From Kineococcus sp. NBC_00420 (GTDB lineage Bacteria; Actinomycetota; Actinomycetes; Actinomycetales; Kineococcaceae): 64,000 nt of DNA. The stretch lies in NCBI RefSeq assembly GCF_036021035.1, contig NZ_CP107930.1, positions 3,968,001-4,032,000 on the forward strand. The letters are read 5' to 3'. The notes beneath the pieces are model-generated. The model was not told where the DNA came from. It saw nothing but the letters and a program-made list of their open reading frames with translations, and ran no database searches. Of this stretch, positions 1 to 64,000 are shown piece after piece. A program made the translations under genes and the position numbers. The stretch's first letter is position 1. Each line of letters opens with the position of its first letter.

Positions 1-1029
1 ACAGGCCTGGCGCTGCTCGCGCCGGGCGGAACCTTGCAGCCCTCGACCATCGAACGGCGGGACCTGCGCCCGGACGACCTCGCGGTGCGGGTCACGTGGT
101 GCGGCGTCTGCCACACCGACCTGCACGCGGTGCAGGACGCGGGCAGCGGCCCGCTCGTCCCGGGGCACGAGTTCGTGGGCGTGGTGAGCGAGGTGGGGAC
201 GCAGGTCACCCGCTTCGCCGTCGGTGACACGGTCGCGGTCGGCAACATCGTCGACTCCTGCGGGACGTGCGCCTCCTGTCGCGCCGGTGACGAGCAGTTC
301 TGCGCCGAGTTCCCGACCCTGACCTACGGCGGGAGGGACCGCGTCGACGGCTCCACCACGTCGGGCGCGTACGCGGGGGAGTACGTCGTGCGCGAGGGGT
401 TCGCCTACGCCCTGCCCGCCGGGATGGACCCCGCCGGCGCGGCCCCGCTGATGTGCGCCGGGGTGACGGTCTTCGAACCGTTGCGCCGCTTCGGGGTGGG
501 GGCGGGGGACCGGGTGGGGGTCGTCGGGCTCGGTGGGCTGGGTCACCTCGCGGTGAAGTTCGCCCGGGCGATGGGGGCGGAGGTCTCGGTGTTCACGACC
601 TCGCAGGCGAAGGTGGAGGACGCCCGTTCGCTCGGGGTCGAGGACGTCGTGGTCTCCCGCGACGCCGACGCGATGGCCGCCGTGGCCGGCCGGTTCGACG
701 TCGTGCTGGACACCGCGTCGGCCAAGCACGACCTCTCGCCGTACCTGCGCAGCCTGCGTGCGGACGGCACGTTGTGCGTCCTCGGCATCCCCGACCGCTA
801 CGAGGCCGATCCGATGGCCCTCATGCAGGGGTTCAAGCGGCTGACCGCCTCGGGCAGCGGCGGGCGCCCCCGGACCCGGGAGATGCTGGACTTCGCCGCC
901 GCGCACGGGATCAGCGCGGACGTCGAGGTCGTGACCCCGGCGGAGATCACGACGGCCTTCGAACGGCTGGGACGCGGGGACGTCCGCTGGCGGTTCGTCC
1001 TGGACACCGCGTCCCTGGCTCAGGCGTAG
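1..1029 (+). CDS. Zinc-dependent alcohol dehydrogenase, 5' end cut by window edge
   Basis: Medium-chain NAD(P)-dependent alcohol dehydrogenase of the YahK/cinnamyl-alcohol type, expected to interconvert aldehydes and alcohols in the cytosol. Visible features: catalytic zinc site WCGVCHTD and the GHE motif in the N-terminal GroES-like domain; the structural zinc lobe with four cysteines in CGTCASCRAGDEQFC; and the Rossmann glycine motif GLGGLGHLA. The frame is open to base 1 and the residues before the first in-window TTG (position 34) look like family N-terminus, so the true start probably lies outside the window. The MerR regulator follows after 4 bases, so the pair is likely an operon, with the regulator possibly controlling the enzyme. 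The substrate cannot be read from the sequence. Confidence 0.93.
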   Translation, partial: TGLALLAPGGTLQPSTIERRDLRPDDLAVRVTWCGVCHTDLHAVQDAGSGPLVPGHEFVGVVSEVGTQVTRFAVGDTVAVGNIVDSCGTCASCRAGDEQFCAEFPTLTYGGRDRVDGSTTSGAYAGEYVVREGFAYALPAGMDPAGAAPLMCAGVTVFEPLRRFGVGAGDRVGVVGLGGLGHLAVKFARAMGAEVSVFTTSQAKVEDARSLGVEDVVVSRDADAMAAVAGRFDVVLDTASAKHDLSPYLRSLRADGTLCVLGIPDRYEADPMALMQGFKRLTASGSGGRPRTREMLDFAAAHGISADVEVVTPAEITTAFERLGRGDVRWRFVLDTASLAQA

Positions 1030-1033
1030 CGTC

Positions 1034-1444
1034 GTGGCCGTGACCACCCCGGACGCCGCCGGGCTCGGGATCCGTGAGGTCTCCGAGTCCACCGGACTCA
1101 GCGTCGACGCGCTGCGCTGGTACGAGAAGGAGGGGCTGCTCCCGCAGGTCGGGCGCCGCGCCGACGGTCGCCGGGTCTACGGCCCCGGCGCCGTCCGCTT
1201 CGTGCAGCTCGTCCAGGCGTTGCGCCGCACCGGGATGCCCGTCGCGCAGGTGCGGACGTTCGTGCAGCTCGGGCCGGGGACGCCCGGGAACAGCGCCGTG
1301 CGGCTGGAGGTGCTGCTCCGGCAGCAGGAACTCGTCGCGCACCGGATGGCCGAACTGCGTCGCGACGAGGAGGTCCTGCGCCGCAAGGTCGAGAACTACC
1401 GCTACCTCATCGCGAACGGACTCGACTGCGAGGACGAGTCCTGA
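1034..1444 (+). CDS. MerR family transcriptional regulator
   Basis: 136-residue DNA-binding regulator. The N-terminus has the MerR winged-helix pattern: GIREVSESTGLSVDALRWYEKEGLL, then a wing region with RRVY, followed by a long dimerisation helix. It carries one cysteine close to its end (CEDES) and no metal-binding cysteine cluster, so a small organic or redox signal is more likely than a metal. GTG start at 1034; a second GTG at 1040 is equally possible. It lies 4 bases behind the alcohol dehydrogenase, which suggests co-transcription, as in aldehyde-responsive AdhR-type pairs (inference). The stop codon sits inside the hairpin shared with the convergent diguanylate cyclase gene. Confidence 0.9.
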   Translation: MAVTTPDAAGLGIREVSESTGLSVDALRWYEKEGLLPQVGRRADGRRVYGPGAVRFVQLVQALRRTGMPVAQVRTFVQLGPGTPGNSAVRLEVLLRQQELVAHRMAELRRDEEVLRRKVENYRYLIANGLDCEDES

Positions 1445-1470
1445 ACCCCGCCTCCCCGGGGGGAGGGGTT
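1444..1470. terminator. Bidirectional hairpin between convergent genes
   Basis: Arms AACCCC(gc)CTCCCC (1444-1457) and GGGGAGGGGTT (1460-1470) pair around a very short loop with a two-base bulge. The hairpin lies exactly between the MerR stop codon and the diguanylate cyclase stop codon, which suits a terminator for both strands. No U-tract is visible, as is common in actinobacteria. Confidence 0.55.
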
Positions 1471-2594
1471 CAGGTGACCTGAGCGGTCTGGGCGGCTGCA
1501 CCACCGTCGGTGCGGTCACGGTGGTGACGGGCCTTGGCCGCGTACATCGCCGCGTCCGCTCGGCGCAGCAGCTCGTCGAGGGTGGCCGGCTCGGTGCTGA
1601 CGGCGGTGCCGATGCTGGCCGAGACGCGGACCACGGTCCCGTCGAGGTCGTACGGAGCCCGCAGCGCGGCGCCCGTGCGAGCGGCCACCTCCGCCACGAC
1701 CGCAGCGTCCCCGGTGGCCAGCACCACGACGAACTCGTCACCGCCCAGACGGGCCAGTCCGTCGCCGGGACGCAGGAGCCCGGCCATGCGGTCCGCGGCC
1801 AGACGCAGCAGCAGGTCTCCGGCGGCGTGCCCGTACCGGTCGTTGACGGGTTTGAAGTGGTCCAGGTCGACGTAGATGACCGCGACGGTGCTCACGGCGT
1901 CCACCTCGGGAACGGCCGCGTCGCCCAGGTGCCGGGTGAAGTGCTCCTGCAGCCCGGTGCGGTTCAGCCGTCCGGTCAGTGCGTCGTGGGTCGCGGCGTG
2001 CAGCAGCGCGTCGTGGCGGCTGCGCCGCTCGACGTCCAGGGCAGCGCCCTGAGCCTCGCGCTGGGCGGTGATCAGGGCGGTGTTGCCGATCAGGGCCAGG
2101 GACACCACCAGGGTGATCACCGCAGCCACCAGGTCCAGGGACCGGGGCAGGTACGAGGGCGACCAGCCGACCTGCACCGACACCTGCAGCGCCACGCTCA
2201 GCACCAGCGTCATCACCGCGCAGGGTCGCCAGGCCCGTGCCCCGCTCCACTGCAGGTGCACGCCGGCCACCAGGGCGGCCAGGACGGGGAAGAGGAAGGA
2301 GACCCCGGTCGTGGCGATGGTCGCGGCGAAGAGGGCACCGGCGATCGTGAGGCGGAGCCAGAGGCGGTTGTCCAGGCGGCCTCCGCCGAGCCGGCGTTGC
2401 ACCGGATCGGTGCGCACGAGCAGGATGGCCGGCCAGCCGACCACCTGCGTCCACCACGGCGAGTACACCGCCTCGTCGGGCAGCGCCCACCAGGCCAGCC
2501 CGGCCAGGGCGGCGCCGACCGCCGCGGCGGCGGTCAGGCGCAACCCCGTGCCTCGCCCACCGTCCGCCACACCGCCCCCGAGTTCGAGTCGCAC
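1470..2594 (-). CDS. Membrane-bound diguanylate cyclase (GGDEF)
   Basis: 374 residues. The N-terminal half (about 18-175) holds several hydrophobic helices; the C-terminal half (about 195-360) is a GGDEF domain that should make cyclic di-GMP from two GTP. The active-site motif GGDEF is intact at about 284-288, and the product-inhibition site RxxD (RPGD, about 275-278) lies five residues upstream, the standard I-site spacing. The substrate-binding DALTGRLNR and DLDHFKPVND segments are also present. No recognisable sensory domain lies between membrane and catalytic parts. It is alone between convergent and divergent neighbours. It is the only GGDEF protein in the window with an intact active site, and so a possible source of the signal for the EAL protein at 39.7-42.6 kb. 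Confidence 0.95.
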   Translation of the reverse strand: MRLELGGGVADGGRGTGLRLTAAAAVGAALAGLAWWALPDEAVYSPWWTQVVGWPAILLVRTDPVQRRLGGGRLDNRLWLRLTIAGALFAATIATTGVSFLFPVLAALVAGVHLQWSGARAWRPCAVMTLVLSVALQVSVQVGWSPSYLPRSLDLVAAVITLVVSLALIGNTALITAQREAQGAALDVERRSRHDALLHAATHDALTGRLNRTGLQEHFTRHLGDAAVPEVDAVSTVAVIYVDLDHFKPVNDRYGHAAGDLLLRLAADRMAGLLRPGDGLARLGGDEFVVVLATGDAAVVAEVAARTGAALRAPYDLDGTVVRVSASIGTAVSTEPATLDELLRRADAAMYAAKARHHRDRTDGGAAAQTAQVT

Positions 2595-2724
2595 CTCTCC
2601 GCAGATCGTCGCGTCATCGATCCATCGGTGCTCGGGACAGCTGCCTCGATCCGGCGAACGAGTGAGCTCCCGGGTCTCGACGACCTCGGTCAGGCGCCCG
2701 ACGCCACGATCCCGGGGGCCCGCC

Positions 2725-4341
2725 TCACCCGACCCGCACCCTCCCGGTCGAGGCGTTCCACCGCAGCCGTCCTCCCTCGAAGTCCGAGGCCCGTCCGCCG
2801 GGGACGCCGTACTCGTCGCTGGTGGGGAAGCCCAGGGGGGACGTCTCCCAGCCCATCGCCGCCCAGGTCTGCCGGATCGCGCCCAGCACCACGTGCGGTC
2901 CGGCGCCGGCCCGCCGGTAGATCGAGCCGTTCTCGAAGTGCGTCACGCTGCCGCTGCCGCCGGCGAAGTCGGTGGTGTCCATCGTCGGGAAACCCAGCGG
3001 GGACCACTCCCAGCCGATCGAGGCGAACTTCGCCCGGTGGGTCCCGCGCACGACGAACGCGCCGAGGCCCGGCCGGAAGAGGATCGACCCCTCCTCGTAG
3101 TGCCGGAACCGGCCGCCGCGCAGGGCGTCGCCCTCGTCACTCGTGGGGGCGCCGAGCAGGCTCCGGCCGCCGACGTCGCCGTACTTGCGGGCGATCGGCG
3201 AACCCGCGGCCTTCGAGCCGCCCGCCAGCAGCGCCGCGACCCGGCCGCGCACGTCGTCCATCCGGGTGTAGCCGACGTCGCCGGGGCACGCCGTGTACCC
3301 GACGTCGCGGTGGCCGTTGATCGTGCGCAGCGACACCGTCTCGCCCGCGGGGTAGCGCGCGGTCCCGCCGCCGGCGGAGGTGAGCCGGGCGGGGGCGTCG
3401 GCGTCCAGGTCGTGCAGCGCGAACTTCCAGGCGATGATCGCGGCGACCGACTGCAGGCACGCGTCGCTGGGGGCCTTCGAGGTGAAGTCGCCCATCATCG
3501 ACACGCCGAAGGTGTCGGCGTTGAACCCGCCGGCGTGCGCGCCGACGACGGGTCGGGCGGTGCCGCCGGCGCGACCCTCCCAGATCCCGCCGAAGCGGTC
3601 GACGACGACGTTGTAGCCGAGGTCGTTCCAGCCCAACGTCTGCGTGTGGTAGCGGTACATCCCGCGGATGACGCTCGGCACCTGCGACGCCGAGTAGTCG
3701 CCCCCGTCGGCGGTGTGGTGCACCACGGCGGCCCTGATCGTCGCGCTGTACTCGACCTCGCCGCGGCGCAGCGACTCGTCGGCACCCCACTCGGCGCGGG
3801 AGCGGACGCCCGGTCCGGTGGAGGACGCGAGCGTCACGGCGGTCCGTGACGTGGCGGCGGGTCCGGGGGCGACGACCTCCAGGCGGGCGTGCCCCGCGTC
3901 CTCGGCCGGCAGGCGGACCTCCACGACCGCACCCGGACCGAGCTCACCCGTCCACACCGGGTCGCAGGCCACGACCTCCGGCTCCGCCGACCCCGGGTCG
4001 GGGGCGCTGTCGCCGAGGGCCAGGTCGATCCACGGGCCGACCACGCCGGCGCGCGTCACCCGCAGCGACACCGAGGTGGCGCGGGTCCCGGCGGGGAAGC
4101 TGACGCCGAGCATGCTGGCGCCGTGGATGCCGTCGAGGGGGACGCGCACGGTGCGCAGCCCGCCCGAGGTGAGGAGCGCGCGGGCCGGACCCGCGACGTC
4201 GGAGAGGGCCAGCGACGTGACACCTCCGGCGGGGGAGGCGGCCCGGGCGGGGGTGGGGACCGCGGGGACGGCGAGCACCGCGAGGGCGCCACCGACCCCG
4301 AGCAGCGTGGTGCGGCGCGACACGGGCAGGGGCGAGGGCAT
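2725..4341 (-). CDS. Exported N-acetylmuramoyl-L-alanine amidase with LGFP repeats
   Basis: 538 residues. The N-terminus has a Tat-type signal (SRRTTLLG, then a hydrophobic run ending in ARAA), so export of the folded protein is expected. The middle (about 195-370) is a PGRP/amidase domain that cleaves the MurNAc-L-Ala bond of peptidoglycan. The expected zinc ligands are visible: His in AVVHHTADGG, and His and Cys in GHRDVGYTACPGD. The C-terminus carries three LGFP-type repeats (SLLGAPTSDE, PLGFPTMDT, PLGFPTSDE), known as cell-wall attachment modules in Corynebacteriales and relatives. The catalytic domain is preceded by a roughly 150-residue all-beta region of unclear role. Likely function is cell-wall remodelling or defence at the surface. 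Confidence 0.93.
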   Translation of the reverse strand: MPSPLPVSRRTTLLGVGGALAVLAVPAVPTPARAASPAGGVTSLALSDVAGPARALLTSGGLRTVRVPLDGIHGASMLGVSFPAGTRATSVSLRVTRAGVVGPWIDLALGDSAPDPGSAEPEVVACDPVWTGELGPGAVVEVRLPAEDAGHARLEVVAPGPAATSRTAVTLASSTGPGVRSRAEWGADESLRRGEVEYSATIRAAVVHHTADGGDYSASQVPSVIRGMYRYHTQTLGWNDLGYNVVVDRFGGIWEGRAGGTARPVVGAHAGGFNADTFGVSMMGDFTSKAPSDACLQSVAAIIAWKFALHDLDADAPARLTSAGGGTARYPAGETVSLRTINGHRDVGYTACPGDVGYTRMDDVRGRVAALLAGGSKAAGSPIARKYGDVGGRSLLGAPTSDEGDALRGGRFRHYEEGSILFRPGLGAFVVRGTHRAKFASIGWEWSPLGFPTMDTTDFAGGSGSVTHFENGSIYRRAGAGPHVVLGAIRQTWAAMGWETSPLGFPTSDEYGVPGGRASDFEGGRLRWNASTGRVRVG

Positions 4342-4474
4342 GGGGGAGGGTGCTCCGTCCGTCGAGGGTTCGTGACGGAACGTAGGTGATCGGTGGAGGG
4401 GTTGTACATGGAGGGTCAGGAGTGACCGGTGTGACGAGCGAGGATCGTCATCGGGTCGACACCTCGGGTTCGCG

Positions 4475-5968
4475 TCAGCGCGACGCCGCGCCGGTGTCCT
4501 CCAGGACGTACAGCTTCACGCTGAACGCCCGCTTGTCCTCCGTCGACACCAGCCGGTAGCCGCGGTTCAGCAGACGGACCGTCTCGCGGTCCTCCGCGGT
4601 CTTGGTGACCACCGGTCCGACCCCGCCGATGACCCAGATCCGCCCAACGCCGGCCATCGCCGACCACAGGTGCGGTGCCTCGACGGTCGTGCCGACAAGG
4701 GTCGCGGACTCGGCGGCGGGCTCGGCCAGGGCGATGTCGTCCAGGCCCGCGAAGGCCTCGGGGTAGAGCTGGGTCAGCACGCGGTAGCGGTACTCCCCGT
4801 CGGGCACGAACAGCAGGCCGTCACCGGGCTGGGCGTGGGCCCGGACGTACTCGGCGGTGCCCCGCAGGTCCTCGGCGTGCCCGATGGTGGGGGAGCGGAA
4901 GACGAACTGCATGTGCAGCCCCGTCAGCGCCATGGCCGCGACGAGGGCGCCGGCCACGACCGCGGTGCGGCGGACGCGGACCGCGGCCGTCACCACGACG
5001 GCCAGGAACAGGCAGGTCCCCGGCGCGACGAAGACGAGGTAGCGCGTCGTCCACAACGGGTGGACCTGCGAGAGCGCCCACAGCAGCGGCCACGGCAGGA
5101 CGCCCCAGAGGAACCCGAGCAGCTGCAGCCGCCGGGCCCGCGCCCAGCGCAACCCCACCAGCGTGGTGAGGCCCGCCACGACCAGCGCGACGGTGGAGGA
5201 GCCGAGGGCGAAGTCGACGTGCGCGCCGAGCTCCGCCGTCGTCGGCCTCTGCAGGAACGCGACCTGACCGGACTGCCGGCTCTGGGCCAGCAGCAGCGGG
5301 ACCGCGAGGACCACCCCCGTCCCGGCGGCCACGGCGGCCCGCCAGCGGACCCGGCGCGGCCCGGTCAGGGCCCATCCCGCGTGCGCGACGAGCACCAGCG
5401 CGGCGACGGTGTTGAACGCGACGAGGAGCGGGATCGTCAGCGTGTACGCGACCCACCAGCCCGCACGCCGGGCCGCGCACGCCCGCAGCAGCAAGTACGT
5501 GCCCAGCGTCGCGACGAGGGTGGCGAGCGCGTAGGGCCGCGCCTCCTGCGCGTAGCGGCTGACGAAGGGCATCGAGACGAACAGGGCGGCCGCGGCGACC
5601 CCCGTGATCCGGGCCGTGACCGGCCCGACCGCCCCGGCCGCCGCGCGACGCGCCACCCCGTAGAGCGCCGCCACGGTCAGCGAGGCCGCCACGACGGAGA
5701 TCCACCGGGCCTGGACGACGTCGACGCCGGAGCCGAACAACGCGTGGGCCAGGAAGTAGAAGGGCGCGTGCACGAGGTCGACGTGCTGGACGAGCCTCCA
5801 GATCTGCTCCGGGGTGCGGGAGGCGACGGCGATCGTCACGGCCTCGTCGCGCCACGGGCTCGGCGTCCCCAGCCGCCAGGAGAAGACGACGGCTCCCGCG
5901 ATGGCCGCGAGCAGGCCGATCAGGACGTCGACCCGGCCGCGGGGGACGGTCTCGCGCAGGCCGGGCAC
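4475..5968 (-). CDS. Polytopic membrane glycosyltransferase (GT-C, GT39-like)
   Basis: About 497 residues with some ten predicted membrane helices. Just after the first helix is an acidic motif (SPWRDEAVT) typical of GT-C enzymes of the ArnT/PMT (GT39/83) superfamily, which transfer sugars from polyprenyl-phosphate donors on the outer membrane face. The C-terminal domain (about 400-497) is soluble and probably external. The frame is open to 6124, but an ATG there would overlap the upstream reductase gene by 81 bases. GTG at 5968 is the first acceptable start downstream, so I chose it; no clear ribosome site is seen. Lying directly behind a DprE2-like gene, it might use decaprenyl-phosphoryl arabinose. 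That is a guess from position only. Confidence 0.8.
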   Translation of the reverse strand: MPGLRETVPRGRVDVLIGLLAAIAGAVVFSWRLGTPSPWRDEAVTIAVASRTPEQIWRLVQHVDLVHAPFYFLAHALFGSGVDVVQARWISVVAASLTVAALYGVARRAAAGAVGPVTARITGVAAAALFVSMPFVSRYAQEARPYALATLVATLGTYLLLRACAARRAGWWVAYTLTIPLLVAFNTVAALVLVAHAGWALTGPRRVRWRAAVAAGTGVVLAVPLLLAQSRQSGQVAFLQRPTTAELGAHVDFALGSSTVALVVAGLTTLVGLRWARARRLQLLGFLWGVLPWPLLWALSQVHPLWTTRYLVFVAPGTCLFLAVVVTAAVRVRRTAVVAGALVAAMALTGLHMQFVFRSPTIGHAEDLRGTAEYVRAHAQPGDGLLFVPDGEYRYRVLTQLYPEAFAGLDDIALAEPAAESATLVGTTVEAPHLWSAMAGVGRIWVIGGVGPVVTKTAEDRETVRLLNRGYRLVSTEDKRAFSVKLYVLEDTGAASR

Positions 5969-6042
5969 GGCGGCGCGACCGCGTGCCGCGGGGATCGCGC
6001 CGGTGCCGGGGCGGGCGTGCGTGCTCGACAGATCGACCTCGC

Positions 6043-6804
6043 TCAGAAGGGCAGCTTGCGGAAGACCGGCGCGGGCACGTGGCGCAACGCCGACATGACC
6101 CAGCGCATCGGCTCGGGGGCCCACACGGTCTCCTTGCCGCTGCGCACCGCGTCCACGGTCACCTCCGCCACCTGCTCGGCCGACACGGACAACGGGGCCG
6201 CCTTGAGCCCCTCGGTCATCTTCGTGGTGACGAAGCCGGGGCGCACGACGACGACGCGCACGCCGCTCGGGCGCAGGGCCTCGCGCAGGCCGGTGAAGAA
6301 GGCGTCGAAGCCGGCCTTGGAGGAGCCGTAGACGAAGTTCGAGCGGCGGGCCCGCTCACCGGCGACGCTGGAGAGCGCGACCAGGACGCCGTGACCCTGC
6401 AGCTGCAGCTTGGCGGCCAGGTGCACCCCCAGGTTCACCGGGGCCGTGTAGTTGACCGTCGCGACCTGCACGGCCGCCGGGGCGTCCTGCCAGGACACCT
6501 CGTTGTCGCCCAGGACCCCGAAGGCGAGCACGGTCACGTCGACGTCGCCGAAGGACCCGTCGAAGCTCTCGTCGACGACCTCGGCGTGCCCGTCGAGGTC
6601 GGTCGCCTCGAAGTCGACCGTGCGGACCTCGTGCCCACGCCGGTGCAGCCGGTCCACGGCGGCCTCGCGGCGCGCACCCGGTCGGGCGGCCAGCGTCACC
6701 CGCAGCGGTCGTTCCGGGCTGAGGCGCTCGACGATGGCGAGGCCGATGTCGGAGGTGCCCCCGAGGAGGAGGACGGAGCGGGGGTTCCCGAGGGCGTCGA
6801 TCAC
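6043..6804 (-). CDS. dprE2: DprE2-like decaprenylphospho-2-keto-ribose reductase
   Basis: 253-residue short-chain dehydrogenase. The protein resembles mycobacterial DprE2 along its whole length as I recall it: start IDALGNPRSVLLLGGTSDIG, the YGSSK catalytic Tyr/Lys pair, WAPEPMRWVM, and the same ending FRKLP. DprE2 reduces the 2-keto intermediate with NADH to give decaprenyl-phosphoryl arabinose, donor for cell-wall arabinan. GTG at 6804 gives the family N-terminus, and a TAAGGT box lies 8 bases upstream, so I prefer it to the ATG at 6828. The flavin partner DprE1, adjacent in mycobacteria, is not in this window. The gene runs into the membrane glycosyltransferase behind it. Confidence 0.9.
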   Translation of the reverse strand: MIDALGNPRSVLLLGGTSDIGLAIVERLSPERPLRVTLAARPGARREAAVDRLHRRGHEVRTVDFEATDLDGHAEVVDESFDGSFGDVDVTVLAFGVLGDNEVSWQDAPAAVQVATVNYTAPVNLGVHLAAKLQLQGHGVLVALSSVAGERARRSNFVYGSSKAGFDAFFTGLREALRPSGVRVVVVRPGFVTTKMTEGLKAAPLSVSAEQVAEVTVDAVRSGKETVWAPEPMRWVMSALRHVPAPVFRKLPF

Positions 6805-6812
6805 AGGGCTCG

Positions 6813-6818
6813 ACCTTA
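6813..6818 (-). promoter_or_regulatory. -10 element for leaderless dprE2 transcript
   Basis: TAAGGT on the minus strand, 8 bases before the GTG at 6804. This spacing puts the transcription start at or near the start codon. Confidence 0.5.
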
Positions 6819-6898
6819 GCAACGCCACCTGGGTGCTCCCTGTCGAGGCGACGGGACGGCTCCCGATCGTTGCGCGACGGTGACCTCGGCCCCGCGGA

Positions 6899-6904
6899 TA
6901 CCCT
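6899..6904 (+). promoter_or_regulatory. -10 element ahead of the leader ORF of the AEC gene
   Basis: TACCCT, 7 bases before the GTG at 6912 that opens the 12-codon leader ORF. It matches the spacing of other leaderless starts in the window. Confidence 0.45.
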
Positions 6905-6911
6905 CACCCGG

Positions 6912-6950
6912 GTGATCCCGTCGCACCACCGACCGCTCGACGTCGCGTGA
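6912..6950 (+). CDS. 12-codon leader ORF overlapping the AEC transporter start
   Basis: GTG at 6912 opens a short frame encoding MIPSHHRPLDVA and ends with TGA at 6948-6950, which overlaps the transporter's GTG start (6947) in the arrangement GTGA. A TACCCT box 7 bases upstream would start the mRNA at this codon. The transporter has no clear Shine-Dalgarno sequence, so ribosomes may reach it only by terminating this peptide and reinitiating. Two consecutive His codons are the only unusual residues. A regulatory role is inferred. The ORF is short enough to be chance, but promoter spacing and stop/start overlap agree. Confidence 0.4.
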   Translation: MIPSHHRPLDVA

Positions 6951-7873
6951 GCGGAGTCCTCACCGGGTTCGTCGTGGTCGCCACGCTCGTCGCCGTCGGC
7001 TACGTCCTGGGGCGCACGGGCGTCCTCGGCCCCGCGGGACAGGGGGTGGTGTCCCGGTTGGTGTTCTTCGTGGGTTCTCCGGCCCTGCTCGTGCAGACCC
7101 TCGCCGACGCCGACGTGCACGTCCTGTTCTCGGGCCAGCTGCTGGTCACCTCCAGCGGGGTGGTCGTCAGCGTCGTCGTCTGGGTGCTGCTCGCCCGCTA
7201 CCGGCTGAAGCTGTCGCGCGAGGACCTCGTCATCGGCAGCCTCGCCAGCTCCTTCGTCAACGCGGCCAACATCGGGCTGCCCGTCGCGGCCTACGTCCTG
7301 CAGGACCTGACGGCGGTGCTGCCCGCGATGCTGCTGCAGATGGTCGTGCTGTCACCGGTCGCGCTGGGGATCCTCGACGTGAGCCGGCACCAGGGCGACG
7401 GCTCCCGCGCGGCCCTGGCGAAGAAGCTGCTGACCCCGCTGGCCAACCCGGTCCTCATCGCCAGCGCGGTCGGGATCCTGCTCTCGGTCACCGGCTGGAC
7501 GCTGCCGACGGCACTGGCCCAGCCGCTGGACCTGCTGGCCGGGTTCGCGATCCCCGGGGCGCTGGTGGCGTTCGGGATCTCGCTGCACGGGCGCAGCCTC
7601 GCGGGCTGGCGCACTCCGCAGGTGCTGATCGCGAGCGCGCTGAAGGCGTTCCTGCAGCCCGCGGTCACCTACCTCGCGGCCCGGTCGCTCGGCCTCGACG
7701 ACGCCGCGGTCTTCGCGGCCACCGTGGTCGCGGCCCTGCCCACCGCGCAGAACGTGTTCACCTACGCCGTGCGCTACGGCGTCGGGCGCGACCTGGCCCG
7801 CGACACCGTGCTGGTGACGACGATCCTGGTCGCGCCCGTGCTGCTGCTGATCAGCGTGCTGCTGCCGCACTGA
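6947..7873 (+). CDS. AEC (auxin efflux carrier) family transporter
   Basis: 308 residues, hydrophobic throughout, with about ten membrane helices in two five-helix halves around a short cytoplasmic loop (SRHQGDGSRAALAKK). It has the family's conserved NAANIGLPVA motif in the first half and PTAQNVFTYAVRYG in the second. Members move carboxylates such as malate or malonate, or other small acids; the substrate cannot be told here. GTG start at 6947 overlaps the leader ORF stop by GTGA, suggesting translational coupling. It converges on galE with 12 bases between the stops. Confidence 0.9.
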   Translation: MSGVLTGFVVVATLVAVGYVLGRTGVLGPAGQGVVSRLVFFVGSPALLVQTLADADVHVLFSGQLLVTSSGVVVSVVVWVLLARYRLKLSREDLVIGSLASSFVNAANIGLPVAAYVLQDLTAVLPAMLLQMVVLSPVALGILDVSRHQGDGSRAALAKKLLTPLANPVLIASAVGILLSVTGWTLPTALAQPLDLLAGFAIPGALVAFGISLHGRSLAGWRTPQVLIASALKAFLQPAVTYLAARSLGLDDAAVFAATVVAALPTAQNVFTYAVRYGVGRDLARDTVLVTTILVAPVLLLISVLLPH

Positions 7874-7885
7874 TCAGCGGTTCGG

Positions 7886-8854
7886 TCAGCGGTTGGTCTT
7901 CCACGCCGCCCACGCGCTGCCGACGATGTCGTCGAGGTCCTTCGTCGTGGACCAGCCGAGGGTGGAGGTGATGCGGGAGACGTCGGCCACCAGCTGCGGC
8001 GGGTCTCCCGCGCGGCGCTCGCGGACGTCGGGCGCGACGTCGACGCCGGTGACCCGGCGGATGACCTCGAGGACCTCGAACACCGAGGACCCCGCCCCGG
8101 AGCCCACGTTGAAGGTGTCGAACGGGCGTTCCTCGGTGCCGAGGTGGTCCAGCGCGGCGAGGTGCGCCCGGGCCAGGTCGAGGACGTGGACGTAGTCGCG
8201 GATGCAGGAACCGTCCGGTGTCGGGTAGTCGCCGCCGAACACCGTCGGCACCTCGCCCGCGTCGAGGGCGGTGAAGACGATCGGGATGAGGTTCATGACG
8301 GCGGAGTCGCCGAGGTCGTCCCAGCCGGCGCCGGCGACGTTGAAGTAGCGCAGGTTCGCCGCGCGCAGCCCCCAGGCGACCCCGGCGGCGCGCGACATCC
8401 ACTCGCCGACGAGTTTCGTCTGGCCGTAGGGGTTGATCGGCTCGGCCGGTCCGTCCTCGCGCACGACGGCGCTCTGCGGGGCGCCGTAGGTGGCCGCGGA
8501 GGAGGAGAAGACGAGTTTTCCCACCCCCGCGGTCTCCATGGCCTGCAGCAGGTTCGCCATGCCGCCGACGTTCTGCGACCAGTAGTGCGCGGGCCGGGCC
8601 ACGGACTCCCCGACCTGCTTGCGGGCGGCGAAGTGGACGACGGCGTCGACGCCGTGCGTGGCGAACGCGTCCGCGAGCGCCGGGGCGGCGGCGTCGGTGG
8701 CGAGGTCGACCTCGACGACGGTCGCGTCGCCGACGCGGGCCGCCCGGCCGTTGGAGAGGTCGTCGACCACGACGACCTGCTCACCGCGCTGTTGCAACAG
8801 CCGCACCACGTGGGATCCGATGTAGCCGGCACCGCCCGTCACGAGAACGCTCAT
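7886..8854 (-). CDS. galE: UDP-glucose 4-epimerase
   Basis: 322 residues. Interconverts UDP-glucose and UDP-galactose with bound NAD in the cytosol, feeding galactose into cell-wall glycans. The NAD motif GGAGYIGSH lies at the N-terminus, the serine-containing SSSAATYG segment and YGQTK (catalytic Tyr and Lys) lie in the middle, and NVGSG near the substrate pocket. ATG at 8854 gives the standard GalE N-terminus MSVLVTGGAGYIG; the frame continues further upstream but without family similarity. A TACAGT box 7 bases before the ATG suggests a leaderless mRNA. Divergent from manA, another sugar-nucleotide precursor gene. Confidence 0.96.
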   Translation of the reverse strand: MSVLVTGGAGYIGSHVVRLLQQRGEQVVVVDDLSNGRAARVGDATVVEVDLATDAAAPALADAFATHGVDAVVHFAARKQVGESVARPAHYWSQNVGGMANLLQAMETAGVGKLVFSSSAATYGAPQSAVVREDGPAEPINPYGQTKLVGEWMSRAAGVAWGLRAANLRYFNVAGAGWDDLGDSAVMNLIPIVFTALDAGEVPTVFGGDYPTPDGSCIRDYVHVLDLARAHLAALDHLGTEERPFDTFNVGSGAGSSVFEVLEVIRRVTGVDVAPDVRERRAGDPPQLVADVSRITSTLGWSTTKDLDDIVGSAWAAWKTNR

Positions 8855-8861
8855 GCCAGCG

Positions 8862-8911
8862 ACTGTAGCCAGGTGCGCGCGGGCCCCGGCAGCGCTGTCA
8901 CCCCGTAGCCT
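8862..8911. promoter_or_regulatory. Divergent leaderless promoters of galE and manA
   Basis: Minus strand: TACAGT at 8862-8867, 7 bases from the galE ATG. Plus strand: TAGCCT at 8906-8911, 7 bases from the manA GTG. The two promoters face away from each other across 64 bases between the start codons. Confidence 0.5.
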
Positions 8912-8918
8912 CGGTGGT

Positions 8919-10103
8919 GTGCTGAGACTGACCAACACCGTTCAGCCCTACGCGTGGGGTTCGACGACGGCGATCCCCCGGTTCCTGGGGGTGGAGCCGG
9001 ACGGCTCACCGCAGGCGGAGGTGTGGATCGGCGCGCACCCCTCCGCACCCTCCGACGCGGAGGGGGTGGCCCTCGACGAGCGGATCGCGGCGTCCCCCGA
9101 GGAGTTCCTCGGCGATTCCGCGGGTGACGGGGCGACGCTGGGGTACCTGCTGAAGGTCCTCGCCGCGGGGGCGCCGTTGTCGTTGCAGGCGCACCCCGAC
9201 CGCGCGACGGCGGCCCGCCGCTACGCGGAGGAGGAGGCGGCGGGGGTCCCGCGCGACGCCCCGCACCGCCTCTACAAGGACACCGAGCACAAACCCGAAC
9301 TGCTGTACGCGCTGGAACCCTTCGCGGCGATGGCGGGGTTCCGCTCGCCCGCGGCCGCCCGCGAGCTGCTGGCCGGGCTGGAACTGCCCGCGCTGCCCGG
9401 TGACGCGCAGGACCTGTTCGAGGCGCTGCTCGCGGCGTTGCGGGGTGCGGACGCGCTGCGGGAGGCGACGCGGTTGCTGCTGACCGCGGACGCCGCGGTC
9501 GTGGGGCCGCTCGTCGAGGCCGTGGCCGGGGCCTGCACTGACTCCGAGGACCCCTCCGCCCGCTGCGTGGTGGAACTGGCCGGGCACTACCCGGGCGACG
9601 CCGGGGTCCTGGTGTCGGTGCTGCTCAACCAGGTGCGCCTGGTCGCCGGCGAGGCGCTGTACCTCCCGGCCGGCAACGTCCACGCCTACCTGGAGGGGAC
9701 CGGGGTGGAACTCATGGCGAGTTCCGACAACGTCCTGCGCGGTGGCCTGACCCCCAAGCACGTCGACGTGCCCGAACTCCTCGCCGTCCTGGACTTCCGG
9801 GAGCTCCCGCCGCCGCTGCTGGCCCCGCGGGTGCTGTCGCCGGACGAGGTGGTGTTCGCGCCCGACGACGTCGACGACTTCGCCCTGACGGTGCTGACGG
9901 TGCGTTCGCAGACCCGGTGGGAGCGCCCGGTCCCGCGCGAGGTGCTGTGCCTGGAGGGGACGGTCGTGCTGAGTTCCTCGGCGGGGTCGGTGGAACTCAC
10001 GCGGGGCCGGGCGGTGTTCGTGACCGCCGCCGAGCACCCGTTGACGATCTCCGGTTCCGGCCGGGTCGCCGCCGCCGGTCCGGGAGGTGCGGACCTCCCC
10101 TGA
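8919..10103 (+). CDS. manA: Mannose-6-phosphate isomerase, class I
   Basis: 394 residues. Zinc enzyme that interconverts fructose-6-phosphate and mannose-6-phosphate, supplying mannose for glycans together with manB at 35.3 kb. Visible: the N-terminal NTVQPYAWGS, the SLQAHPD zinc-site segment (Gln and His), the KPELLYAL motif, and the cupin segment ALYLPAGNVHAYLEG. GTG at 8919 gives the family start and lies 7 bases behind TAGCCT. In mycobacteria manA sits in the manB-SIS block; here it is about 26 kb away. The stop codon is inside a strong hairpin. Confidence 0.95.
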   Translation: MLRLTNTVQPYAWGSTTAIPRFLGVEPDGSPQAEVWIGAHPSAPSDAEGVALDERIAASPEEFLGDSAGDGATLGYLLKVLAAGAPLSLQAHPDRATAARRYAEEEAAGVPRDAPHRLYKDTEHKPELLYALEPFAAMAGFRSPAAARELLAGLELPALPGDAQDLFEALLAALRGADALREATRLLLTADAAVVGPLVEAVAGACTDSEDPSARCVVELAGHYPGDAGVLVSVLLNQVRLVAGEALYLPAGNVHAYLEGTGVELMASSDNVLRGGLTPKHVDVPELLAVLDFRELPPPLLAPRVLSPDEVVFAPDDVDDFALTVLTVRSQTRWERPVPREVLCLEGTVVLSSSAGSVELTRGRAVFVTAAEHPLTISGSGRVAAAGPGGADLP

Positions 10104-10111
10104 CCGGCGGC
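10071..10111. terminator. Long two-segment hairpin between manA and flotillin gene
   Basis: Outer stem of 10 perfect pairs (GCCGCCGGTC at 10071-10080 with GACCGGCGGC at 10102-10111) and inner stem of 7 pairs (GGGAGGT with ACCTCCC) around the loop GCGG. The manA stop codon (10101-10103) is inside it, and the convergent flotillin gene ends 8 bases further on. Probable bidirectional terminator. Confidence 0.7.
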
Positions 10112-10118
10112 GGGCGGG

Positions 10119-11627
10119 TCACTCGGGGGCGACGGTCGTGGCCGTGGCCTGCTGGGCGGGGGTGAGGTTGCTCAGCAGGGCCTGCACGTCCAGACCAGTC
10201 GTGCGCTTCACGATCTCGAGGGTCTCGGTGAGGTTCGTGCCGACCTGGCGGGAGAGCTGCGAGGCGCCGTCGGTGGAGATGACCGTGAGGTCCTTGATGG
10301 CCGCCATCGGCGCGGCGAGCTCGTGCGCGACGCGCGGCAGGACGTCGACGACCATCTGCGCGACAGCGGCTTCGCCGTAGCGTTCGAAGGCCTCGGCGCG
10401 CAGCTGCATGGTCTCGGCCTCCGCCTCACCGCGGGCGCGGATGGCGGCGGCCTCGGCCTCACCCTCGAGCTTCGTCGCCGTGGCCAGCGCGGTGCGCCGG
10501 TCGAGTTCGGCCTGCCCCGCGAGGCGGACCCGCTGGGCGTCGGCCTCGGCGGCGAGTTTGATCCGGTTGCTCTCCGCCGTGGCGGAGAGTTCCACGCGGC
10601 GCGCGTCGGCCTCGGCGTTGGCGATGTCGGAGGCCTTCTTCGCCTCGGCCTCGAAGATCTCGGAGTTCCTGCGGGCCTGCGCCTGCTGCTCGGCGTCGTA
10701 GCGACGTGCGTCGGCGGGTTTGCGGACCTCGGTGTCGAGCTGGCGTTCGGTCAGCGCGGCCTGGCGTTCGGCGACGCGTTCCTGCTCGAGCAGGACCTCC
10801 TGGTCGCGGGCGGCCTTGGCCAGGACCCCGGCCGCGGCGGCCCGGGCCTGGGCGGTGTCGGTCTCGGCCTTGAACTCCGCCTGGCGCAGCGAGAGGTCGC
10901 GCTGGGAACCGGAGATCTTCTCCTGCGCCCGGGCTTCGGCCTGCTGGGACTCCTGCTGGGAGTTCGCCTCGGCGATCGCCGCGTTCTGCGTCGCGATGGC
11001 CGCCTCGGGCCGGCCGAGGTCGCGCAGGTAGTTCACGTCGTCGGTGACGTCCTGGATCTGGAACGTGTCCAGCACGAGGCCCTGGTTGGTGAGCGAGGTC
11101 TCGGCCTCCTCCGCGACGCGGGAGGCGAAGGCGGCGCGGTCACGGATGATCTCGTCGACGGTCAGGGTGCCGACGATGGAGCGCAGCGAACCGGCCAGCA
11201 CCTCCTGGGTGAAGGACTCGATCTCGTCCTGCTGGTGCAGGAAGCGTTGCGCCGCAGCGCGGACGGAGTCCTCGGTGCCACCGACCTTGATGATGGCGAC
11301 GCCGTCGAGGTTCAGCCGGATGCCCTTGGCGGAGACCGCGCCGCGGATCTGCACCGAGATGCGGCGCGAGGCCAGCGAGAGCGAGTAGGCCTGCTGCACG
11401 AACGGCAGCACGAAGATGCCGCCGCCCATGACGACCTTCTGGCCGGAGAGGTCCGTCGAGACCTTCCCCGTCTCGGGGTTGGTGACGGGTTTGCCCTTCT
11501 GGCCGACGACGACGAACGCCTCGCTCGGCCCGGCGATGCGGTAGCGGCGGACGATGGCGACCGCGAGCAGCAGCACGACGACGACGGCGGCTGCGACCAG
11601 GATCACGGATGGGGTCAGGAACGTCAC
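10119..11627 (-). CDS. Flotillin family membrane scaffold protein
   Basis: 502 residues. One N-terminal membrane segment (about 8-27) is followed by a PHB/SPFH domain (about 30-205) and a long Ala/Glu/Gln/Arg-rich coiled coil (about 220-440) containing the EAEA-type repeats of flotillins. Such proteins oligomerise on the inner membrane face and organise membrane microdomains. It lies 34 bases behind an NfeD-like gene in the same direction, the classic NfeD-flotillin operon. No frameshift or missing segment is visible. Confidence 0.93.
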   Translation of the reverse strand: MTFLTPSVILVAAAVVVVLLLAVAIVRRYRIAGPSEAFVVVGQKGKPVTNPETGKVSTDLSGQKVVMGGGIFVLPFVQQAYSLSLASRRISVQIRGAVSAKGIRLNLDGVAIIKVGGTEDSVRAAAQRFLHQQDEIESFTQEVLAGSLRSIVGTLTVDEIIRDRAAFASRVAEEAETSLTNQGLVLDTFQIQDVTDDVNYLRDLGRPEAAIATQNAAIAEANSQQESQQAEARAQEKISGSQRDLSLRQAEFKAETDTAQARAAAAGVLAKAARDQEVLLEQERVAERQAALTERQLDTEVRKPADARRYDAEQQAQARRNSEIFEAEAKKASDIANAEADARRVELSATAESNRIKLAAEADAQRVRLAGQAELDRRTALATATKLEGEAEAAAIRARGEAEAETMQLRAEAFERYGEAAVAQMVVDVLPRVAHELAAPMAAIKDLTVISTDGASQLSRQVGTNLTETLEIVKRTTGLDVQALLSNLTPAQQATATTVAPE

Positions 11628-11661
11628 GGGAGGTCCTCTCGTGGCTGGGTGGGTGGTGGGT

Positions 11662-12150
11662 TCACTCGAGGGGTTTCACCCGGACGGCGGTCGCGGAGAC
11701 CTCGGCGACGACCTCGACGGCCGTGCCGCGGACGAGGGCGACGTCGCTGACCGCGGTGCGCTTCACCGTCGTGCCGTGCAGCTTGAGGTTCACCTCGCCG
11801 TAGGAACCGGGGGTGTTCGCGGGGGTCGTCACGTACCCCTGGGTCCCGACGATGCTGCGGTGGGTCTCGGGCTCCTCGCGGCGCAGCGTGCGCACGAGAA
11901 CCCCCACCCCGACCATGGTGACGATCCCGGCGGCCGCGCCGAAACCCGTCGCCTGCAGCGTGTTCCAGCCGAACGACGTGGTGGCCAGGGTCGCGCCGAG
12001 CCCGAACAGGGCGACGCCGCCGGTGAGGGACGTGAGGGACAGGAACCCGCCCGCGATGTCCAGGTCGAGGGCTTCGAAGAGACCGTCGAACACGAACGAG
12101 AGCACGCACAGTCCGAAGCCCACGACGGCGAGCACCACGAACACGGTCAC
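11662..12150 (-). CDS. NfeD-like membrane protein with OB-fold domain
   Basis: 162 residues. Three or four membrane helices (about 1-90) are followed by a beta-rich C-terminal domain (about 100-160) with the NfeD OB-fold features VGTQGYV, GEVNLKLHG and GTAVEVVAE. It lacks the ClpP-like protease domain of long NfeD proteins, so it is the short form that typically pairs with flotillin, as here. The GTG start at 12150 has an AGGGG-like ribosome site. It is first in the two-gene operon. Confidence 0.88.
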   Translation of the reverse strand: MTVFVVLAVVGFGLCVLSFVFDGLFEALDLDIAGGFLSLTSLTGGVALFGLGATLATTSFGWNTLQATGFGAAAGIVTMVGVGVLVRTLRREEPETHRSIVGTQGYVTTPANTPGSYGEVNLKLHGTTVKRTAVSDVALVRGTAVEVVAEVSATAVRVKPLE

Positions 12151-12193
12151 CGGTGATCACCCCTGATCGACACCCTACCGGCCCGGCGGGACG

Positions 12194-12949
12194 CTACGAC
12201 CGGGCGAGGGTGACGGTGCTCAGTTCCGCCGCGGTCACGGTCTCGGGCAGGGTCCCCAGGTCGGGGGTCACCACGAGCGAGCCGGTGCGGGCCCACGCGG
12301 CCAGCGGCCCGGCGACGACGTCGGCGGGGCCGACGTCGGTGAGCAGGCGCACCCCGAGCGGCCAGCCGTCACCGGCCTCCGCGGCGCGGGCCAGCAGGCC
12401 GGGGTGGGTCAGGGTGCCACCGTCGGCGGTCTCCAGGGCCGGGTCCTCCGGGCCGGGTTCCAGCAGGGGGGAGTAGGTGTCGCCGTAGCCGGTGATCACC
12501 CGGGAGTAGTCCAGGACGCCGTCCGGGACGGGGGCGCCGAAGTTCGTCGCCAACGGGGCCAGCGAGACGGCGATGCGCTCGACGGAGGCGTTGCGCGCCA
12601 CCGCCTGGACCAGGGTGTCCGCGTCGGCGGAGACGAGCACGTCGGCGGGCCGGCCGGCGCCGAGGCGGACGACGGCCCCCGTGGACCACGTGGCCAGCTG
12701 GAAGACCAGGGTGCGCCAGTGCGTCGGCAGGTCGATCGCCACGACGGAACCGGGGCCGACCTCGAACTCCTCCTCGAGCAGGTTCGCCGTCTTGGCGACC
12801 CACGTCGAGAGGACCCGCGCGGAGAGTTCGACGCGTTCACCGGTCTGCACGTAGTGCTCGCCGTAGAACGTCAGGCGCGGGGCCGTCGGGTCGTCGTCCA
12901 TGAGCCGGCGCAGCAGCGCGGGGATCGACCGGGAGGAACCAGGGGGCAC
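12194..12949 (-). CDS. TIGR03089 family protein (AMP-ligase-like fragment fold)
   Basis: 251 residues, soluble. It resembles the N-terminal half of acyl-CoA synthetases (a TFYGE opening, a WVAKTANLLEEEF helix, a VAIDLPTHWRTLV strand-helix) but lacks the ATP-binding P-loop and C-terminal domain, so it is probably not an active ligase. This is the pattern of the actinobacterial family TIGR03089, function unknown, often found near cell-wall sugar genes. GTG start at 12949 lies 6 bases behind TAAGGT. Divergent from the large membrane protein at 13006. Confidence 0.8.
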   Translation of the reverse strand: MPPGSSRSIPALLRRLMDDDPTAPRLTFYGEHYVQTGERVELSARVLSTWVAKTANLLEEEFEVGPGSVVAIDLPTHWRTLVFQLATWSTGAVVRLGAGRPADVLVSADADTLVQAVARNASVERIAVSLAPLATNFGAPVPDGVLDYSRVITGYGDTYSPLLEPGPEDPALETADGGTLTHPGLLARAAEAGDGWPLGVRLLTDVGPADVVAGPLAAWARTGSLVVTPDLGTLPETVTAAELSTVTLARS

Positions 12950-12955
12950 GCGGTC

Positions 12956-12997
12956 ACCTTAGGCGTGCCGGGACGGGGGCCACCGCGACGGTAGGTT
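12956..12997. promoter_or_regulatory. Divergent leaderless promoters of TIGR03089 and membrane protein genes
   Basis: Minus strand TAAGGT at 12956-12961, 6 bases from the GTG at 12949. Plus strand TAGGTT at 12992-12997, 8 bases from the GTG at 13006. Confidence 0.5.
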
Positions 12998-13005
12998 CTC
13001 GCGGC

Positions 13006-15087
13006 GTGAGCACCCCTGCGCCGACGACCGCCGACACCACCGCGGGGATCGTGCTGACCCGGGTACCGGTCGTCCTCGCCGCCGCCGTCGCGGCCGTCAC
13101 CGCGTTCGCCGTCCCGCTGGTGCTGCTGGACCTGTGGACCCCGCCCGTCGCCGTGCCCGTCAGCGTCGTCGTCGCCGTCCTCGCGGGCCGGCTCGCGTGG
13201 GGGGTCCCCGTCGTCGCCGCGGGGTGGTGGTCGGCCGGCGGTTCGCTGGCGATCGCCCTCGGCGCCGGCGTCTGGGCCGCGCTGACGCACGCCTCGCACG
13301 TCGTGCTGCGCCGCGACGCGGGGTCCGTGGCGCTCTACGCACACCAGCTCGCCACCCACCACGGCCTGCCCGTCGACCCCTCGCTGGCGGCGCTCGGGGG
13401 TGCGGCCGCGCTCGCCGACCCGAACTTCTCGCTCGCCTCCCCGGCCTTCTACGAGGTCGGCGACCACGTCGTCCCGCAGTTCCTGCTGGGGGCGCCGGCG
13501 CTGTACTCGCTGGGGGAGTGGGCGGCCGGCTGGACGGGTCTGCTCGTCGTCCCCGCCGTCCTCGGGGCCTTCGGCGTCCTGGCCGTCGCCGGGTTCACCG
13601 CCCGTCTCGCCGGGGCCCGCTGGGCCCCCCTGGCCGCGGGAACCTTCGCGCTGGCGCAGCCCGTCCTGCACGCGAACCGCTCCACCTACTCCGAACCGCC
13701 CGCGCTGCTCGTCCTGGTCGGCGCCGCGTCGCTGCTCGTCGCGCTGGTCCCCGCGACCGGACGCACGGCGGCCCGCCTCGGCGGCGGGGCCGGGTTGCTG
13801 TTCGGGGCGTGCGGTTTCGTCCGCATCGACTTCCTGCGCGAGATCGCGGTGCTCGCCCCGGTGGTCGCGGTCCTGCTCGTGGTGCGCCACCCCGGGGCGC
13901 GGGCGCTGCTCGCGGGGACGACGCTGACCTCGGTGCTCGCCGTGGCCGCCGCGCTGCTGACGTCGCGGCCCTACCTCGCCACCATCGCGGGGTCGCTGCT
14001 GCCGCTCGTCGCGGGTCTGGTCCTGCTCGCGCTCGCCTGCGCGGTGCTCGCCCACCTCGCCCGCACCGGCCGGCTCGCGCAGCAGCGCTGGCTGACCAGC
14101 CCCCGACTCCCGGACGCCCTCGCCGGGCTCCTCGCGCTCGTCCTGCTGGTGCTGGCCAGCCGCCCGTTCTGGCTCGTCGTGCGCCAGGACCCGGAGGACT
14201 CCGGCAGCAAGCTCGTCGCGGCCCTCCAACTCGCGCAGGGACTCACGGTCGACGGCGGGCGCACCTACGCCGAGCACTCGGTCGACTGGATCGCCTGGTA
14301 CCTCGGCTGGCCCGCCGTCGTGCTCGCCGGTGCGGCGGCCGTCGTGGCGCTGCCCCGGCTGGTGCGCGGGATCCAGGGCGTCAGCCCGCTGCCGTCGTGG
14401 ACCGCGCCCTACGTCGTGGCCATGGGGTCGACGCTGCTCACCCTCTACCGCCCGGGGATCACCCCCGACCACCCGTGGGCCGACCGGCGCTTCGTCGTCG
14501 TCGTGCTGCCGGCGGTCGTGGTGCTCGCCGTGCTCGCGGCCCGCTGGGTGGTCGAGCGCTACGCCCACCAGCGCCTCACCGGGCTGCGGGTCGCGATCGC
14601 CGTGGTCCTGCTCGTCGTCCCCGCGGCGCTCGCGACCGCGCCGGTCGCCGGCCAGCGCACCGAGGCGGGTGAACCGCAGGCCGTCGCGCGGGCCTGCGCC
14701 TCCTTCGGGCCGAACGACGTGGCGCTCGCCGTGGACCCGCGCTCGCGCAACGAGTGGCCGCAGGTCCTGCGCGGGACCTGCGACGTGCCCAGCGCCTCGC
14801 TCGTCGTGCCCACCGCGTCCGGGCGGGCCGGGACGGCGGAGTACTGGACGACGCTGCGCGCGGCCGTCGACCGTGCGGCGCAACGCGTCCGGGCCGCCGG
14901 CGGGAACCCCGTCCTCGTCGCGGCCGGGGGCGACACCGATCCCGTCGAGGTCCTGCAGAAGCTCGGGGTGACCTCGCCGCGCCTCGTGACCCACCGCCGC
15001 ACCATCGAGGACGAACGGGTGCTGGAGGAACGTCCCGACGGCGCCCAGAGCATCGACGTCCGGCTGGTCACGGGCGACGCCCCCTGA
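13006..15087 (+). CDS. Large polytopic membrane protein of unknown function
   Basis: 693 residues with about 13-14 membrane helices and a soluble, probably external, C-terminal domain (about 560-693). An early loop holds conserved-looking polar residues (ALYAHQLATHHGLPVD, then FYEVGDHVVPQF), the sort of arrangement seen in GT-C type glycosyltransferases, but I cannot name a family. The C-terminal part ends in VRLVTGDAP. GTG start behind TAGGTT. Its location ahead of a GT2, a GT4-methyltransferase and a flippase-like gene (separated by one opposing gene) suggests a part in surface glycan assembly. Confidence 0.75.
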   Translation: MSTPAPTTADTTAGIVLTRVPVVLAAAVAAVTAFAVPLVLLDLWTPPVAVPVSVVVAVLAGRLAWGVPVVAAGWWSAGGSLAIALGAGVWAALTHASHVVLRRDAGSVALYAHQLATHHGLPVDPSLAALGGAAALADPNFSLASPAFYEVGDHVVPQFLLGAPALYSLGEWAAGWTGLLVVPAVLGAFGVLAVAGFTARLAGARWAPLAAGTFALAQPVLHANRSTYSEPPALLVLVGAASLLVALVPATGRTAARLGGGAGLLFGACGFVRIDFLREIAVLAPVVAVLLVVRHPGARALLAGTTLTSVLAVAAALLTSRPYLATIAGSLLPLVAGLVLLALACAVLAHLARTGRLAQQRWLTSPRLPDALAGLLALVLLVLASRPFWLVVRQDPEDSGSKLVAALQLAQGLTVDGGRTYAEHSVDWIAWYLGWPAVVLAGAAAVVALPRLVRGIQGVSPLPSWTAPYVVAMGSTLLTLYRPGITPDHPWADRRFVVVVLPAVVVLAVLAARWVVERYAHQRLTGLRVAIAVVLLVVPAALATAPVAGQRTEAGEPQAVARACASFGPNDVALAVDPRSRNEWPQVLRGTCDVPSASLVVPTASGRAGTAEYWTTLRAAVDRAAQRVRAAGGNPVLVAAGGDTDPVEVLQKLGVTSPRLVTHRRTIEDERVLEERPDGAQSIDVRLVTGDAP

Positions 15088-15124
15088 CCCGTGACCTGGT
15101 GACCCGGCGCCGGGTCCTCAGGGG
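15081..15124. terminator. Bidirectional hairpin joining two convergent stop codons
   Basis: CCCCTGA (15081-15087) pairs with TCAGGGG (15118-15124), so the two opposing stop codons pair with each other. Inside lies the perfect palindrome ACCCGGCGCCGGGT (15102-15115). Confidence 0.6.
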
Positions 15125-15867
15125 CGGCGGGCGCGGGAGCAGCGGGTGACGTACTCCAGAGCGAGGGTGCCGGTCTCCTCGAGGTGGGCCTGCGCCTGGG
15201 CGCGCACGTCCTCCAGCACGCGCTCGCGGTGCGTCTCGTCGAGGGCGATGACCCAGCTGCGGGACCGGGTGAGGTCCAGCAGCGACTCCACGGTCACCGG
15301 GTCCGACCAGCGCACGTCGTAGCGCTCGACCGGGCCGAAGGGAACGGCGACGCGGGGCGCGAGGCTGCCGAGCTGCTCCTCGCCCGGGCCGGGCAGCAGC
15401 CGGTCCAGCTGCGCGATCCACTCGACGCCGGCGTCGCGGACGTTCCAGAGCAGCCCGAGCCGCCCGCCCGGGCGCAGCACCCGGGCGACCTCGGGGGAGG
15501 CGGTGTCGGGGTCGACCCAGTGCCAGGCCTGGGCCATCAGGACGGCGTCGACGCTGGCGTCGGGCAGCGGGATCGCCTCACCGGTGCCGTCGAGCAGCTC
15601 GACGTCGGGCAGCACCCGGGCGAACTGCCCACGCATCCCCGGGGTCGGCTCGACCGCGACGACCTCGAGGCCGCGGGCGACCAGCGAGCGGGTCAGCTTG
15701 CCCGTCCCGGCCCCCAGGTCGAGCACCCTGCGTGCACCGGGTGGCAACAGCCAGTCGAGGGCTTCGTCCGGGTAGCTCGGCCGGGACCGTTCGTAGGCCT
15801 CGGCGACCGCACCGAACGATGTCGCCCGGTCGGTCGCGGGTCCGTGCTGCGTCCTGCGCCCGGTCAT
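15118..15867 (-). CDS. Class I SAM-dependent methyltransferase
   Basis: 249 residues. Motif I VLDLGAGTGKLT, motif post-I VVAVEPTPGM, and the acidic DGTGEAIPLPDASVDAV segment with AQAWHWVD define a Methyltransf_11-type domain, related to trans-aconitate or UbiE-like enzymes. The substrate is unknown. ATG at 15867 was chosen because similarity starts there (FGAVAEAYERSRPSYPDEAL); the open frame extends much further upstream without sense. It opposes its neighbours, so it is probably a single-gene unit. Confidence 0.88.
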   Translation of the reverse strand: MTGRRTQHGPATDRATSFGAVAEAYERSRPSYPDEALDWLLPPGARRVLDLGAGTGKLTRSLVARGLEVVAVEPTPGMRGQFARVLPDVELLDGTGEAIPLPDASVDAVLMAQAWHWVDPDTASPEVARVLRPGGRLGLLWNVRDAGVEWIAQLDRLLPGPGEEQLGSLAPRVAVPFGPVERYDVRWSDPVTVESLLDLTRSRSWVIALDETHRERVLEDVRAQAQAHLEETGTLALEYVTRCSRARRP

Positions 15868-15921
15868 GGCGCCATCGTGCCGCGCGGCCCGTGGATCCCC
15901 GGCATCGGGTCCACCCGTAGG

Positions 15922-15927
15922 TAAGCT
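15922..15927 (+). promoter_or_regulatory. -10 element of the GT2 gene
   Basis: TAAGCT, 9 bases before the ATG at 15937; probable start of the GT2, GT4-methyltransferase and flippase-like operon. Confidence 0.5.
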
Positions 15928-15936
15928 CTGCCCGCC

Positions 15937-16866
15937 ATGCCTGTCGACGACACCCCTCCCGCCGCGGTGACCGCCCCCGCGCCCACCGCCACCATCGTGC
16001 TGCCCTGCTACAACGAGGAGGCGCACGTCCTGCTGGAGATCCAGCGGATCACGAAGGTGATGGACGACGACGGCATGCCGTACGAGCTGCTGGCGGTCGA
16101 CGACTGCTCCACCGACGACACCCTGAAGGTCCTGCGCTCGGTCGAGGCCGACTACCCGAACCTGCGCGTCGTCGCCTTCCGCCGCAACGGCGGGTCCGGC
16201 ACCGTGCGCCGGATCGGGACGCAGATGGCCCGGGGCGAGATCGTCGTCTGGACCGACGCGGACATGTCCTACGAGAACGAGCGCATCCCCGAACTCGTGC
16301 GGATCCTGCTCGAGGACGACTCCTACGACCAGGTCGTCGGGGCGCGCACGACGGAGGAGGGGTCGCACAAGGCGTTGCGCGTGCCCGCCAAGTTCGTCAT
16401 CCGCAAGGTCGCCGAGGTGCTCGCCCGCGAACGGATCCCGGACCTGAACTCGGGTCTGCGCGCGTTCCGCCGCGAGGTGTCGCTGCCCTACCTGCGACTG
16501 CTGCCGGCCGGGTTCTCCTGCGTCACGACGATCACGCTGTCGTTCCTGTGCAACCAGCACGACATCAAGTTCGTGCCGACGACCTACGCCAAGCGCGCCG
16601 GGACCTCGAAGTTCCACTTCACCAAGGACGCCTACCGCTACATCCTCCAGGTGCTGCGGATGATCATGTACTTCGAGCCCCTGCGGGTGCTCATGCCGCT
16701 GGCGCTGTTCCTCTTCGGCCTCGGGTTCGTCAAGGGGGTCACCGACATGTTCCGGCACCTCTTCTACTTCCCCGCGAACACCGTGCTGCTGCTGGTGTCC
16801 GGGTTGCTCATCGGGGCGGTCGCGCTGCTCGCCGACCTCGTCGTGCGTTCGAGGGACAGCGCGTGA
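15937..16866 (+). CDS. Glycosyltransferase family 2 with two C-terminal membrane helices
   Basis: 309 residues. GT-A domain (about 18-225) with the start TIVLPCYNEEA, the nucleotide-binding VDDCSTDDT, and the DXD metal site in WTDADMSYEN. Two membrane helices follow (about 245-265 and 280-300). This is the polyprenyl-phosphate sugar transferase layout (DPM1/GtrB type): it would load a sugar from a nucleotide donor onto a lipid carrier at the inner membrane face. It is followed by a GTGA overlap with the fusion gene, indicating co-translation. Confidence 0.9.
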   Translation: MPVDDTPPAAVTAPAPTATIVLPCYNEEAHVLLEIQRITKVMDDDGMPYELLAVDDCSTDDTLKVLRSVEADYPNLRVVAFRRNGGSGTVRRIGTQMARGEIVVWTDADMSYENERIPELVRILLEDDSYDQVVGARTTEEGSHKALRVPAKFVIRKVAEVLARERIPDLNSGLRAFRREVSLPYLRLLPAGFSCVTTITLSFLCNQHDIKFVPTTYAKRAGTSKFHFTKDAYRYILQVLRMIMYFEPLRVLMPLALFLFGLGFVKGVTDMFRHLFYFPANTVLLLVSGLLIGAVALLADLVVRSRDSA

Positions 16867-18857
16867 GCGCCACCGAGTCCCGCAAGGTCGTCGTCGTGGG
16901 GCCCGCCCACCCCGCCAAGGGCGGCACGGCCGTCCACACCACCGAGCTCGCGCGCCACCTCGCCGCCGACCCCGGGTCCGAGGTCAAGCTCGTCTCCTGG
17001 GCGCGGCAGTACCCGGCGGCGCTCTACCCGGGTGAGCTGCGCGTGCCGGGCGGCCTGCCCGAGGTCCCCGAGTTCCACCCGACGATCCGGCCGCTGGCCT
17101 GGAACTCGCCGGCGTCCTGGGTCCGCACCGGCCGGCGCATCGCCGACGCCGACGTCGTCGTCCTGACCCACGTCGTCCCGCTGCAGGTCCCGGCGCTGCT
17201 CGGTGTCCTCGCGGGGATGCGCACCGCCCGTTCGCAGGCACGGACCGTCGTCGTCGCGCACAACGTCCTGCCGCACGAAGCCCGCCCGGGGGACGCCCTG
17301 CTCGTCGGACGCCTCTTCGCCGCCGTCGACGGGGTCGTCGTGCACTCCGAGGAGCAGGCCGCCCTCGCCCACGCCCACGGCGCCCGCCGGGTCGTCGTCG
17401 CCGACCTGCCCCCGCACCTGCCCGGTGGCCCCAGGATCGACGCGCCCGCCGGCTCGCGGGTCCCGCGCGACGGGGGCGTCCGTCTGCTGAGCCTCGGGGT
17501 CGTCCGCGACTACAAGGGCGTCGACCTGCTGCTCGAGGCGTTGCGCGAGGTCCACCAGCGCGGGGTCGACGCCCGCCTCACCATCGCCGGGGAACTCTGG
17601 GGTGACGCCGGTCGCCGCGTCCGTGAACTGGCGGCCGCGCCCGGGCTGCGCGGTCACGTGGAACTGCGCGAGGGCTACGTCCCCGCGGGGGAGCTCCCGG
17701 ACCTGATGGCCGCCCACGACGCCGTCGTCCTGCCCTACCGCTCGGCGACGGCCTCGCAGAACGCCGTCCTCGCCTTCGCCCACGGCCTGCCCGTGCTCGC
17801 GACCCGCGTCGGGTCCTTCCCCGCGCAGGTCCGCGACGGCGTCGACGGGATCCTCGTCGAACCCGGCAGCGTCGACGCCCTCGTCGCCGGGGTGCTGAGC
17901 CTCGCGGGCGGCGGCCTGGAGCGCCTGCGCGACGGGGTCGAAGCCCCGGACCTCGACGAACCCTGGGACCGCTACCTCGGCGCCCTCGAGCAGGCCGCGC
18001 AGGGCGGGACGGCCGCCGCCCCGCCGGGCGGTCGGCTGCTGGCCGTCGCCAAGCGCGGTGCGGAGCACGCCCTCTGGACCCGGGTCGGGGTCCAGCGTCG
18101 CGTCGGCGAGCGCCTCGCCGCCCGTCGACTCGGGGCCGCGCCCGCGGCCCGCCCGGTGCCGAGCGGGGTGCCGCGCACCGGTGTCCTGCACGACGCCGAC
18201 GAGGTCGCCGACGCCGTCGCGCAGACGAAGCGGCTGCGTCTGCCCGCCCACCCCGACGCCCCCAAGAACTGGGACGCCCTCGGGGCGGTGGCCGCCGTCC
18301 TCACCCTGGCCGACGACGGGTCCCGCACCGCCCGCGTCCTCGACGCCGGTTCCGCCCGCTACTCACCCGTCCTGCCCTGGCTGCGCCTCTACGGCCTCGG
18401 GGCCGAGCGTGGCGCGCTGGCCGGCATCAACCTCGAGTTCGGCGCGACCGTGCACCGCGACGGCGTCGAGTTCCGCCGCGGCGACGTCACCGACACCGGC
18501 CTGGCCGACGCCTCGCTGGACGCCGTGACCTGCATGTCGGTCATCGAGCACGGGGTGCCCATCACCCCCTTCCTCGCCGAGACCGCGCGCATCCTGCGGC
18601 CCGGGGGTGTGCTGGCGCTCTCCACCGACTACGACCAGGACCCGCCGGACACCACCGGCATCGAGGCCTACGGCGCGCAGGTGAAGATCTTCGGCCCCGC
18701 CGACCTCCGCGCCCTGGTCACGACGGCGAAGCAGCTCGGGCTGGAACTCGTCGGGGAGCTCACCGACGACGTCCTGGCCCACCCGGCGCGACCGGTGCAC
18801 TGGACGCGGACCGGCCTGGACTACACGTTCGTGCTGCTGACCTTCGTCCGGCACTGA
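16863..18857 (+). CDS. Fused GT4 glycosyltransferase and SAM methyltransferase
   Basis: 664 residues. Residues about 1-385 form a GT-B glycosyltransferase: N-terminal GPAHPAKGGTAVHTTEL, then the second Rossmann half starting at LLSLGVVRDYKGVDLLLEAL and a donor-site region ending AFAHGLPVLATRVGSF. Residues about 455-664 form a methyltransferase: VLDAGSARYSPV, then a clear LDAVTCMSVIEHG motif and a RPGGVLALSTDYDQDP segment. The linker (about 385-455) is Ala/Arg-rich. The fusion suggests one polypeptide adds a sugar and methylates it, or caps a chain. GTG start overlaps the GT2 stop by 4 bases. The frame is open upstream of the start but only as a shadow of the GT2 gene. Confidence 0.85.
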   Translation: MSATESRKVVVVGPAHPAKGGTAVHTTELARHLAADPGSEVKLVSWARQYPAALYPGELRVPGGLPEVPEFHPTIRPLAWNSPASWVRTGRRIADADVVVLTHVVPLQVPALLGVLAGMRTARSQARTVVVAHNVLPHEARPGDALLVGRLFAAVDGVVVHSEEQAALAHAHGARRVVVADLPPHLPGGPRIDAPAGSRVPRDGGVRLLSLGVVRDYKGVDLLLEALREVHQRGVDARLTIAGELWGDAGRRVRELAAAPGLRGHVELREGYVPAGELPDLMAAHDAVVLPYRSATASQNAVLAFAHGLPVLATRVGSFPAQVRDGVDGILVEPGSVDALVAGVLSLAGGGLERLRDGVEAPDLDEPWDRYLGALEQAAQGGTAAAPPGGRLLAVAKRGAEHALWTRVGVQRRVGERLAARRLGAAPAARPVPSGVPRTGVLHDADEVADAVAQTKRLRLPAHPDAPKNWDALGAVAAVLTLADDGSRTARVLDAGSARYSPVLPWLRLYGLGAERGALAGINLEFGATVHRDGVEFRRGDVTDTGLADASLDAVTCMSVIEHGVPITPFLAETARILRPGGVLALSTDYDQDPPDTTGIEAYGAQVKIFGPADLRALVTTAKQLGLELVGELTDDVLAHPARPVHWTRTGLDYTFVLLTFVRH

Positions 18858-18858
18858 G

Positions 18859-19866
18859 GTGCTGAACCGCCTGCTCGGGGTGCTGCGCTCGCCCGTCCTG
18901 CGGGTGGGTTTCCTCGCCCTCGCGCTGGTCCTCGCGGTCGGCTACGTCTGGCGCGACCGGTCCGCGATCGCCGACGCGTGGTCGCGCCTCGACGCGGGCT
19001 CCGTCGTGCTGGCCGGTGTCCTCTCCCTCGCGAACGTCGCGCTGTCCGGGGCGTCGTGGCGCGCCGTCCTCGGTGACCTCGGCTCCCGCCTGCCCTGGCG
19101 CGCCGCGGCCCGGGTGTTCTTCGTCGGCCAGCTCGGCCGCTACATCCCCGGGACCGTGTTCCAGTTCGTCGCCCAGGCCGAGCTCGCCCGCGACCACGGG
19201 GTCCCGCGGCGCCGCACCGGGTCCGCCCTCGCGGTGGCCCTGCTGGTGTCCATGACCACGGCGTCGCTGCTCGTCGCCGGGGTGCTTCCGATCGCTTTGC
19301 AGGGCAGGGACATCCGCGGCTGGGAGTGGACCGGCTGGTTGCGCTGGCTCACCCCGCTGCTCCTGGTCCTGCTCGTGCCCCGGGTCATCAACCCGCTCCT
19401 GACGTTCCTGCTGCGGATCGCCCGCCAGGACCCCCTCGAGCACCCCGTCACCTGGCGCGGACTGCTGTCCGCCGCCGCGTGGGCGATGGCGTCCTGGGTC
19501 GCCGTCGGGTTGCAGGTGTTCGTGCTGTCCCAGGCCGTCGGGGTGGCCTGGCCGACGGGGTCGGCGCTGGCGCTCGCGATCGGTGGCTACGCGCTGGCCT
19601 GGATCGTGGGTTTCCTGGTCGTCCTGGCCCCGGCGGGTGCCGGGGCGCGGGAACTCGTCCTCGGTGCGGTCGTCGCGCTGGTCACGGGGTCGGGGGCCGC
19701 GACGGTCGTCGTGCTGGGGTCCCGCGTGCTGCTGACGCTGGCCGACCTGCTGCTCGCCTTCGGCGCCCTGGCCGGGCACCGGTTCAGCGCCGCCGGGCGG
19801 CCCCGGACTCCGGACGACGCACCGACTGACCACCCGACGGGTCAGCCGCCGAGCGCCACCTCGTAG
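18859..19866 (+). CDS. Flippase-like / LPG synthase transmembrane family protein
   Basis: 335 residues with about eight membrane helices. FVGQLGRYIPGTVFQFVAQAELARDHGVPRRR is characteristic of the UPF0104/AglD (lysylphosphatidylglycerol synthase TM region) superfamily, and the PAGAGARELVLGAVV segment near the C-terminus fits as well. No aminoacyl-transferase domain is present, so it is the membrane-only form, often encoded beside GT2 and polymer genes and proposed to help lipid-linked sugar transport. GTG start one base behind the fusion gene stop. Its last 25 bases overlap the convergent ABM-domain gene. Confidence 0.87.
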   Translation: MLNRLLGVLRSPVLRVGFLALALVLAVGYVWRDRSAIADAWSRLDAGSVVLAGVLSLANVALSGASWRAVLGDLGSRLPWRAAARVFFVGQLGRYIPGTVFQFVAQAELARDHGVPRRRTGSALAVALLVSMTTASLLVAGVLPIALQGRDIRGWEWTGWLRWLTPLLLVLLVPRVINPLLTFLLRIARQDPLEHPVTWRGLLSAAAWAMASWVAVGLQVFVLSQAVGVAWPTGSALALAIGGYALAWIVGFLVVLAPAGAGARELVLGAVVALVTGSGAATVVVLGSRVLLTLADLLLAFGALAGHRFSAAGRPRTPDDAPTDHPTGQPPSATS

Positions 19867-20177
19867 TGGCGCATCTCCGCGACGTCCGGCAGGTAGGGAC
19901 GGATCGCCGCGAAGAACTCCCGGAACAGCGGTCCCTGCCGGAAACCCTGCAGGTGCTCGCTCGCGGAGGTCCACCGGATCCGCAGGACGTAGCGGACCGT
20001 GCCCGCCGGGTCGGGGTCCTCGCCCGCGCCGGTGCCGGCGTCGGTGCGGCGGGCGAGTTCCCAGTCCAGGCACTCCGGGGCCCGGGTGAGGACGGCGCCG
20101 GCCCGGGCGTAGGCGGTCTCGAACTCGGCGGCGCGCTCCGCGTCGACCACGTAGCGGAGGTACTCGACGACGCTCAC
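19842..20177 (-). CDS. ABM-domain (antibiotic biosynthesis monooxygenase-like) protein
   Basis: 111 residues. A small ferredoxin-like fold of the ABM/DUF4188 kind is indicated by the VVEYLRYVVDAERAAEFETAYARAG start and the SASEHLQGFRQGPLFREFFAAIRPYL stretch. Such proteins are cofactor-free monooxygenases or simple stress proteins; no specific reaction can be assigned. GTG at 20177 overlaps the stop of the upstream gene (GTGA), so the two are co-translated. The open frame extends upstream to 20273 only as a shadow of that gene. Confidence 0.8.
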   Translation of the reverse strand: MSVVEYLRYVVDAERAAEFETAYARAGAVLTRAPECLDWELARRTDAGTGAGEDPDPAGTVRYVLRIRWTSASEHLQGFRQGPLFREFFAAIRPYLPDVAEMRHYEVALGG

Positions 20178-20680
20178 GCCGGGCCGGCCGCGCGGGCGCG
20201 TTCGACGTTCACGAGCGCGTCGCGCAGCTGCTCGATCCAGTCCTGCTGGTGCTGCCCCACGAGCCGGACGCACCAGGCCAGCGCCTCCGAGCGGGTGCGG
20301 GCGACCCCGGCGTCGACGAGGGTGTCGAGGACCTGGCGCTGGGGTTGACGCAGCCTGGTCATGACCGGGGTGGCGAGGGTGGTGAAGAGTTCCTGCGTCT
20401 CGCCGCAGTCCGCGCCCCAGGCGACCTTGCGCCCGAACAGCACCTCGGCCTCGTCGGCGATCTTCATGCGGGCACCCCGGGTGTCCTCGCGGAACCGGGT
20501 GATCCGGCCGGCCTCCGCGCGGCGCTCGGCGGCCGCCCCGCCCTCGGGGGTGTCGGGGCGGGGCAGCACACCGGTGACCACGATCTCCTCGCGGTCGAGG
20601 GAGACCGTGGGGGCGGTCTCGAACCAGTCGTCGGGCAGGCGGCCGGAGAACCAGGCCGTCACGTCAGCGTCATCGCTCAT
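20174..20680 (-). CDS. Conserved hypothetical protein with RHH-like C-terminus
   Basis: 168 residues, soluble, acidic N-terminus. The first half (WFSGRLPDDWFE, EIVVTGVLP, ITRFREDTRGARMKIADEAE) is a pattern I associate with conserved actinobacterial proteins of unknown function. The second half (TRLRQPQRQVLDTLVDAGVARTRSEALAWCVRLV) looks like a short DNA- or protein-binding helical domain. It has a near-consensus promoter whose -10 box lies 6 bases before the ATG, implying a leaderless mRNA; co-transcribed with the ABM protein. No enzymatic motif is seen. Confidence 0.75.
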   Translation of the reverse strand: MSDDADVTAWFSGRLPDDWFETAPTVSLDREEIVVTGVLPRPDTPEGGAAAERRAEAGRITRFREDTRGARMKIADEAEVLFGRKVAWGADCGETQELFTTLATPVMTRLRQPQRQVLDTLVDAGVARTRSEALAWCVRLVGQHQQDWIEQLRDALVNVERARAAGPA

Positions 20681-20686
20681 GCAGCG

Positions 20687-20715
20687 ATTACACGATTACG
20701 CCGTTGCAGAGTCAA
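20687..20715 (-). promoter_or_regulatory. Strong promoter TTGACT-17-TGTAAT, leaderless
   Basis: On the minus strand: TTGACT (20710-20715), 17-base spacer, TGTAAT (20687-20692), then 6 bases to the ATG at 20680. Hexamers and spacing are identical to those of the whiB promoter at 29005-29033. Confidence 0.7.
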
Positions 20716-20730
20716 GCCCTCCGGGCCGGG

Positions 20731-22137
20731 TCAGTCGCTCTTCCGCTTGTAGCCGAAGAAGTTCCGCTTGATGATCATCGACGCGACCTCCTCGGGGACC
20801 ATGGACTCCCAGCTGTCGTCCCCGACCCCGATGCGCCGCAGCACGTCGCGGCTCAGGATCGGCAGGTACTCCGGCTTGTAGTTGTCCAGGTGCACGAAGC
20901 TGCCGCGGCGGGCGAGGAAGTCGAAGAGCGGTTGGAGGTCGTCCGCGACCTGGAGGTCCTCCACGGTCCGCGTCTCGCCGGTCTCCTGGTCCTGCATCGG
21001 GTAGACGAAGAGCTTGAGGTCGTTCTTGAACAGGCGCCCGAAGCTCTCCAGGATCCCGCCCTGCATGTGGGCGTGGTTGCTCTCGTCGAAGAGGTTCACC
21101 AGGCTCGGGACGCCCATGACGATGCCGATGCGCTCGCTGGTGCGGCGCTGGAGGTACTCGGCGAGGCGGTTGTACTCGTAGTAGTCCGAGATGACCGTCG
21201 TCATGCCGCACGCCCCGAGGAGGTCGGCCCGGGCCAGGAAGTCCCGCCGGTCGACCTTGTCGCCGGCGGCCCGCAGGTTGCGCATCGTCAGTTCGGCGAG
21301 GGCGAGGACCGGGGCACCCTCGGCGTCCTGCTCCGCGAACTTCTGCTCGGCCGAGGCGAGCATGTCGATGTTGACGACCGTCGGGGGGCGGAAGCTGCCG
21401 CGCTCGACGAGGACCGCGTGCTTGCGCAGCACCTCCGAGGGCTGCAGCACCTCCCCGTCGGGACCGAACATCGCCACGCCGGACAGACCGAGCTGCACCA
21501 GCTGCAGCGCCATCACCCGGTTGTCCACGTGGCGGAACTCGATGCCGCGGAACTGGATCACGTCGATCTCGATGCGCCCGGTCGACAGCTTGTCCAGCAG
21601 GCTCGCCACCACCTGCTCGGGCTCGTGGCGCTCGAAGAACGCCGCGTGCAGCAGGTTGACGCCGACGATGCCCAGCGCCTCCTGCTGCAGCCCCGCGTCG
21701 TCGTCGAGCATCCGCACGTGCAGCACGATCTGGCTGGGCTCGTCGTTGGGGTGGGCCTGGAAGCGGACCCCCATCCACCCGTGGCACTCGTTGCCGCCCC
21801 GGTAGCTGCGGGCCACCACGGTGTCGGCGAAGGCGAAGAAGCAGGTGTCGTCACCGCGCGCCTCGGTGAGGCGTTCGACGTTGAGCGACAGCTCGTGCTG
21901 CAGCATCGCCTGCAACCGGCCCAGCGAGACGTAGCGGTCCGACTTGCCGTAGACGGCGTCGCTGACGGCCATGTCGTAGGCCGACATCGACTTCGCCACC
22001 GTGCCGGCCGCACCGCCGGCGCGGAAGAACCAGCGCGCGACCTCCTGCCCGGCCCCGATCTCGGCGATGGTCCCGTACCACCGCGGGTCCAGGTTGACCC
22101 GTAGAGCCTTCTGAAGCGTGTCGGCTGCGATCTCCAT
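20731..22137 (-). CDS. Conserved protein of unknown function
   Basis: 468 residues, soluble, no signal peptide, no membrane helix. Readable stretches include an N-terminal LDPRWYGTIAEIGAGQEVARWFFRAGGAAGTVAKSMSAYDM, a central HPNDEPSQIVLHVRMLD, and a C-terminal HLDNYKPEYLPILSRDVLRRIG. I recognise it only as a conserved protein that also occurs in other phyla. Such sequences are sometimes labelled TonB-dependent receptor, but there is no beta-barrel, plug or signal sequence, so I reject that label. The repeated acidic and aromatic residues could suit a cofactor-binding enzyme. It has a good ribosome site (GGAGG, 9 bases before the ATG), unlike the leaderless genes. Confidence 0.75.
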   Translation of the reverse strand: MEIAADTLQKALRVNLDPRWYGTIAEIGAGQEVARWFFRAGGAAGTVAKSMSAYDMAVSDAVYGKSDRYVSLGRLQAMLQHELSLNVERLTEARGDDTCFFAFADTVVARSYRGGNECHGWMGVRFQAHPNDEPSQIVLHVRMLDDDAGLQQEALGIVGVNLLHAAFFERHEPEQVVASLLDKLSTGRIEIDVIQFRGIEFRHVDNRVMALQLVQLGLSGVAMFGPDGEVLQPSEVLRKHAVLVERGSFRPPTVVNIDMLASAEQKFAEQDAEGAPVLALAELTMRNLRAAGDKVDRRDFLARADLLGACGMTTVISDYYEYNRLAEYLQRRTSERIGIVMGVPSLVNLFDESNHAHMQGGILESFGRLFKNDLKLFVYPMQDQETGETRTVEDLQVADDLQPLFDFLARRGSFVHLDNYKPEYLPILSRDVLRRIGVGDDSWESMVPEEVASMIIKRNFFGYKRKSD

Positions 22138-22231
22138 GCGGCGTTCCTCCGAATCGCGGCGTCGTCCGTGAACCCATCCTGCTGGTCCAGGTCACAGCGT
22201 GTCACCTCGTGGCCCGCCGGGGTGAGTAGAC

Positions 22232-22294
22232 GGCGAAGTCGGCGGACAGCGAGGTCAGCGCCGGCGAGGTCAGTGGACGGCGAGGTCAGTGGAC
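22232..22294. repeat. Four tandem 15-16 bp units over the 3' end of the GlsB/YeaQ-like gene
   Basis: Two perfect adjacent copies of GGCGAGGTCAGTGGAC (22263-22278 and 22279-22294), preceded by two diverged copies (22232-22247 and 22248-22262). The last copy contains the stop codon of the convergent small membrane protein gene (22286-22288). Confidence 0.75.
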
Positions 22295-22564
22295 GGCGCG
22301 GCGACCCCGCGCTCCCACGATCAGCAGCACGATGATCGAACCGATGACCGCACCGATGATGCCGGCGGGCTGCAGGAAGCCGTCGGAGGCGTCCTTGTGG
22401 AAGATGAGGAAGCCGAGGAAACCGCCGACGAACGAGCCGACGATGCCCAGCAGGATCGTCATGCCGACCGACATCGACTGGCGGCCGGGCACGATCAGGC
22501 GGGCGAGGGCGCCGGCGATGAGGCCGACGACGATGACGGTGACGACGGTGCCGATGAGGCCCAT
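22286..22564 (-). CDS. GlsB/YeaQ/YmgE family small membrane protein
   Basis: 92 residues with three membrane helices and the family glycine pattern (GLIAGALARLIVPG, then GIVGSFVGGFLGFLI). Members are stress-associated proteins of the transglycosylase-associated group; no enzymatic activity is established for them. ATG at 22564 has a clear ribosome site (GGAG). The 3' end lies within a tandem repeat. It is a single-gene unit, divergent from the response regulator. Confidence 0.88.
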   Translation of the reverse strand: MGLIGTVVTVIVVGLIAGALARLIVPGRQSMSVGMTILLGIVGSFVGGFLGFLIFHKDASDGFLQPAGIIGAVIGSIIVLLIVGARGRRAVH

Positions 22565-22688
22565 GTGAATCTCCTGGTGGTGAGCGCGGCCGGACCGCGC
22601 GGTGGTCGGGCCCGGGGTCGGGCCGTGTGCCCACTCGACCACCTGGCGGGAGGGGCTGGTACACCCCTAGGGGTGGTAGCTTCGCCGC

Positions 22689-23360
22689 ATCGACACCCTG
22701 ACGCGGACCCGCCCGATCACCGTCGCCCTCGTGGACGACTACGACGTCGTCCTCGTGGGACTGGCACACCTCTTCGACGCCTACCGCGACCGCGTGGTGG
22801 TGGCGGAGATCGACGCGAACGCGGCCCTGCACGACGACGTCGACGTCGTGCTCTACGACTCCTTCGCCCAGCCGGAGTCGGACGCGACCGAGGTGGCGGC
22901 CCTGGTGCGCAACCCGCGCGTGCGCCGCGTCGTGGTCTACACCTGGAACTTCCAGTCCGAACTGGTGGAGACGGCCCGTTCCCTCGGCGTGCACGGCTAC
23001 CTCTCGAAGACGCTGCCCGCCCGCGACCTCGTCGCGGCCATCGAGGCCGTGCACGCCGGTGAGCGGGTGTTCAGCACCCCACCGCGGCGCGCCGCCAGTG
23101 CCCTCGGACTCGACTGGCCGGGCCGCACCGAGGGGATCACCGACCGGGAGTCCGAGATCCTCGCCCTCATCACCCAGGGCAAGAACAACGCCGACATCGC
23201 CACGCTCACCTACCTGAGCCCGAACACCGTCAAGTCCTACATCCGCTCGATCTACCGGAAGATCGACGTGCAGAGCCGCACGCAGGCGGTGCTCTGGGGC
23301 GTCGCGCACGGCTTCGCGCCCGACCACCGCCGCATCGACCACTGGCTGGGGGGACCCTAG
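22689..23360 (+). CDS. NarL-type response regulator with a non-standard start codon
   Basis: Receiver domain followed by a LuxR-type helix-turn-helix (ITDRESEILALITQGKNNADIATLTYLSPNTVKSYI). The first conventional start, GTG at 22731, would remove the first beta strand (ITVALV) of the receiver and leave the protein starting at the acidic pair. In frame and upstream lie CTG (22698) and ATC (22689) before a TAG at 22677. A TAGCTT box ends 6 bases before the ATC, the spacing seen at leaderless starts elsewhere, so I place the start there with low certainty. The phosphate-acceptor region (VDVVLYDSFAQP) has Asp within the expected strand. No partner kinase is adjacent. Confidence 0.7.
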   Translation: MDTLTRTRPITVALVDDYDVVLVGLAHLFDAYRDRVVVAEIDANAALHDDVDVVLYDSFAQPESDATEVAALVRNPRVRRVVVYTWNFQSELVETARSLGVHGYLSKTLPARDLVAAIEAVHAGERVFSTPPRRAASALGLDWPGRTEGITDRESEILALITQGKNNADIATLTYLSPNTVKSYIRSIYRKIDVQSRTQAVLWGVAHGFAPDHRRIDHWLGGP

Positions 23361-23365
23361 GTCGT

Positions 23366-23385
23366 CACCCCGTGATCAGGGGGTG
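23366..23385. terminator. Short hairpin between response regulator and LysR genes
   Basis: CACCCC (23366-23371) pairs with GGGGTG (23380-23385) around an 8-base loop; it covers the stop codon of the convergent LysR gene. Weak evidence for a terminator. Confidence 0.35.
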
Positions 23386-24317
23386 GCGTCGGGGCGTTCG
23401 GCGGCGACGCGCCGGAGTTCCTCCAGGACGGCAGCGGTGGGGGCGTCGGTGCCGCGCCCGGCCCGGGTGGCGGCGTAGATCGATCGGGCGGGGCTGGGAC
23501 CGGCCAGGGGGATCACGCACAACCCGCTGGGACGCAACGGGTGCGCCATCCGCGGGACGAGGGCGACCCCGGCCCCGGCGGCGACGAGGGCCGCGAGGGC
23601 GTCGTACTCCAGGGTGTGGTGGCGCACGTCGGGGGCGAACCCCGCGGCGGCGCAGGCGGCGACGGTGATCTGCGTGCAGGCGTCGTCGCTCGCCGCGGCG
23701 ATCCACTCCTCGTCGGCCAGTTCCCGCAGGGCGAGCGCGTCGCGCCCGGCCAGCGGGTGCTCGGCCGGCAGCAGGACGTCGAGGACGTCGGTGAGCAGGT
23801 CGACCCGGTCGTAGCGGGCGTCGTCGCGGCGCGGCCCGCCCGGGTGGTCGACCGCGACGACGACGTCGAGGTCCCCGGCGTCCAGACCCGCGACGGCGGC
23901 GACGGCGTCCCGTTCGCGCACCAGCAGCCGCAACCCCGGACGGTCGTGGCGCAGCCGCCGCATGGCCGGGCCGACCAGCGCCGCGATGGTGCTGGCGAGC
24001 GAACCGATCCGGACCTCGCCGACCGTCCCGGCGTCGAAGGCCACCAGGTCGGCGCGGGCCTTCTCCAACTGCGCGGACACGGCGTCGGCATGGGTGAGGA
24101 GCACCCGGGCCTGACCCGTGAGCCGCACCCCGCGCCCCACCCGTTCCAGCAGCGGGACGTCGAGTTCCCGGGCCAGACCCGCGAGCTGCTGGGAGACCGC
24201 CGACGGCGTGAGGTGCAGGGCGGCGGCCGTCGCGGCCACCGTCCCGCGGCGCTCGACCTCGCGGAGCAGGCGCAGCCGGCGGAGATCGATCGTGAAGTTC
24301 TCACTATCGAGACTCAT
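23376..24317 (-). CDS. LysR family transcriptional regulator
   Basis: 313 residues. N-terminal winged helix (about 12-72: LRRLRLLREVERRGTVAATAAALHLTPSAVSQQLAGLARELDVPLL), linker helix, then a two-lobed effector domain (about 100-295). The domain organisation is complete. It is divergent from an EamA-type transporter gene with only 22 bases between the start codons, the classic setting for a LysR regulator controlling its neighbour, probably in response to a transported compound. A TAGAGT box lies 6 bases before the ATG, overlapping the opposite -10 box. Confidence 0.92.
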   Translation of the reverse strand: MSLDSENFTIDLRRLRLLREVERRGTVAATAAALHLTPSAVSQQLAGLARELDVPLLERVGRGVRLTGQARVLLTHADAVSAQLEKARADLVAFDAGTVGEVRIGSLASTIAALVGPAMRRLRHDRPGLRLLVRERDAVAAVAGLDAGDLDVVVAVDHPGGPRRDDARYDRVDLLTDVLDVLLPAEHPLAGRDALALRELADEEWIAAASDDACTQITVAACAAAGFAPDVRHHTLEYDALAALVAAGAGVALVPRMAHPLRPSGLCVIPLAGPSPARSIYAATRAGRGTDAPTAAVLEELRRVAAERPDATP

Positions 24318-24323
24318 GAGGAA

Positions 24324-24333
24324 ACTCTAGCTG
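24324..24333. promoter_or_regulatory. Back-to-back -10 boxes of the LysR/EamA pair
   Basis: Minus strand TAGAGT (24324-24329), 6 bases from the LysR ATG; plus strand TAGCTG (24328-24333), 6 bases from the ATG at 24340. The boxes overlap by 2 bp, so both promoters cannot be occupied together. Confidence 0.45.
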
Positions 24334-24339
24334 GACTGA

Positions 24340-25281
24340 ATGGTCGTGCGGGAGCACGATCGACGGGTGACCCGCCGTGCCGCCCTGATCTTCGCCGCCC
24401 TCGGGTTCGCCTGGGGGATCCCGTACCTGCTGATCAAGGTGGTCGGCGAGGAGCTCCCGCCCTCGACGATGGTGCTGGCGCGCACCGCCCTCGCCGCCCT
24501 CGTCCTCGCCCCGATCGCGATGTCCCGCAGGGAGTTCCGCGCCGGCCTGCCGACCCTGCTGCGACGCTGGCCGGCGCTCGCGGCCTACACGGGGTTCGAG
24601 ATCGTCGGCCCGTGGCTGTTCCTGGCCCGGGCCGAGCACGATCTCCCCAGCTCGACGACCGCGGTGCTCGTCTCGGTCGTCCCGGTGGTGGGCGTCCTCG
24701 TCGCCTTCGCCGGCGGGCGGGCCGAGCGGCTCGGGCTCACCGGCTGGGCGGGCCTCGGCCTGGGAACCCTCGGGGTCGCGACGCTCGTGGGGTTCGACCT
24801 GGTGCCGGGGCAGTTCGGGGCCGTCGCGGAGATGCTCGTCGTCGTGGTGGGCTACGCCGTCGGGCCGGCCGTGCTGGCCCGCCACCTCTCCGACCTGCCG
24901 GGGACCTCGGTCGTGCTCGCCAGCCTGGTGCTCGCGGCGCTGACCTACGTGCCGGTCGTCCTCCTGGGCCCCGGTCTGCCGGCGGAGCTCCCCTCGGGAC
25001 AGGTCGTCGCGGCGCTCCTCACGCTGGCCGTGGTCTGCACCGCCGGAGCCTTCGTGCTGCTGTTCGCGCTCATCGGGGAGCTCGGCCCGGTCCGGGCCAC
25101 GGCCATCGTCTACGTGAACCCCGTCGTCGCCGTGATCGCCGGTGCGGTGGTGCTGGGGGAGCGGATCACGGTGACCACGGTGCTCGGGTTCGTCCTCGTC
25201 CTGGCCGGGTCCTTCCTGGCCACCCGCGGGCCGGGGAAACGGGCCGATCACCCCGCCCCGGCCCTTACCGTGAGGACGTGA
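24340..25281 (+). CDS. EamA/DMT family transporter
   Basis: 313 residues with ten membrane helices in two EamA repeats (about 15-145 and 165-300). Family marks include GFAWGIPYLLIKV at the start and the second-repeat stretch FALIGELGPVRATAIVYVNPVVAVIAGAVVLGE. Such proteins export amino acids or other metabolites or take up sugars; the substrate is unknown. ATG at 24340 fits a leaderless start; GTG at 24367 (VTRRAALIF) is an alternative. The stop overlaps the DNA glycosylase start (GTGA). Confidence 0.9.
   Translation: MVVREHDRRVTRRAALIFAALGFAWGIPYLLIKVVGEELPPSTMVLARTALAALVLAPIAMSRREFRAGLPTLLRRWPALAAYTGFEIVGPWLFLARAEHDLPSSTTAVLVSVVPVVGVLVAFAGGRAERLGLTGWAGLGLGTLGVATLVGFDLVPGQFGAVAEMLVVVVGYAVGPAVLARHLSDLPGTSVVLASLVLAALTYVPVVLLGPGLPAELPSGQVVAALLTLAVVCTAGAFVLLFALIGELGPVRATAIVYVNPVVAVIAGAVVLGERITVTTVLGFVLVLAGSFLATRGPGKRADHPAPALTVRT
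25266..25271 (+). promoter_or_regulatory. Possible internal -10 element of the DNA glycosylase gene
   Basis: TACCGT, 6 bases before the GTG at 25278, inside the end of the EamA gene; would allow separate leaderless expression. Confidence 0.35.
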
Positions 25282-26243
25282 CGGAAGGCGTGACACCGGA
25301 CGGGGAACTGCGCTGGCGGCCCGGCCGCCCCGTCGCCGTCGCGCAGAGCCTGGGGACGCTGCGACGCGGAGCCGGCGACCCGACCTTCCGGCGCGATCCC
25401 GACGGCACCGTCTGGCGCGCCACCCGGACCCCGCAGGGTCCCGTCCTGCTCCGGGTCCGCGCCCGTCCCGCCGACGCCGAGGTCCACGCGCAGGCGTGGG
25501 GCCCGGGGACCGGGTGGGCGCTCGAGGGGGTCCCGCACCTGCTGGGCGACGCCGACGACGACCACACCGACTTCGTCCCGCGCCCCGAGCACCCCACCCT
25601 CGTCCAGGCGTGGAAGGAGAACCCGCACTTCCGGGTCATCCGCACCCGCGCCGTCTTCGAAGCGCTCTCCGCCTCCGCGCTGGAACAGGTCGTCACCGGC
25701 GTCGAGGCCTTCGCGGCCTGGCGCCGCCTCGTCCACCGCTTCGGCGAACCCGCCCCCGGTCCGGCCGGGCTGACGCTGCCCCCGACCCCGGAGCAGTGGT
25801 CGCGGATCCCGTCCTGGGAGTGGTTGCAGGCGGGGGTGGAACTGCGGCGCCGGAAGGTCACGATCCTCGCCGCACCGCGCGCGGCCGGCCTGGAACGCAC
25901 CCTGGGGATGTCGCCCGAGGCCGCCGACTCCGCCCTGCGGTCGCTGCCGGGCATCGGGGTGTGGACGTCCGCGGAGATCCGGCAACGGGCCCACGGCCAC
26001 GCCGACGCGTTCAGCTTCGGCGACTACCACGTGGCCAAGAACGTCTCCTGGGCCCTGACGGGGGAGGTCCTCGACGACGCCGGCTGCGCCGAGGTCATCG
26101 AGTGCTACCGGGGGCACCGGTTCCGGGTCCAGCGGCTGCTGGAACTCGCCGGGCACCGGCGCCCGCGTCGTGCGCCGCGGATGACGTTGCCGACGCACAC
26201 CCCGAACCGGGCGGTCTCAGCGCGCTACCGCGCGCACGGGTGA
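25278..26243 (+). CDS. AlkA-like DNA-3-methyladenine glycosylase (HhH-GPD)
   Basis: 321 residues. A base-excision repair enzyme removing alkylated bases. The helix-hairpin-helix plus Gly/Pro-Asp pattern is present: LRSLPGIGVWTSAEIRQRAHGHADAF followed by SFGDYHVAKN, whose Asp is the expected catalytic residue. The N-terminal domain (about 1-120) is the family's beta-rich region with the sequence GPVLLRVRA. The GTG start overlaps the EamA stop, and only this start gives a plausible N-terminus. Its 3' end overlaps the convergent cyclase gene by 27 bases. Confidence 0.92.
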   Translation: MTEGVTPDGELRWRPGRPVAVAQSLGTLRRGAGDPTFRRDPDGTVWRATRTPQGPVLLRVRARPADAEVHAQAWGPGTGWALEGVPHLLGDADDDHTDFVPRPEHPTLVQAWKENPHFRVIRTRAVFEALSASALEQVVTGVEAFAAWRRLVHRFGEPAPGPAGLTLPPTPEQWSRIPSWEWLQAGVELRRRKVTILAAPRAAGLERTLGMSPEAADSALRSLPGIGVWTSAEIRQRAHGHADAFSFGDYHVAKNVSWALTGEVLDDAGCAEVIECYRGHRFRVQRLLELAGHRRPRRAPRMTLPTHTPNRAVSARYRAHG

Positions 26244-26825
26244 CCCGTCGCCGCCGCTCAGCGCCCACCCGAACGCGAAGAACTCCACCCGCGGGGGCAG
26301 TCCGCCGAGGCCGCGGAGGTTCTCGACGAGGACCCCCGGATCGGCCCGGGTCCCCAGCAGGACCCGGTGCGCCGCCAGGGAGTCCGGGGCGTCGACGCTC
26401 GCGGTGTCGATCCCGACGGTCCGCGTCCCGCCGGCGCGCAGGAACCCCGCCGCGGCGGGGGTGAGGAACGGGTGGTCGAACTCCCGCCCGGTCCCGGCGA
26501 ACGCGTCCCACCCGGTGTGCAGCAGCACGATCCGCTCACCCTCGGCGTCCCGCACCTGATCGACGTCGACGACGGAGCGGCCCGAGACGTCGAGGACCAG
26601 GGCGGGCCCGGCGAACAGCCCCAGCGGGAGTTCGTCGAGGGACGCACCGTCCGGGTGGACGTGGACGGGGGCGTCGACGTGGGTTCCCGTGTGGGTCCCC
26701 AGACCCAGCCGGGTGACCGCGAAACCGTCGGCCGCGATGGTCGTGGCGGGTTCCGCGCTGAACTCCGGATCGCCCGGGAACACCGGGGTCCCGACCGCGA
26801 CGGGACGGCTGAGGTCCACCCACAT
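26217..26825 (-). CDS. Cyclase / kynurenine formamidase-like metal hydrolase
   Basis: 202 residues. The metal-binding signature HTGTHVDAPVH and a second-shell His/Asp pattern (ALVLDVSG, VLLHTGWDAF) place it in the putative cyclase family (Pfam Cyclase), which includes KynB-type arylformamidases. Members hydrolyse amide or lactam bonds with a divalent metal. No other tryptophan-degradation gene is nearby, so the kynurenine role is unproven. The ATG overlaps the fbiB stop by ATGA, making it the third gene of the fbiA-fbiB transcript. Confidence 0.85.
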   Translation of the reverse strand: MWVDLSRPVAVGTPVFPGDPEFSAEPATTIAADGFAVTRLGLGTHTGTHVDAPVHVHPDGASLDELPLGLFAGPALVLDVSGRSVVDVDQVRDAEGERIVLLHTGWDAFAGTGREFDHPFLTPAAAGFLRAGGTRTVGIDTASVDAPDSLAAHRVLLGTRADPGVLVENLRGLGGLPPRVEFFAFGWALSGGDGSPVRAVAR

Positions 26826-27874
26826 CAACGGGGGAGTTCCACGACCCGCACCAGCACGGAGCCCTCCTCGCGGTCGAGGAGACCAACCAGGAACTCCGTC
26901 CACAACGCGGCGAGCGTCCGCTGGGTGAGGGCGCCGAGGGCGAAGTCGTCCTCGGCCTCCAGACGCAGCGCCGGACCCGAACCGTCGTCCTCCACGGCGA
27001 TCACCGCGCCGGCCACGGGGCCCGCCGCGCAGGCCACCTCGGCGGCGCGTTCGAGCCGTTCGAGGAGGGTTCCCGCCTCCACCGGCGGCGGCTCCACCGA
27101 GCCCGCGCCGAGGGCCGCCCGGACGGCCTCGACGTGCCCGAGGCGGAACCAGTCGCCGGCCGCCGCGCGCACCAGCGAGCGGGCCCCGGGGACCTCGACG
27201 TCGGCGGGCAGGACCAGGTCGGCCAGGCCCCGGATCAGGGCGGCGGGAACGCCGGAGGTCTTGCCCTTCACCAGGTCCGCCGCGGCGGCGACCTCGTCGA
27301 CGACCGCCCGGGCGGTCACGCTCAGCTCCCGGCCCGAGGTGTCGGTCTGCCCGCGGAGGTCGTCGAGGGCGGCGAGCCCGGCGCTGCCCAGCGCGAAGTC
27401 GGTCTGACCCGCCCGCCACGGCCGGCCGGCGGTGTCGGTGACGACCACGCCGACGTTCGCGCCGGTGATCTCCCGGAAGCGGACGCGCAGCTCCCGGGCG
27501 CAGGCGTCGGCGTCGGCGGGCAGCAGCAGCACCACGTCGCCGACCACGTTGGAGGCGTCGACCCCGGCGGCGGCCATCACCGGGCCGGCGGCGGACTCCA
27601 CGATGCGGGCCACGCCGTGCGGGGTGCGTCGGGCCGCGACCAGGCGCCGGGACTCGCGCAGGACGACCTCGTCGCGCTCGCTCGCGGGAGCGGTCAGCCC
27701 GGCGGCCTTGGACACGACCTTGCTGGACACGGCGAGGACGTCGCCGTCGCTGAGGGAGGTGCGCTGGGCGTACAGGGCGTCCACGAGGAGACCCGCGACG
27801 TCGTCGCCGGCCACGACCTCCGCGATCCCGGGGACCCCGACGAGCTGCAGGCTGGTGGGAGGTGTTCCGCTCAC
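26825..27874 (-). CDS. fbiB: Coenzyme F420-0:L-glutamate ligase, without the nitroreductase domain
   Basis: 349 residues. The CofE domain (about 8-245) is complete: LQLVGVPGIAEV, AVSSKVVSKAAG, FREITGANVGVVVTDTAGRPWRAGQTDFALG and DLVKGKTSGVPAALIRG. It adds glutamates to F420-0 in a GTP-dependent reaction. After about 245 a roughly 100-residue C-terminal segment (ERLERAAEVACAAG to VRVVELPR) replaces the FMN-binding nitroreductase-like domain found in mycobacterial FbiB, which is about 450 residues long. The gene sits directly behind fbiA with a GTGA overlap. It keeps glutamyl-ligase function by inference; the reductase step is unexplained. Confidence 0.88.
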   Translation of the reverse strand: MSGTPPTSLQLVGVPGIAEVVAGDDVAGLLVDALYAQRTSLSDGDVLAVSSKVVSKAAGLTAPASERDEVVLRESRRLVAARRTPHGVARIVESAAGPVMAAAGVDASNVVGDVVLLLPADADACARELRVRFREITGANVGVVVTDTAGRPWRAGQTDFALGSAGLAALDDLRGQTDTSGRELSVTARAVVDEVAAAADLVKGKTSGVPAALIRGLADLVLPADVEVPGARSLVRAAAGDWFRLGHVEAVRAALGAGSVEPPPVEAGTLLERLERAAEVACAAGPVAGAVIAVEDDGSGPALRLEAEDDFALGALTQRTLAALWTEFLVGLLDREEGSVLVRVVELPR

Positions 27875-28896
27875 GCGGCGGGGTCCTTCCGGTCGAGTTC
27901 GAGCGCGAGGTCGAGGGCGGCCCCGGCGAGGTCGGCGGTCGCCGCGGGCGAGCTCATGAGCAGCGGGCGGCGGCGGACCTCCAGCCCGGAGCGGACCGGG
28001 GGCTCGTCCTCCTCGGCGACGAGCCAGCCGTCGAGGAAGTCGTCGTAGAGGCCGGCGACGGCGGCGGCGGTGGTGGGAACGCCGATGGCGGCCAGGCAGG
28101 CGTCGGCCATCCCGCGCACGGGGGCGCCGGCGATGACGGGGGAGACCCCGACGACGGGCGCCGACGTCCGCACCAGGGCCTCGCGGATCCCGGGGACCTG
28201 GAGGATGGTGCCGATCGAGACGACCGGGTTGCTGGGCGGCAGGACGACGACGTCGGCCTCGCGCAGCGCCTCGAGCACGCCGGGGGCCGGCCGGGCGGTG
28301 GCGGCCCCCACGGGTTCGATGCGCAGGGCCGGGACGGCGGCGTGCAGGCGGACCCACCACTCCTGGAAGTGCACGCGTCGCGTCGACCCGTCGGCCTCGG
28401 CGAGGTCGACGTGGGTCTCGACGCGGTCGTCGGTCATGGGCAGCAGCCGGACCCCGGGCCGCCAGCGTTCGCAGAGGCGGGCGGTCGCCTCCGAGAGCGT
28501 CGCGCCCTCGCCCAGCAGGCGCGTGCGGACGAGGTGGGTGGCGATGTCCTTGTCGCCGAGGGTGAACCAGGACGGTGGCGCCTCGTAGGCGGCGAGCTCG
28601 TCGGCGACCCCGGACGTCTCGCTCGAGCGACCCCAGCCGCGGTCCTCGTCGATGCCCCCGCCGAGGGTGTACATCACGGAGTCCAGGTCGGGGGAGATCC
28701 GCAGCCCGTGCAGGGTGATGTCGTCGGCGGTGTTGCTGATGACCGTGACCTGCGCCTCGCGCCGGGCGGGATCCTCCGAGGAGCGCAGGTGCGCCAGCAG
28801 TCCGCGCAGGAACCGGGCACCGCCGACGCCGCCGGCGAGAGCGGTGATCTGCAGGGCCCTGCTCGGTCGGTTCGCGTCGCTCACGGTCGCCATCAT
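27871..28896 (-). CDS. fbiA: 2-phospho-L-lactate/PEP transferase of F420 biosynthesis
   Basis: 341 residues. CofD/FbiA family: transfers the phosphoenolpyruvyl or phospholactyl moiety from the GPP-linked donor to Fo, forming (dehydro-)F420-0 in the cytosol. Readable motifs are the N-terminal [15 protein letters not shown], the [25 protein letters not shown] nucleotide-site stretch, [14 protein letters not shown] and [25 protein letters not shown], all typical. It begins a three-gene operon (fbiA-fbiB-cyclase), divergent from whiB as in mycobacteria. No start ambiguity beyond the adjacent MM at the N-terminus. Confidence 0.95.
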
Positions 28897-29004
28897 CCCC
28901 CGTCACCGCACCCGTCACCCGGACGGATCACGGGGAATCGTGGTGTTCGTGTGATGGATGTGGCAGAACCGTTGCAGGGAGGCCGGTGGGATACCACGCT
29001 GGGC

Positions 29005-29033
29005 TTGACTCTGAGGGACGACACGCGTGTAAT
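29005..29033 (+). promoter_or_regulatory. Near-consensus sigma-70-type promoter of whiB
   Basis: TTGACT (29005-29010), 17-base spacer, TGTAAT (29028-29033). The spacer holds GACAC (29020-29024), the core of WhiA-type binding sites in Streptomyces, and the palindrome ACACGCGTGT (29021-29030), which overlaps the -10 box. Confidence 0.7.
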
Positions 29034-29034
29034 T

Positions 29035-29047
29035 CCACCAGTGGTGG
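29035..29047 (+). promoter_or_regulatory. Palindromic operator candidate at the whiB transcription start
   Basis: CCACCA-G-TGGTGG lies directly behind the -10 box and spans the predicted start of transcription, a position suited to repression. The mRNA leader would be about 80 bases. Confidence 0.45.
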
Positions 29048-29123
29048 TCGTAGTGTGACTGGCACAGCACACCGCGTGATCAGGGCGCACGGAGTGACAG
29101 ACCGAGGCTGTGGGGGCCACCGA

Positions 29124-29624
29124 ATGACTGACGACGACTTCCGGTTCATCGACGACTCCTTCCGTTCGCCGGTCGCCAGCACTGGCGATCCGGTCGGCAC
29201 GGTGGACACGGTCGTCCCCCTCGACCGCGCCGCGGCTCCGCCGCAGGCCCTGGTCGTGCTGGCCCCGATCGCGTCCGAGGACGCCGATGAAGAGGCCGAC
29301 GACGAGGCCGACGTGGACGGTCCCCTCGACGCGGACGGCCGCCCGGAGCTCTCGCTGGTGGACCTGACCGGTGGCCTCACCGGCCTCTCGGGTCTGACCC
29401 CGGAGGACCCGGGCTGGCAGGAACTCGCGCTCTGCGCCCAGACCGACCCCGAGGCGTTCTTCCCCGAGAAGGGCGGCTCGACCCGCGAGGCCAAGCGCGT
29501 CTGCCAGTCCTGCGAGGTCCGCCAGGAGTGCCTGGAGTACGCGCTGGGCAACGACGAGCGGTTCGGCATCTGGGGCGGTCTCTCCGAACGCGAACGTCGC
29601 CGCCTCAAGCGCCGCATCAGCTGA
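29124..29624 (+). CDS. WhiB family iron-sulfur regulator (WhiB2/WhmD type)
   Basis: 166 residues. The conserved C-terminal half has the four cysteines of the 4Fe-4S site (C in LALCAQTDPEAFFPEKGG, then CQSCEVRQEC), the GIWGG turn, and a basic tail (RRRLKRRIS) for DNA contact. The acidic N-terminal half (about 1-90, with the EDADEEADDEADVDG run) is low-complexity. WhiB2-type proteins control septation and sporulation genes; this one lies where WhiB2 lies in mycobacteria, next to fbiA. ATG at 29124 was chosen; an in-frame GTG at 29094 would add ten residues. Strong promoter upstream. Confidence 0.92.
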   Translation: MTDDDFRFIDDSFRSPVASTGDPVGTVDTVVPLDRAAAPPQALVVLAPIASEDADEEADDEADVDGPLDADGRPELSLVDLTGGLTGLSGLTPEDPGWQELALCAQTDPEAFFPEKGGSTREAKRVCQSCEVRQECLEYALGNDERFGIWGGLSERERRRLKRRIS

Positions 29625-29698
29625 AGGTTCGGCCCCGACCTGCCGAGACCCACAGGTGAGGGGGTCGTCTGCCTCCCGCCGAACTCGGGGAGGTACCG

Positions 29699-30049
29699 AT
29701 GAGCCAGTCCATCTGGGAACGTCGCCAGGCCGTCGCCTCGCGGCTCGGGGAGCACGCCCAGCACGACCAGGACGTGCTCGCCGAGGTGGTGACCACCTTC
29801 GCGGCCGCGTCGCTGCGCCTTGAGGACGTGGACCCGAGGGGCTGCCTGCGGGCCTCCGTGGCCGCCGTCGCCCAGGTCGCCTCGGGCCGGCCCGGGTTCA
29901 ACCTGGTGCTCGGTGCCGTCGGGTACGGGATCCGCGTCGAGAGCGACGAGCAGGGACACGTCCTGCTGAGCGCCGTCGCCCTGACCGTGGGGGACCCCGC
30001 GCCGCCGGCGGTCGCCTCGGAGCTCGCGTCGCTGCTCTGGAAGCGCTGA
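29699..30049 (+). CDS. Hypothetical protein between whiB and the conservon
   Basis: 116 residues, soluble, no recognised domain. An N-terminal helical stretch (WERRQAVASRLGEHAQHDQDVLAEVVTTFAAASLRL) is followed by a small alpha/beta part (FNLVLGAVGYGIRVESDEQGHVLLSAVALTVGD). It has an excellent ribosome site (GGGGAGG, 6 bases before the ATG). It lies 74 bases behind whiB and 186 before the conservon kinase, in the same direction. Small unknown proteins near conservons might be accessory, but no link is visible. Confidence 0.7.
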   Translation: MSQSIWERRQAVASRLGEHAQHDQDVLAEVVTTFAAASLRLEDVDPRGCLRASVAAVAQVASGRPGFNLVLGAVGYGIRVESDEQGHVLLSAVALTVGDPAPPAVASELASLLWKR

Positions 30050-30235
30050 ATCTTCTAGAAGTTCAGGGTCTCGGTCCCGTTATTCGGTACCGAGGACCAC
30101 ACTTTCGGTCGCTCACGGCCGCTTCCCCGCAGGACGACACCTCTTCCAGGACCGGACCGTTCCGGTCGCACGTCACCGATGACTGCTCGTGGACCCACCG
30201 GCCCGCCCGGCACCCACGTTGGAAGAGGAGAGCGC
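30050..30235 (+). promoter_or_regulatory. 186-base leader region of the conservon
   Basis: Starts with the palindrome CTTCTAGAAG (30052-30061). It contains a CTCGGT/ACCGAG inverted repeat (30070-30094) and a GACCGGA/TCCGGTC hairpin (30150-30167) with a 4-base loop. A purine-rich ribosome site (GAGGAG) precedes the kinase ATG. No clear -35/-10 pair is seen. The mRNA leader may therefore be long and structured. Confidence 0.45.
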
Positions 30236-32344
30236 ATGACCTTCCTGCTGCGTCGCGTCCGAGTGGGCGCACGCTTCGCCATCGCCTTCGGGGTGATCCT
30301 GGTGCTCACCCTGATCACCGGCGCCGTCTCGTTCGTCGGGAGCCGTGAGCAGTCCAAGACCCTGGCCGACGCCCAGGACGCCACCAAGCTCGTCCAGTAC
30401 GTCAACCAGCAGCGCTACTACGACGCCGACATCAGCGCCTGGCAGAACGCCTACGCGTGGGACACCTACCGCATCGGCGTGGACGCCGCGCTCGCGGACG
30501 ACAACCGCAACCGTGCCGCCTACCTCGACGACCGCACCACCCTCGTCACGGCCCTCAAGACCGCCCCCACGGGTCTGATGACCAAGGACGAGCAGGCCAT
30601 CAACGTCGAGCTCATCGGTCTCTGGGACCAGTTCATCGACTACGACAACCGCGCCGTCATCGCCTACCGCGACGGGCGCACGGCGGACGCCGAGGCGCAC
30701 ATCCTCAACGGCGGGTACCCGGTCTACCAGCAGATCCTCACCGCGATGGACCGCCTCGAGGCCTCCGTCGCGAAGCGCAGCGCCGCGGCCGAGGCCCACG
30801 CGACCCGCGTGGCGCACATCGCGCAGCTGTTCATCATCGCCGTCGCCGCCCTCGCCGTCGTGCTGGTCGCGCTCATGCTGATCGCCCTCATCCGCACCGT
30901 CGTCGTCCCGCTGCGCGCCCTCACCGCCCGCGCCGAGGAGGTCGCCTCCGAGCGCCTGCCCGAGGCCATCGGCGAGATCCGCGTCCTGGCCGCCGACGGC
31001 GTGCCGCCGACGCTGCCGGCCTTCGAGGTCGCCACGAAGGACGAACTCGCCGCCCTCGCCGTCGCGTTCAACCACGTCCAGGACAGCGCCCTCGACCTCG
31101 CGCTCGAGCAGCACCGCAACGAGGTCGCCGCCGCCGAGATGCTCGTCAACCTCGGCCGCCGCAACCAGAACCTGCTCACCCGTACCCTCGCGTTCCTCGC
31201 CGAGCTCGAACGTTCCGAGCGCGACCCGCAGGTCCTCGACAAGCTGTTCCGCCTGGACCACCTCTCCACCCGTGTCCGCCGCAACGCTGAGTCGATGCTC
31301 GTCCTCGCCGGCGCGGAGCAGACCCGCACCAAGTCCCGCCCGGTGCCCGTCGCCGGCGTCGTCCGCGCGGCCCTCGCCGAGATCGAGGACTACCCCCGCG
31401 TCGACATCACCGAGCTCGACGACGCGACCCTGCACGGCAGCGCCGCGGCCGACGTCACCCACCTGCTGGCGGAACTGCTGGAGAACGCGACCGCGTTCTC
31501 GCCCAGCACGACCCGCGTCGTCGTCAGCGGTTCCCCGACCGTCGACGGTGGCTACGCCCTCTCGGTCACCGACTCCGGTGTCGGCATGAGCGACGACGAG
31601 ATCGCCGTCGCCAACAACCGCATCCAGAACGCGGCGAACACCCGTCCGGACTCGCGTCTGCTCGGTCACCACGTCGTCGGTCTGCTCGCGGCCCGCTGGA
31701 CCATGTCCATCCGCCTCTCCCGCGCCCCCGGCTCCGGGGTCGTCGCGACCGTCGTGCTGCCGAACACGCTCATCGTGCTCGGTTCCCGTGCGGCCGTTCC
31801 CGCGGCCCCCGTCGCGGCCCCCGTCGTGGAGTCCGTGCCGGAGCCCGAGCTCGCCCTCGTCGGCGCGCCCGTCGCCGAGGTCACGGCGGCAGCCGTCGTG
31901 GAACCCGTCGTCGAGGCCGCTCCGGTCGCGGCCCCGGTCGAGGTTCCCGTCGCGGCTCCGGTCGCCGAGGTCGTCCCGGTCCAGGCGGTCGCCCCGCTGA
32001 AGGCGTCGGTCCCGCAGTCCCGCGCCACCTCCGGCGTTCCCTCCACCCGCGTCCGCGGCGCCCAGCTCGCCGACCTCGGCCGCGACCTCGGTCGCACGGC
32101 CGAGGAGGGGGTCGGGCCGCAGGTCGCGGCGCTGCCCGCCGACCTGCCGGAGACCGTCGTCCGCACCCGTGTCCGCGGTGCGCAGCTGCCCGACACCGGT
32201 GACGCCGCGGCGGCGACCGCGACCACGTCCCGTTCCGCCGACGAGGTCCGTCGTGGCCTCTCCGGCCTGCAGAGCGGGGTCGCCCGCGCCCGCAAGGAAA
32301 GCTCCGCCGACACCTCCGCCGACACCACCACCGAGAGCGAGTGA
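30236..32344 (+). CDS. Conservon sensor histidine kinase (CvnA-type)
   Basis: 702 residues. Membrane helix about 12-32, an extracytoplasmic helical sensor domain (about 35-195), second helix (about 196-220), then a HAMP-like linker and an unusual helical dimer region with no classical H-box. Next is an HATPase domain with N-box ELLENATAFSP and G1 box DSGVGMSDDE. The C-terminal 190 residues are a Pro/Ala/Val-rich linker (about 515-595) followed by two copies of TRVRGAQL (about 604 and 644). This is the conservon kinase layout of Streptomyces: transmits a membrane signal to the roadblock, DUF742 and GTPase partners. ATG at 30236 has a GAGGAG ribosome site. The stop overlaps the next gene. Confidence 0.92.
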   Translation: MTFLLRRVRVGARFAIAFGVILVLTLITGAVSFVGSREQSKTLADAQDATKLVQYVNQQRYYDADISAWQNAYAWDTYRIGVDAALADDNRNRAAYLDDRTTLVTALKTAPTGLMTKDEQAINVELIGLWDQFIDYDNRAVIAYRDGRTADAEAHILNGGYPVYQQILTAMDRLEASVAKRSAAAEAHATRVAHIAQLFIIAVAALAVVLVALMLIALIRTVVVPLRALTARAEEVASERLPEAIGEIRVLAADGVPPTLPAFEVATKDELAALAVAFNHVQDSALDLALEQHRNEVAAAEMLVNLGRRNQNLLTRTLAFLAELERSERDPQVLDKLFRLDHLSTRVRRNAESMLVLAGAEQTRTKSRPVPVAGVVRAALAEIEDYPRVDITELDDATLHGSAAADVTHLLAELLENATAFSPSTTRVVVSGSPTVDGGYALSVTDSGVGMSDDEIAVANNRIQNAANTRPDSRLLGHHVVGLLAARWTMSIRLSRAPGSGVVATVVLPNTLIVLGSRAAVPAAPVAAPVVESVPEPELALVGAPVAEVTAAAVVEPVVEAAPVAAPVEVPVAAPVAEVVPVQAVAPLKASVPQSRATSGVPSTRVRGAQLADLGRDLGRTAEEGVGPQVAALPADLPETVVRTRVRGAQLPDTGDAAAATATTSRSADEVRRGLSGLQSGVARARKESSADTSADTTTESE

Positions 32345-32787
32345 CCCCGATGAGCGTCGACTCCCAGAACCTCGTCAGCCAGACCGCGCAGGACGTCAAC
32401 TTCCTGCTCGAACGCTTCGTCTCCCAGACTCCCGGTGTGGAGCAGGCCATCGGGGTCTCCTCCGACGGGTTGCTCATGACCATGCGCGCCGACCTCGACC
32501 GCGCGGACGCGGACAAGCTCGCCGCGACCGTCTCCGGCCTCACGACGCTGGCCGTCTCGGCCTCGCGGTTGCTGCACAAGGGTCCGCTGAGCCAGGTCAT
32601 CACCGAGTTCGGCCAGGGGTACCTGCTGGTCTCCTCGATCGCCGGCCGGGCCTGCCTCGGTGTCGTCACCGCCGCCGACTGCGACCTCGGTCTCGTCGGC
32701 TACGAGACGACGATGCTCGTGGAGCGCGTCGGGGCGCTGCTGACCCCGGAACTCATCACCGAGCTGAAGACGTCGCTGGAGCTGTGA
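32341..32787 (+). CDS. Roadblock/LC7 domain protein of the conservon (CvnB-type)
   Basis: 148 residues. Single roadblock domain: VNFLLERFVSQTPGVEQAIGVSSDGLLMTM, then ITEFGQGYLLVSSIAGRACLGVVTAADCDLGLVGYETTMLVERVG. In conservons this small protein binds the GTPase partner and stimulates or presents it near the kinase. GTG start overlaps the kinase stop by GTGA; ATG at 32350 is an alternative. Gene order is the canonical kinase, roadblock, DUF742, GTPase. Confidence 0.93.
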   Translation: MTPMSVDSQNLVSQTAQDVNFLLERFVSQTPGVEQAIGVSSDGLLMTMRADLDRADADKLAATVSGLTTLAVSASRLLHKGPLSQVITEFGQGYLLVSSIAGRACLGVVTAADCDLGLVGYETTMLVERVGALLTPELITELKTSLEL

Positions 32788-33287
32788 CTCCCCTCGAGCA
32801 GTACGGCTCCGAGGAGGAGGACGAGTTCGACGAGTTCGACCGTCCCTTCCTCGGAAGTGCCGCAACGACGTCCGGGGCGGCGGCCACCGCCGCCCCGGTA
32901 CCGGCCCACCTCGCGCAGGACCTCCCCGACGAGTTCGCCGAGGAGGCCGGCTCCGAGGTCCGGGCCTACCTGCTGACCGGCGGACGGACCGGGGGAGGGG
33001 CCGCCGGGATCGCGATGGAGACCACGGCCGTGCTCACCCCGCAGGGGGTGGAGGCGGCGGCGAAGCGCTCGCTCGCCTTCGAACTCGGACAGGTCCTCGA
33101 CGTGTGCGCCGAGGTCCGCTCCGTCGCCGAGGTCGCCGCCCTCGTCGGCATCCCCCTGGGCGTCGCCCAGGTCCTCGTCGGCGACCTCGTCGCCCGCGAA
33201 CTGCTCATCACGACGTCCACCGCGAAGTCCCTCGCGTTCGACGTCTCGTTCATCGAGAGGTTGATCAACGGTGTCGCTGCACTCTGA
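32784..33287 (+). CDS. DUF742 protein of the conservon (CvnC-type)
   Basis: 167 residues. Acidic N-terminus (EEEDEFDEFDRPF) followed by the DUF742 core: VRAYLLTGGRTG, MET, then a winged-helix-like part (SVAEVAALVGIPLGVAQVLVGDLVAREL) and the ending FIERLINGVAAL. Family members are conservon components that may act as DNA- or protein-binding adapters; function is not proven. GTG start overlaps the roadblock gene stop by GTGA. It overlaps the GTPase start by 17 bases. Confidence 0.9.
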   Translation: MTPLEQYGSEEEDEFDEFDRPFLGSAATTSGAAATAAPVPAHLAQDLPDEFAEEAGSEVRAYLLTGGRTGGGAAGIAMETTAVLTPQGVEAAAKRSLAFELGQVLDVCAEVRSVAEVAALVGIPLGVAQVLVGDLVARELLITTSTAKSLAFDVSFIERLINGVAAL

Positions 33288-33870
33288 GGTCGCGCCCCCG
33301 CAGGCGGCCGTGAAACGTCCCCCGATCCCGGTCAAGATCCTCGTCTCCGGCGGTTTCGGCGTCGGGAAGACGACGACCGTCGGGGCCCTGTCCGAGATCG
33401 AACCGCTGAGCACCGAGGCCGCCATGACCTCGGCGTCCATCGGGGTCGACTACGCCGGCGAGGCCAGCGAGAAGACCACGACGACCGTGGCCATGGACTT
33501 CGGTCGCGTCACGATCGACGAGAGCATCATCCTGTACATGTTCGGGACCCCGGGGCAGGACCGCTTCGGGTTCATGTGGAACGACCTCGCCGACGGTGCG
33601 CTCGGCGGGATCATCCTGGTGGACCCCAGCCGGATCGACGACTGCTTCGTGGCCCTGGACTACTTCGAGAAGATCGGCCTGCCGTTCGTGCTGGCCGTCA
33701 ACTCCTTCGCGAACCGCAGCCAGCTCACCCTGGACCAGGTCCGCGCCGCCGCCAACGTCGATCCCGCCGTCCCCGTGGTGTCCGTCGACGCCCGGGAACG
33801 CGAGGGCGTCAAGCGGGTCGTGCTGACGCTGCTGCAGCTGATCCTGTCCCGCGCCCGCAACGCCGCCTGA
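33271..33870 (+). CDS. Small GTPase of the conservon (CvnD-type)
   Basis: 199 residues. Walker A motif GGFGVGKTTTVG is intact. The second motif reads MFGTPGQDRF in place of the Ras DxxG, with no Asp; the G4 position reads AVNSF rather than NKxD, so guanine specificity is not secured by the usual Asp, as is common in conservon GTPases. The basic C-terminus (LSRARNAA) has no lipid box. The GTG start lies within the DUF742 gene, so the last two proteins are coupled. No cytochrome P450 follows, unlike many Streptomyces conservons. Confidence 0.92.
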   Translation: MSLHSEVAPPQAAVKRPPIPVKILVSGGFGVGKTTTVGALSEIEPLSTEAAMTSASIGVDYAGEASEKTTTTVAMDFGRVTIDESIILYMFGTPGQDRFGFMWNDLADGALGGIILVDPSRIDDCFVALDYFEKIGLPFVLAVNSFANRSQLTLDQVRAAANVDPAVPVVSVDAREREGVKRVVLTLLQLILSRARNAA

Positions 33871-33886
33871 TCCCGGCGTGCGGGTT

Positions 33887-33939
33887 CGGGTCGTGGACGC
33901 CTCGCGCCGCTAGGTTCGGCGTGAGGCGTCCACGACCCG
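33887..33939. terminator. Strong hairpin between conservon GTPase and metallopeptidase-like gene
   Basis: Arms of 22 bases (33887-33908 and 33918-33939) pair with one mismatch around a 9-base loop. It stands between convergent genes, the expected site for a bidirectional terminator. Confidence 0.7.
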
Positions 33940-33964
33940 GACGCGGCGACCCCCAGCGGGGCGC

Positions 33965-34399
33965 TCAGTCGGAGTAGCGCGGGTCGACGTCCTCGGGCGG
34001 CATCTCGAGCAGGTGCGCGACCTGCTCCACCACGACGTCGGCGACGAGGTCGTCGAGCTCGTCGCCGTCGGCGCGCGTCTCCAGCGGCCGGCGGTACAGC
34101 ACGACCCGTGCGGGACGGTTGCCGTGAGCCGGGAAGAGGCGGCCCAGCGGGACGACGTCGTCCTCCCAGGGCGCCGGGTCGGAGGGCGGGACGTCCTCGA
34201 CGGCGAACTCCACCCCGGCCAGCTGCTCGGCCCAGCGCCGCTCCAGCAGCTCCACCGCGTCGAGCACCAGGTCGTCGAAACGTTCGGCCCGGGTGCGCGC
34301 CGCGGGCAGCGCAGCGGGCAACAGGGGACCGCGCAGGCCACGACCGTGCCGGTCGCGGCGGCGGCGTGGACGGGTCTGCGCCCGGCGTCGGAGGACCAC
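33965..34399 (-). CDS. Metallopeptidase-family (zincin-like) protein without HExxH
   Basis: 144 residues. An Arg-rich N-terminus (about 1-35) is followed by the small alpha/beta core of the actinobacterial metallopeptidase family (FDDLVLDAVELLERRWAEQLAGVEFAVEDVP, VVLYRRPLETRADGDELDDLVADVVVEQVAHLL). Related proteins from other phyla have HExxH in the last helix; here it reads VVVEQVAHLL, so zinc proteolysis is doubtful. The gene has the position of its homologue in mycobacteria (between whiB2 and DUF3499). GTG start is 6 bases behind TAGTCT. Confidence 0.82.
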   Translation of the reverse strand: MVLRRRAQTRPRRRRDRHGRGLRGPLLPAALPAARTRAERFDDLVLDAVELLERRWAEQLAGVEFAVEDVPPSDPAPWEDDVVPLGRLFPAHGNRPARVVLYRRPLETRADGDELDDLVADVVVEQVAHLLEMPPEDVDPRYSD

Positions 34400-34405
34400 C
34401 GGGCG

Positions 34406-34411
34406 AGACTA
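34406..34411 (-). promoter_or_regulatory. -10 element of the metallopeptidase-like gene
   Basis: TAGTCT on the minus strand, 6 bases before the GTG at 34399. Confidence 0.5.
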
Positions 34412-34484
34412 CCCACGCGGGGCCCTCCGGAGACACGCTGCGCAGACACTCCGCGGGTGTCCGACCTCACGGGGGACGTGGAGG

Positions 34485-34490
34485 TAGCGT
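34485..34490 (+). promoter_or_regulatory. -10 element of the DUF3499 gene
   Basis: TAGCGT, 6 bases before the GTG at 34497; leaderless start expected. Confidence 0.45.
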
Positions 34491-34496
34491 GCGCGC

Positions 34497-34895
34497 GTGA
34501 GCACCCGCACCCCTGGAACGAACGCCTCCCGCCCGGGAGCCGGCCGCTCCGCCGCGCCCACCGCCCGGCGCTGTTCGCGCACGGCCTGCGGCAAGCCCGC
34601 GGTCGCGACGCTCACCTACGTCTACTCCGACTCCACGGCCGTCCTCGGCCCGCTCGCGACGTTCGCCGAGCCGCACTGCTACGACCTCTGCGGCGAGCAC
34701 GCCGAGCGGCTCACCGCGCCCCGCGGGTGGGAGGTCGTGCGGTTGGCCCCCGACCTCGTCGAGGCCGCCCGCCACCACGACGACATCGACGCCCTCGCGG
34801 ACTCGCTGCGCGACAAGCCGGCGCCCCCCCGGGGCATCGACCCGGACGCGCCGGCGGTGCGGCGGGGCCACCTGCGGGTCCTGCGGGAGAGCTGA
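34497..34895 (+). CDS. DUF3499 family protein
   Basis: 132 residues. Conserved actinobacterial family with a CxxxxC pair (RRCSRTACGKPAVATLTYVYSDSTAVLGPL) and a second Cys/His group (EPHCYDLCGEHAERLTAPRGWEVV), which suggests a small zinc-binding fold. Function unknown. It sits next to manB in the same position as in mycobacteria. GTG start 6 bases behind TAGCGT. The low-complexity Ser/Arg/Ala N-terminus (about 1-25) differs from the conserved core. Confidence 0.88.
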   Translation: MSTRTPGTNASRPGAGRSAAPTARRCSRTACGKPAVATLTYVYSDSTAVLGPLATFAEPHCYDLCGEHAERLTAPRGWEVVRLAPDLVEAARHHDDIDALADSLRDKPAPPRGIDPDAPAVRRGHLRVLRES

Positions 34896-34958
34896 CCGGC
34901 CCCCGGCATCACCCGGACGGACTCCTCAACCGCCGGGGCGACCTGCCGATGAACGGTC

Positions 34959-35228
34959 GTGCCCGCCGCCAACCCGCCCCGAGCGACCCGTCGCCCCCGC
35001 GCCACCCGCAGCGCCCCGCCGCTGGGGTCGCTGACCCAGGCCGCCCACCGCGAGACCGCGGCCTGCACGCACTGCGGGAGCGAGCGCGTCACGCAGCTGT
35101 CGATGTCGCTGACCGACGGCACCCCCGTCCGCTTCGTGTCCTGCCACGTCTGCGAGGAACGCAGCTGGATGTCCGCGAGCGGGCCGATCTCCGTCGACGC
35201 CGTCCTGGACCGCACCCGCAAGCAGTAG
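34959..35228 (+). CDS. Small zinc-ribbon protein
   Basis: 89 residues. A basic Pro/Arg/Ala N-terminus (about 1-30) is followed by a treble-clef or zinc-ribbon pattern: CTHCGSERVTQLSMSLTDG, then SCHVCEERSWM. Similar small CxxC-CxxC proteins occur beside manB in actinobacteria. No function known; nucleic-acid binding is possible. GTG at 34959 was chosen; a shorter start beyond the low-complexity part is possible. Confidence 0.72.
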   Translation: MPAANPPRATRRPRATRSAPPLGSLTQAAHRETAACTHCGSERVTQLSMSLTDGTPVRFVSCHVCEERSWMSASGPISVDAVLDRTRKQ

Positions 35229-35269
35229 TCGCACCCCTCGTCGGCACCGCGTCCGCGGGGGCGCGCTTG

Positions 35270-35275
35270 TAGGCT
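35270..35275 (+). promoter_or_regulatory. -10 element of the manB operon
   Basis: TAGGCT, 7 bases before the GTG at 35283; likely drives manB, Trm112 and SIS together. Confidence 0.5.
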
Positions 35276-35282
35276 CCGGAGC

Positions 35283-36752
35283 GTGACCGCCTCTTCCTCC
35301 GTTGACCTGTCGTCCTTCATCAAGGCCTACGACGTGCGGGGGACGGTCCCCGACCAGCTCGACGCGGGCGTGGTCCGGGCCATCGGGGCGGCGTTCGCCG
35401 AGGTCGTCGTCCTGCCGGAGGCCGCGACCGGCGCGACACCGCGCGCCGTCATCGGCCACGACATGCGTCCCTCCTCCCCGGAACTGTCCCGGGCCTTCGC
35501 CGAGGGACTGGCCTCCCGCGGGGTCGACGTCACCCTCATCGGGCTCTGCTCCACCGACGGCCTCTACTTCGCCAGCGGGTTCCTCGACATCCCCGGCGCC
35601 ATGTTCACCGCGAGCCACAACCCCGCCCAGTACAACGGCATCAAGATGTGCCGGGCCGGCGCGAAGCCGGTCGGCCAGGACTCGGGGCTCTCCGCGATCC
35701 GCGACCTCGCCCAGGGCTGGCTGGACACCGCCAGCGTCCCCGAGGGGTCCGGGTCGATCGGCGAGGTGGACGAGCAGGACCTGCTGAAGGCCTACGCCCA
35801 GCACCTGCGCACCCTCGTCGACCTCACCGGGGCGCGCCGCCTCAAGGTCGTCATCGACGCCGGGAACGGCATGGGCGGCTTCACCGCCCCCGCGGTCCTC
35901 GGCATCGACGCCGGTCTGGCGCCGCTGCCGCTGGACGTCGTCCCGATATACTTCGAGCTCGACGGGACGTTCCCCAACCACGAGGCGAACCCCCTCGACC
36001 CGAAGAACCTCCTCGACCTGCAGAAGGCCGTCCCCGAGCACGGCGCCGACATCGGCCTCGCCTTCGACGGCGACGCCGACCGCTGCTTCGTCATCGACGA
36101 GAACGGCGACCCGGTGAGCCCCAGCGCCGTCACCGCGATGGTCGCCCGCCGCGAGATCGCCAAGGAGATCCTCGCCGGCCGCGAACCCGTCGTCATCCAC
36201 AACCTCATCACCTCCCGGGCCGTGCCCGAGATCATCACCGCCGACGGGGGGAAACCCGTCCGGACCCGCGTCGGGCACTCCTTCATCAAGGAGCAGATGG
36301 CCGAGGTCGGCGCCGTGTTCGGCGGCGAGCACTCCGCCCACTACTACTTCCGCGAGTTCTGGTCCGCCGACACCGGCATGCTCGCCGCGATGCACGTCCT
36401 CGCCGCGCTCGCCGAACAGGACCGCCCCCTCTCCGAACTCGCCGCCGAGTACGAGAAGTACGTCGCCAGCGGCGAGATCAACTCCACCGTCGACGACGCC
36501 GCGGCCACGACCGTGAAGGTCGTCGACGCGATCACCGAACAGGCTGCGGCGGAGGGGGAGGAACTCGAGATCGACCACCTCGACGGCGTCACCGTGTTCC
36601 ACCCGGCCTCGCCGGAGCAACCGATGTGGTGGTTCAACCTGCGGGCCTCCAACACCGAACCCCTGCTGCGGCTGAACGCCGAGGGCGCCGACGAGGCCAC
36701 CATGACCGTGATCCGCGACCGCGTGCTCGAACTCGTCCGGGGGAGCAACTGA
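35283..36752 (+). CDS. manB: Phosphomannomutase/phosphoglucomutase
   Basis: 489 residues, four-domain alpha-D-phosphohexomutase. The catalytic serine loop TASHNPAQYNGIK, the metal loop AFDGDADRCF, the sugar loop GGEHSAHYYFRE and the phosphate-binding RASNTEPLLRLN are all present in order. It interconverts mannose-6-P and mannose-1-P (and probably the glucose forms), leading to GDP-mannose for mannans and glycoproteins. GTG start behind TAGGCT. The stop overlaps the Trm112-like gene by one base. Confidence 0.96.
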   Translation: MTASSSVDLSSFIKAYDVRGTVPDQLDAGVVRAIGAAFAEVVVLPEAATGATPRAVIGHDMRPSSPELSRAFAEGLASRGVDVTLIGLCSTDGLYFASGFLDIPGAMFTASHNPAQYNGIKMCRAGAKPVGQDSGLSAIRDLAQGWLDTASVPEGSGSIGEVDEQDLLKAYAQHLRTLVDLTGARRLKVVIDAGNGMGGFTAPAVLGIDAGLAPLPLDVVPIYFELDGTFPNHEANPLDPKNLLDLQKAVPEHGADIGLAFDGDADRCFVIDENGDPVSPSAVTAMVARREIAKEILAGREPVVIHNLITSRAVPEIITADGGKPVRTRVGHSFIKEQMAEVGAVFGGEHSAHYYFREFWSADTGMLAAMHVLAALAEQDRPLSELAAEYEKYVASGEINSTVDDAAATTVKVVDAITEQAAAEGEELEIDHLDGVTVFHPASPEQPMWWFNLRASNTEPLLRLNAEGADEATMTVIRDRVLELVRGSN

Positions 36753-36934
36753 TGGCGCTCGAGAGCTGGGTCCTCGACCTGCTGCGCTGCCCGGTCTCCG
36801 GTGAACCCCTCTCCCCGACCACGGTCGACGGCGCGGAGTTCCTCGTGACGCCCTCGGGCCTGCGCTACCCGGTGCTCGACGGGGTTCCCGTCCTGCTCGC
36901 CGACCAGGCGATCCAGCCGGGCGCGAGCGCGTGA
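36752..36934 (+). CDS. Trm112-family protein
   Basis: 60 residues. LLRCPVSGEPLSP, FLVTPSGLRYPVLDGVPVLLADQA is the standard Trm112/YcaR fold; the single CP at the start is what remains of the zinc site, as in bacterial members. In eukaryotes Trm112 activates methyltransferases; in actinobacteria it is a constant neighbour of manB with unproven role. ATG overlaps the manB stop, and its own stop overlaps the SIS gene, so the three genes are translated as a unit. Confidence 0.93.
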   Translation: MALESWVLDLLRCPVSGEPLSPTTVDGAEFLVTPSGLRYPVLDGVPVLLADQAIQPGASA

Positions 36935-38088
36935 GCGCCCTCGACGAGGCCCTGCTCGCCGACGGCGACCAGCTCACCGGCGCCGACTCCACCGGTGTCC
37001 TGCGGGCGCTCGCCAGCGCCGGCGCGCAGGTCCGCGAGGCCCTCGACCTCTCCGCCGAGGCGCGGGTCGTGCGCCTCGCCGAGGACGACCGTCCGCGCGC
37101 CGTGGTCATCGCCGCGCTGGCGGGGAGTTCCGTCGTCGCCGACATCGTGCAGTCGCTGGCCGGGCGCGGTTGCCCGGTTCCCGTCGTCGTCCGCCACGGG
37201 GGGCCGCTGCCGAGCTGGGTCGGCCCGCTCGACCTCGTCATCGCCGTCTCGTTGTCCGGTCGCGCGCCGGGCCCGGTCGCGTTGGCCGTCGAGGCGTCCC
37301 GGCGCGGGGCGCGGGTCGTCGCGGTCGCCGGGGACGGTTCCCCGCTGTCCGAGATCGGTTCCCGCAACGGCAACGTGCACGTCCGGCCCGCCCGCGGGGT
37401 CCGCGCCGACGGCGGCGACCCGCGCTCGTCCCGGGTCGCGCTGTGGTCGCTGGTGACGCCCGTGCTGCTGGCCTGCGACGCGATGGGTCTGCTGTCCGCG
37501 TCGGCGAGCGAACTCGCCGGGGTCGCGGACCGCCTCGACGCCGAGGCCGAGGCGTGCCGCCCGTGGTCGGAGACGTTCGTGAACCCGGCGAAGGTCCTCG
37601 CCCTCGAGGTCTCCGGCGCGGTCCCGGTCGTGCTCGGTGACGGTGACCTGATGGCCGCGGCGGCCCGTCGCGCGGCCGGGATGCTGGCCCGCACGGCGCG
37701 GGTCCCCGCGGTCAGCGGCGCCCTGCCGGACGACGCGAGCGAGGTCGTCGCCACGTTCGGCGGGCCGTTCGCGGCCGGCGTCGACGACGTGTTCGCCGAC
37801 CCCTTCGTCGACGGCCCCGCCGGGCCCCGCCTGCAGTTGCTGATGGTCCGCGACTCCCCGCTCGCGGTCTCCGACGAGGACCGCCGACTCGCGAACGCCG
37901 TGGTCACGACCGCGAGCGACGCCGGGGTGCGGGTCTCCGAACTCGTCGCCGACGAGGGAACCCCCGCGCAGCGGCTCGCGCAGCTGATCGCCCGCACCGA
38001 CTACGCCGCGGTGTACCTGGCGCTGGCCTCCGGGATCGACCCCGAACGCTCCCCGCAGGTCGCCGACCTCAAGGACCGCCTGGGCTGA
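36931..38088 (+). CDS. SIS-domain protein (phosphoglucose/phosphomannose isomerase-like)
   Basis: 385 residues, two sugar-isomerase (SIS) domains (about 45-200 and 215-380). Features are AALAGSSVVADIVQSLAG, IAVSLSGRAPGPVALAVEASRRGARVVAV, and the C-terminal RLAQLIARTDYAAVYLALASGIDPE, which matches the bifunctional PGI/PMI family. It probably interconverts hexose-6-phosphates in support of manB, but the active-site glutamate and histidine cannot be assigned with confidence. GTG start overlaps the Trm112 stop by GTGA. Confidence 0.9.
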   Translation: MSALDEALLADGDQLTGADSTGVLRALASAGAQVREALDLSAEARVVRLAEDDRPRAVVIAALAGSSVVADIVQSLAGRGCPVPVVVRHGGPLPSWVGPLDLVIAVSLSGRAPGPVALAVEASRRGARVVAVAGDGSPLSEIGSRNGNVHVRPARGVRADGGDPRSSRVALWSLVTPVLLACDAMGLLSASASELAGVADRLDAEAEACRPWSETFVNPAKVLALEVSGAVPVVLGDGDLMAAAARRAAGMLARTARVPAVSGALPDDASEVVATFGGPFAAGVDDVFADPFVDGPAGPRLQLLMVRDSPLAVSDEDRRLANAVVTTASDAGVRVSELVADEGTPAQRLAQLIARTDYAAVYLALASGIDPERSPQVADLKDRLG

Positions 38089-38112
38089 GGAGCTCCGCAC
38101 GGCGCGGGACGT

Positions 38113-38168
38113 GGAGTGGAGCGTTCCGCGGCCCTGTACGCCTCGTGAGCCGCGAAACGCTCCACTCC
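38113..38168. terminator. 20-bp hairpin after the manB operon
   Basis: Arms 38113-38132 and 38149-38168 pair over 20 bases with one mismatch around a 16-base loop, between the convergent SIS and hydrolase genes. Confidence 0.7.
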
Positions 38169-38175
38169 GCAGACG

Positions 38176-38994
38176 TCAGCCGGCGAGCCAGGCCAGGACG
38201 TCGCGGTGCAGGGCGAGCTGGTAGTCGCCCTGGATGCCGTGCGGGGCACCCTCGTAGACCTTGAGGGTCCCGTCCTTCACCAGGGTGATGGACTTCTTCG
38301 CCGCGCCGTCGATGGGCACGATCTGGTCGTCGTCGCCGTGGCAGAGCAGGATCGGGACCCCCAGGGCCTGGAGGTCCTCGGTGAAGTCGGTCTCGGAGAA
38401 CGCCTTCACGCAGTCGTAGGCCGCGACCAGGTTCACCAGCATCCCCTGGCGCCAGAAGTCGTCCTTGTCGCCCTGGGACACCGCTCGGCCGTGGTTGGCG
38501 CCGAAGAAGCTCTCCGACAGGTCCTGGTAGAACTGCGAGCGGTCGGCGAGGACCCCGGCGCGGATCCCGTCGAACACCTCGATCGGCAGCCCCTCCGGGT
38601 TGGTGTCGGTCTTCGCCATCAGCGGGGGGACCGCGCCGAAGGTGACGACCTTCGACACCCGTCCGTCCGCGTACCTCGCCGCGTACTTCACGACCTCGCC
38701 ACCACCGGTGGAGTGGCCCATCACGACGACGTCGTGCAGGTCCAGGGACTCGATCAGCGCCGCGAGGTCGCGGGCGTAGGTGTCCATGTCGTGGCCGTTC
38801 GCGGTCTTCTCGGACCGGCCGTGGCCCCGCCGGTCGTGGGCGATGACGCGGTAGCCGGCGTCGGAGTAGACCTTGAGCTCGACCTGCCAGGCGTCCGAGC
38901 TCAGGGGCCAGCCGTGGCTCAGCACGATGGGCCGGCCGGTACCGGCCTCGGTGTAGTAGATCTCGACACCGTCGGGAGTGATGAAGGTGGGCAT
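38176..38994 (-). CDS. Alpha/beta hydrolase, non-heme chloroperoxidase type
   Basis: 272 residues, cytosolic. Nucleophile elbow GHSTGGGE, oxyanion region SHGWPLSSDAW, catalytic Asp in CHGDDDQIVP and His in GAPHGIQ. The sequence is very close to bacterial cofactor-free haloperoxidases/esterases of the perhydrolase group (FITPDGVEIYYTEAGTGRPIVLSHGWPL). ATG at 38994 gives the family N-terminus. It is a single gene at the edge of the accessory block, read opposite to the manB operon. Confidence 0.93.
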   Translation of the reverse strand: MPTFITPDGVEIYYTEAGTGRPIVLSHGWPLSSDAWQVELKVYSDAGYRVIAHDRRGHGRSEKTANGHDMDTYARDLAALIESLDLHDVVVMGHSTGGGEVVKYAARYADGRVSKVVTFGAVPPLMAKTDTNPEGLPIEVFDGIRAGVLADRSQFYQDLSESFFGANHGRAVSQGDKDDFWRQGMLVNLVAAYDCVKAFSETDFTEDLQALGVPILLCHGDDDQIVPIDGAAKKSITLVKDGTLKVYEGAPHGIQGDYQLALHRDVLAWLAG

Positions 38995-39130
38995 GCGGCG
39001 CAGCATGTCGGGGAACCGACCGGCCCGTCCAGACCCACCGCCGAGGGCCGGGCGCCGTCCGCGTGCCGGTCCAGGAGTGTTCACCGAGCCGGTGCCGAGA
39101 CGTCGCCGCAGCGTTCGGCCGACCGTCGGG

Positions 39131-39529
39131 TCAGCGGGCGGGCCGGGTCGGGTCGAGGGTGCGGGAGGTGACCCGGCCGAACTCGTCCACGATCACCTGC
39201 GTGGTGCGGCGCCGGGCGGCGCGGACACGGGCGACGACCAGCCAGACCGGCAGCCAGCAGCCGAGGCTGCAGATCGAGCCGATGAGGTGGCGGCGGTGGG
39301 AAGTGGTGCGTCCCCAGCGGAGGACCGCCTGGTGCGCGCCCGCCGACTCCACCACCGCGCCCTCCGCCTGCCAGCGGCGCAGAGCGAGGTGGAGCACCCG
39401 GGCCCGCTCGACGTCGCCCGAGAGCAGGGGCGGCGCCTCGGGGACCGGGTCGGAGGATCCGGCCCGGCCGGTTCCGCCGACGACCCGTGCGTCGCCTCGC
39501 GACGGCTTCCAACGTTCCAGCAGGGACAA
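39131..39529 (-). CDS. Hypothetical membrane protein
   Basis: 132 residues with an N-terminal soluble part (about 1-75, RARVLHLALRRWQAEGAVVESAGAHQAVLRWGR) and one or two membrane helices (about 82-102, ICSLGCWLPVWLVVARV), then a basic tail. No family recognised. TTG start with ribosome site GGAGA 8 bases upstream. The promoter region holds the inverted repeat TCTAGCAG/CTGCTAGA. It sits behind the EAL gene in the same direction but with its own upstream signals. Confidence 0.6.
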   Translation of the reverse strand: MSLLERWKPSRGDARVVGGTGRAGSSDPVPEAPPLLSGDVERARVLHLALRRWQAEGAVVESAGAHQAVLRWGRTTSHRRHLIGSICSLGCWLPVWLVVARVRAARRRTTQVIVDEFGRVTSRTLDPTRPAR

Positions 39530-39544
39530 CGCGGTTCTCCGATG

Positions 39545-39571
39545 TCTAGCAGTTCCAGACCTTCTGCTAGA
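39545..39571. promoter_or_regulatory. Inverted repeat TCTAGCAG-11-CTGCTAGA
   Basis: Perfect 8-base arms (39545-39552 and 39564-39571) upstream of the TTG-start membrane protein gene and behind the EAL gene. Shape and site suit a dimeric regulator. A related TCTAGAAG occurs at 30054 and 42565. Confidence 0.5.
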
Positions 39572-39691
39572 TGTTTCGGGAAGTGGTTGCGCATTCTTGA
39601 GGTGCTGCCGACCCCCTCCGGGACCGGCGCGCGAGAGGTCGTGGACTCGACGGGACGCCGAGACGTCAGCGCCGCGCCCCCGCGCACACCG

Positions 39692-42562
39692 TCAGCCCGC
39701 GGCGTGGACCGGTGTCGCGCAGTCCGCCACCGGAGCCGCCAGCTCACGGGCCGCCCGACCCGCGATCGCGACGGCGGTGGTGCGCAGCACGGGGTCGAGT
39801 TCGTGCTGCGGATCGCGCCAGACGGCGACCAGCACGTGGCTGACGCCACCGTGGCCGGTGGTGACGGGGACGGTGAGGATCGCCGCGGCCCCGAGGTGGC
39901 GGGTGAGGTCACTCTCCTCCAGGCTGCTGGTCGCGGCGTCCGGCACCCACACCGGGCGCCCGGTGGCGATCGAGCGGGCGACGGCGCTGCGTCCGGTGAG
40001 GTCGAAACCGACCCGGGTCAGCAGGTGGGGGTCGACGTCGCCCCGGTGCTCGAGCAGTTGCCACGGCCCGGCGCCCGACGGCGCGGGGTGCACCACGAGG
40101 CTGTGGTCGGGCCGGAGCAGCTCGTGGACCGCGGTGGCGAACGTCGCGACCACCCGGTCCGGGCCGGGGACCCGGTGGTGTCCGTCGTCGAGCTCGGCCA
40201 CCGCTCGCAGCATGTTCCGCGCACCGTCGAGCCGGTCGGCGACGTCGATCCCGGCGAGGTGGTCGGCCACCACGTCGGCGAGCAGCTGCAGCTGGCTGCG
40301 CTGGAGGTCGCTCGAGGGCAGCAGCCCGCGGTCGTAGGCGCACAGGACGCCCAGGACCCGCCCCGCCGCGTCGATCACCGGGGCGCCGACGTAGTGCTGG
40401 ATCCCCGCCTGCGAGGCCGAACCCCCCGCGCCGCGCCCGTCGGTCGAGGGGTCGAGGTGCAGGACGTCGTGCTGCTGCACCGTCCAGGCGCAGGGGGTGC
40501 CGTCACGGGGAGCGAGGGCGGTCTCGTGGCCGTGAGGAGCCAGCAGGTGCACGTGCTCCTCGGTGACGGCGTTGAAGCTGGCGAACTGCGTCCCGCTGAC
40601 GGCGGCGGCCAGGGCCGTGATGCTGCTCAGCACGTCCGCAGAGCTGCGGGCGGAGCGCAGGACGGTGTGGGCCAACTGCACCCGCTCCTCCTCGTCGGCG
40701 CCGCGAGGGGCCGGCGCGGGTTCCGCCGCGGAAGGGGCTCCGGAACCCACGGGGGCGCTCGGGAAGACGTCGGCGGCCGGGACCGGCCGGGCGAAGTGGA
40801 ACCCCTGCAGGACGTCGGCGCCCAGGGCGTGGATGAGGTCGGCGGTGGAGGCGTCCTCCACCCCTTCGGCCACGACCTCCATCGACAACCGGTGGGCGAG
40901 GTCGACCAGGGCCCGCACGATGGCGGTGTCGGCGGGGACCTGCGCGGCGGCGGCCACGAAGCAGCGGTCGATCTTCAGTTCGTCGACCTCGAGCTGGCGC
41001 AGCATCGTCAGCGAGGTGTAGCCGGTGCCGAAGTCGTCCAGGGAGATGCGCGCCCCGGCGGCGCGCAGGTCGGCCAGGACGGCGCCGGCGCCCTCGGGGT
41101 CGCCCAGCAGGGCGCTCTCGGTGACCTCCAGGGTGAGGACGCCGTCGCCCAGGTGGTTCTCGGCGACGGCCCGGCGCACCGCGTTGAGCAGCGCGGGGTC
41201 GGCGAGCACGACCGGGGAGACGTTGACCGACACCCCCACGTCGTGACCCTCCGCGCGCCAGGCGGCGCACTGGGCGGCGGCGGTGCGCAGCACCCAGTAG
41301 GTGAGACCGACGATGGCCTGGCTGCGCTCGGCGAGGGGGATGAACGCGCCCGGGCCGAGCAGCCCGCGTTCGGGGTGCTGCCAGCGCACGAGGGCCTCCA
41401 CGCCGACGGTGCGGCCGGTGCCGGCGGCGACGAGGCGCTGGTAGTGCACCCGCAGCTGGCCCGCCTCGACGGCGGCGGGCAGCTCGGCGTGCAGGCGCAG
41501 CGCGTCGGCGTCGAAGGCCGCCTCGCCCTCGGCCACGGCGACGTGCTCCTGGTCGCCGGCGGCGCGCACCGCCGCGACGTCGGCCAGCGCGAGCAGCTCC
41601 TCGACCTCCCGGCCGTGCTGCGGAGCGCACGCCACACCGATCGAGACGTCGGGGCGCACCGTCAGACCCTGGCCGGGACCGTCGCCGCTCAGGACGACGT
41701 GCTCGCGCAGCACGTCGAGCAGCACCCGTCCCTCGGCGCGGCACGTGCTGGTGGCCTCGCCCGAGCCGTCGAGCTCGGCGGGACGCACGACGGCCAGGGA
41801 GTCCTGGTCGATGCGGGCGACGACGGCGCCCGGCAGGTCGGCGGCGCGGCGGGCGCACTCGGCGATGACCTCCTCGGCGGCGGCGGGACCCAGGGCCAGG
41901 CGCAGGTCGCGCAGGTCGTCGAAGTGGGCGACGCTCACCGTCGCCTGCCCGGCCAGACCCTCGCTCGCCTGCAACTGTTCGGCGCAGCTCTCGAACAGCC
42001 CTCTGCGGTTCAGCAGTTCCGACCCGCCGTCGCGACGGGCGCGGCGTGCGGCCAGGGACAGCAGCGAGCGGACGCCGAGGACCGGCAGCACGGTGGTGGC
42101 GGGCAGGACGGCCAGCCACCCCGCGACCTGGCCGGGGTGCCCGGAGGCGAGGAGGGCGGTGGGCAGCAGCAGGAACGGCAGCGCGGTGGCGGCGAGCATG
42201 CCGCGCACCGAGCGCAGGAACGGGATGTGCGCCGCGGTCGCGCAGTAGAGCGCGACGAACACACCGACCGCGGGCGAGCCGTCGGCGGCGTAGACGCAGA
42301 CCGAGGTGGTCACCGCCGCGCCGACGAGGGCGGCCCGGTGGCTGAGCAGCGGCCACGCGGGGACGAGCAGCAGTCCCGCACCACTGAGGAGACCCGAGAC
42401 GGCGATCGTGAGGATCGCCCCGTCGTGCACGCCGGTCCAGCCGGGCAGCAGCGCGACGGAGGCGGTGATGAGGCTGGCGACCAGGTACTCGACCGCCACG
42501 AGGCGGCGCCCGGGTCCTCCGTCGCCGAGGTCGACGATCGGCTCGCGCTGCTGACTAGTCAC
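39692..42562 (-). CDS. Membrane EAL phosphodiesterase with degenerate GGDEF and two GAF domains
   Basis: 956 residues. Membrane region (about 25-170, six helices), degenerate GGDEF domain (about 180-340; the active site reads RIDQDSLAV at 250-258, so no cyclase activity is expected), EAL domain (about 350-605) and two GAF domains (about 640-780 and 800-950). The EAL catalytic residues look complete: EALVRW (389), NVSP, EVTES, DDFGTGYTS (509-517), KIDRCFV, AEGVE (565-569). It should degrade cyclic di-GMP, with GAF domains sensing small ligands. GTG start at 42562 lies 74 bases behind the epimerase stop, so it may be the last gene of that operon. Confidence 0.94.
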   Translation of the reverse strand: MTSQQREPIVDLGDGGPGRRLVAVEYLVASLITASVALLPGWTGVHDGAILTIAVSGLLSGAGLLLVPAWPLLSHRAALVGAAVTTSVCVYAADGSPAVGVFVALYCATAAHIPFLRSVRGMLAATALPFLLLPTALLASGHPGQVAGWLAVLPATTVLPVLGVRSLLSLAARRARRDGGSELLNRRGLFESCAEQLQASEGLAGQATVSVAHFDDLRDLRLALGPAAAEEVIAECARRAADLPGAVVARIDQDSLAVVRPAELDGSGEATSTCRAEGRVLLDVLREHVVLSGDGPGQGLTVRPDVSIGVACAPQHGREVEELLALADVAAVRAAGDQEHVAVAEGEAAFDADALRLHAELPAAVEAGQLRVHYQRLVAAGTGRTVGVEALVRWQHPERGLLGPGAFIPLAERSQAIVGLTYWVLRTAAAQCAAWRAEGHDVGVSVNVSPVVLADPALLNAVRRAVAENHLGDGVLTLEVTESALLGDPEGAGAVLADLRAAGARISLDDFGTGYTSLTMLRQLEVDELKIDRCFVAAAAQVPADTAIVRALVDLAHRLSMEVVAEGVEDASTADLIHALGADVLQGFHFARPVPAADVFPSAPVGSGAPSAAEPAPAPRGADEEERVQLAHTVLRSARSSADVLSSITALAAAVSGTQFASFNAVTEEHVHLLAPHGHETALAPRDGTPCAWTVQQHDVLHLDPSTDGRGAGGSASQAGIQHYVGAPVIDAAGRVLGVLCAYDRGLLPSSDLQRSQLQLLADVVADHLAGIDVADRLDGARNMLRAVAELDDGHHRVPGPDRVVATFATAVHELLRPDHSLVVHPAPSGAGPWQLLEHRGDVDPHLLTRVGFDLTGRSAVARSIATGRPVWVPDAATSSLEESDLTRHLGAAAILTVPVTTGHGGVSHVLVAVWRDPQHELDPVLRTTAVAIAGRAARELAAPVADCATPVHAAG

Positions 42563-42636
42563 TATCTAGAAGTCGGGTGGTGGAGCGCCGTCCTCCATGC
42601 TCCGTCCGGGTGAACTGCGAACGGTGGACGGCCGGG

Positions 42637-43740
42637 TCAGGCCGTCTGGGGCGTGAGCGCCCCGCCCCGGGCCAGGGTGGCGATCCGCTGGGAGGCCAGG
42701 CCGTCGCCGTAGGGGCTGGGGGTCGCCGCCAGGCGGGCCAGCACCTGCGGGGAGGACATCCGCTCGGCGTGCTCGACGAGGTGCTCGGGCTCGCTCAGCA
42801 CGGAGAACCCCGCGGCCACCGACTCGGGACGTTCGGTGCTGGTCCGGACGACCACGAGCGGCTTCTTCAGGACCGTGACCTCCTCCTGCAGCCCGCCGGA
42901 GTCGGACACCAGCAGCGACGCGCTGCGGGTGAAGGCCAGGAAGGTCCGGTAGTCCACCGGGGGCAGCACCTGCACCGCGGCCGGGACCGCCGTGCCCCAG
43001 GTGGCCAGCGCCTTGCGGGTCCTGGGGTGCAGCGGCAGGGCCACGGGGGAGCCGAGACGACCCAGCCCGTCGAGCAGTGCGCCCAGCCGCGCCGGGTCGT
43101 CGGTGTTCTCCGGACGGTGCACCGTGGCCAGCACGAACCGTTCCGGGAGCCCGTGCGCGGCGAGCAGGCGGGCACCTTCCGCCTCGTCCGGGAGCAGGTT
43201 CGCGACCGCCTCCACGATGGGGTTGCCGGTCACGAAGACGGCCTCGGCGGGCACGGCGCCGTCGAGGAGGTTGCGTGCGTTCTCCGGGGTGGCGGCGCAG
43301 TGCACGTCGGCGAGCGCCGACACCAGCAGGCGGTTCGTCTCCTCCGGCATCGCCCGGTCGTGGCTGCGCAACCCCGCCTCGACGTGCACGACCGGGATCC
43401 CGAGGTAGTGCCCGGCCTGCGCACCGGCGTTGGTCGTGTTCGTGTCGCCCTGGACGACGACGGCTCGCGGACGGCTGCGGGTGAAGAGCTGCGAGAGCTG
43501 ATCCACCATCGTGGCGACCTGCTGGGCGCGGGTGCCGCCGCCGACGCCGGCGAGCGTCGGGGCCGTGACGGGCAGGCCGCAGGAGCGGAACACCGCGTCG
43601 GTGAGCTCGGCGTCGTAGTGCTGTCCGGTGAAGACCGGGTGCCCGTCCGCCCCGAGCGCGAGCAGGACGGGGGCCAGCTTGATGATCTCGGGACGGGTGC
43701 CGAAGACGACGGCGACCTTCCCGGTGAGGTTCTCAGCCAC
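42637..43740 (-). CDS. wecB: UDP-N-acetylglucosamine 2-epimerase (non-hydrolysing)
   Basis: 367 residues. Converts UDP-GlcNAc to UDP-ManNAc in the cytosol. Family motifs are complete: FGTRPEIIKLAPV, QHYDAELTD, VQGDTNTTNAGA, HVEAGLRSHD, MPEETNR, TVHRPENTDD and SDSGGLQEE. ManNAc is a precursor of ManNAc-containing wall and capsule polymers, so the gene supplies a donor for the GT2 in the same operon (inference). GTG start overlaps the end of the secreted-protein gene by 8 bases, so the two are translationally coupled. Confidence 0.95.
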   Translation of the reverse strand: MAENLTGKVAVVFGTRPEIIKLAPVLLALGADGHPVFTGQHYDAELTDAVFRSCGLPVTAPTLAGVGGGTRAQQVATMVDQLSQLFTRSRPRAVVVQGDTNTTNAGAQAGHYLGIPVVHVEAGLRSHDRAMPEETNRLLVSALADVHCAATPENARNLLDGAVPAEAVFVTGNPIVEAVANLLPDEAEGARLLAAHGLPERFVLATVHRPENTDDPARLGALLDGLGRLGSPVALPLHPRTRKALATWGTAVPAAVQVLPPVDYRTFLAFTRSASLLVSDSGGLQEEVTVLKKPLVVVRTSTERPESVAAGFSVLSEPEHLVEHAERMSSPQVLARLAATPSPYGDGLASQRIATLARGGALTPQTA

Positions 43741-44593
43741 GGCTCCCGCTCCTCGCGCTCAGGGCGTGCAGGACGGGACGGCGGAAGCGCCAGCCGAGCA
43801 CGGCGAGCGCCGCGGCGCTCAACGGTGCGGCGGGTCCGGGGAGGGCGTTGGTGGGGACGGTCTTCGCGTTGGCGCCGCAGGTGACGGTGCCGACGTTGAC
43901 GGCGGCGACGGTCCCGCTCAGGAGGTTGATGGTGAGGGCGGTGGCCTGGACGCTGCCGGGGCCGGCGGGGGTGCTCGTGGCCCGCAGTCCCAGCTGGGCG
44001 GCGCCCGGCACGACGACACCGGAGTTCTCGGCGGGGGAGCTGTTCAGGACGATCGTCGGGATCCCGGCGACGAACACCTTGGCGTTGGTCAGCTTGACGG
44101 TGTTCGTCGTGGTGCCGGCGGACGCGGCGGTGCAGGACGCGAGGATCGCGTCGGCCTTGATGACCGTCCCGGCGACCAGGGTGATCTGCACCCCGCTGGA
44201 GCCCCCGCCGGTGACGGCGCAGGTCCCGTCGGCACCCACGGTGATGACGCCACCCGCACCGACGAGTCCGGCGCAGGCGGCGGAGGAGCCGTCGGCGCGG
44301 GCCACGGCCGTCTGCACCAGGGTGCCGGCGGTGATGCCGCCCTGACCGCCCAGCAGGGACAGCGCCGGGGTCTGCGCGGTCGTCTGCGTCGCGCCGGACC
44401 CGGGGTTCGAGGCGGACACCGTGTTCGAGGTGACGGCCGAGACGCCGAGGACGCCGACGGTCACCGCGTTGGCGGTGGCCACCGAGGTGTCGGCCGCGGC
44501 GGACCCCGCGCTCACCAACCCCAGTGCGGCGGCTCCGGCGACGCCCGCGGTGAGCAGGCGTCCCCAGTGACGGGGTTTCGTGTTCTCGTCCAT
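43733..44593 (-). CDS. Secreted protein with exosortase-like C-terminal sorting tail
   Basis: 286 residues. Sec-type signal peptide (about 1-34: basic start, hydrophobic core, SAGSAAA). The middle is Gly/Ala/Ser/Thr/Val-rich beta structure that fits the choice-of-anchor P family (IKADAILASC, then PGSVQATALTIN and VGTVTCGANA). The C-terminus has the three parts of a sorting signal: NALPGPAAP (249-257), a short hydrophobic stretch (258-268) and RFRR (269-272), then an Arg/Ser tail. It is encoded between the GT2 and the epimerase, two genes downstream of the exosortase-like gene. It is a probable cargo of that enzyme. Good ribosome site (GAGGAG). Confidence 0.82.
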   Translation of the reverse strand: MDENTKPRHWGRLLTAGVAGAAALGLVSAGSAAADTSVATANAVTVGVLGVSAVTSNTVSASNPGSGATQTTAQTPALSLLGGQGGITAGTLVQTAVARADGSSAACAGLVGAGGVITVGADGTCAVTGGGSSGVQITLVAGTVIKADAILASCTAASAGTTTNTVKLTNAKVFVAGIPTIVLNSSPAENSGVVVPGAAQLGLRATSTPAGPGSVQATALTINLLSGTVAAVNVGTVTCGANAKTVPTNALPGPAAPLSAAALAVLGWRFRRPVLHALSARSGSRG

Positions 44594-44604
44594 GGTCCTG
44601 CTCC

Positions 44605-46005
44605 TCAGCTGCTCGGGAGGGGTGAGGGGATCGGGGTGTTCGCGACGGGCCGGTCGTGGGTCCGGGCGGTCTTGTGCCACTCGGTGTGGCCCTTGAGGAC
44701 GCGGAACAGCGCGCGCCAGGCGCAGATCTGCAGCAGGTAGCCGTAGCCGATGTTGGCCACGGCCATCCACAGCGCCCCGCGCCGGGTGACGAACGTCCCG
44801 CAGTGGCTGCGGTAGAAGAACCCCCACAGGGCGTGGGGCAGCACCCCGAAGAGCAGGCCCAGCGGGATGAGGCCCCAGGCCCCGGCCAGCAACCACCGGT
44901 CGGCGCCCTGGGGGTCGCTGAAGGCGTAGTAGAGGGTGACGATCGAGGTCAGCGGGAACACGACGCTGCCGAAGACCTGGGAGAACGGGACCCACATGTA
45001 GTGCGCGATCTCCAGGGCGCCGGAGATGGAGATGCGCTCGGAGTTCAGGACGCGCCACAGGTAGCGCAGGCACTGGATGTTGCCCTGCGACCAGCGGGTG
45101 CGCTGGCGCAGCAGGGGTCCCACCTCGCTCAGGCCGTCCTGGGCGACGAACGTGTCGTGGCAGTACTCGGTGCGGTGCCCGGCCAGCAGGACGTGCAGAC
45201 CGAGTTCGAAGTCCTCCAGCAGGGCTCCGTGCCACGGCGTGCCGTTGTCGCGGGCGACGTCGTCGAGGGCGGTGAGGCGGGTGAACTGCCCGTTGCCGCC
45301 CATCGCGACGCTGCCGGTGCGCCGGCGCAGGAACTGCATCGCCGCGATGGGGCCGGCGAACTCCAGGTCCTGCAGGCGCACGAGGACGTGGTCACCCCGG
45401 GTGCGGGCCCGGGAACCGACGAGGCGGTCCAGGTCGGTCCCGACGAGGGCGTCGACGTCCTCGGTGATGCGGACCTGGACCTGCACCGCCCCCACCGTCG
45501 GGTCCCCGAACAGCGTCGGGCCGGCGACGACGTCGGGGCAGAACTGCTCCAGGCGCCCGTCCGCGTCCACGACACCGACGACCACGCGGGAACGGTCGCC
45601 GTCTGCGGGAACTTCCGCGCAGATCCGCCGGTAGGCGTCGTTGAGGGCTTCGCCCTTGCCCTTGCGGGCCTCCGGGGGGCGGCGGCTGACGACGCGGACC
45701 TTCTCGTGCCGGGTCGCCAGCCAGGTGATCAGCTCGTGGGTGTGGTCGCGGGAGTCGTCGTCGATGCACCACACGGTCGCCTCGGGGAAGTTGTCCAGCA
45801 GGTGCTGGACGGTGCCCACGATGACCGTCTCCTCGTCCAGGCAGGGGATGAGGATGTGCCAGTCGAAGTCCGCGCGGTCACCGAGTTCCACCTCGCGGTT
45901 GCGCAGGAAGGGGCGCAGGACGGTGATGACGTAGCTGAGGAACAGCACGCACAGCACGAAGGCGGCGGTGTTCAGCAGGGCCAGGCCGAGGTGGACGCTA
46001 TCCAC
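44605..46005 (-). CDS. Processive-type membrane glycosyltransferase family 2
   Basis: 466 residues. One N-terminal helix (about 5-27), a GT-A domain (about 45-330) with CLDEETVIVGTV, CIDDDSRDHT, the VVDADGR metal site, the LLEDFELG acceptor-side acid and the QRTRWSQGN (QxxRW) motif, then three or four C-terminal helices (about 340-430). The QxxRW motif and layout are those of cellulose/hyaluronan/poly-GlcNAc synthase-like enzymes that polymerise and export a glycan. The GTG start overlaps the exosortase-like gene by 8 bases. Confidence 0.93.
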   Translation of the reverse strand: MDSVHLGLALLNTAAFVLCVLFLSYVITVLRPFLRNREVELGDRADFDWHILIPCLDEETVIVGTVQHLLDNFPEATVWCIDDDSRDHTHELITWLATRHEKVRVVSRRPPEARKGKGEALNDAYRRICAEVPADGDRSRVVVGVVDADGRLEQFCPDVVAGPTLFGDPTVGAVQVQVRITEDVDALVGTDLDRLVGSRARTRGDHVLVRLQDLEFAGPIAAMQFLRRRTGSVAMGGNGQFTRLTALDDVARDNGTPWHGALLEDFELGLHVLLAGHRTEYCHDTFVAQDGLSEVGPLLRQRTRWSQGNIQCLRYLWRVLNSERISISGALEIAHYMWVPFSQVFGSVVFPLTSIVTLYYAFSDPQGADRWLLAGAWGLIPLGLLFGVLPHALWGFFYRSHCGTFVTRRGALWMAVANIGYGYLLQICAWRALFRVLKGHTEWHKTARTHDRPVANTPIPSPLPSS

Positions 46006-46564
46006 GGCGCACCACCCGCGAGCCCCGGGTCAGCAGGACCAGGAAGGTCAGGCCGCCGGCGACGACGCCCACGGTGCTGACGATCGATCCGGCCAGGACG
46101 TGGGTGACCCCGTAGCCCTGCTCCACGCCCCAGAGGTGCATCCCGGTGGCGATGGTCAGCAGCCGCAGCTGGTTGACCGCGGCCACCACCAGGGCGGCGA
46201 CGCCCAGGGCGCCCAGGGTGACGACGGCCGGCATCCGCCGCACCGGCAGGAGCATGGCCGAGACGAGCACGAACGGCACGAGCAGCACCACGGCGCTGCA
46301 CCCGATGGTCACGGTGTGCCCGACGAGCAGCCCGTCGATCCGGTAGAGGGCGTTGTCGTCCACGCAGCGGGCGTCGGGACCCCACGTGCTGCGGACCAGC
46401 AACGCCGAGACGCACGCCTCGGTGTGCCGGACGGCGCGGTCGTGGGCCAGCAGCACCACGGTGGCCACCAGCAGCCCGAGGGTGAGGACGCAGCGCACCG
46501 GGCCGATCTCGTGCAGGACGCCGGCGAGCCGCACGGTGCGGGGCACGGGCGCGGCGGCGCTCAC
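45998..46564 (-). CDS. Exosortase/archaeosortase-like membrane transpeptidase
   Basis: 188 residues with about six membrane helices. The catalytic triad expected for exosortases is visible in the right order and spacing: Cys89 (VTIGCSAVVLL), Arg134 (AVNQLRLLTI) and His155 (GYGVTHVLAG). The intervals of 45 and 21 residues agree with EpsH/XrtA-type enzymes as I recall them. Exosortases cut a C-terminal sorting signal and join the protein to a glycan or lipid. Here a protein with such a tail is encoded two genes downstream. GTG start overlaps the stop of the GAF/GGDEF gene (GTGA). It is short for the family (often 270 or more) and lacks the C-terminal EpsI domain. Confidence 0.8.
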   Translation of the reverse strand: MSAAAPVPRTVRLAGVLHEIGPVRCVLTLGLLVATVVLLAHDRAVRHTEACVSALLVRSTWGPDARCVDDNALYRIDGLLVGHTVTIGCSAVVLLVPFVLVSAMLLPVRRMPAVVTLGALGVAALVVAAVNQLRLLTIATGMHLWGVEQGYGVTHVLAGSIVSTVGVVAGGLTFLVLLTRGSRVVRRG

Positions 46565-47553
46565 GCGGGGCCCCCGTCGCGGCGGGCGCGGTAGAGGCGC
46601 TGCTCGGCCAGGGTCCACACCGCGCTGAGGTCGCGGGCCTCCCCGGAGGCCGCCCAGGCGGTGGTGGCGTCGAACCCGGCGGCCCGCAGGTGCGCGGCCA
46701 CCACGCGCCCGACCGCGTCGACCTCCTCGGACTCCGCGTCGGGCAGGATCGCGCCGAACTGACGGGCGGTGAGCCGGGAGACGGTCGCGTCGGGCAGCGC
46801 CCGCACGACGGTCTCGGTGGCCTTCTGGAGGCGCCGGGAGGAGCGGACCCGGCCCAGGTCGACCACGAGGAGGGCGACCGGGACGGCGCGTTCCACGCTG
46901 CGCCGGTCCTCCTGCTGCAGCAGCGCGCCCCAGCCGACTCGGCTGGACAGCTCCGTCACCCGGTCGGCGGCGTCGACGCGCACCGAGCGCCGCTCCGTCT
47001 CGCGCTGGGTGTCGTCCGCGGCGACCTCGGCGGCCAGGGCCTGCGCGAGCAGCTCGGCGAAGGCCCCCATGAGGCTCTCCACCGCCGGCCCCACGGCCAC
47101 GTCGGGGCGGGAGCTCCACCCGGCCATCGTCCCGAGCAGGCGACCGTGGTCGTCGCGCAGCGCGGTGCCGGCGTAGGCGGTCATCCGCAGCGCGATCGCC
47201 GCGGGGGCCCGCACGTAGTTGGGCACGAGGGTGATGTCGGGGGCGACCGCCGGCCCGAGGCCGTTGACCATGCGCCGGCACACCGTGTCCGACCAGGGGA
47301 CGCGGTGTCCGACGTGCACGCCGGTCGCCTCGCCGGACACCGCCAGCGGCAGCACCGCCGGCCCGTCCAGGCGCCCGAGGTACCACGTGTCGAGGCCGGT
47401 GCTCCCCGCGAGGGCCTCCACCACCTGTCGTGCGCTGCGGCGCAGCGACGTCCCGGTCGCGGTGCCGGTCGCACGGGGGCGGGGTCGGGTGCGGAGCACC
47501 GACGTCCCCGGTGCCGGGACCGCGGCGCGGCTTGCCAGTTCGACCATGCTCAC
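46561..47553 (-). CDS. GAF protein with a degenerate GGDEF domain
   Basis: 330 residues. GAF-like sensor domain (about 40-180; CRRMVNGLGPAVAPD, GTMAGWSSRP) followed by a GGDEF fold (about 210-330) whose active site reads LTARQFGAILPD, so it cannot make cyclic di-GMP by the normal mechanism. It may bind a nucleotide and act as an effector or receptor. First gene of the minus-strand operon; its stop overlaps the exosortase-like start. GTG at 47553 or ATG at 47547 are both possible starts. The N-terminus is Arg/Thr-rich and unlike the rest. Confidence 0.85.
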   Translation of the reverse strand: MSMVELASRAAVPAPGTSVLRTRPRPRATGTATGTSLRRSARQVVEALAGSTGLDTWYLGRLDGPAVLPLAVSGEATGVHVGHRVPWSDTVCRRMVNGLGPAVAPDITLVPNYVRAPAAIALRMTAYAGTALRDDHGRLLGTMAGWSSRPDVAVGPAVESLMGAFAELLAQALAAEVAADDTQRETERRSVRVDAADRVTELSSRVGWGALLQQEDRRSVERAVPVALLVVDLGRVRSSRRLQKATETVVRALPDATVSRLTARQFGAILPDAESEEVDAVGRVVAAHLRAAGFDATTAWAASGEARDLSAVWTLAEQRLYRARRDGGPA

Positions 47554-47672
47554 GGAGGAGGCATCGGCCCACGGGGAGGGGATCCTGATGCTCCGAACGT
47601 GTAGTAGAAGTTCCCCGGGCAGGTGTTAGAAGAAGGAGTGCAGGGCCACCGTGGGAATGCCGATGGGATGGG
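47554..47672. promoter_or_regulatory. Divergent regulatory region of exosortase operon and sensor kinase
   Basis: 119 bases. Contains GTAGTAGAAGTTCC (about 47610-47623) and GTTAGAAGAAGGAG (about 47635-47648), purine-rich repeats resembling the TCTAGAAGT sites at 30054 and 42565. No sigma-70 hexamer pair stands out. A GGATGGGG stretch precedes the kinase GTG. Confidence 0.4.
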
Positions 47673-49568
47673 GTGACCGACACCTCCGCAGGGACCAGCG
47701 GGTCCCGCCGTCGCCTCCTGGTCCACCGCGCCGCCGTGCTCGGCCTCCCCCTCGCGCTGCTCGGCGGCGGGATCGGGGCGAGTGCCGTCGTGAGCGGGGT
47801 GCTGCAGCGGTCGGGGGCGGAGCACGCTCGTCTCGCCACGGACGCGGCCGCCGCCGAGGAGGCCGCCGCCCTGGGCGACGCGGTCCGCACCTACACCAGC
47901 ACGCTGGAGTCGCTGGCGACCGTCGTGGGCGACCAGCCGGCGCTCACCGACGACGACTTCCAGGACCTCACCGCCACGATGACCTCGCTGCCCGGGGTGG
48001 CCAACCTGACCTACACCGTTCCCGTCGCCGACGACCCGCAGGCCGTGGTCCGGGCGCAGCAGGAGCTGCGGGCCCAGCTCGGGACGCAGCTCAGCCTCAA
48101 ACCCCAGCCCACCACGATCGGTGAGCACCTCTTCGTCGTCAGCTACCGCGCGGTCGACGTCGTCGGTTCGGCCCTCGGCGCCGACGCGGCCGCGGTCCCG
48201 CAGATCGCGGTCGCGGCGACCGAGGCCCGCGACAGCGGTCGGGTCACCGTGACGGCCCCCTACGTCCTCCTCGCCGACCGCGTCCTCCCGGTCGAGCAGC
48301 AGCAGCAGTCCGTCCTCTTCGTGGCCCCCGTCGTCGGCGGTCCCGGCCAGGCCGACCGGGGCGTCTTCCGCGGCTGGGTCTCCGCCTCCTTCCGCACCGG
48401 CACCGTCCTGCGGTCCACCGCCGACCGGCACACCGCCGACCAGTCGGGTTCCCTGGGGGCGAATCTGACGCTGTGGGACACCACCGACGCGGCCGGCCCG
48501 CAGCGGCTCGCCACCGTCGATCCCGGGACCGCACTGGCGGACGTCTCCTCCGGTGCCGACGTCATCGCCGCCTCCCGCCGCTGGCGGTTGCAGGTGACCC
48601 CCACCGGGCGCGCCTACGCCGAGGAACTCGGCCACGCCCCGTCCGTCGCCTTCACCGCGGGCAGCACCGCGTCGTTGCTGCTGGCGGCCTTGCTGTTCTC
48701 GGTGACCTCCGGTCGCGAACGCGCCCGGCGCCGGGTCGAGCAGGCCACCGCGCAGCTCGCCGACGAGGTCGTCTCCCGCCGCCACAGCGAGGAGTCCCTG
48801 CGCACCCGCGAGTCGGAGCTGGGCGCCTACACGACCGTCGTCGCGGACCGGTTGCGCCTGCCCCTGGCGCGGCTGACCGCTCTGGCCGCCGCCTCGCGCG
48901 AGACGGAGACGTGGACGGCCGCCGACTGGCAGGACCGCCTCGACGCCGTCGACCACCGCCTCGACCGGGCCCGCCGGCTCGTGGACGACCTGCTCCTGTA
49001 CGCCCAGGTCAGCGAGACGGCGCTCACCGAACGCGCCGTCGACCTCTTCGCCACCGCGACGCTGGTCGCCGACGAGCAGGAGGCCCTCACCGCCCACCTG
49101 CCCGAGGACCTGCGACCGCGGATCGAGGTCGGGCCGCTGCCGGAGGTGGTCGGGGAACCCTGGCTGCTGCACCAGCTGCTCGCCCGCCTGGTGGACAACG
49201 CGGTCGTCCACGCCCCCGCCGGGCAGGCCGCCGTGGTCACCCTCGGCGCCGAGCTGACCGGTTCGCGGTTCCGCGGGGAGGTGTGGCGCATCGAGGTCCG
49301 GGACCGGGGCCTGGGCGTGCCCCTCGAGCAGCGCGCCGGCGTCTTCGAGCCCTTCGCGGGGGAGGACGCCGACGTCGAGCTCGGCGGCAACCACCTCAGC
49401 CTCGCCATCTGCCGCCGCATCGCGCTGCGCCTGGGCGGGGACATCGGCGTGGAGGACGACCCGCGCGGGGGCAGCGTCTTCTGGTTCACGCTGCCGGTGC
49501 GCAGCACGGCCGGGGTCCTCACGGCCCCGGTCGCGGCTCCCTCGACGGCGGTCCCCGCGCTCGGCTGA
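47673..49568 (+). CDS. CHASE sensor histidine kinase with His-to-Asp change in the H-box
   Basis: 631 residues. Helix about 15-42, a CHASE-type extracytoplasmic domain (about 55-250), second helix (about 322-344), coiled coil, then a HisKA-like helical pair and an HATPase domain (N-box LVDNAVVHAP at 506-515, G1 box DRGLGVP, G2 GGNHLSLAICRRI). In the H-box the LRxPL part is kept (394-398) but the residue two before it, normally the phospho-accepting His, is Asp392. Autophosphorylation on the usual site is therefore excluded. The C-terminal tail is Ala/Val/Pro-rich. GTG start, divergent from the exosortase operon across 119 bases. Confidence 0.9.
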   Translation: MTDTSAGTSGSRRRLLVHRAAVLGLPLALLGGGIGASAVVSGVLQRSGAEHARLATDAAAAEEAAALGDAVRTYTSTLESLATVVGDQPALTDDDFQDLTATMTSLPGVANLTYTVPVADDPQAVVRAQQELRAQLGTQLSLKPQPTTIGEHLFVVSYRAVDVVGSALGADAAAVPQIAVAATEARDSGRVTVTAPYVLLADRVLPVEQQQQSVLFVAPVVGGPGQADRGVFRGWVSASFRTGTVLRSTADRHTADQSGSLGANLTLWDTTDAAGPQRLATVDPGTALADVSSGADVIAASRRWRLQVTPTGRAYAEELGHAPSVAFTAGSTASLLLAALLFSVTSGRERARRRVEQATAQLADEVVSRRHSEESLRTRESELGAYTTVVADRLRLPLARLTALAAASRETETWTAADWQDRLDAVDHRLDRARRLVDDLLLYAQVSETALTERAVDLFATATLVADEQEALTAHLPEDLRPRIEVGPLPEVVGEPWLLHQLLARLVDNAVVHAPAGQAAVVTLGAELTGSRFRGEVWRIEVRDRGLGVPLEQRAGVFEPFAGEDADVELGGNHLSLAICRRIALRLGGDIGVEDDPRGGSVFWFTLPVRSTAGVLTAPVAAPSTAVPALG

Positions 49569-49588
49569 GCGTCCGCGGGCCGGGCGCG

Positions 49589-49594
49589 TACTCT
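49589..49594 (+). promoter_or_regulatory. -10 element of ahcY
   Basis: TACTCT; 6 bases downstream is the base at which the structured leader begins (49601). A weak match without an evident -35. Confidence 0.4.
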
Positions 49595-49600
49595 GGGGGG

Positions 49601-49650
49601 AGCTCCGGCGTCCGGTGATGCCGAGTGGCCCAGAGGGGCCGCGCCGGGAG
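49601..49650 (+). ncRNA. Structured mRNA leader of ahcY, class unknown
   Basis: Outer stem CUCCGGCG (49603-49610) with CGCCGGGAG (49642-49650, one bulged G). Inside is the hairpin GGCCC-AGAG-GGGCC (49627-49640). It occupies the first 50 bases of the predicted leader and stops 29 bases before the ahcY ATG. A metabolite sensor is possible since ahcY degrades S-adenosylhomocysteine, but the conserved core of known SAH riboswitches is not recognisable. Confidence 0.35.
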
Positions 49651-49679
49651 ACCGTCACAGACCGCACGAGAGGACAACC

Positions 49680-51143
49680 ATGTCTTTCGAGTACCAGGTC
49701 CGGGACCTTTCCCTGGCCGAAGCCGGACGCCACGAGCTGCGTCTGGCCGAGCACGAGATGCCCGGGCTCATGGCGCTGCGCGCCGAGTTCGGCGAGGCCC
49801 AGCCACTGGCCGGCGCCCGCATCGCAGGGTCCCTGCACATGACGGTGCAGACCGCCGTCCTCATCGAGACCCTCGTCGCCCTCGGCGCCGAGGTCCGCTG
49901 GGCCAGCTGCAACATCTTCTCCACCCAGGACCAGGCCGCCTCGGCGATCGTCGTGGGCGCGGGCACCGTCGAGGAGCCCGCCGGCGTCCCCGTCTTCGCC
50001 TGGAAGGGGGAGACCCTCGAGGAGTACTGGGCGCTCGCCGACCGGATCTTCGACTGGGGCACCGACGCCGAGGGCCACCGCATCGGCCCGAACATGATCC
50101 TCGACGACGGTGGCGACGCCACCATGCTCGTCCTCGAGGGCAAGCGCTTCGAGGCCGCCGGGGCCGTCCCCGCGACGACCGAGGAGGACTCCGAGGAGTA
50201 CGCGGTCGTCCTCGAACTGCTCCGCAAGAGCATCGCCGAGGACCCCGAGCGCTGGACCCGCATCGCGGCCCAGATCCAGGGCGTCACCGAGGAGACGACC
50301 ACCGGGGTGCACCGCCTCGCGGAGTACTTCCGCAACGGCGTGCTGCCCTTCCCGGCGATCAACGTCAACGACTCGGTGACGAAGTCGAAGTTCGACAACA
50401 AGTACGGCACCCGCCACTCGCTGATCGACGGCATCAACCGCGGGACCGACATCCTCATCGGCGGCAAGACGGCCGTCGTGTTCGGCTACGGCGACGTCGG
50501 CAAGGGTTCCGCGGAATCCCTGCGCGGCCAGGGTGCGCGCGTCGTCGTCACCGAGGTCGACCCCATCAACGCCCTGCAGGCCGCGATGGACGGGTTCCAG
50601 GTCGTCCGCCTCGAGGACGTCGTCGAGACCGCCGACATCTTCATCACCGCGACGGGCAACAAGGACGTCATCATGGCGGCCGACATCGCGAAGATGAAGC
50701 ACCAGGCCCTCGTCGGCAACATCGGTCACTTCGACAACGAGATCGACATCGCCGGTCTGGCGAAGATCCCCGGGGTCGAGAAGATCGAGATCAAGCCGCA
50801 GGTCCACGAGTGGCGCATCCCCGCGAGCGGAGACGTTGCCGCGCACAGCATCATCATGCTGTCCGAGGGGCGCCTGCTGAACCTCGGCAACGCGACGGGG
50901 CACCCCAGCTTCGTGATGTCGAACTCGTTCACCAACCAGGTCCTCGGCCAGATCGAGGTCTTCACCAAGCCCGCGGAGTACCCCGTCGGCGTCCACCGCC
51001 TGCCGAAGCACCTCGACGAGAAGGTCGCGCGCCTGCACCTCGACGCGCTCGGCGTGCACCTGACGGAACTCACGAAGTCGCAGGCCGAGTACCTCGGCGT
51101 CGACGTCGAGGGTCCGTACAAGTCCGACCACTACCGGTACTGA
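49680..51143 (+). CDS. ahcY: Adenosylhomocysteinase
   Basis: 487 residues. Hydrolyses S-adenosylhomocysteine to adenosine and homocysteine with bound NAD in the cytosol, keeping methyltransferases free of product inhibition. Key parts are present: [37 protein letters not shown], the NAD motif [15 protein letters not shown], and the C-terminal KSDHYRY for NAD contact. The insertion near 160-200 is the form typical of actinobacteria. ATG with GAGAGGA ribosome site 5 bases upstream. In mycobacteria sahH lies downstream of the manB/manA block; here an 11-kb accessory block stands between. Confidence 0.97.
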
Positions 51144-51162
51144 GTCCTCACCGCCGGTGTGA

Positions 51163-51192
51163 CGCCCGGCACCCCTCGTGGGGTGCCGGGCG
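51163..51192. terminator. Perfect 13-bp hairpin between ahcY and ppk2
   Basis: CGCCCGGCACCCC (51163-51175), loop TCGT, GGGGTGCCGGGCG (51180-51192), followed by TTCTC. Convergent genes on both sides; the clearest terminator in the window. Confidence 0.85.
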
Positions 51193-51195
51193 TTC

Positions 51196-52086
51196 TCAGT
51201 CCCCGGGGGCCCGCTCGGTCAAGGTGGGGAACACGTGTCCCGGGTCCTCGCCCTGTTCCAGCACCCGGCCGGCGGGGCCGAGACCGACGATGAGCGGGTC
51301 GGGGGTCCCCACGACGTCGAGGTCCTTGTCGTCGTAGGGGAGCATCGCCAGGACGTGGCGCATCGCCTCGATCCGGGCCCGCTTCTTGTCGTTGCTGCGG
51401 ATCGTCGTCCAGGGCGCATCGGCGGTGTCGGTGTAGAAGAACATCGCCTCCTTGGCCTCGGTGTAGTCGTCCCAGCGGTCGAGCGACTGCAGGTCCATGT
51501 CGGAGAGCTTCCAGCGCCGCACCGGGTCCTCGGCGCGCGACGCGAACCGGGTCCGCTGTTCGGCCCGGGAGACGGAGAACCACATCTTCACCAGCCGGAT
51601 GCCGCTGCGGACCCACATCCGCTCCAGCTCCGGCACCTGGCGCATGAACTCCAGGTACTCGGTGGGGGAGGCGAAACCCATCACCCGCTCCACCCCGGCC
51701 CGGTTGTACCAGGACCGGTCGAACAGGACGATCTCCCCGCCCACCGGCAGGTGCTGGACGTAGCGCTGGAAGTACCACTGCGTGCGCTCGCGGTCCGTCG
51801 GCTTCTCGAGGGCGACGACCCGCGCACCGCGCGGGTTGAGGTTCTCGGTGAACCGCTTGATCGTCCCCCCCTTGCCGGCCGCGTCGCGCCCCTCGAAGAG
51901 CAGGACGACCTTCTCCTCGCGCGCCTTGACCCAGCTCTGCAGCTTCAGCAGCTCGATCTGCAGGCCCTGCTTGAGCTTCTCGTACTCCTTGCGGGACATC
52001 TTCTCCTCGTAGGGGTAGCCCTCCCGCCAGGTCTCGTCGCCGCCGTCGGCGCTCCCGACCGCCTCTTCCACCTCGTGGTCCTTCAC
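51196..52086 (-). CDS. ppk2: Polyphosphate kinase 2
   Basis: 296 residues, one-domain PPK2. Moves phosphate between polyphosphate and nucleoside diphosphates or monophosphates in the cytosol. Walker A LFEGRDAAGKGGTI, Walker B FDRSWYNRAGVE, and the lid RRWKLSDMDLQS are present, as is an N-terminal YEEKMSRKEYEKLKQGLQIELLKLQ helix characteristic of class I. GTG at 52086 was chosen because family similarity ends there; the open frame upstream is low-complexity. A stringent or energy-reserve role fits with glgX nearby. Confidence 0.95.
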   Translation of the reverse strand: MKDHEVEEAVGSADGGDETWREGYPYEEKMSRKEYEKLKQGLQIELLKLQSWVKAREEKVVLLFEGRDAAGKGGTIKRFTENLNPRGARVVALEKPTDRERTQWYFQRYVQHLPVGGEIVLFDRSWYNRAGVERVMGFASPTEYLEFMRQVPELERMWVRSGIRLVKMWFSVSRAEQRTRFASRAEDPVRRWKLSDMDLQSLDRWDDYTEAKEAMFFYTDTADAPWTTIRSNDKKRARIEAMRHVLAMLPYDDKDLDVVGTPDPLIVGLGPAGRVLEQGEDPGHVFPTLTERAPGD

Positions 52087-52127
52087 CTCGCGGACGTGCC
52101 CCGCGAGCGCCCCGGTGAAACATCCCG

Positions 52128-52409
52128 GTGCGCGCGAGCGCGCGAGCGCTGGTGGACTGGTGGGGTGAGCCACGTCGTCGCACCGGTCCGGTCGGCGCTC
52201 TTCGGCGACTCCCCGCCGTCGTCGTGGTGGGCGCCCACGACCTGACGCACTTCGTGCCGGTCCCGGAGGTCGTCGCGCACCTCGCCGCCGACCCGTCGAT
52301 GTTCTCCGCGGACCGCTTCCACCCCTCCGCGGCCGGCTACCGCGCGATCGCCGCCGCGCTCGCCCCGGTGCTGCGCACGGCCGCGCGTGCCCTCCGGCAG
52401 GCCCCCTGA
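52128..52409 (+). pseudogene. Remnant of an SGNH/GDSL hydrolase
   Basis: About 93 codons. The middle contains a block III-like VVVVGAHDLTHFVPV (normally G-x-N-D, here Asn is His), and the end has the block V signature DRFHPSAAGYRAIAAALAPVL with catalytic Asp and His. The N-terminal GDS nucleophile block is absent and only about 30 residues separate blocks III and V, where about 90 are normal. The gene has therefore lost its start and an inner segment. The GTG used has no family similarity. Part of the 335-base interval between ppk2 and the next gene; otherwise nothing is seen there. Confidence 0.7.
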
Positions 52410-52421
52410 GATCCTGGCGGG

Positions 52422-52664
52422 GTGAACCTGGAGGACGCCGCGTCGTGGGCCACCATCGCCGGGGGAGTCGCGGTGCTCGCGGCGTTCCTGCGCGGGTGCG
52501 TCCTCGTGGCGATGAAGTACCACGCCCGGGAGGTCCGCCGGTGGGAACGGACCGAGGCGGGGCTGGACTCGGGGAGGTTGCGCTGGTGGAACGGGGTCCG
52601 GGCCCGGTGGCGACTGCTCTGGGCGAAGGGCCGGTTGCGCACCCGCCGGGAGGAGCAGGACTAG
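52422..52664 (+). CDS. Small hypothetical membrane protein
   Basis: 80 residues. One N-terminal membrane helix (about 9-30, ASWATIAGGVAVLAAFLRGCVLVAM) and a basic, Trp/Arg-rich cytoplasmic tail. No family recognised. GTG start 6 bases behind a weak GATCCT box, possibly leaderless. It is between an SGNH remnant and glgX. Confidence 0.6.
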   Translation: MNLEDAASWATIAGGVAVLAAFLRGCVLVAMKYHAREVRRWERTEAGLDSGRLRWWNGVRARWRLLWAKGRLRTRREEQD

Positions 52665-52705
52665 ATCGACTCGCGGGACCCCGGTTTCTGCCCGACGATC
52701 TCGAG

Positions 52706-54727
52706 GTGGACAACAGCACCCCCTACCCCCTCGGCGTGACGATCCGCCAGGACGGGTTGAACGTCGCCCTGTACTCCGAGACCGCCGAGGCGGTCGACGT
52801 CGCCGTCTTCGGCGAGGACGGCGCCGAGACCCGTCACCGGCTGGCGCAGCGCACCGGTCACGTCTTCCACGGCGTCGTCCCCGGCGGCGCCGGCACCCGC
52901 TACGGGTTCCGCGTGCACGGCGAGTGGGAACCCGCGGAGGGCCTGCGGCACAACGCCGCGAAACTCCTGCTGGACCCCTACACCCGGGCGGTCGAGGGCC
53001 AGTGGGGCGCCGGCGAGGAGACCTTCGGGCACACCTTCGCCGACCCCGAGCAGCGCAACGACGCCGACTCCGCCCCGTCGGTGCCGCGTTCCGTCGTCGT
53101 CGACCCGTCCTTCGACTGGTCCGGGGACACCGCTCCGCGCACCCCGCTGGCCGACACCGTCGTCTACGAGGTCCACGTCAAGGGTTTCACCCAGCAGCAC
53201 CCCGACGTGCCCGAGGAGATCCGCGGCACCTACGCCGGCCTCGCGCACCCGGCCGCGATCGAGCACCTCACCGACCTCGGTGTGACGGCCGTCGAACTGC
53301 TGCCCGTGCACCAGTTCGTCCAGGACTCCCACCTGGCCGAGAAGGGCCTGCGCAACTACTGGGGCTACAACTCGATCGGGTTCTTCGCCCCGCACAACGA
53401 GTACAGCGCGGCCGGCGACGGCGGTGGCCAGGTGCGCGAGTTCCAGGAGATGCTGAAGGCCCTGCACGCCGCGGGTCTCGAGGTCATCCTCGACGTCGTC
53501 TACAACCACACGGCCGAGGGCAACCACATGGGCCCGACGCTCTCCCTCAAGGGCATCGACAACGGCTCCTACTACCGCGTGGTCGAGGAGGAGCCGGAGA
53601 ACTACTTCGACACCACCGGCACCGGCAACAGCCTCAACGTCTCCCACCCCGCGGCGCTGCAGCTGATCCTCGACTCGCTGCGCTACTGGGTGACCGAGAT
53701 GCACGTCGACGGGTTCCGGTTCGACCTCGCGACGACGCTCACCCGGCAGTGGGGCGACGCGCACGTCCACTCCGCGTTCCTCGACATCGTGCACCAGGAC
53801 CCGGTGCTGGCCGGGGTGAAGCTCATCGCCGAACCGTGGGACACCGCCGGGTACCAGGTCGGAGGGTTCCCGGCGCGCTGGTCGGAGTGGAACGGGAAGT
53901 ACCGCGACGACGTCCGCGACTTCTGGCGCGGGCAGAGCACGCTCGGGGACTTCACGAAGCGTCTCACGGGCAGCCCCGACGTCTACGAGGCCGACCGCCG
54001 CTCCCCGCTGTGCAGCGTCAACTTCCTCACCGCCCACGACGGGTTCACCCTCGCCGACCTCACCGCCTACGACGAGAAGCGCAACGAGGCCAACGGCGAG
54101 GACAGCAAGGACGGCGAGAGCGACAACCGCTCCTGGAACTGCGGCGCCGAGGGCCCGACCGACGACGAGACCGTCAACGCGTTGCGCGACCGCCAGCGCC
54201 GCAACCTGCTGACCACCCTGCTGCTCTCGGCCGGGGTGCCCATGATCCTGGGCGGGGACGAGATGGCCCGCACCCAGAACGGCAACAACAACGCCTACTG
54301 CCAGGACGACGAGATCTCCTGGTTCGACTGGGAGAACGCCGACCGCGAGCTGCTGGCGTTCACCCGCGACCTGCTGACGCTGCGTCGGGAGACCTCCGCG
54401 CTGCGCGGGGCCTGGTACCGCGGCGACGGTCTCGATGGTTCGCCCGACGCGGTGCTCTCGCTGCGCGCCGACGGTGAACCCATGACGCAGGCGGAGTGGG
54501 ACGACGGCAACGCCCGGGCCTACGCCGTGCAGTTCAAGGCCGAGGGGTCGCCCACGGTCCTGCTGCTCGTCAACGGGGCCACCAACCCCGTCGAGTTCAC
54601 CGTCCCGAAGCCGCCCGCCGGTCCCTGGAAGCTCGCCGTGTCCTCCGACCCGCAGCAGGACGTCGGCCGTGAGGTCGAGACCCTGCTCGTGGGGGAGTGG
54701 TCGACGACGGTCCTGCGTTCGGCCTGA
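52706..54727 (+). CDS. glgX: Glycogen debranching enzyme
   Basis: 673 residues. Isoamylase-type GH13 enzyme that removes alpha-1,6 branches from glycogen. N-terminal CBM48 domain (about 1-110), catalytic barrel (about 150-530) with VIYNHT-equivalent DVVYNHTAEG, nucleophile in GFRFDLAT, acid/base in LIAEPWD, stabiliser in LTAHDGFTLADL, and a beta C-terminal domain. All catalytic residues are there. GTG at 52706 gives the usual N-terminus (DNSTPYPLGVTI). Its mRNA ends at a hairpin that also covers the start of the next gene. Confidence 0.95.
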   Translation: MDNSTPYPLGVTIRQDGLNVALYSETAEAVDVAVFGEDGAETRHRLAQRTGHVFHGVVPGGAGTRYGFRVHGEWEPAEGLRHNAAKLLLDPYTRAVEGQWGAGEETFGHTFADPEQRNDADSAPSVPRSVVVDPSFDWSGDTAPRTPLADTVVYEVHVKGFTQQHPDVPEEIRGTYAGLAHPAAIEHLTDLGVTAVELLPVHQFVQDSHLAEKGLRNYWGYNSIGFFAPHNEYSAAGDGGGQVREFQEMLKALHAAGLEVILDVVYNHTAEGNHMGPTLSLKGIDNGSYYRVVEEEPENYFDTTGTGNSLNVSHPAALQLILDSLRYWVTEMHVDGFRFDLATTLTRQWGDAHVHSAFLDIVHQDPVLAGVKLIAEPWDTAGYQVGGFPARWSEWNGKYRDDVRDFWRGQSTLGDFTKRLTGSPDVYEADRRSPLCSVNFLTAHDGFTLADLTAYDEKRNEANGEDSKDGESDNRSWNCGAEGPTDDETVNALRDRQRRNLLTTLLLSAGVPMILGGDEMARTQNGNNNAYCQDDEISWFDWENADRELLAFTRDLLTLRRETSALRGAWYRGDGLDGSPDAVLSLRADGEPMTQAEWDDGNARAYAVQFKAEGSPTVLLLVNGATNPVEFTVPKPPAGPWKLAVSSDPQQDVGREVETLLVGEWSTTVLRSA

Positions 54728-54742
54728 AACTCCTGGCGTGAC

Positions 54743-54775
54743 CTCTCACCCGGCGCGATGATCGCCGGGTGAGAG
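54743..54775. terminator. 13-bp hairpin after glgX covering the next gene's start
   Basis: CTCTCACCCGGCG (54743-54755), loop CGATGAT, CGCCGGGTGAGAG (54763-54775). The GTG of the following gene (54769) lies within the right arm, and its possible -10 box GATGAT (54757-54762) begins in the loop. Confidence 0.75.
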
Positions 54776-55248
54776 TTCACCGCTGGCCACCCGCCGTCGA
54801 ACCCGACGAGCTCGGGGCGATCGTCCACGGCCCGGTGGTCCTGGCCCGCTCGCCGGGGGTCGTGGCGGCCCTGCGGTGCGTCTTCGCGCACACGGGCGGG
54901 TTGTCGTTGCCCTTCGTGCTGCGCGCCGAAGGGGTGCAGGCGGAGGCGGCGAACCGGCAGAGCACGAGTCACCGGCTCGCTCTGGAGGACATCGGTCCGG
55001 GGACGTTCTCCGAACCCCGGGTCGTCGTCCGGGTCGGGGAGGCCGAGGGACTGGCGGACGCCTCCCAGGCCACCTCGTCGGGAGGCGATGACGCCTACGA
55101 CCTCGACGCCAACTTCTGGATCGACGCGCTCCCCACCGACGGCCGGATCGTCGTCACCGTGAGCTGGGTGCAGGCCGGGCTCGGGGAGTCCCGGACCGAG
55201 CTCCGGCTCCGGCCGTGGACCGGGGACGACGTCCTGCGGTTGCTCTAG
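54769..55248 (+). CDS. Hypothetical protein
   Basis: 159 residues, soluble, mostly beta-rich (VVLARSPGVVAALRCVFAH, GGLSLPFVLRAEGVQAE, RIVVTVSWVQAGLGESRTELRLRPW). No recognised domain. GTG start lies inside the right arm of the glgX terminator; a leaderless transcript would begin at this codon and avoid the hairpin. It converges on the RDD gene with a 4-base overlap. Confidence 0.65.
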   Translation: MRVHRWPPAVEPDELGAIVHGPVVLARSPGVVAALRCVFAHTGGLSLPFVLRAEGVQAEAANRQSTSHRLALEDIGPGTFSEPRVVVRVGEAEGLADASQATSSGGDDAYDLDANFWIDALPTDGRIVVTVSWVQAGLGESRTELRLRPWTGDDVLRLL

Positions 55249-56063
55249 GCCCGCCCGATCGTCCGTTCGAGTTCTCGGGTCCGCGCCTCGCGACGTTGCA
55301 TCCGCTCGAAGTCGCGGTCGCGACGTTCGACGAGGACGGCCACGAGGAAGCGTTCCGGGTCGGCCTGCGCGGGCGGGGCGGGGTTCACGAACGGGATCAG
55401 CGCCCCGGCGAGCTGGAGGCCCAGCGCGGTCCGCGAAGCGGGGTTGAGGGTGGCCGTGCGGGCGAGGAACTGCCGGGCCGCCGTCGTGGTGTCGAGCGGG
55501 AGCCGGCCGATGTCGGCGGTGCGGGCCCAGCCCGCCAGTTCCGGCGGCATCGGCGGCAGCGGGACGTGGCGGGCGGAACTGCGTTCGCGCACGACGTAGG
55601 TCCCGGCCAGCAGGTCGCCGACCCGCTTGCCCCGCTGGGTGATCAGCGAGCAGATGATCGCCGGGCTGCCCGCCAGGCTCCAGAGTTCGAAGAGCCCCAG
55701 GACGGCGCGCACGAGGGAGTGCCGGAAGCGCACCGGGCCGCCGTCGTCGCGCACGACGCGGACGCCCATGACGAGCTTGCCCACCGTGCGCCCGCGGGTC
55801 GCGGTCTCGACCGCGACGGGGATGCCGACGAAGCAGAGCACCGTCTCGGCCAGCGTGATCGCCGCGGAGGCGGCCTCGTCGGTGTCGGAGAGCAGCGCCG
55901 ACGTCCCCCACAGCAGCGCGCCGAAGACGAGGCCGACGATCACGGCGTCCAGCAGCGCGGAGAGCATCCGGGACGCGAACGACGCCGCGCGCAGGCCGAG
56001 GACGACGGCCTCACCGGTGACGATCTCGCCGACGGGTTCCCCGACCGGGCCAGCAGCACTCAC
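55245..56063 (-). CDS. RDD family membrane protein
   Basis: 272 residues with four or five membrane helices. The RDD signature lies at the start of the first helix (LRAASFASRMLSALLDAVIVGLVFG), with the conserved GRTVGKLVMGVRVVRDDGG and RHSLVRAVLGLFELW, and the GKRVGDLLAGTYVVRE. The C-terminal soluble tail (about 200-272) is Arg/Glu-rich. Proposed transport role is not established. Of two adjacent GTGs, 56063 is 6 bases behind TACGGT and was chosen. Confidence 0.9.
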   Translation of the reverse strand: MSAAGPVGEPVGEIVTGEAVVLGLRAASFASRMLSALLDAVIVGLVFGALLWGTSALLSDTDEAASAAITLAETVLCFVGIPVAVETATRGRTVGKLVMGVRVVRDDGGPVRFRHSLVRAVLGLFELWSLAGSPAIICSLITQRGKRVGDLLAGTYVVRERSSARHVPLPPMPPELAGWARTADIGRLPLDTTTAARQFLARTATLNPASRTALGLQLAGALIPFVNPAPPAQADPERFLVAVLVERRDRDFERMQRREARTRELERTIGRA

Positions 56064-56109
56064 CACCCCACCGTATCCGGGCGGCCCGACCCGGGTGCAC
56101 GATGCTGGA

Positions 56110-58011
56110 GTGGACTCGCACGGCTCCTGGACCTCACCTCTCACCGCCGACGCCGTCGCCGCGGCGGCACTGCGGTTGACCGCCGTCGCCCTCGACGGGG
56201 AGGGGCGTACGTGGTGGTCCGAGGGCCGTCCCGCCGAGGGGGGCCGGGTGGCCGTGATGCGCCGCGACCCCGACGGCGGGGTCGTCGAGGCGACCCCGTC
56301 CCTGGACGCGCGGACCCGGGTCCACGAGTACGGCGGCGGCTCCTGGGGGCTGGTCCGGTCCGCGCAGGGCGAGGTCGGGGTCGTCGCGGCCTCGGCGGGC
56401 GACCAGCGCTGGTTCCACGTCAGCGCCCCGCACCGCGCGCCGCGCCCGCTGACCCCGGCCGACGGGGTCCGCTACGCCGATCCCGTGCAGGTGGGGGACG
56501 GGGTGGTGCTCGTCGCCGAGGACGTCTCCGGTGAGGTCCCCCGGCGCGCCCTCGTGCACGTCCCGCTCGACGGTTCCGGCCCGCGGGAACTCTTCAGCGG
56601 GCCGCGGTTCCTGGCCGCGCCGCGGCTCTCCCCGGACGGGACGCGACTGGTCTGGATCAGCTGGGAACACCCCGACATGCCGTGGCAGGCGACCCTGTTG
56701 TGGGAGGCCTCCGTCGTCGACGGGGGACTGCGCGACGTGCGGGTGCTGGCCGGGCAGGACCAGCGGCAGTCCCTGGTCCACCCGGGTTTCGCCCCCGACG
56801 GCACCGTCCTCGTGGTCAGCGACCGCGACGGCTGGTGGAACCTGCACGAAGTGGTCGACGGCGGGCTGCGTCCGGTGCTGCCCGAGGCCGCCGAACAGGG
56901 TTTCCCGCCGTGGGTGTTCGCGACGACGTCCTGGGCGGCGCTGGACGCCGAGCGGATCGCGCTGATCCACGCGGCCGACGTCGGGTACCGCCTCGACGTG
57001 GTCCACCGGGGTTCCGGGGAACTGCACCGCCTCGACCTGCCGTTCACGGCCTGGACCCCGGTGCTCGCCGCCGTGGACGGCCGGATCGCCGCGATCGCGG
57101 CCTCGCCGACCACCCCCGCCGCGGTCGTCCTGCTGGACCCGGCGACCTCGGCCGTGGACGTCGTGCGGTCGGCCGCCGCGGCACCCGACCCCGCCTACCT
57201 CCCCGTCCCGCGCCCGCTCGAGGTGTCCAGTTCCGGGCGGACCGTCCACGCCCACCACTACCCGCCGACGCACCCCGACCACGTGGACGGCGGGCCCGCC
57301 CCGCACGTCCTGTTCGTGCACGGCGGACCCACGGCGCAGTCGCAGGCCGCGTACTCGCCGGAGGTCGCGTTCTTCACCTCCCGCGGCATCGGGGTCGTCG
57401 ACGTCCAGTACGGCGGGTCCACCGGGTACGGCCGCGCGTACCGCGAGGCCCTCGACGGCAACTGGGGGATCGTCGACGTCGAGGACTGCGCCGCCGTGGC
57501 CCGCCGGCTCGTCGCCGACGGTCTCGCCCCGGCCGGGCAGGTGGGCATCCGGGGTGGCAGCGCCGGCGGATTCACCGTCCTCGCGGCATTGACCGGGACC
57601 GACGCGTTCTCCGCCGGGACCTCCTACTACGGGGTGGCGGACCTGCGGGCGCTGGCCGCCGAGACCCACGACTTCGAGTCCCGCTACCTCGACTCCCTGG
57701 TCGGTCCGCTGCCCCAGGCCGAGGCGGTGTACGTCGAGCGGGCGCCGCTGTCCCACGTCGACGACCTGTCCTGCCCGGTCCTGCTGCTGCAGGGAGCCGA
57801 CGACCCGGTGGTCCCGCGGGCCCAGGCCGAGGCGTTCGCCGACGCGTTGGCCCGCAAGGGGTTGCCGCACGCGCTGCTGGTGTTCCCCGGTGAGCAGCAC
57901 GGGTTCCGCCGGGCCGAGAACGTCGTCGCCTCGCTCGAGGCGGAACTGTCGTTCTACGGGCAGGTCTGGGGTTTCGTCCCGCCCGGCGTCCCGCGGCTGC
58001 AGCTGCGCTGA
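56110..58011 (+). CDS. S9 family prolyl oligopeptidase-like peptidase
   Basis: 633 residues. N-terminal seven-bladed propeller-like half (about 1-360, with a VVSDRDGWWNLHEV blade), then an alpha/beta hydrolase domain (about 375-633): oxyanion segment FVHGGPTAQ, nucleophile GGSAGGFT, Asp in GADDPVVP, and His in EQHGFR. It cleaves short peptides or acylated amino acids, most likely in the cytosol because no signal peptide is seen. GTG start at 56110; the open frame extends upstream into a shadow of the RDD gene. Confidence 0.94.
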   Translation: MDSHGSWTSPLTADAVAAAALRLTAVALDGEGRTWWSEGRPAEGGRVAVMRRDPDGGVVEATPSLDARTRVHEYGGGSWGLVRSAQGEVGVVAASAGDQRWFHVSAPHRAPRPLTPADGVRYADPVQVGDGVVLVAEDVSGEVPRRALVHVPLDGSGPRELFSGPRFLAAPRLSPDGTRLVWISWEHPDMPWQATLLWEASVVDGGLRDVRVLAGQDQRQSLVHPGFAPDGTVLVVSDRDGWWNLHEVVDGGLRPVLPEAAEQGFPPWVFATTSWAALDAERIALIHAADVGYRLDVVHRGSGELHRLDLPFTAWTPVLAAVDGRIAAIAASPTTPAAVVLLDPATSAVDVVRSAAAAPDPAYLPVPRPLEVSSSGRTVHAHHYPPTHPDHVDGGPAPHVLFVHGGPTAQSQAAYSPEVAFFTSRGIGVVDVQYGGSTGYGRAYREALDGNWGIVDVEDCAAVARRLVADGLAPAGQVGIRGGSAGGFTVLAALTGTDAFSAGTSYYGVADLRALAAETHDFESRYLDSLVGPLPQAEAVYVERAPLSHVDDLSCPVLLLQGADDPVVPRAQAEAFADALARKGLPHALLVFPGEQHGFRRAENVVASLEAELSFYGQVWGFVPPGVPRLQLR

Positions 58012-59007
58012 TCAGCGCGCCAGGAGTTCCAGGGTGTCGACGACCCGGTTCGAGAAGCCCCACTCGTTGTCGTACCAGGCGACGACCTTGACGTGGCGGC
58101 CGTCGACCCGGGTCAGGGCGGAGTCGAACACCGCGGAGGCGGGTCGGCCGGTGATGTCGCTGGACACCAGGGGTTCCTCGGAGAACTCGAGGATCCCGTT
58201 CAGGGGCCCGTCGGCGGCGGCGCGGTAGGCGGCGAGGACCTGCTCGCGGGTGACGTCGCGGGCCACCGTGGTGTTGAGCTCGACGATCGAGCCGACCGGC
58301 ACGGGGACCCGGATCGAGTCGCCGGACAGCTTCCCCGCCAGGTTCGGCAGGACCAGCCCGATGGCCTTCGCGGCGCCCGTCGTCGTCGGGACGATGTTCA
58401 CCCCGGCCGCGCGGGCGCGCCGCAGGTCGCGGTGCGGGCCGTCCTGCAGGTTCTGCTCCTGGGTGTAGGCGTGGACGGTCGTCATGAACCCGTGCTCGAT
58501 CCCGGCGAGGTCGTCGAGGACCGAGGCCAGCGGGGCCAGCGCGTTCGTCGTGCACGAGGCGTTGGAGACGATCGTGTGGGCCTGCGCGTCGTAGGCGCCG
58601 GTGTTCACGCCGTAGGCCAGGGTCACGTCCGCACCGTCGGCGGGGGCGCTGACCAGGACCTTGCGGGCCCCGGCCCGCAGGTGGGCCCGCGCGGCGCCGG
58701 CCGCGGTGAAGCGTCCCGTCGACTCCAGGACGAGGTCGACCCCGAGTTCCGCCCAGGGCAGGTCCGCCGGCTCGCGTTCGGCGAGCACGCGCACGCGCCG
58801 CCCGTCGACGACGAGGTCGGAACCCTCGACCTCGACGGTGCGGTCGAACCGGCCGAGGGAGGAGTCGTAGCGCAGCAGGTGCGCCAGCGTCCCGGGGGCG
58901 CTCAGGTCGTTGACGGCGACGAGTTCCAGGTCGCTCCCGCGGGTGAGGAGGGCGCGCAGGGTGTTGCGGCCGATGCGGCCGAAACCGTTGATGGCGATGC
59001 GGGTCAT
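58012..59007 (-). CDS. gap: Glyceraldehyde-3-phosphate dehydrogenase
   Basis: 331 residues. Oxidises glyceraldehyde-3-phosphate to 1,3-bisphosphoglycerate with NAD. N-terminal NAD site INGFGRIGRN, catalytic Cys in SNASCTTNALAP, HAYTQEQNLQDGPH, and ending WYDNEWGFSNRVVDTLE. The gene is not linked to pgk or tpi here, so it may be a second, non-cluster paralogue; whether another copy exists cannot be seen. ATG at 59007. It ends one base after the convergent S9 gene. Confidence 0.95.
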   Translation of the reverse strand: MTRIAINGFGRIGRNTLRALLTRGSDLELVAVNDLSAPGTLAHLLRYDSSLGRFDRTVEVEGSDLVVDGRRVRVLAEREPADLPWAELGVDLVLESTGRFTAAGAARAHLRAGARKVLVSAPADGADVTLAYGVNTGAYDAQAHTIVSNASCTTNALAPLASVLDDLAGIEHGFMTTVHAYTQEQNLQDGPHRDLRRARAAGVNIVPTTTGAAKAIGLVLPNLAGKLSGDSIRVPVPVGSIVELNTTVARDVTREQVLAAYRAAADGPLNGILEFSEEPLVSSDITGRPASAVFDSALTRVDGRHVKVVAWYDNEWGFSNRVVDTLELLAR

Positions 59008-59081
59008 GCCTCGAGGTTCGGTGTTCCGCCGGCGCGCGACCAGTGGCCGCAGCGACACCGGCCGCAAGGATCCCGCCAGGG

Positions 59082-60035
59082 TCAGGGGGCGAAGGTGTGC
59101 CGGTAGGCCGTCGGGGAGGTCCCGAGGACCCGCCGGAAGTGCAGCCGCAGGTTCGCGCCGCTGCCCAGCCCGACACGGTCGGCGATCTGCTCGACGCCGA
59201 GGTCGCTGCGTTCCAGGAGTTCCCGCGCCGCGTCGATCCGCGTCCGCAGCACCCACTGCATCGGGGTGTACCCGGTGCCCTCCAGGAACCGGCGCGAGAA
59301 CGTCCGGGCCGACACCCGCGCGTGACGGGCGAGCGCCTCCAGCGTCAGCGGTTGCCCGAGGTGGCGCAGCACCCACTCCCGGGTGCCGGCGTAGAGGTCG
59401 TCGACCGGTTCCGGGACGCTGCGCGGGACGTACTGGGCCTGGCCGCCGCTGCGGTAGGGCGCGGTGACGAGGCGACGGGCGGTGTGGTTCGACAACCCGA
59501 CGCCGTGGTCGCGCCGGACCAGGTGCAGGCACAGGTCGAGCCCGGACGCCGCGCCGGCGGAGGTGAGGACGCTGCCCTCGTCGACGAAGAGGACGTTCTC
59601 GTCGACCCGGACCGCGGGGTGGCGCTGCGCGAGGGCCCGCGCGTAGTGCCAGTGCGTCGTCGCGCGCAGGCCGTCCAGCAACCCGGTGGCGGCCAGGGCG
59701 AAGGCGCCGGTGGAGATCGCGGCGAGGCGGGCACCGCGGGCGTGCGCGGCCCGCAACGCCTCGACCACCTCGGGGGCGGGACGGGTCGTCGCGGGGTCGC
59801 GGTAGCCGGGGACGAACACGGTGTCGGCCTCCTGCAGCGCCTCCAGACCCTCCGCGACCTGGTAGGCCAGCCCGTCCCCACCGCGGACGGCGCCCGGCCG
59901 CGCGCCGCAGACCCGGACCTCGTAGGGCATGCTCGGCCGCCGCGAGAAGACCTGGGCGGGGATCCCGACGTCGAGGGGTTTCGCGCCGTCCAGCACCAGG
60001 ACGGCCACCCGGTGCGCTCCGCCCGTCCCCGCCAC
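59082..60035 (-). CDS. GlxA-type regulator (DJ-1/PfpI plus AraC)
   Basis: 317 residues. DJ-1/PfpI-like domain (about 8-170) followed by an AraC/XylS helix-turn-helix pair (about 215-315; ARVSARTFSRRFLEGTGYTPMQWVLRTRIDAARELLERSDLGVEQIADRVGLGS). The nucleophile position reads AISTGAFALA, with Ser-Thr in place of Cys, so enzymatic activity is unlikely; the domain serves as sensor. GTG start lies 6 bases behind TACCGT. Divergent from the SpoIIM-like gene with overlapping -10 boxes. Confidence 0.93.
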   Translation of the reverse strand: MAGTGGAHRVAVLVLDGAKPLDVGIPAQVFSRRPSMPYEVRVCGARPGAVRGGDGLAYQVAEGLEALQEADTVFVPGYRDPATTRPAPEVVEALRAAHARGARLAAISTGAFALAATGLLDGLRATTHWHYARALAQRHPAVRVDENVLFVDEGSVLTSAGAASGLDLCLHLVRRDHGVGLSNHTARRLVTAPYRSGGQAQYVPRSVPEPVDDLYAGTREWVLRHLGQPLTLEALARHARVSARTFSRRFLEGTGYTPMQWVLRTRIDAARELLERSDLGVEQIADRVGLGSGANLRLHFRRVLGTSPTAYRHTFAP

Positions 60036-60041
60036 GGGTCG

Positions 60042-60051
60042 ACGGTAGCTT
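60042..60051. promoter_or_regulatory. Back-to-back -10 boxes of the GlxA/SpoIIM pair
   Basis: Minus strand TACCGT (60042-60047), 6 bases from the GTG at 60035; plus strand TAGCTT (60046-60051), 7 bases from the GTG at 60059. Same 2-bp overlap as at the LysR/EamA pair. Confidence 0.5.
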
Positions 60052-60058
60052 GGGGGGG

Positions 60059-61057
60059 GTGGACGTCGACGCCTTCCGAGCGGTGCACGAGCACGAGTGG
60101 ACGCGGTTGCGCCGCCTCGTCGGGCAGCGCCATCTCAACGGCCAGGAGGCCGACGAACTCGTCGTGCTCTACCAGCGGACGGCGACCCACCTCTCCTCGT
60201 TGCGCTCCGCGCAGTCGGAGCCGGTGCTCCTCGACGAGCTTTCCACCGTGCTGGTCCGGGCGCGGGCGCGGCTCACGGGATCGCGCTACACGGCCTGGCG
60301 CCAGGTCGTGCACTTCACGACGCGGGGACTGCCCGCGGCGTTGTGGCGGGTGCGCTGGTGGACGTCCGGGGCGGCCGCGTTCACGATCCTGCTCGCCGTC
60401 GTCTCGGGGGTCTGGATGGCCGGGAACCCCGCCGCCCAGGCGAGCCTGTTCGGCTCCGACGAGAACGTCCGCCAGCTGGTGAACTCCGACTTCTCGGGCT
60501 ACTACTCCGAGTACGGGCACGCGTCCTTCGCCGGGAGGGTCTGGACGAACAACGCCGTCGTCGCCGCGACCTGCATCGCGCTGGGCATCACCGGGGTCTT
60601 CGTCGTGGTCGCGTTGACCCAGAACGCCGTGAACGTGGGGCTGCAGGGCGGCCTGCTCATCGAGAACGGCCGCGGTGAGCTGTTCTTCGGGTTGATCCTG
60701 CCGCACGGTCTGCTCGAGCTGACCGCGGTGTTCGTGGCCGCCGGCGCGGGGATGAAGTTGTTCTGGGCGTGGGTCTCTCCCGGCGCCCGCACCCGCTCGC
60801 AGTCGTTGGCCACCGAGGGCCGGGCGATGATGGGCATCGCCCTCGGCCTGGTGTTCGTCCTGTTCGTGTCGGGACTCATCGAGGGTTTCGTCACCCCCTC
60901 GGGCCTGCCGACGTGGGCGCGGATCGGCGTCGGGGCGCTGGCCGAGGTCGCGTTCCTCACCTACGTCCTCGTCCTGGGCCGACCCGCGGCCCGGGCGGGG
61001 GAGACCGGCGACCTCGAGGAACGCTTCGCCGGCGACACCGCGCCCGTCAGCGCGTAG
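60059..61057 (+). CDS. Stage II sporulation protein M family (SpoIIM/DUF95) membrane protein
   Basis: 332 residues. N-terminal soluble helical part (about 1-95, VLYQRTATHLSSLRS) followed by about five membrane helices. The family pattern is seen in the ITGVFVVVALTQNAVNVGLQGGLLIENGRGELFFGLILPHGLLELTAVFVAAGAGM stretch, including the HGxLE motif. Non-sporulating actinobacteria keep such proteins near RDD and MoxR genes; here an RDD gene lies 4 kb away. GTG at 60059 chosen over TTG at 60050. Role unknown. Confidence 0.9.
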   Translation: MDVDAFRAVHEHEWTRLRRLVGQRHLNGQEADELVVLYQRTATHLSSLRSAQSEPVLLDELSTVLVRARARLTGSRYTAWRQVVHFTTRGLPAALWRVRWWTSGAAAFTILLAVVSGVWMAGNPAAQASLFGSDENVRQLVNSDFSGYYSEYGHASFAGRVWTNNAVVAATCIALGITGVFVVVALTQNAVNVGLQGGLLIENGRGELFFGLILPHGLLELTAVFVAAGAGMKLFWAWVSPGARTRSQSLATEGRAMMGIALGLVFVLFVSGLIEGFVTPSGLPTWARIGVGALAEVAFLTYVLVLGRPAARAGETGDLEERFAGDTAPVSA

Positions 61058-61058
61058 C

Positions 61059-62429
61059 TCAGCCGCTGCCCAGCAGGCTGCGGGTGAGCGACTCCGCGTC
61101 GGAGAGCAGTTCGTCCAGCGCCGCCCGCACGTCCTCGTCGCGGACGTCGTGACCGGCCTCGGCCCCGAACAGGACCGCGCGGCGCAGCAGTTCCTTCGCG
61201 AAGCTCGCCGTGACCCCGGCGCTCCGGGCGGCGGCGTCGCGCAGGACCTCCTCCGACACCCCGAGCCCGCGGGCGTAGAGGCGGAACAGCTCCAGGCGGG
61301 CGGCCTCATCCGGCAGCGGGACCTCCACGGCCAGGTCGACCCGGCCCGGGCGTTGCGCCAGCGCCCGTTCCAGCAGGTCCGCCCGGTTCGTCGTGAGCAG
61401 GAACGCGACGTCGGCGTCGCCGTCGAGGCCGTCCATCGCGTCCAGCAGCTCGAAGAGCAGCGGCCGCTCGCCGGGGGAGTGGCCGCGGTCCTCGGCTACG
61501 AGGTCGCAGTCCTCGAGCACGACGATCGCGGGCTGCATCGCGCGGGCCAGGTGCGCGGCCAGCGTCACGAAACCCAGGGTCTGACCGGCGAGCAGGACGA
61601 CCGTCGTCCCCTGCGCACGGGCCACGAGGTGGCGCACGGTGAGCGTCTTGCCGGTCCCGGGCGGGCCGTAGAGCAGGATCCCGCGCTTGAGGTGCTGGCC
61701 CGCCCGTGCCAGCTGCTCGGCGTGGGCGCCCACCCCGACGACGTGGCGCGCGATGCGTTCCAGCGCACCGTCGGGGAGCACGACGTCACCGGCCCCCACG
61801 GTGGGACGGTGGACGAAGGTGATCCCGGAGTTGTTGTGCTCGTAGGGCGACCCGGAGAACGACAGCACCTGACCCCGCAGGACGCTGTGCTCGATCATCA
61901 GCCGGCGGACCTCGGCGATGAACTCCGGGACGAGGCCCTCCTCCGGGCAGGCGACCTCGAACCCCGCCGGGTGCCCGCTGTGCCGTTGCGCCGAGCGCTG
62001 CAGCACCGCGACGGGCTGCCCGTCGAAGTGCAGCATCCGCACCCCGAACGCGACGACGCGCCGGGTGGTGTCCGGGCCGGTGGGCAGGTTCACCCGGTCC
62101 ACGGCGCCGGTGCCGAACCGGCCGAAGACCCCGGACAGGAAGTCGGAGAACCCCTGGTGGTTGCGCTGGTCGCCACCGCCGATGCCGACGACCTCCTCCT
62201 CGCCGCCGCGTTCCGCCAGCAGCGTCAGGGCGATGTCGAGGTCGACGTACTGGTGCTCGGGGACCTCCTCGCGCACCACCGGCACCTGCTGGGCAGGGAC
62301 GCCCAGGAAGGCGCCCACCACGTCCCCGACGGCGGGCCGGGACTCGTCCGCGTCGACCTGCTGGGAGTGCACGACGTCGTCCAGGAACGTCCGGATCGAC
62401 CGGGCCAGGTCACGGGTCTCTGCGTCCAT
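61059..62429 (-). CDS. AAA family ATPase
   Basis: 456 residues. N-terminal region (about 1-235) with no clear domain, then an AAA module (about 245-450): Walker A LLYGPPGTGKT, Walker B AIVVLEDCDLV, sensor 1 TTNRAD, and arginine finger in QRPGRVD. The overall form is that of spastin/Vps4-type proteins that remodel protein complexes. Its ATG overlaps the serine hydrolase stop by 20 bases, so the two are likely co-transcribed. Partner unknown. Confidence 0.9.
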   Translation of the reverse strand: MDAETRDLARSIRTFLDDVVHSQQVDADESRPAVGDVVGAFLGVPAQQVPVVREEVPEHQYVDLDIALTLLAERGGEEEVVGIGGGDQRNHQGFSDFLSGVFGRFGTGAVDRVNLPTGPDTTRRVVAFGVRMLHFDGQPVAVLQRSAQRHSGHPAGFEVACPEEGLVPEFIAEVRRLMIEHSVLRGQVLSFSGSPYEHNNSGITFVHRPTVGAGDVVLPDGALERIARHVVGVGAHAEQLARAGQHLKRGILLYGPPGTGKTLTVRHLVARAQGTTVVLLAGQTLGFVTLAAHLARAMQPAIVVLEDCDLVAEDRGHSPGERPLLFELLDAMDGLDGDADVAFLLTTNRADLLERALAQRPGRVDLAVEVPLPDEAARLELFRLYARGLGVSEEVLRDAAARSAGVTASFAKELLRRAVLFGAEAGHDVRDEDVRAALDELLSDAESLTRSLLGSG

Positions 62430-63360
62430 GCCCTGATCGTGTCGGGGGGCTCGGACACTGCGCCACCGACTTCCGGAAACCGGTCAGGTCCACCCGCGAA
62501 CGGTCCGGGTGGACGCGGTTCGTGAGCAGCACCCGACACGTTCCCCGCACCGGGTCCAGGAGCAGCGACGTCCCGGTGAACCCCGTGTGGCCCAGGTGGT
62601 CCGGGGTCGGCATCCAGCTCGGGTCACCCACCCGCAGACCCTCCCCGGAGCTCATCCGCCGCCACGACCCCTCCGAGAGCAGGGTCCGCTCGAGCAGGCC
62701 CCGACCCAGGGCGTGCACCTCCTCGGCGGTGCCGAACAGCCCGGCGTTGCCGGCCGGGCGCCGCAACGAGGCCGCGAACTCGTCGTGCACCACACCCCGC
62801 GGGGTACCCGTCTCGGTGGCCGGGACGGGCTCCGCCACCGGCCAGAAGAGCGGCCCGCCCAGTCCCAGGGGGTGCGTGACGAACTCCTCGAGCAGGGAGT
62901 CCAGTCCCTGCCCGGTCGCCTCCTCGGCCAGGTGCCCGGCGGTGACGTAGCCGACGCAGGAGTAGCGGAACTCCGCCCCCGGCGCCGACTCCAGCGGCGC
63001 GTCGAGGGCCCGCTGCAACCGCTGCGCCGGTCGCAGGTCGGTGCGGCGCCAGACGTCGGACACCGCGGGCAGACCGGAGGTGTGGGCCAGCAGTTGCCCG
63101 ATCGTGAAACCCCGCTCGGTGGGGCGGTCGAGGTCCAGGGCACCGACCTCGGCCAGGGAGTGCACGACGGTGGCGGTGAAGACCTTGGTCAGCGAGGCCA
63201 GGTCGAAGCGGGTGGCCGCGGTGACCGGGGTCGGGTCGTCGTGCGCCAGGGTTCCCGCCACCGCCCGCTGCACGGGAGCGCCGGGGGTCGAGGACACCGC
63301 GCTCGCACCGGAGAACAACCGGTCGCGGAGACCGGCGGCGAGGGCGGCGCTGAGCTCCAC
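62410..63360 (-). CDS. Serine hydrolase of the beta-lactamase/class C family
   Basis: 316 residues. SxxK motif in DLASLTKVFTA, Tyr motif in YSCVGYVTAG, and a C-terminal HTGFTGTSLL in place of KTG, as in esterase-type members. No signal peptide is visible with the GTG at 63360, so it is probably cytosolic or surface-loaded by other means. Likely an esterase or D-aminopeptidase rather than a beta-lactamase. Ribosome site GGAGG 8 bases before the GTG. Confidence 0.9.
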   Translation of the reverse strand: MELSAALAAGLRDRLFSGASAVSSTPGAPVQRAVAGTLAHDDPTPVTAATRFDLASLTKVFTATVVHSLAEVGALDLDRPTERGFTIGQLLAHTSGLPAVSDVWRRTDLRPAQRLQRALDAPLESAPGAEFRYSCVGYVTAGHLAEEATGQGLDSLLEEFVTHPLGLGGPLFWPVAEPVPATETGTPRGVVHDEFAASLRRPAGNAGLFGTAEEVHALGRGLLERTLLSEGSWRRMSSGEGLRVGDPSWMPTPDHLGHTGFTGTSLLLDPVRGTCRVLLTNRVHPDRSRVDLTGFRKSVAQCPSPPTRSGHGRRDP

Positions 63361-63375
63361 GTCGCGATCCTCCCA

Positions 63376-63411
63376 CCCCGGCCCGTGATCCCCCGGGATC
63401 ACGGGCCGGGG
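63376..63411. terminator. 17-bp perfect hairpin after the ABC transporter gene
   Basis: Arms 63376-63392 and 63395-63411 pair without mismatch around a minimal loop; the ABC gene stop codon (63399-63401) is in the right arm. It lies 15 bases upstream of the serine hydrolase start, so it separates that gene from the ABC gene. Confidence 0.7.
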
Positions 63412-64000
63412 GTGGTGGGGCGGGACCAGGTGTCCCACAACCGCGCGTAGCGGCCACCGAGTTTGAGCAGCTCGGCGTGGCTGCCCAGCTCGGTCACCTG
63501 CCCGCGTTCCACGACGGCGATGGCGTCGCACACCGCCGCCTGGGACAGCCGGTGCGCGACGACCAGCGCCGTCCGTCCCGCCACGACCGCCACCGCGGAC
63601 TGCTCCAGGTCCCGCGCACCCGCACTGCCCGCCTCGGCGGTGGCCTCGTCCAGCACCACGACGGGCGGGTCGCGCAGCACGATCCGGGCCAGGGCCAGCT
63701 GCTGCTGCCGGGCGGGGGACAGGGGGAGCTCGCCCGGCCCGACCCGCGTGCCCAGCCCGTCGGGCAGCGCCTCGACCCAGTCCTGCGCGCCGACCACGGC
63801 CAGCGCCCGGTGCAGGTCGGCGTCCGTGGCGTCGGGACGGGCCAGCGTGAGGTCCTCGCGCAGCGTACCGGTGAAGACGTGGGACTCCTGGGCGATGACC
63901 CCGATCCGCTCCCGGACCGCGACGGCGTCCAGTTCGTCGAGGTCGGCGGCGCCGGACCGGCCCACCAGGGTGATGGTCCCGCCGCTCGCGGGGAACACCC
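63399..64000 (-). CDS. ABC transporter ATP-binding domain, N-terminal part outside the window
   Basis: Last 200 residues of an exporter-type nucleotide-binding domain. Q-loop GVIAQESHVFTGTLREDL, a signature that reads LSPARQQQLALAR (instead of LSGGQ), Walker B VVVLDEATAEAGS, and H-loop in VVAHRLSQ. The gene continues to the window edge, so membrane helices cannot be seen. The modified signature and an atypical D-loop (Ala-Glu-Ala instead of Ser-Ala-Leu-Asp) suggest the degenerate half of a heterodimeric exporter. Confidence 0.9.
   Translation of the reverse strand, partial: VFPASGGTITLVGRSGAADLDELDAVAVRERIGVIAQESHVFTGTLREDLTLARPDATDADLHRALAVVGAQDWVEALPDGLGTRVGPGELPLSPARQQQLALARIVLRDPPVVVLDEATAEAGSAGARDLEQSAVAVVAGRTALVVAHRLSQAAVCDAIAVVERGQVTELGSHAELLKLGGRYARLWDTWSRPTTPGP

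Follow-up and report, generated by a model that had tools for sequence, protein, structure and literature searches.

Exosortases beside a glycosyltransferase are already known from Gram-positive bacteria, namely from the NCBIfam families XrtP, XrtR and XrtS (NF012139, NF012138 and NF033767) with the XrtP-associated glycosyltransferase (NF053846), and such a pair is not in itself new. In these actinobacterial systems a short exosortase is likewise found next to the same family of GT2 glycosyltransferase and a choice-of-anchor P cargo protein. The XrtG system of Firmicutes also joins a Gram-positive exosortase to one tailed protein and glycosyltransferases; excerpts of PMC12854382 name such a system with a cargo and two glycosyltransferases in Lactiplantibacillus. 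The PEP-CTERM/EpsH system with PrsK, PrsR and PrsT combines an exosortase, a tripartite tail, exopolysaccharide genes and a sensor kinase. According to excerpts of PMC1569441 it occurs in bacteria that have an outer membrane, where it usually serves several cargoes (median 8), and was not found in actinomycetes. The Gram-positive Pel operon contains PelD, a protein with a GAF and a degenerate GGDEF domain, beside genes for polymer synthesis, an epimerase and a phosphodiesterase (excerpts of PMC7112168). Finally, a Cys-based processing of C-terminal tails and a lipid-anchoring model are described for the archaeosortase ArtA (excerpts of PMC7157517).

The locus compared here with these systems lies in Kineococcus sp. 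NBC_00420. The window, i.e. the whole stretch of DNA that was analyzed, comprises 64,000 nucleotides (contig NZ_CP107930.1, positions 3,968,001 to 4,032,000), and all coordinates refer to it. Compared with XrtP, XrtR and XrtS, its exosortase reaches about one third to one half of the respective cut-offs and its glycosyltransferase stays just under the cut-off, and a pseudo-GGDEF protein and an epimerase are added in one coupled operon. Where the XrtG system as excerpted has two glycosyltransferases, the operon has one, together with an epimerase and signalling genes, and an NCBIfam profile scan of the window proteins yielded no XrtG-named family at E ≤ 0.1. It differs from the excerpted PEP-CTERM/EpsH systems by its one cargo, its pseudo-enzyme signalling and a PF09721 score under the cut-off. 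In contrast to the Pel operon in its excerpted description, it contains an exosortase and a cargo, and its GAF/pseudo-GGDEF protein has no I-site and no predicted transmembrane helix; no Pel-named family was among the matches of the scanned window proteins. ArtA is archaeal, whereas the window system is actinobacterial, and we know of no GT2 and epimerase operon linked to ArtA. Literature searches on exosortase with Kineococcus and on choice-of-anchor P found no paper, and those on exosortase with Streptomyces and with cyclic di-GMP found nothing on this operon. The new part is the presence of a pseudo-GGDEF protein and an epimerase within one coupled exosortase, glycosyltransferase and cargo operon, with signalling as the newest element.

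Layout and recurrence of the operon

Five contiguous minus-strand genes form the block: the GAF/pseudo-GGDEF gene (46561..47553), the short exosortase gene (45998..46564), the GT2 synthase gene (44605..46005), the gene of the tailed secreted cargo (43733..44593) and the UDP-GlcNAc 2-epimerase gene (42637..43740). They overlap or nearly touch, with a 4-base overlap between GAF and exosortase genes, 8-base overlaps between exosortase and GT2 genes and between cargo and epimerase genes, and an 11-base gap between GT2 and cargo genes. The gene positions, the strand and the overlaps and short gaps are all as the first-pass annotation had given them. An EAL gene (39692..42562, minus strand) follows 74 bases after the epimerase gene, and a CHASE gene (47673..49568, plus strand) is divergent. 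The intergenic region between the divergent genes (47554..47672) contains the stretch CCGAACGnGTAnTAG, which is common to four genus loci in the alignment and could possibly be a shared promoter or operator.

The five-gene order was found at 10 loci and four of the genes at an 11th, in 9 genomes of three families. At 10 of the 11 loci the 8-base overlap of exosortase and GT2 genes is kept, which together with the recurrent order shows that the arrangement is not due to chance; the 4-base overlap of GAF and exosortase genes is kept at nine. The 11 glycosyltransferases form one clade (support 100/99). Pairwise correlations between the identity matrices of the five proteins amount to r of 0.80–0.98, as shared descent alone would produce as well. 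The genes at the compared loci were called with a home-made caller. From 24 listed glycosyltransferase places one on a 3,950-base contig (L017) was left out of further retrieval.

Within the genus the unit that is gained or lost is a seven-gene cassette from the EAL to the CHASE gene (39692-49568). It lies in a variable stretch (38089..49679) that is bounded on the left by a conserved gene (36931-38088) and on the right by ahcY (49680-51143). The glycosyltransferase is absent from 7 of 11 genus genomes, and there the flanking genes adjoin with none of the cassette genes between them, at a spacing of 140–190 bases in five genomes and 1.1–1.2 kb in two. One genome (G162) carries the cassette away from the ahcY site. 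An abhydrolase gene (38176-39084) and an open reading frame (39131-39529) beside the cassette are absent from L033 and L035, and the contig of L034 stops short of that place. All candidates were scored in the genus runs; in the large whole-genome runs only a handful of first-look candidates was scored in each genome (for the window's genome, 8 out of 53), and absences there are soft.

Exosortase, glycan genes and cargo

The exosortase (188 aa) scored 27.4 bits against the superfamily profile TIGR04178 (cut-off 23). Three of four further exosortases from the five- or four-gene loci exceeded this cut-off as well, and the one of L036 stayed under it (19.9). The first-pass annotation had tied its proposal to an exosortase HMM match and to conserved linkage in related genomes, and both were found. 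Scores lie below the subfamily cut-offs of XrtS (77.7 of 145), XrtP (65 of 200) and XrtR (60.2 of 150) and below the gathering cut-off of EpsH PF09721 (17.1 versus 25.7); a PF09721 search of the window's genome gave no match at E ≤ 0.001. The catalytic Cys, Arg and His (C89, R134 and H155 in the window) are kept at all 19 loci with exosortase and glycosyltransferase, and simple hydropathy indicates about four transmembrane helices. A search of solved structures returned a single match, a ribosomal protein at E 0.24. Judged by profile and catalytic residues, the exosortase is genuine.

The glycosyltransferase narrowly missed the cut-off of NF053846 (509.8 versus 520 bits) and also matched PF13641. 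Its synthase-type motifs DDDS, DAD, ED and QRTRW are conserved in 11 aligned rows; solved sequences matching it align over about 100 residues or fewer. This miss and the low XrtP score of the exosortase rule out a plain XrtP system. The epimerase, of the non-hydrolysing WecB type and presumed to supply UDP-ManNAc, scored 270.1 bits against TIGR00236 (cut-off 210.15) and contains the catalytic-motif strings of this type. The synthase and the linked sugar-nucleotide supply postulated at first reading were thus recovered. Within the retrieved stretches of 10 to 19 kb a WecB-type match is present at 15 of 19 exosortase and glycosyltransferase loci, in varying position outside the clade, and no epimerase match was found in the stretches of L031, L047, L058 and L060. 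L047, which has no adjacent epimerase, was left out of epimerase comparisons, and the matches of L062 and L027 are split over two frames.

The cargo consists of an N-terminal hydrophobic signal, a beta-rich domain with four invariant Cys residues, and a C-terminus with a PxxAxP motif (VPTNALP in the window), a short hydrophobic stretch and Arg. By eye and motif this tail is present in 11 of 11 cargoes; eight carry the full VPTxAxP and those of L033, L034 and L040 PxxAxP only. Against choice-of-anchor P NF040603 the window cargo scored 28.9 bits (cut-off 27) and that of L058 38.3, and none of three other operon cargoes matched at E ≤ 0.01. There is one cargo per locus, in agreement with the single tail-bearing secreted protein first described. 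A genus search with cargo profile A3 at E ≤ 1 found five operon cargoes in four genomes and, as a marginal match, a place in G120 (E 0.0046). The AF2 model has a pLDDT of 72, the tail of less than 50; a Foldseek search gave no fold match at E ≤ 0.001, and the window tail is under the simple hydropathy cut-off. Processing of the tail is therefore less evident here than in classic PEP-CTERM systems.

A proposed route to the cell surface

We favour, with moderate confidence, a dedicated actinobacterial exosortase system that would work in six steps, the last two of which concern the signalling proteins (below). The WecB-type epimerase would convert UDP-GlcNAc to UDP-ManNAc, and at the inner face of the membrane the GT2 enzyme would use UDP-sugars to build or lengthen a membrane-bound glycan, which it would then pass outward. 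The single cargo would be exported via its signal peptide and retained by its C-terminal tail. The exosortase would cut this tail near PxxAxP through Cys89 with Arg134 and His155, a putative cleavage. The cargo would then be handed on, most likely with the GT2 product or the lipid carrier of this product as acceptor, and would end up at the cell surface or within the matrix.

A possible but less probable reading assigns two functions to the one operon: GT2 and epimerase would make a free exopolysaccharide, and the exosortase would lipid-anchor the cargo as in ArtA, so that cargo and glycan would not be joined covalently. Excerpts of PMC7157517, in which ArtA-dependent maturation consists of cleavage and lipid anchoring, support it. 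Glycosyltransferase and epimerase pairs occur with no exosortase match in the stretch (L041-L045, L065 and L066), and of six genomes whose glycosyltransferase exceeds the NF053846 cut-off, five (G011, G013, G076, G118 and G146) gave no match to the XrtP profile. This glycosyltransferase family consequently does not need an exosortase, membership in it does not imply one, and the enzyme can act alone. Against a division of functions stands the adjacency of glycosyltransferase and exosortase at all 19 exosortase loci examined, 12 of which were retrieved via the glycosyltransferase and hence are not independent; in six class genomes found via the exosortase alone the glycosyltransferase is adjacent in all six. 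This adjacency and the 8-base overlap suggest joint action, as in the dedicated system that we favour. The first-pass annotation had proposed a signal-gated system linking one cargo to a ManNAc-containing glycan. This proposal is supported in part: cargo pairing and epimerase linkage were observed, and we infer glycan, acceptor and signal.

The signalling proteins

In the window GAF/pseudo-GGDEF protein GGDEF is changed to TARQF, the RxxD I-site is absent and 10 residues of the active site are deleted. None of 11 operon copies keeps GGDEF or RxxD, in keeping with the degenerate GGDEF first noticed, whereas 10 of 12 relatives keep each. These relatives were hand-picked from more than 100 listed GAF-GGDEF places, eight from other genomes and four from the window's genome. 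The deletion, in the NDxxGHxxGD segment, is present in 11 of 11 operon copies and absent from the 12 relatives, and the copies match neither diguanylate cyclase signature (GGDEF, NDxxGHxxGD). Its fold matches that of a diguanylate cyclase (4zmu, E 9.5e-13). In the window protein the GAF domain is weak, with no GAF match at E ≤ 0.1; PF01590 matched 8 of 11 members. W57, R61, C92, W208, D232, R260 and R264 are invariant across the copies. The proteins of window and L033, shortened or missed by the gene caller, were entered by coordinates. Judging from the lost motifs, the protein can act neither as a cyclase nor as a receptor that binds c-di-GMP at an I-site.

The EAL protein contains degenerate GGDEF, EAL and GAF domains (PF00563 219 bits, GAF_2 41.9, GGDEF 34.3), the EAL catalytic motifs, and about five transmembrane helices by simple hydropathy. 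It follows the block as first annotated. Of the 10 other five- or four-gene loci, only those of the window's genus (L033-L035) have an ortholog adjoining the operon. Therefore, c-di-GMP input is not general, and the EAL protein is ruled out as a general part of the system.

The divergent CHASE protein matched PF03924 (70 bits) and PF02518; HisKA missed its cut-off (22.9 versus 26.9). The phosphoacceptor His column holds D, S or T in six of six kinase-like rows, hand-picked from nine labelled ones and including an L048 row with no CHASE match in Pfam; the window protein has Asp. Three other kinases were aligned, two of L048 with the His and one of the window (30236-32344) without it. With the His missing and HisKA under its cut-off an ordinary histidine kinase is ruled out; a divergent CHASE gene is present as annotated, but its label as a kinase is doubtful. 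The divergent gene varies by lineage, with a LuxR/AAA regulator in L036 and a PilZ protein in L048, which has the PilZ motifs RxxxR and DxSxxG.

In the fifth step of the favoured system the non-enzymatic GAF/pseudo-GGDEF protein would most likely bind a ligand in its GAF domain and, within an exosortase/GT2 complex, serve as a subunit with a regulatory or scaffolding role. In the sixth step, limited to the genus, local c-di-GMP and outside-signal input would be added by EAL enzyme and His-less CHASE protein. More speculatively, and rather unlikely in this full form, the pseudo-diguanylate-cyclase might be a fixed non-catalytic subunit that gates exosortase and GT2 via its GAF ligand; the His-less CHASE or PilZ partner would relay c-di-GMP and outside signals without phosphotransfer, control would be post-translational, and the exosortase would couple the single cargo directly to a glycan that contains ManNAc.

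A role of the pseudo-GGDEF protein as a PelD-like receptor of c-di-GMP, through which it would activate GT2 in response to c-di-GMP set by the EAL enzyme, is improbable; this account concerns the regulator only and is compatible with either acceptor. The EAL gene in the cassette and the PilZ domain on the L048 partner gene favour it, as does the GAF and degenerate GGDEF protein beside a polymer machine with epimerase in the Gram-positive pel operon (excerpts of PMC7112168). According to the same excerpts, however, PelD binds c-di-GMP at the I-site RxxD, which is absent in 11 of 11 copies; moreover, a Pfam scan of these gave no PelD-named family, and for the members of the window and L048, the two that were checked, no transmembrane helix is predicted. 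Very improbable is a plain exosortase, glycosyltransferase, cargo and epimerase operon with bystander signalling genes and a decaying GAF gene, for which the lost motifs, the lineage-dependent divergent gene and a GAF profile unmatched at eight exosortase and glycosyltransferase loci outside the clade would speak, since across two subclades the GAF gene has an open reading frame, heads the operon and either overlaps the exosortase gene or lies at most 16 bases from it, with a common deletion and invariant residues, which indicates constraint and not decay.

From its sequence, the gene set seems to serve the synthesis of a sugar polymer and the surface attachment of one dedicated protein, and it includes two enzyme-like signalling proteins that lack key catalytic residues. 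Exosortase, cargo, synthase and sugar-supply enzyme, one of each, lie within about 5 kb and are absent from several sister species. Because the set is compact, sister species lack it and the regulator is by sequence unable to perform the chemistry of its family, the questions of acceptor and control are testable with few deletions. The operon may show how exosortase sorting systems are controlled.

Gene block and its distribution

The gene block proposed in the first-pass annotation is present in the window. Five minus-strand genes encode, in operon order, a GAF/pseudo-GGDEF protein (46561-47553), an exosortase (45998-46564), a GT2 glycosyltransferase (44605-46005), a cargo protein (43733-44593) and an epimerase (42637-43740). 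After the epimerase gene lies a minus-strand EAL/GAF gene (39692-42562; EAL 219 bits), whose product contains the catalytic motif strings of the EAL domain. A CHASE gene (47673-49568; CHASE 70 bits, HATPase 75 bits), followed by ahcY, is divergent from the block. The intergenic region between them (47554-47672) contains the stretch CCGAACGnGTAnTAG, common to four loci of the genus.

At E ≤ 1e-60, 21 of the 198 order genomes and 4 of the 11 genus genomes matched the glycosyltransferase family NF053846, the window's genome being counted in both. The loci compared were the fetched NF053846 places plus two Mangrovihabitans loci taken from a named collection. At 11 loci the GAF, exosortase, glycosyltransferase and cargo genes occur in one order, with the epimerase gene next at 10 of them. 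The conserved linkage sought in related genomes is supported. The 11 loci are spread over nine genomes (four of the window's genus, four of g9, a second genus of the order, and Mangrovihabitans), with two operon copies each in Mangrovihabitans and in G162 of the window's genus. No exosortase was among the matches listed for at least one of the g9 genomes drawn (G115); the operon set is therefore patchy in g9 too. The exosortase and glycosyltransferase genes overlap by 8 bases at 10/11 loci, the GAF and exosortase genes by 4 bases at 9/11. In a glycosyltransferase tree of 32 rows the 11 operon enzymes form one clade (support 100/99), where Mangrovihabitans joins the window's genus (100/98) and the second G162 copy, with weaker support, joins g9 (93/88). 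These placements suggest transfer or old duplication. A profile of the exosortase matched 7/394 genomes of the class and 9/198 of the order, and a glycosyltransferase profile at E ≤ 1e-80 matched 2/396 of the phylum, the window's genome included in each count. Outside the clade, exosortase and glycosyltransferase occur together at eight loci (L031, L058-L064); none of these matched the GAF profile, and a profile-detected cargo was found in L058, L059 and L062.

All 11 genus genomes carry ahcY. In the seven without the glycosyltransferase, ahcY lies next to the gene of the left flank (window 36931-38088), at a distance of about 140-190 bases in five and about 1.1-1.2 kb in two (L099, L101). Searched by tblastn with the cassette proteins, their fetched stretches gave no match at E ≤ 1e-3. 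The same gap measures 11.6 kb in the window and about 9 kb in the loci L033 and L035. In G162 the flanks are 1.6 kb apart and the EAL-to-CHASE cassette lies on another contig, with the EAL gene at the contig end. Within the window's genus, the EAL and CHASE genes thus travel together with the five operon genes. Between the left flank and the EAL gene the window contains an abhydrolase gene and a small ORF (38176-39529); neither the abhydrolase nor the ORF (39131-39529) has a relative in L033 or L035, and the corresponding place in L034 is not visible.

Exosortase and cargo

The window exosortase passes TIGR04178 (27.4 bits, cut-off 23) and misses the cut-offs of XrtS (77.7/145), XrtP (65/200) and XrtR (60.2/150). 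In the alignment C89, R134 and H155 are invariant in all 11 operon-clade loci, and the Cys/Arg/His set is present at 19/19 loci with exosortase and glycosyltransferase. The cargo passes the choice-of-anchor P model NF040603 (28.9, cut-off 27). Aligned operon cargoes share four invariant Cys. In their tails the P, A and P of the motif and an Arg are invariant too, and there is a short hydrophobic segment. An AF2 model (pLDDT 72 overall, below 50 in most of the tail) has a beta-rich body and a C-terminal helix; a Foldseek search with it gave no match at E ≤ 0.001. Sorting would work as in XrtG and PEP-CTERM systems. The cargo would most likely be joined to the GT2 product or its lipid carrier, the main rival being an ArtA-like lipid anchoring. 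According to Haft 2006 (PMC1569441), PEP-CTERM domains were not found in actinomycetes.

The cargo profile found in the genus five operon cargoes in four genomes and one marginal place (G120, E 0.0046). Consequently, there is one cargo per exosortase within the genus, as the proposal of a single dedicated cargo had it. At L061:11759-14098 three tandem cargo-like proteins with near-identical tails (DDIPxVAPAVA..) adjoin exosortase, glycosyltransferase and epimerase. Small LPxTG/LAXTG-like membrane proteins lie directly upstream of the exosortase, or are read as one with it, at L058:10997-11185 (assessed by eye), L062:3051-3389 (below the LAXTG cut-off) and L063:6614-7315 (start; just above the LPXTG cut-off), so that a sortase-like tail adjoins the exosortase at these loci.

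GAF/pseudo-GGDEF protein and divergent partner

The AF2 model of the GAF gene product (pLDDT 80) matches the diguanylate cyclase 4zmu (E 9.5e-13), as does the protein's profile (5.6e-9). Pfam GGDEF matches 10/11 operon copies at E ≤ 0.1 (best 2.9e-6) and Pfam GAF 8/11. The parent family is common, since the profile matches in 38/198 order genomes. GGDEF and RxxD are each intact in 0/11 operon copies versus 10/12 hand-picked GAF-GGDEF relatives, and all 11 copies have a 10-residue gap where relatives carry NDxxGHxxGD or a variant. Elsewhere W57, R61, C92, W208, D232, R260 and R264 are invariant, which argues from the alignment that the protein is under constraint. A GAF/degenerate-GGDEF protein is also found in the Pel operon; however, the window-type protein lacks the RxxD I-site by which PelD binds c-di-GMP, and a PelD-like role is judged unlikely.

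The CHASE gene had been taken for a divergent kinase. It is indeed divergent, but HisKA (22.9) stays under the 26.9 cut-off and the phosphoacceptor His is replaced, by Asp in four divergent proteins, Ser in L047 and Thr in L048; N-box Asn and G1 motif are kept. Three further kinases were aligned; the pair from L048 carries His in this column, the one at window 30236-32344 does not. The L048 partner (L048:5015-7177), divergent from a Mangrovihabitans five-gene operon, matches HATPase and a terminal PilZ domain (PF07238, 43.9 bits) and gave no CHASE match; its PilZ carries RxxxR and DxSxxG. In L036 the divergent gene encodes a LuxR/AAA regulator.

Linkage of glycosyltransferase and epimerase

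The window glycosyltransferase scores under the NF053846 cut-off (509.8 against 520); the epimerase passes TIGR00236 (270.1, cut-off 210.15). An epimerase lies within the fetched stretch at 15/19 loci with exosortase and glycosyltransferase, outside the clade in L059, L061, L062 (two frames), L063 and L064, and 8/13 glycosyltransferase loci without exosortase have a match (split over two frames in L027). Because each genus genome has between 0 and 3 WecB genes (E ≤ 0.001), with two for the window's genome, we judge this linkage to be far above chance. It is the best, though indirect, evidence for use of UDP-ManNAc.

At L041:8179-10642 a WecB epimerase accompanies the second glycosyltransferase of genome G078, and the stretch has no exosortase; this is a glycosyltransferase/epimerase pair without sorting. 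Glycosyltransferases of L027, L028, L029, L030 and L032 (frames of 600+ aa) score above the XrtP-associated cut-off in genomes without an XrtP exosortase match, and each adjoins a kinase-like gene. The NCBIfam name of this family may overreach. A related protein lies beside or near the epimerase at L038:4894-6399, L039:12898-14427 and L040:12505-14061; the last, the sole copy scanned, has GAF matches and an MCP signalling domain.

Judged on titles and abstract starts, none of the papers listed in searches of open-licence literature was recognised as describing this operon. The best reading of the block is an exosortase system that handles a single cargo and is coupled to polymer synthesis by the GT2, for which the operon would itself supply UDP-ManNAc; the pseudo-cyclase would act as a regulatory subunit.
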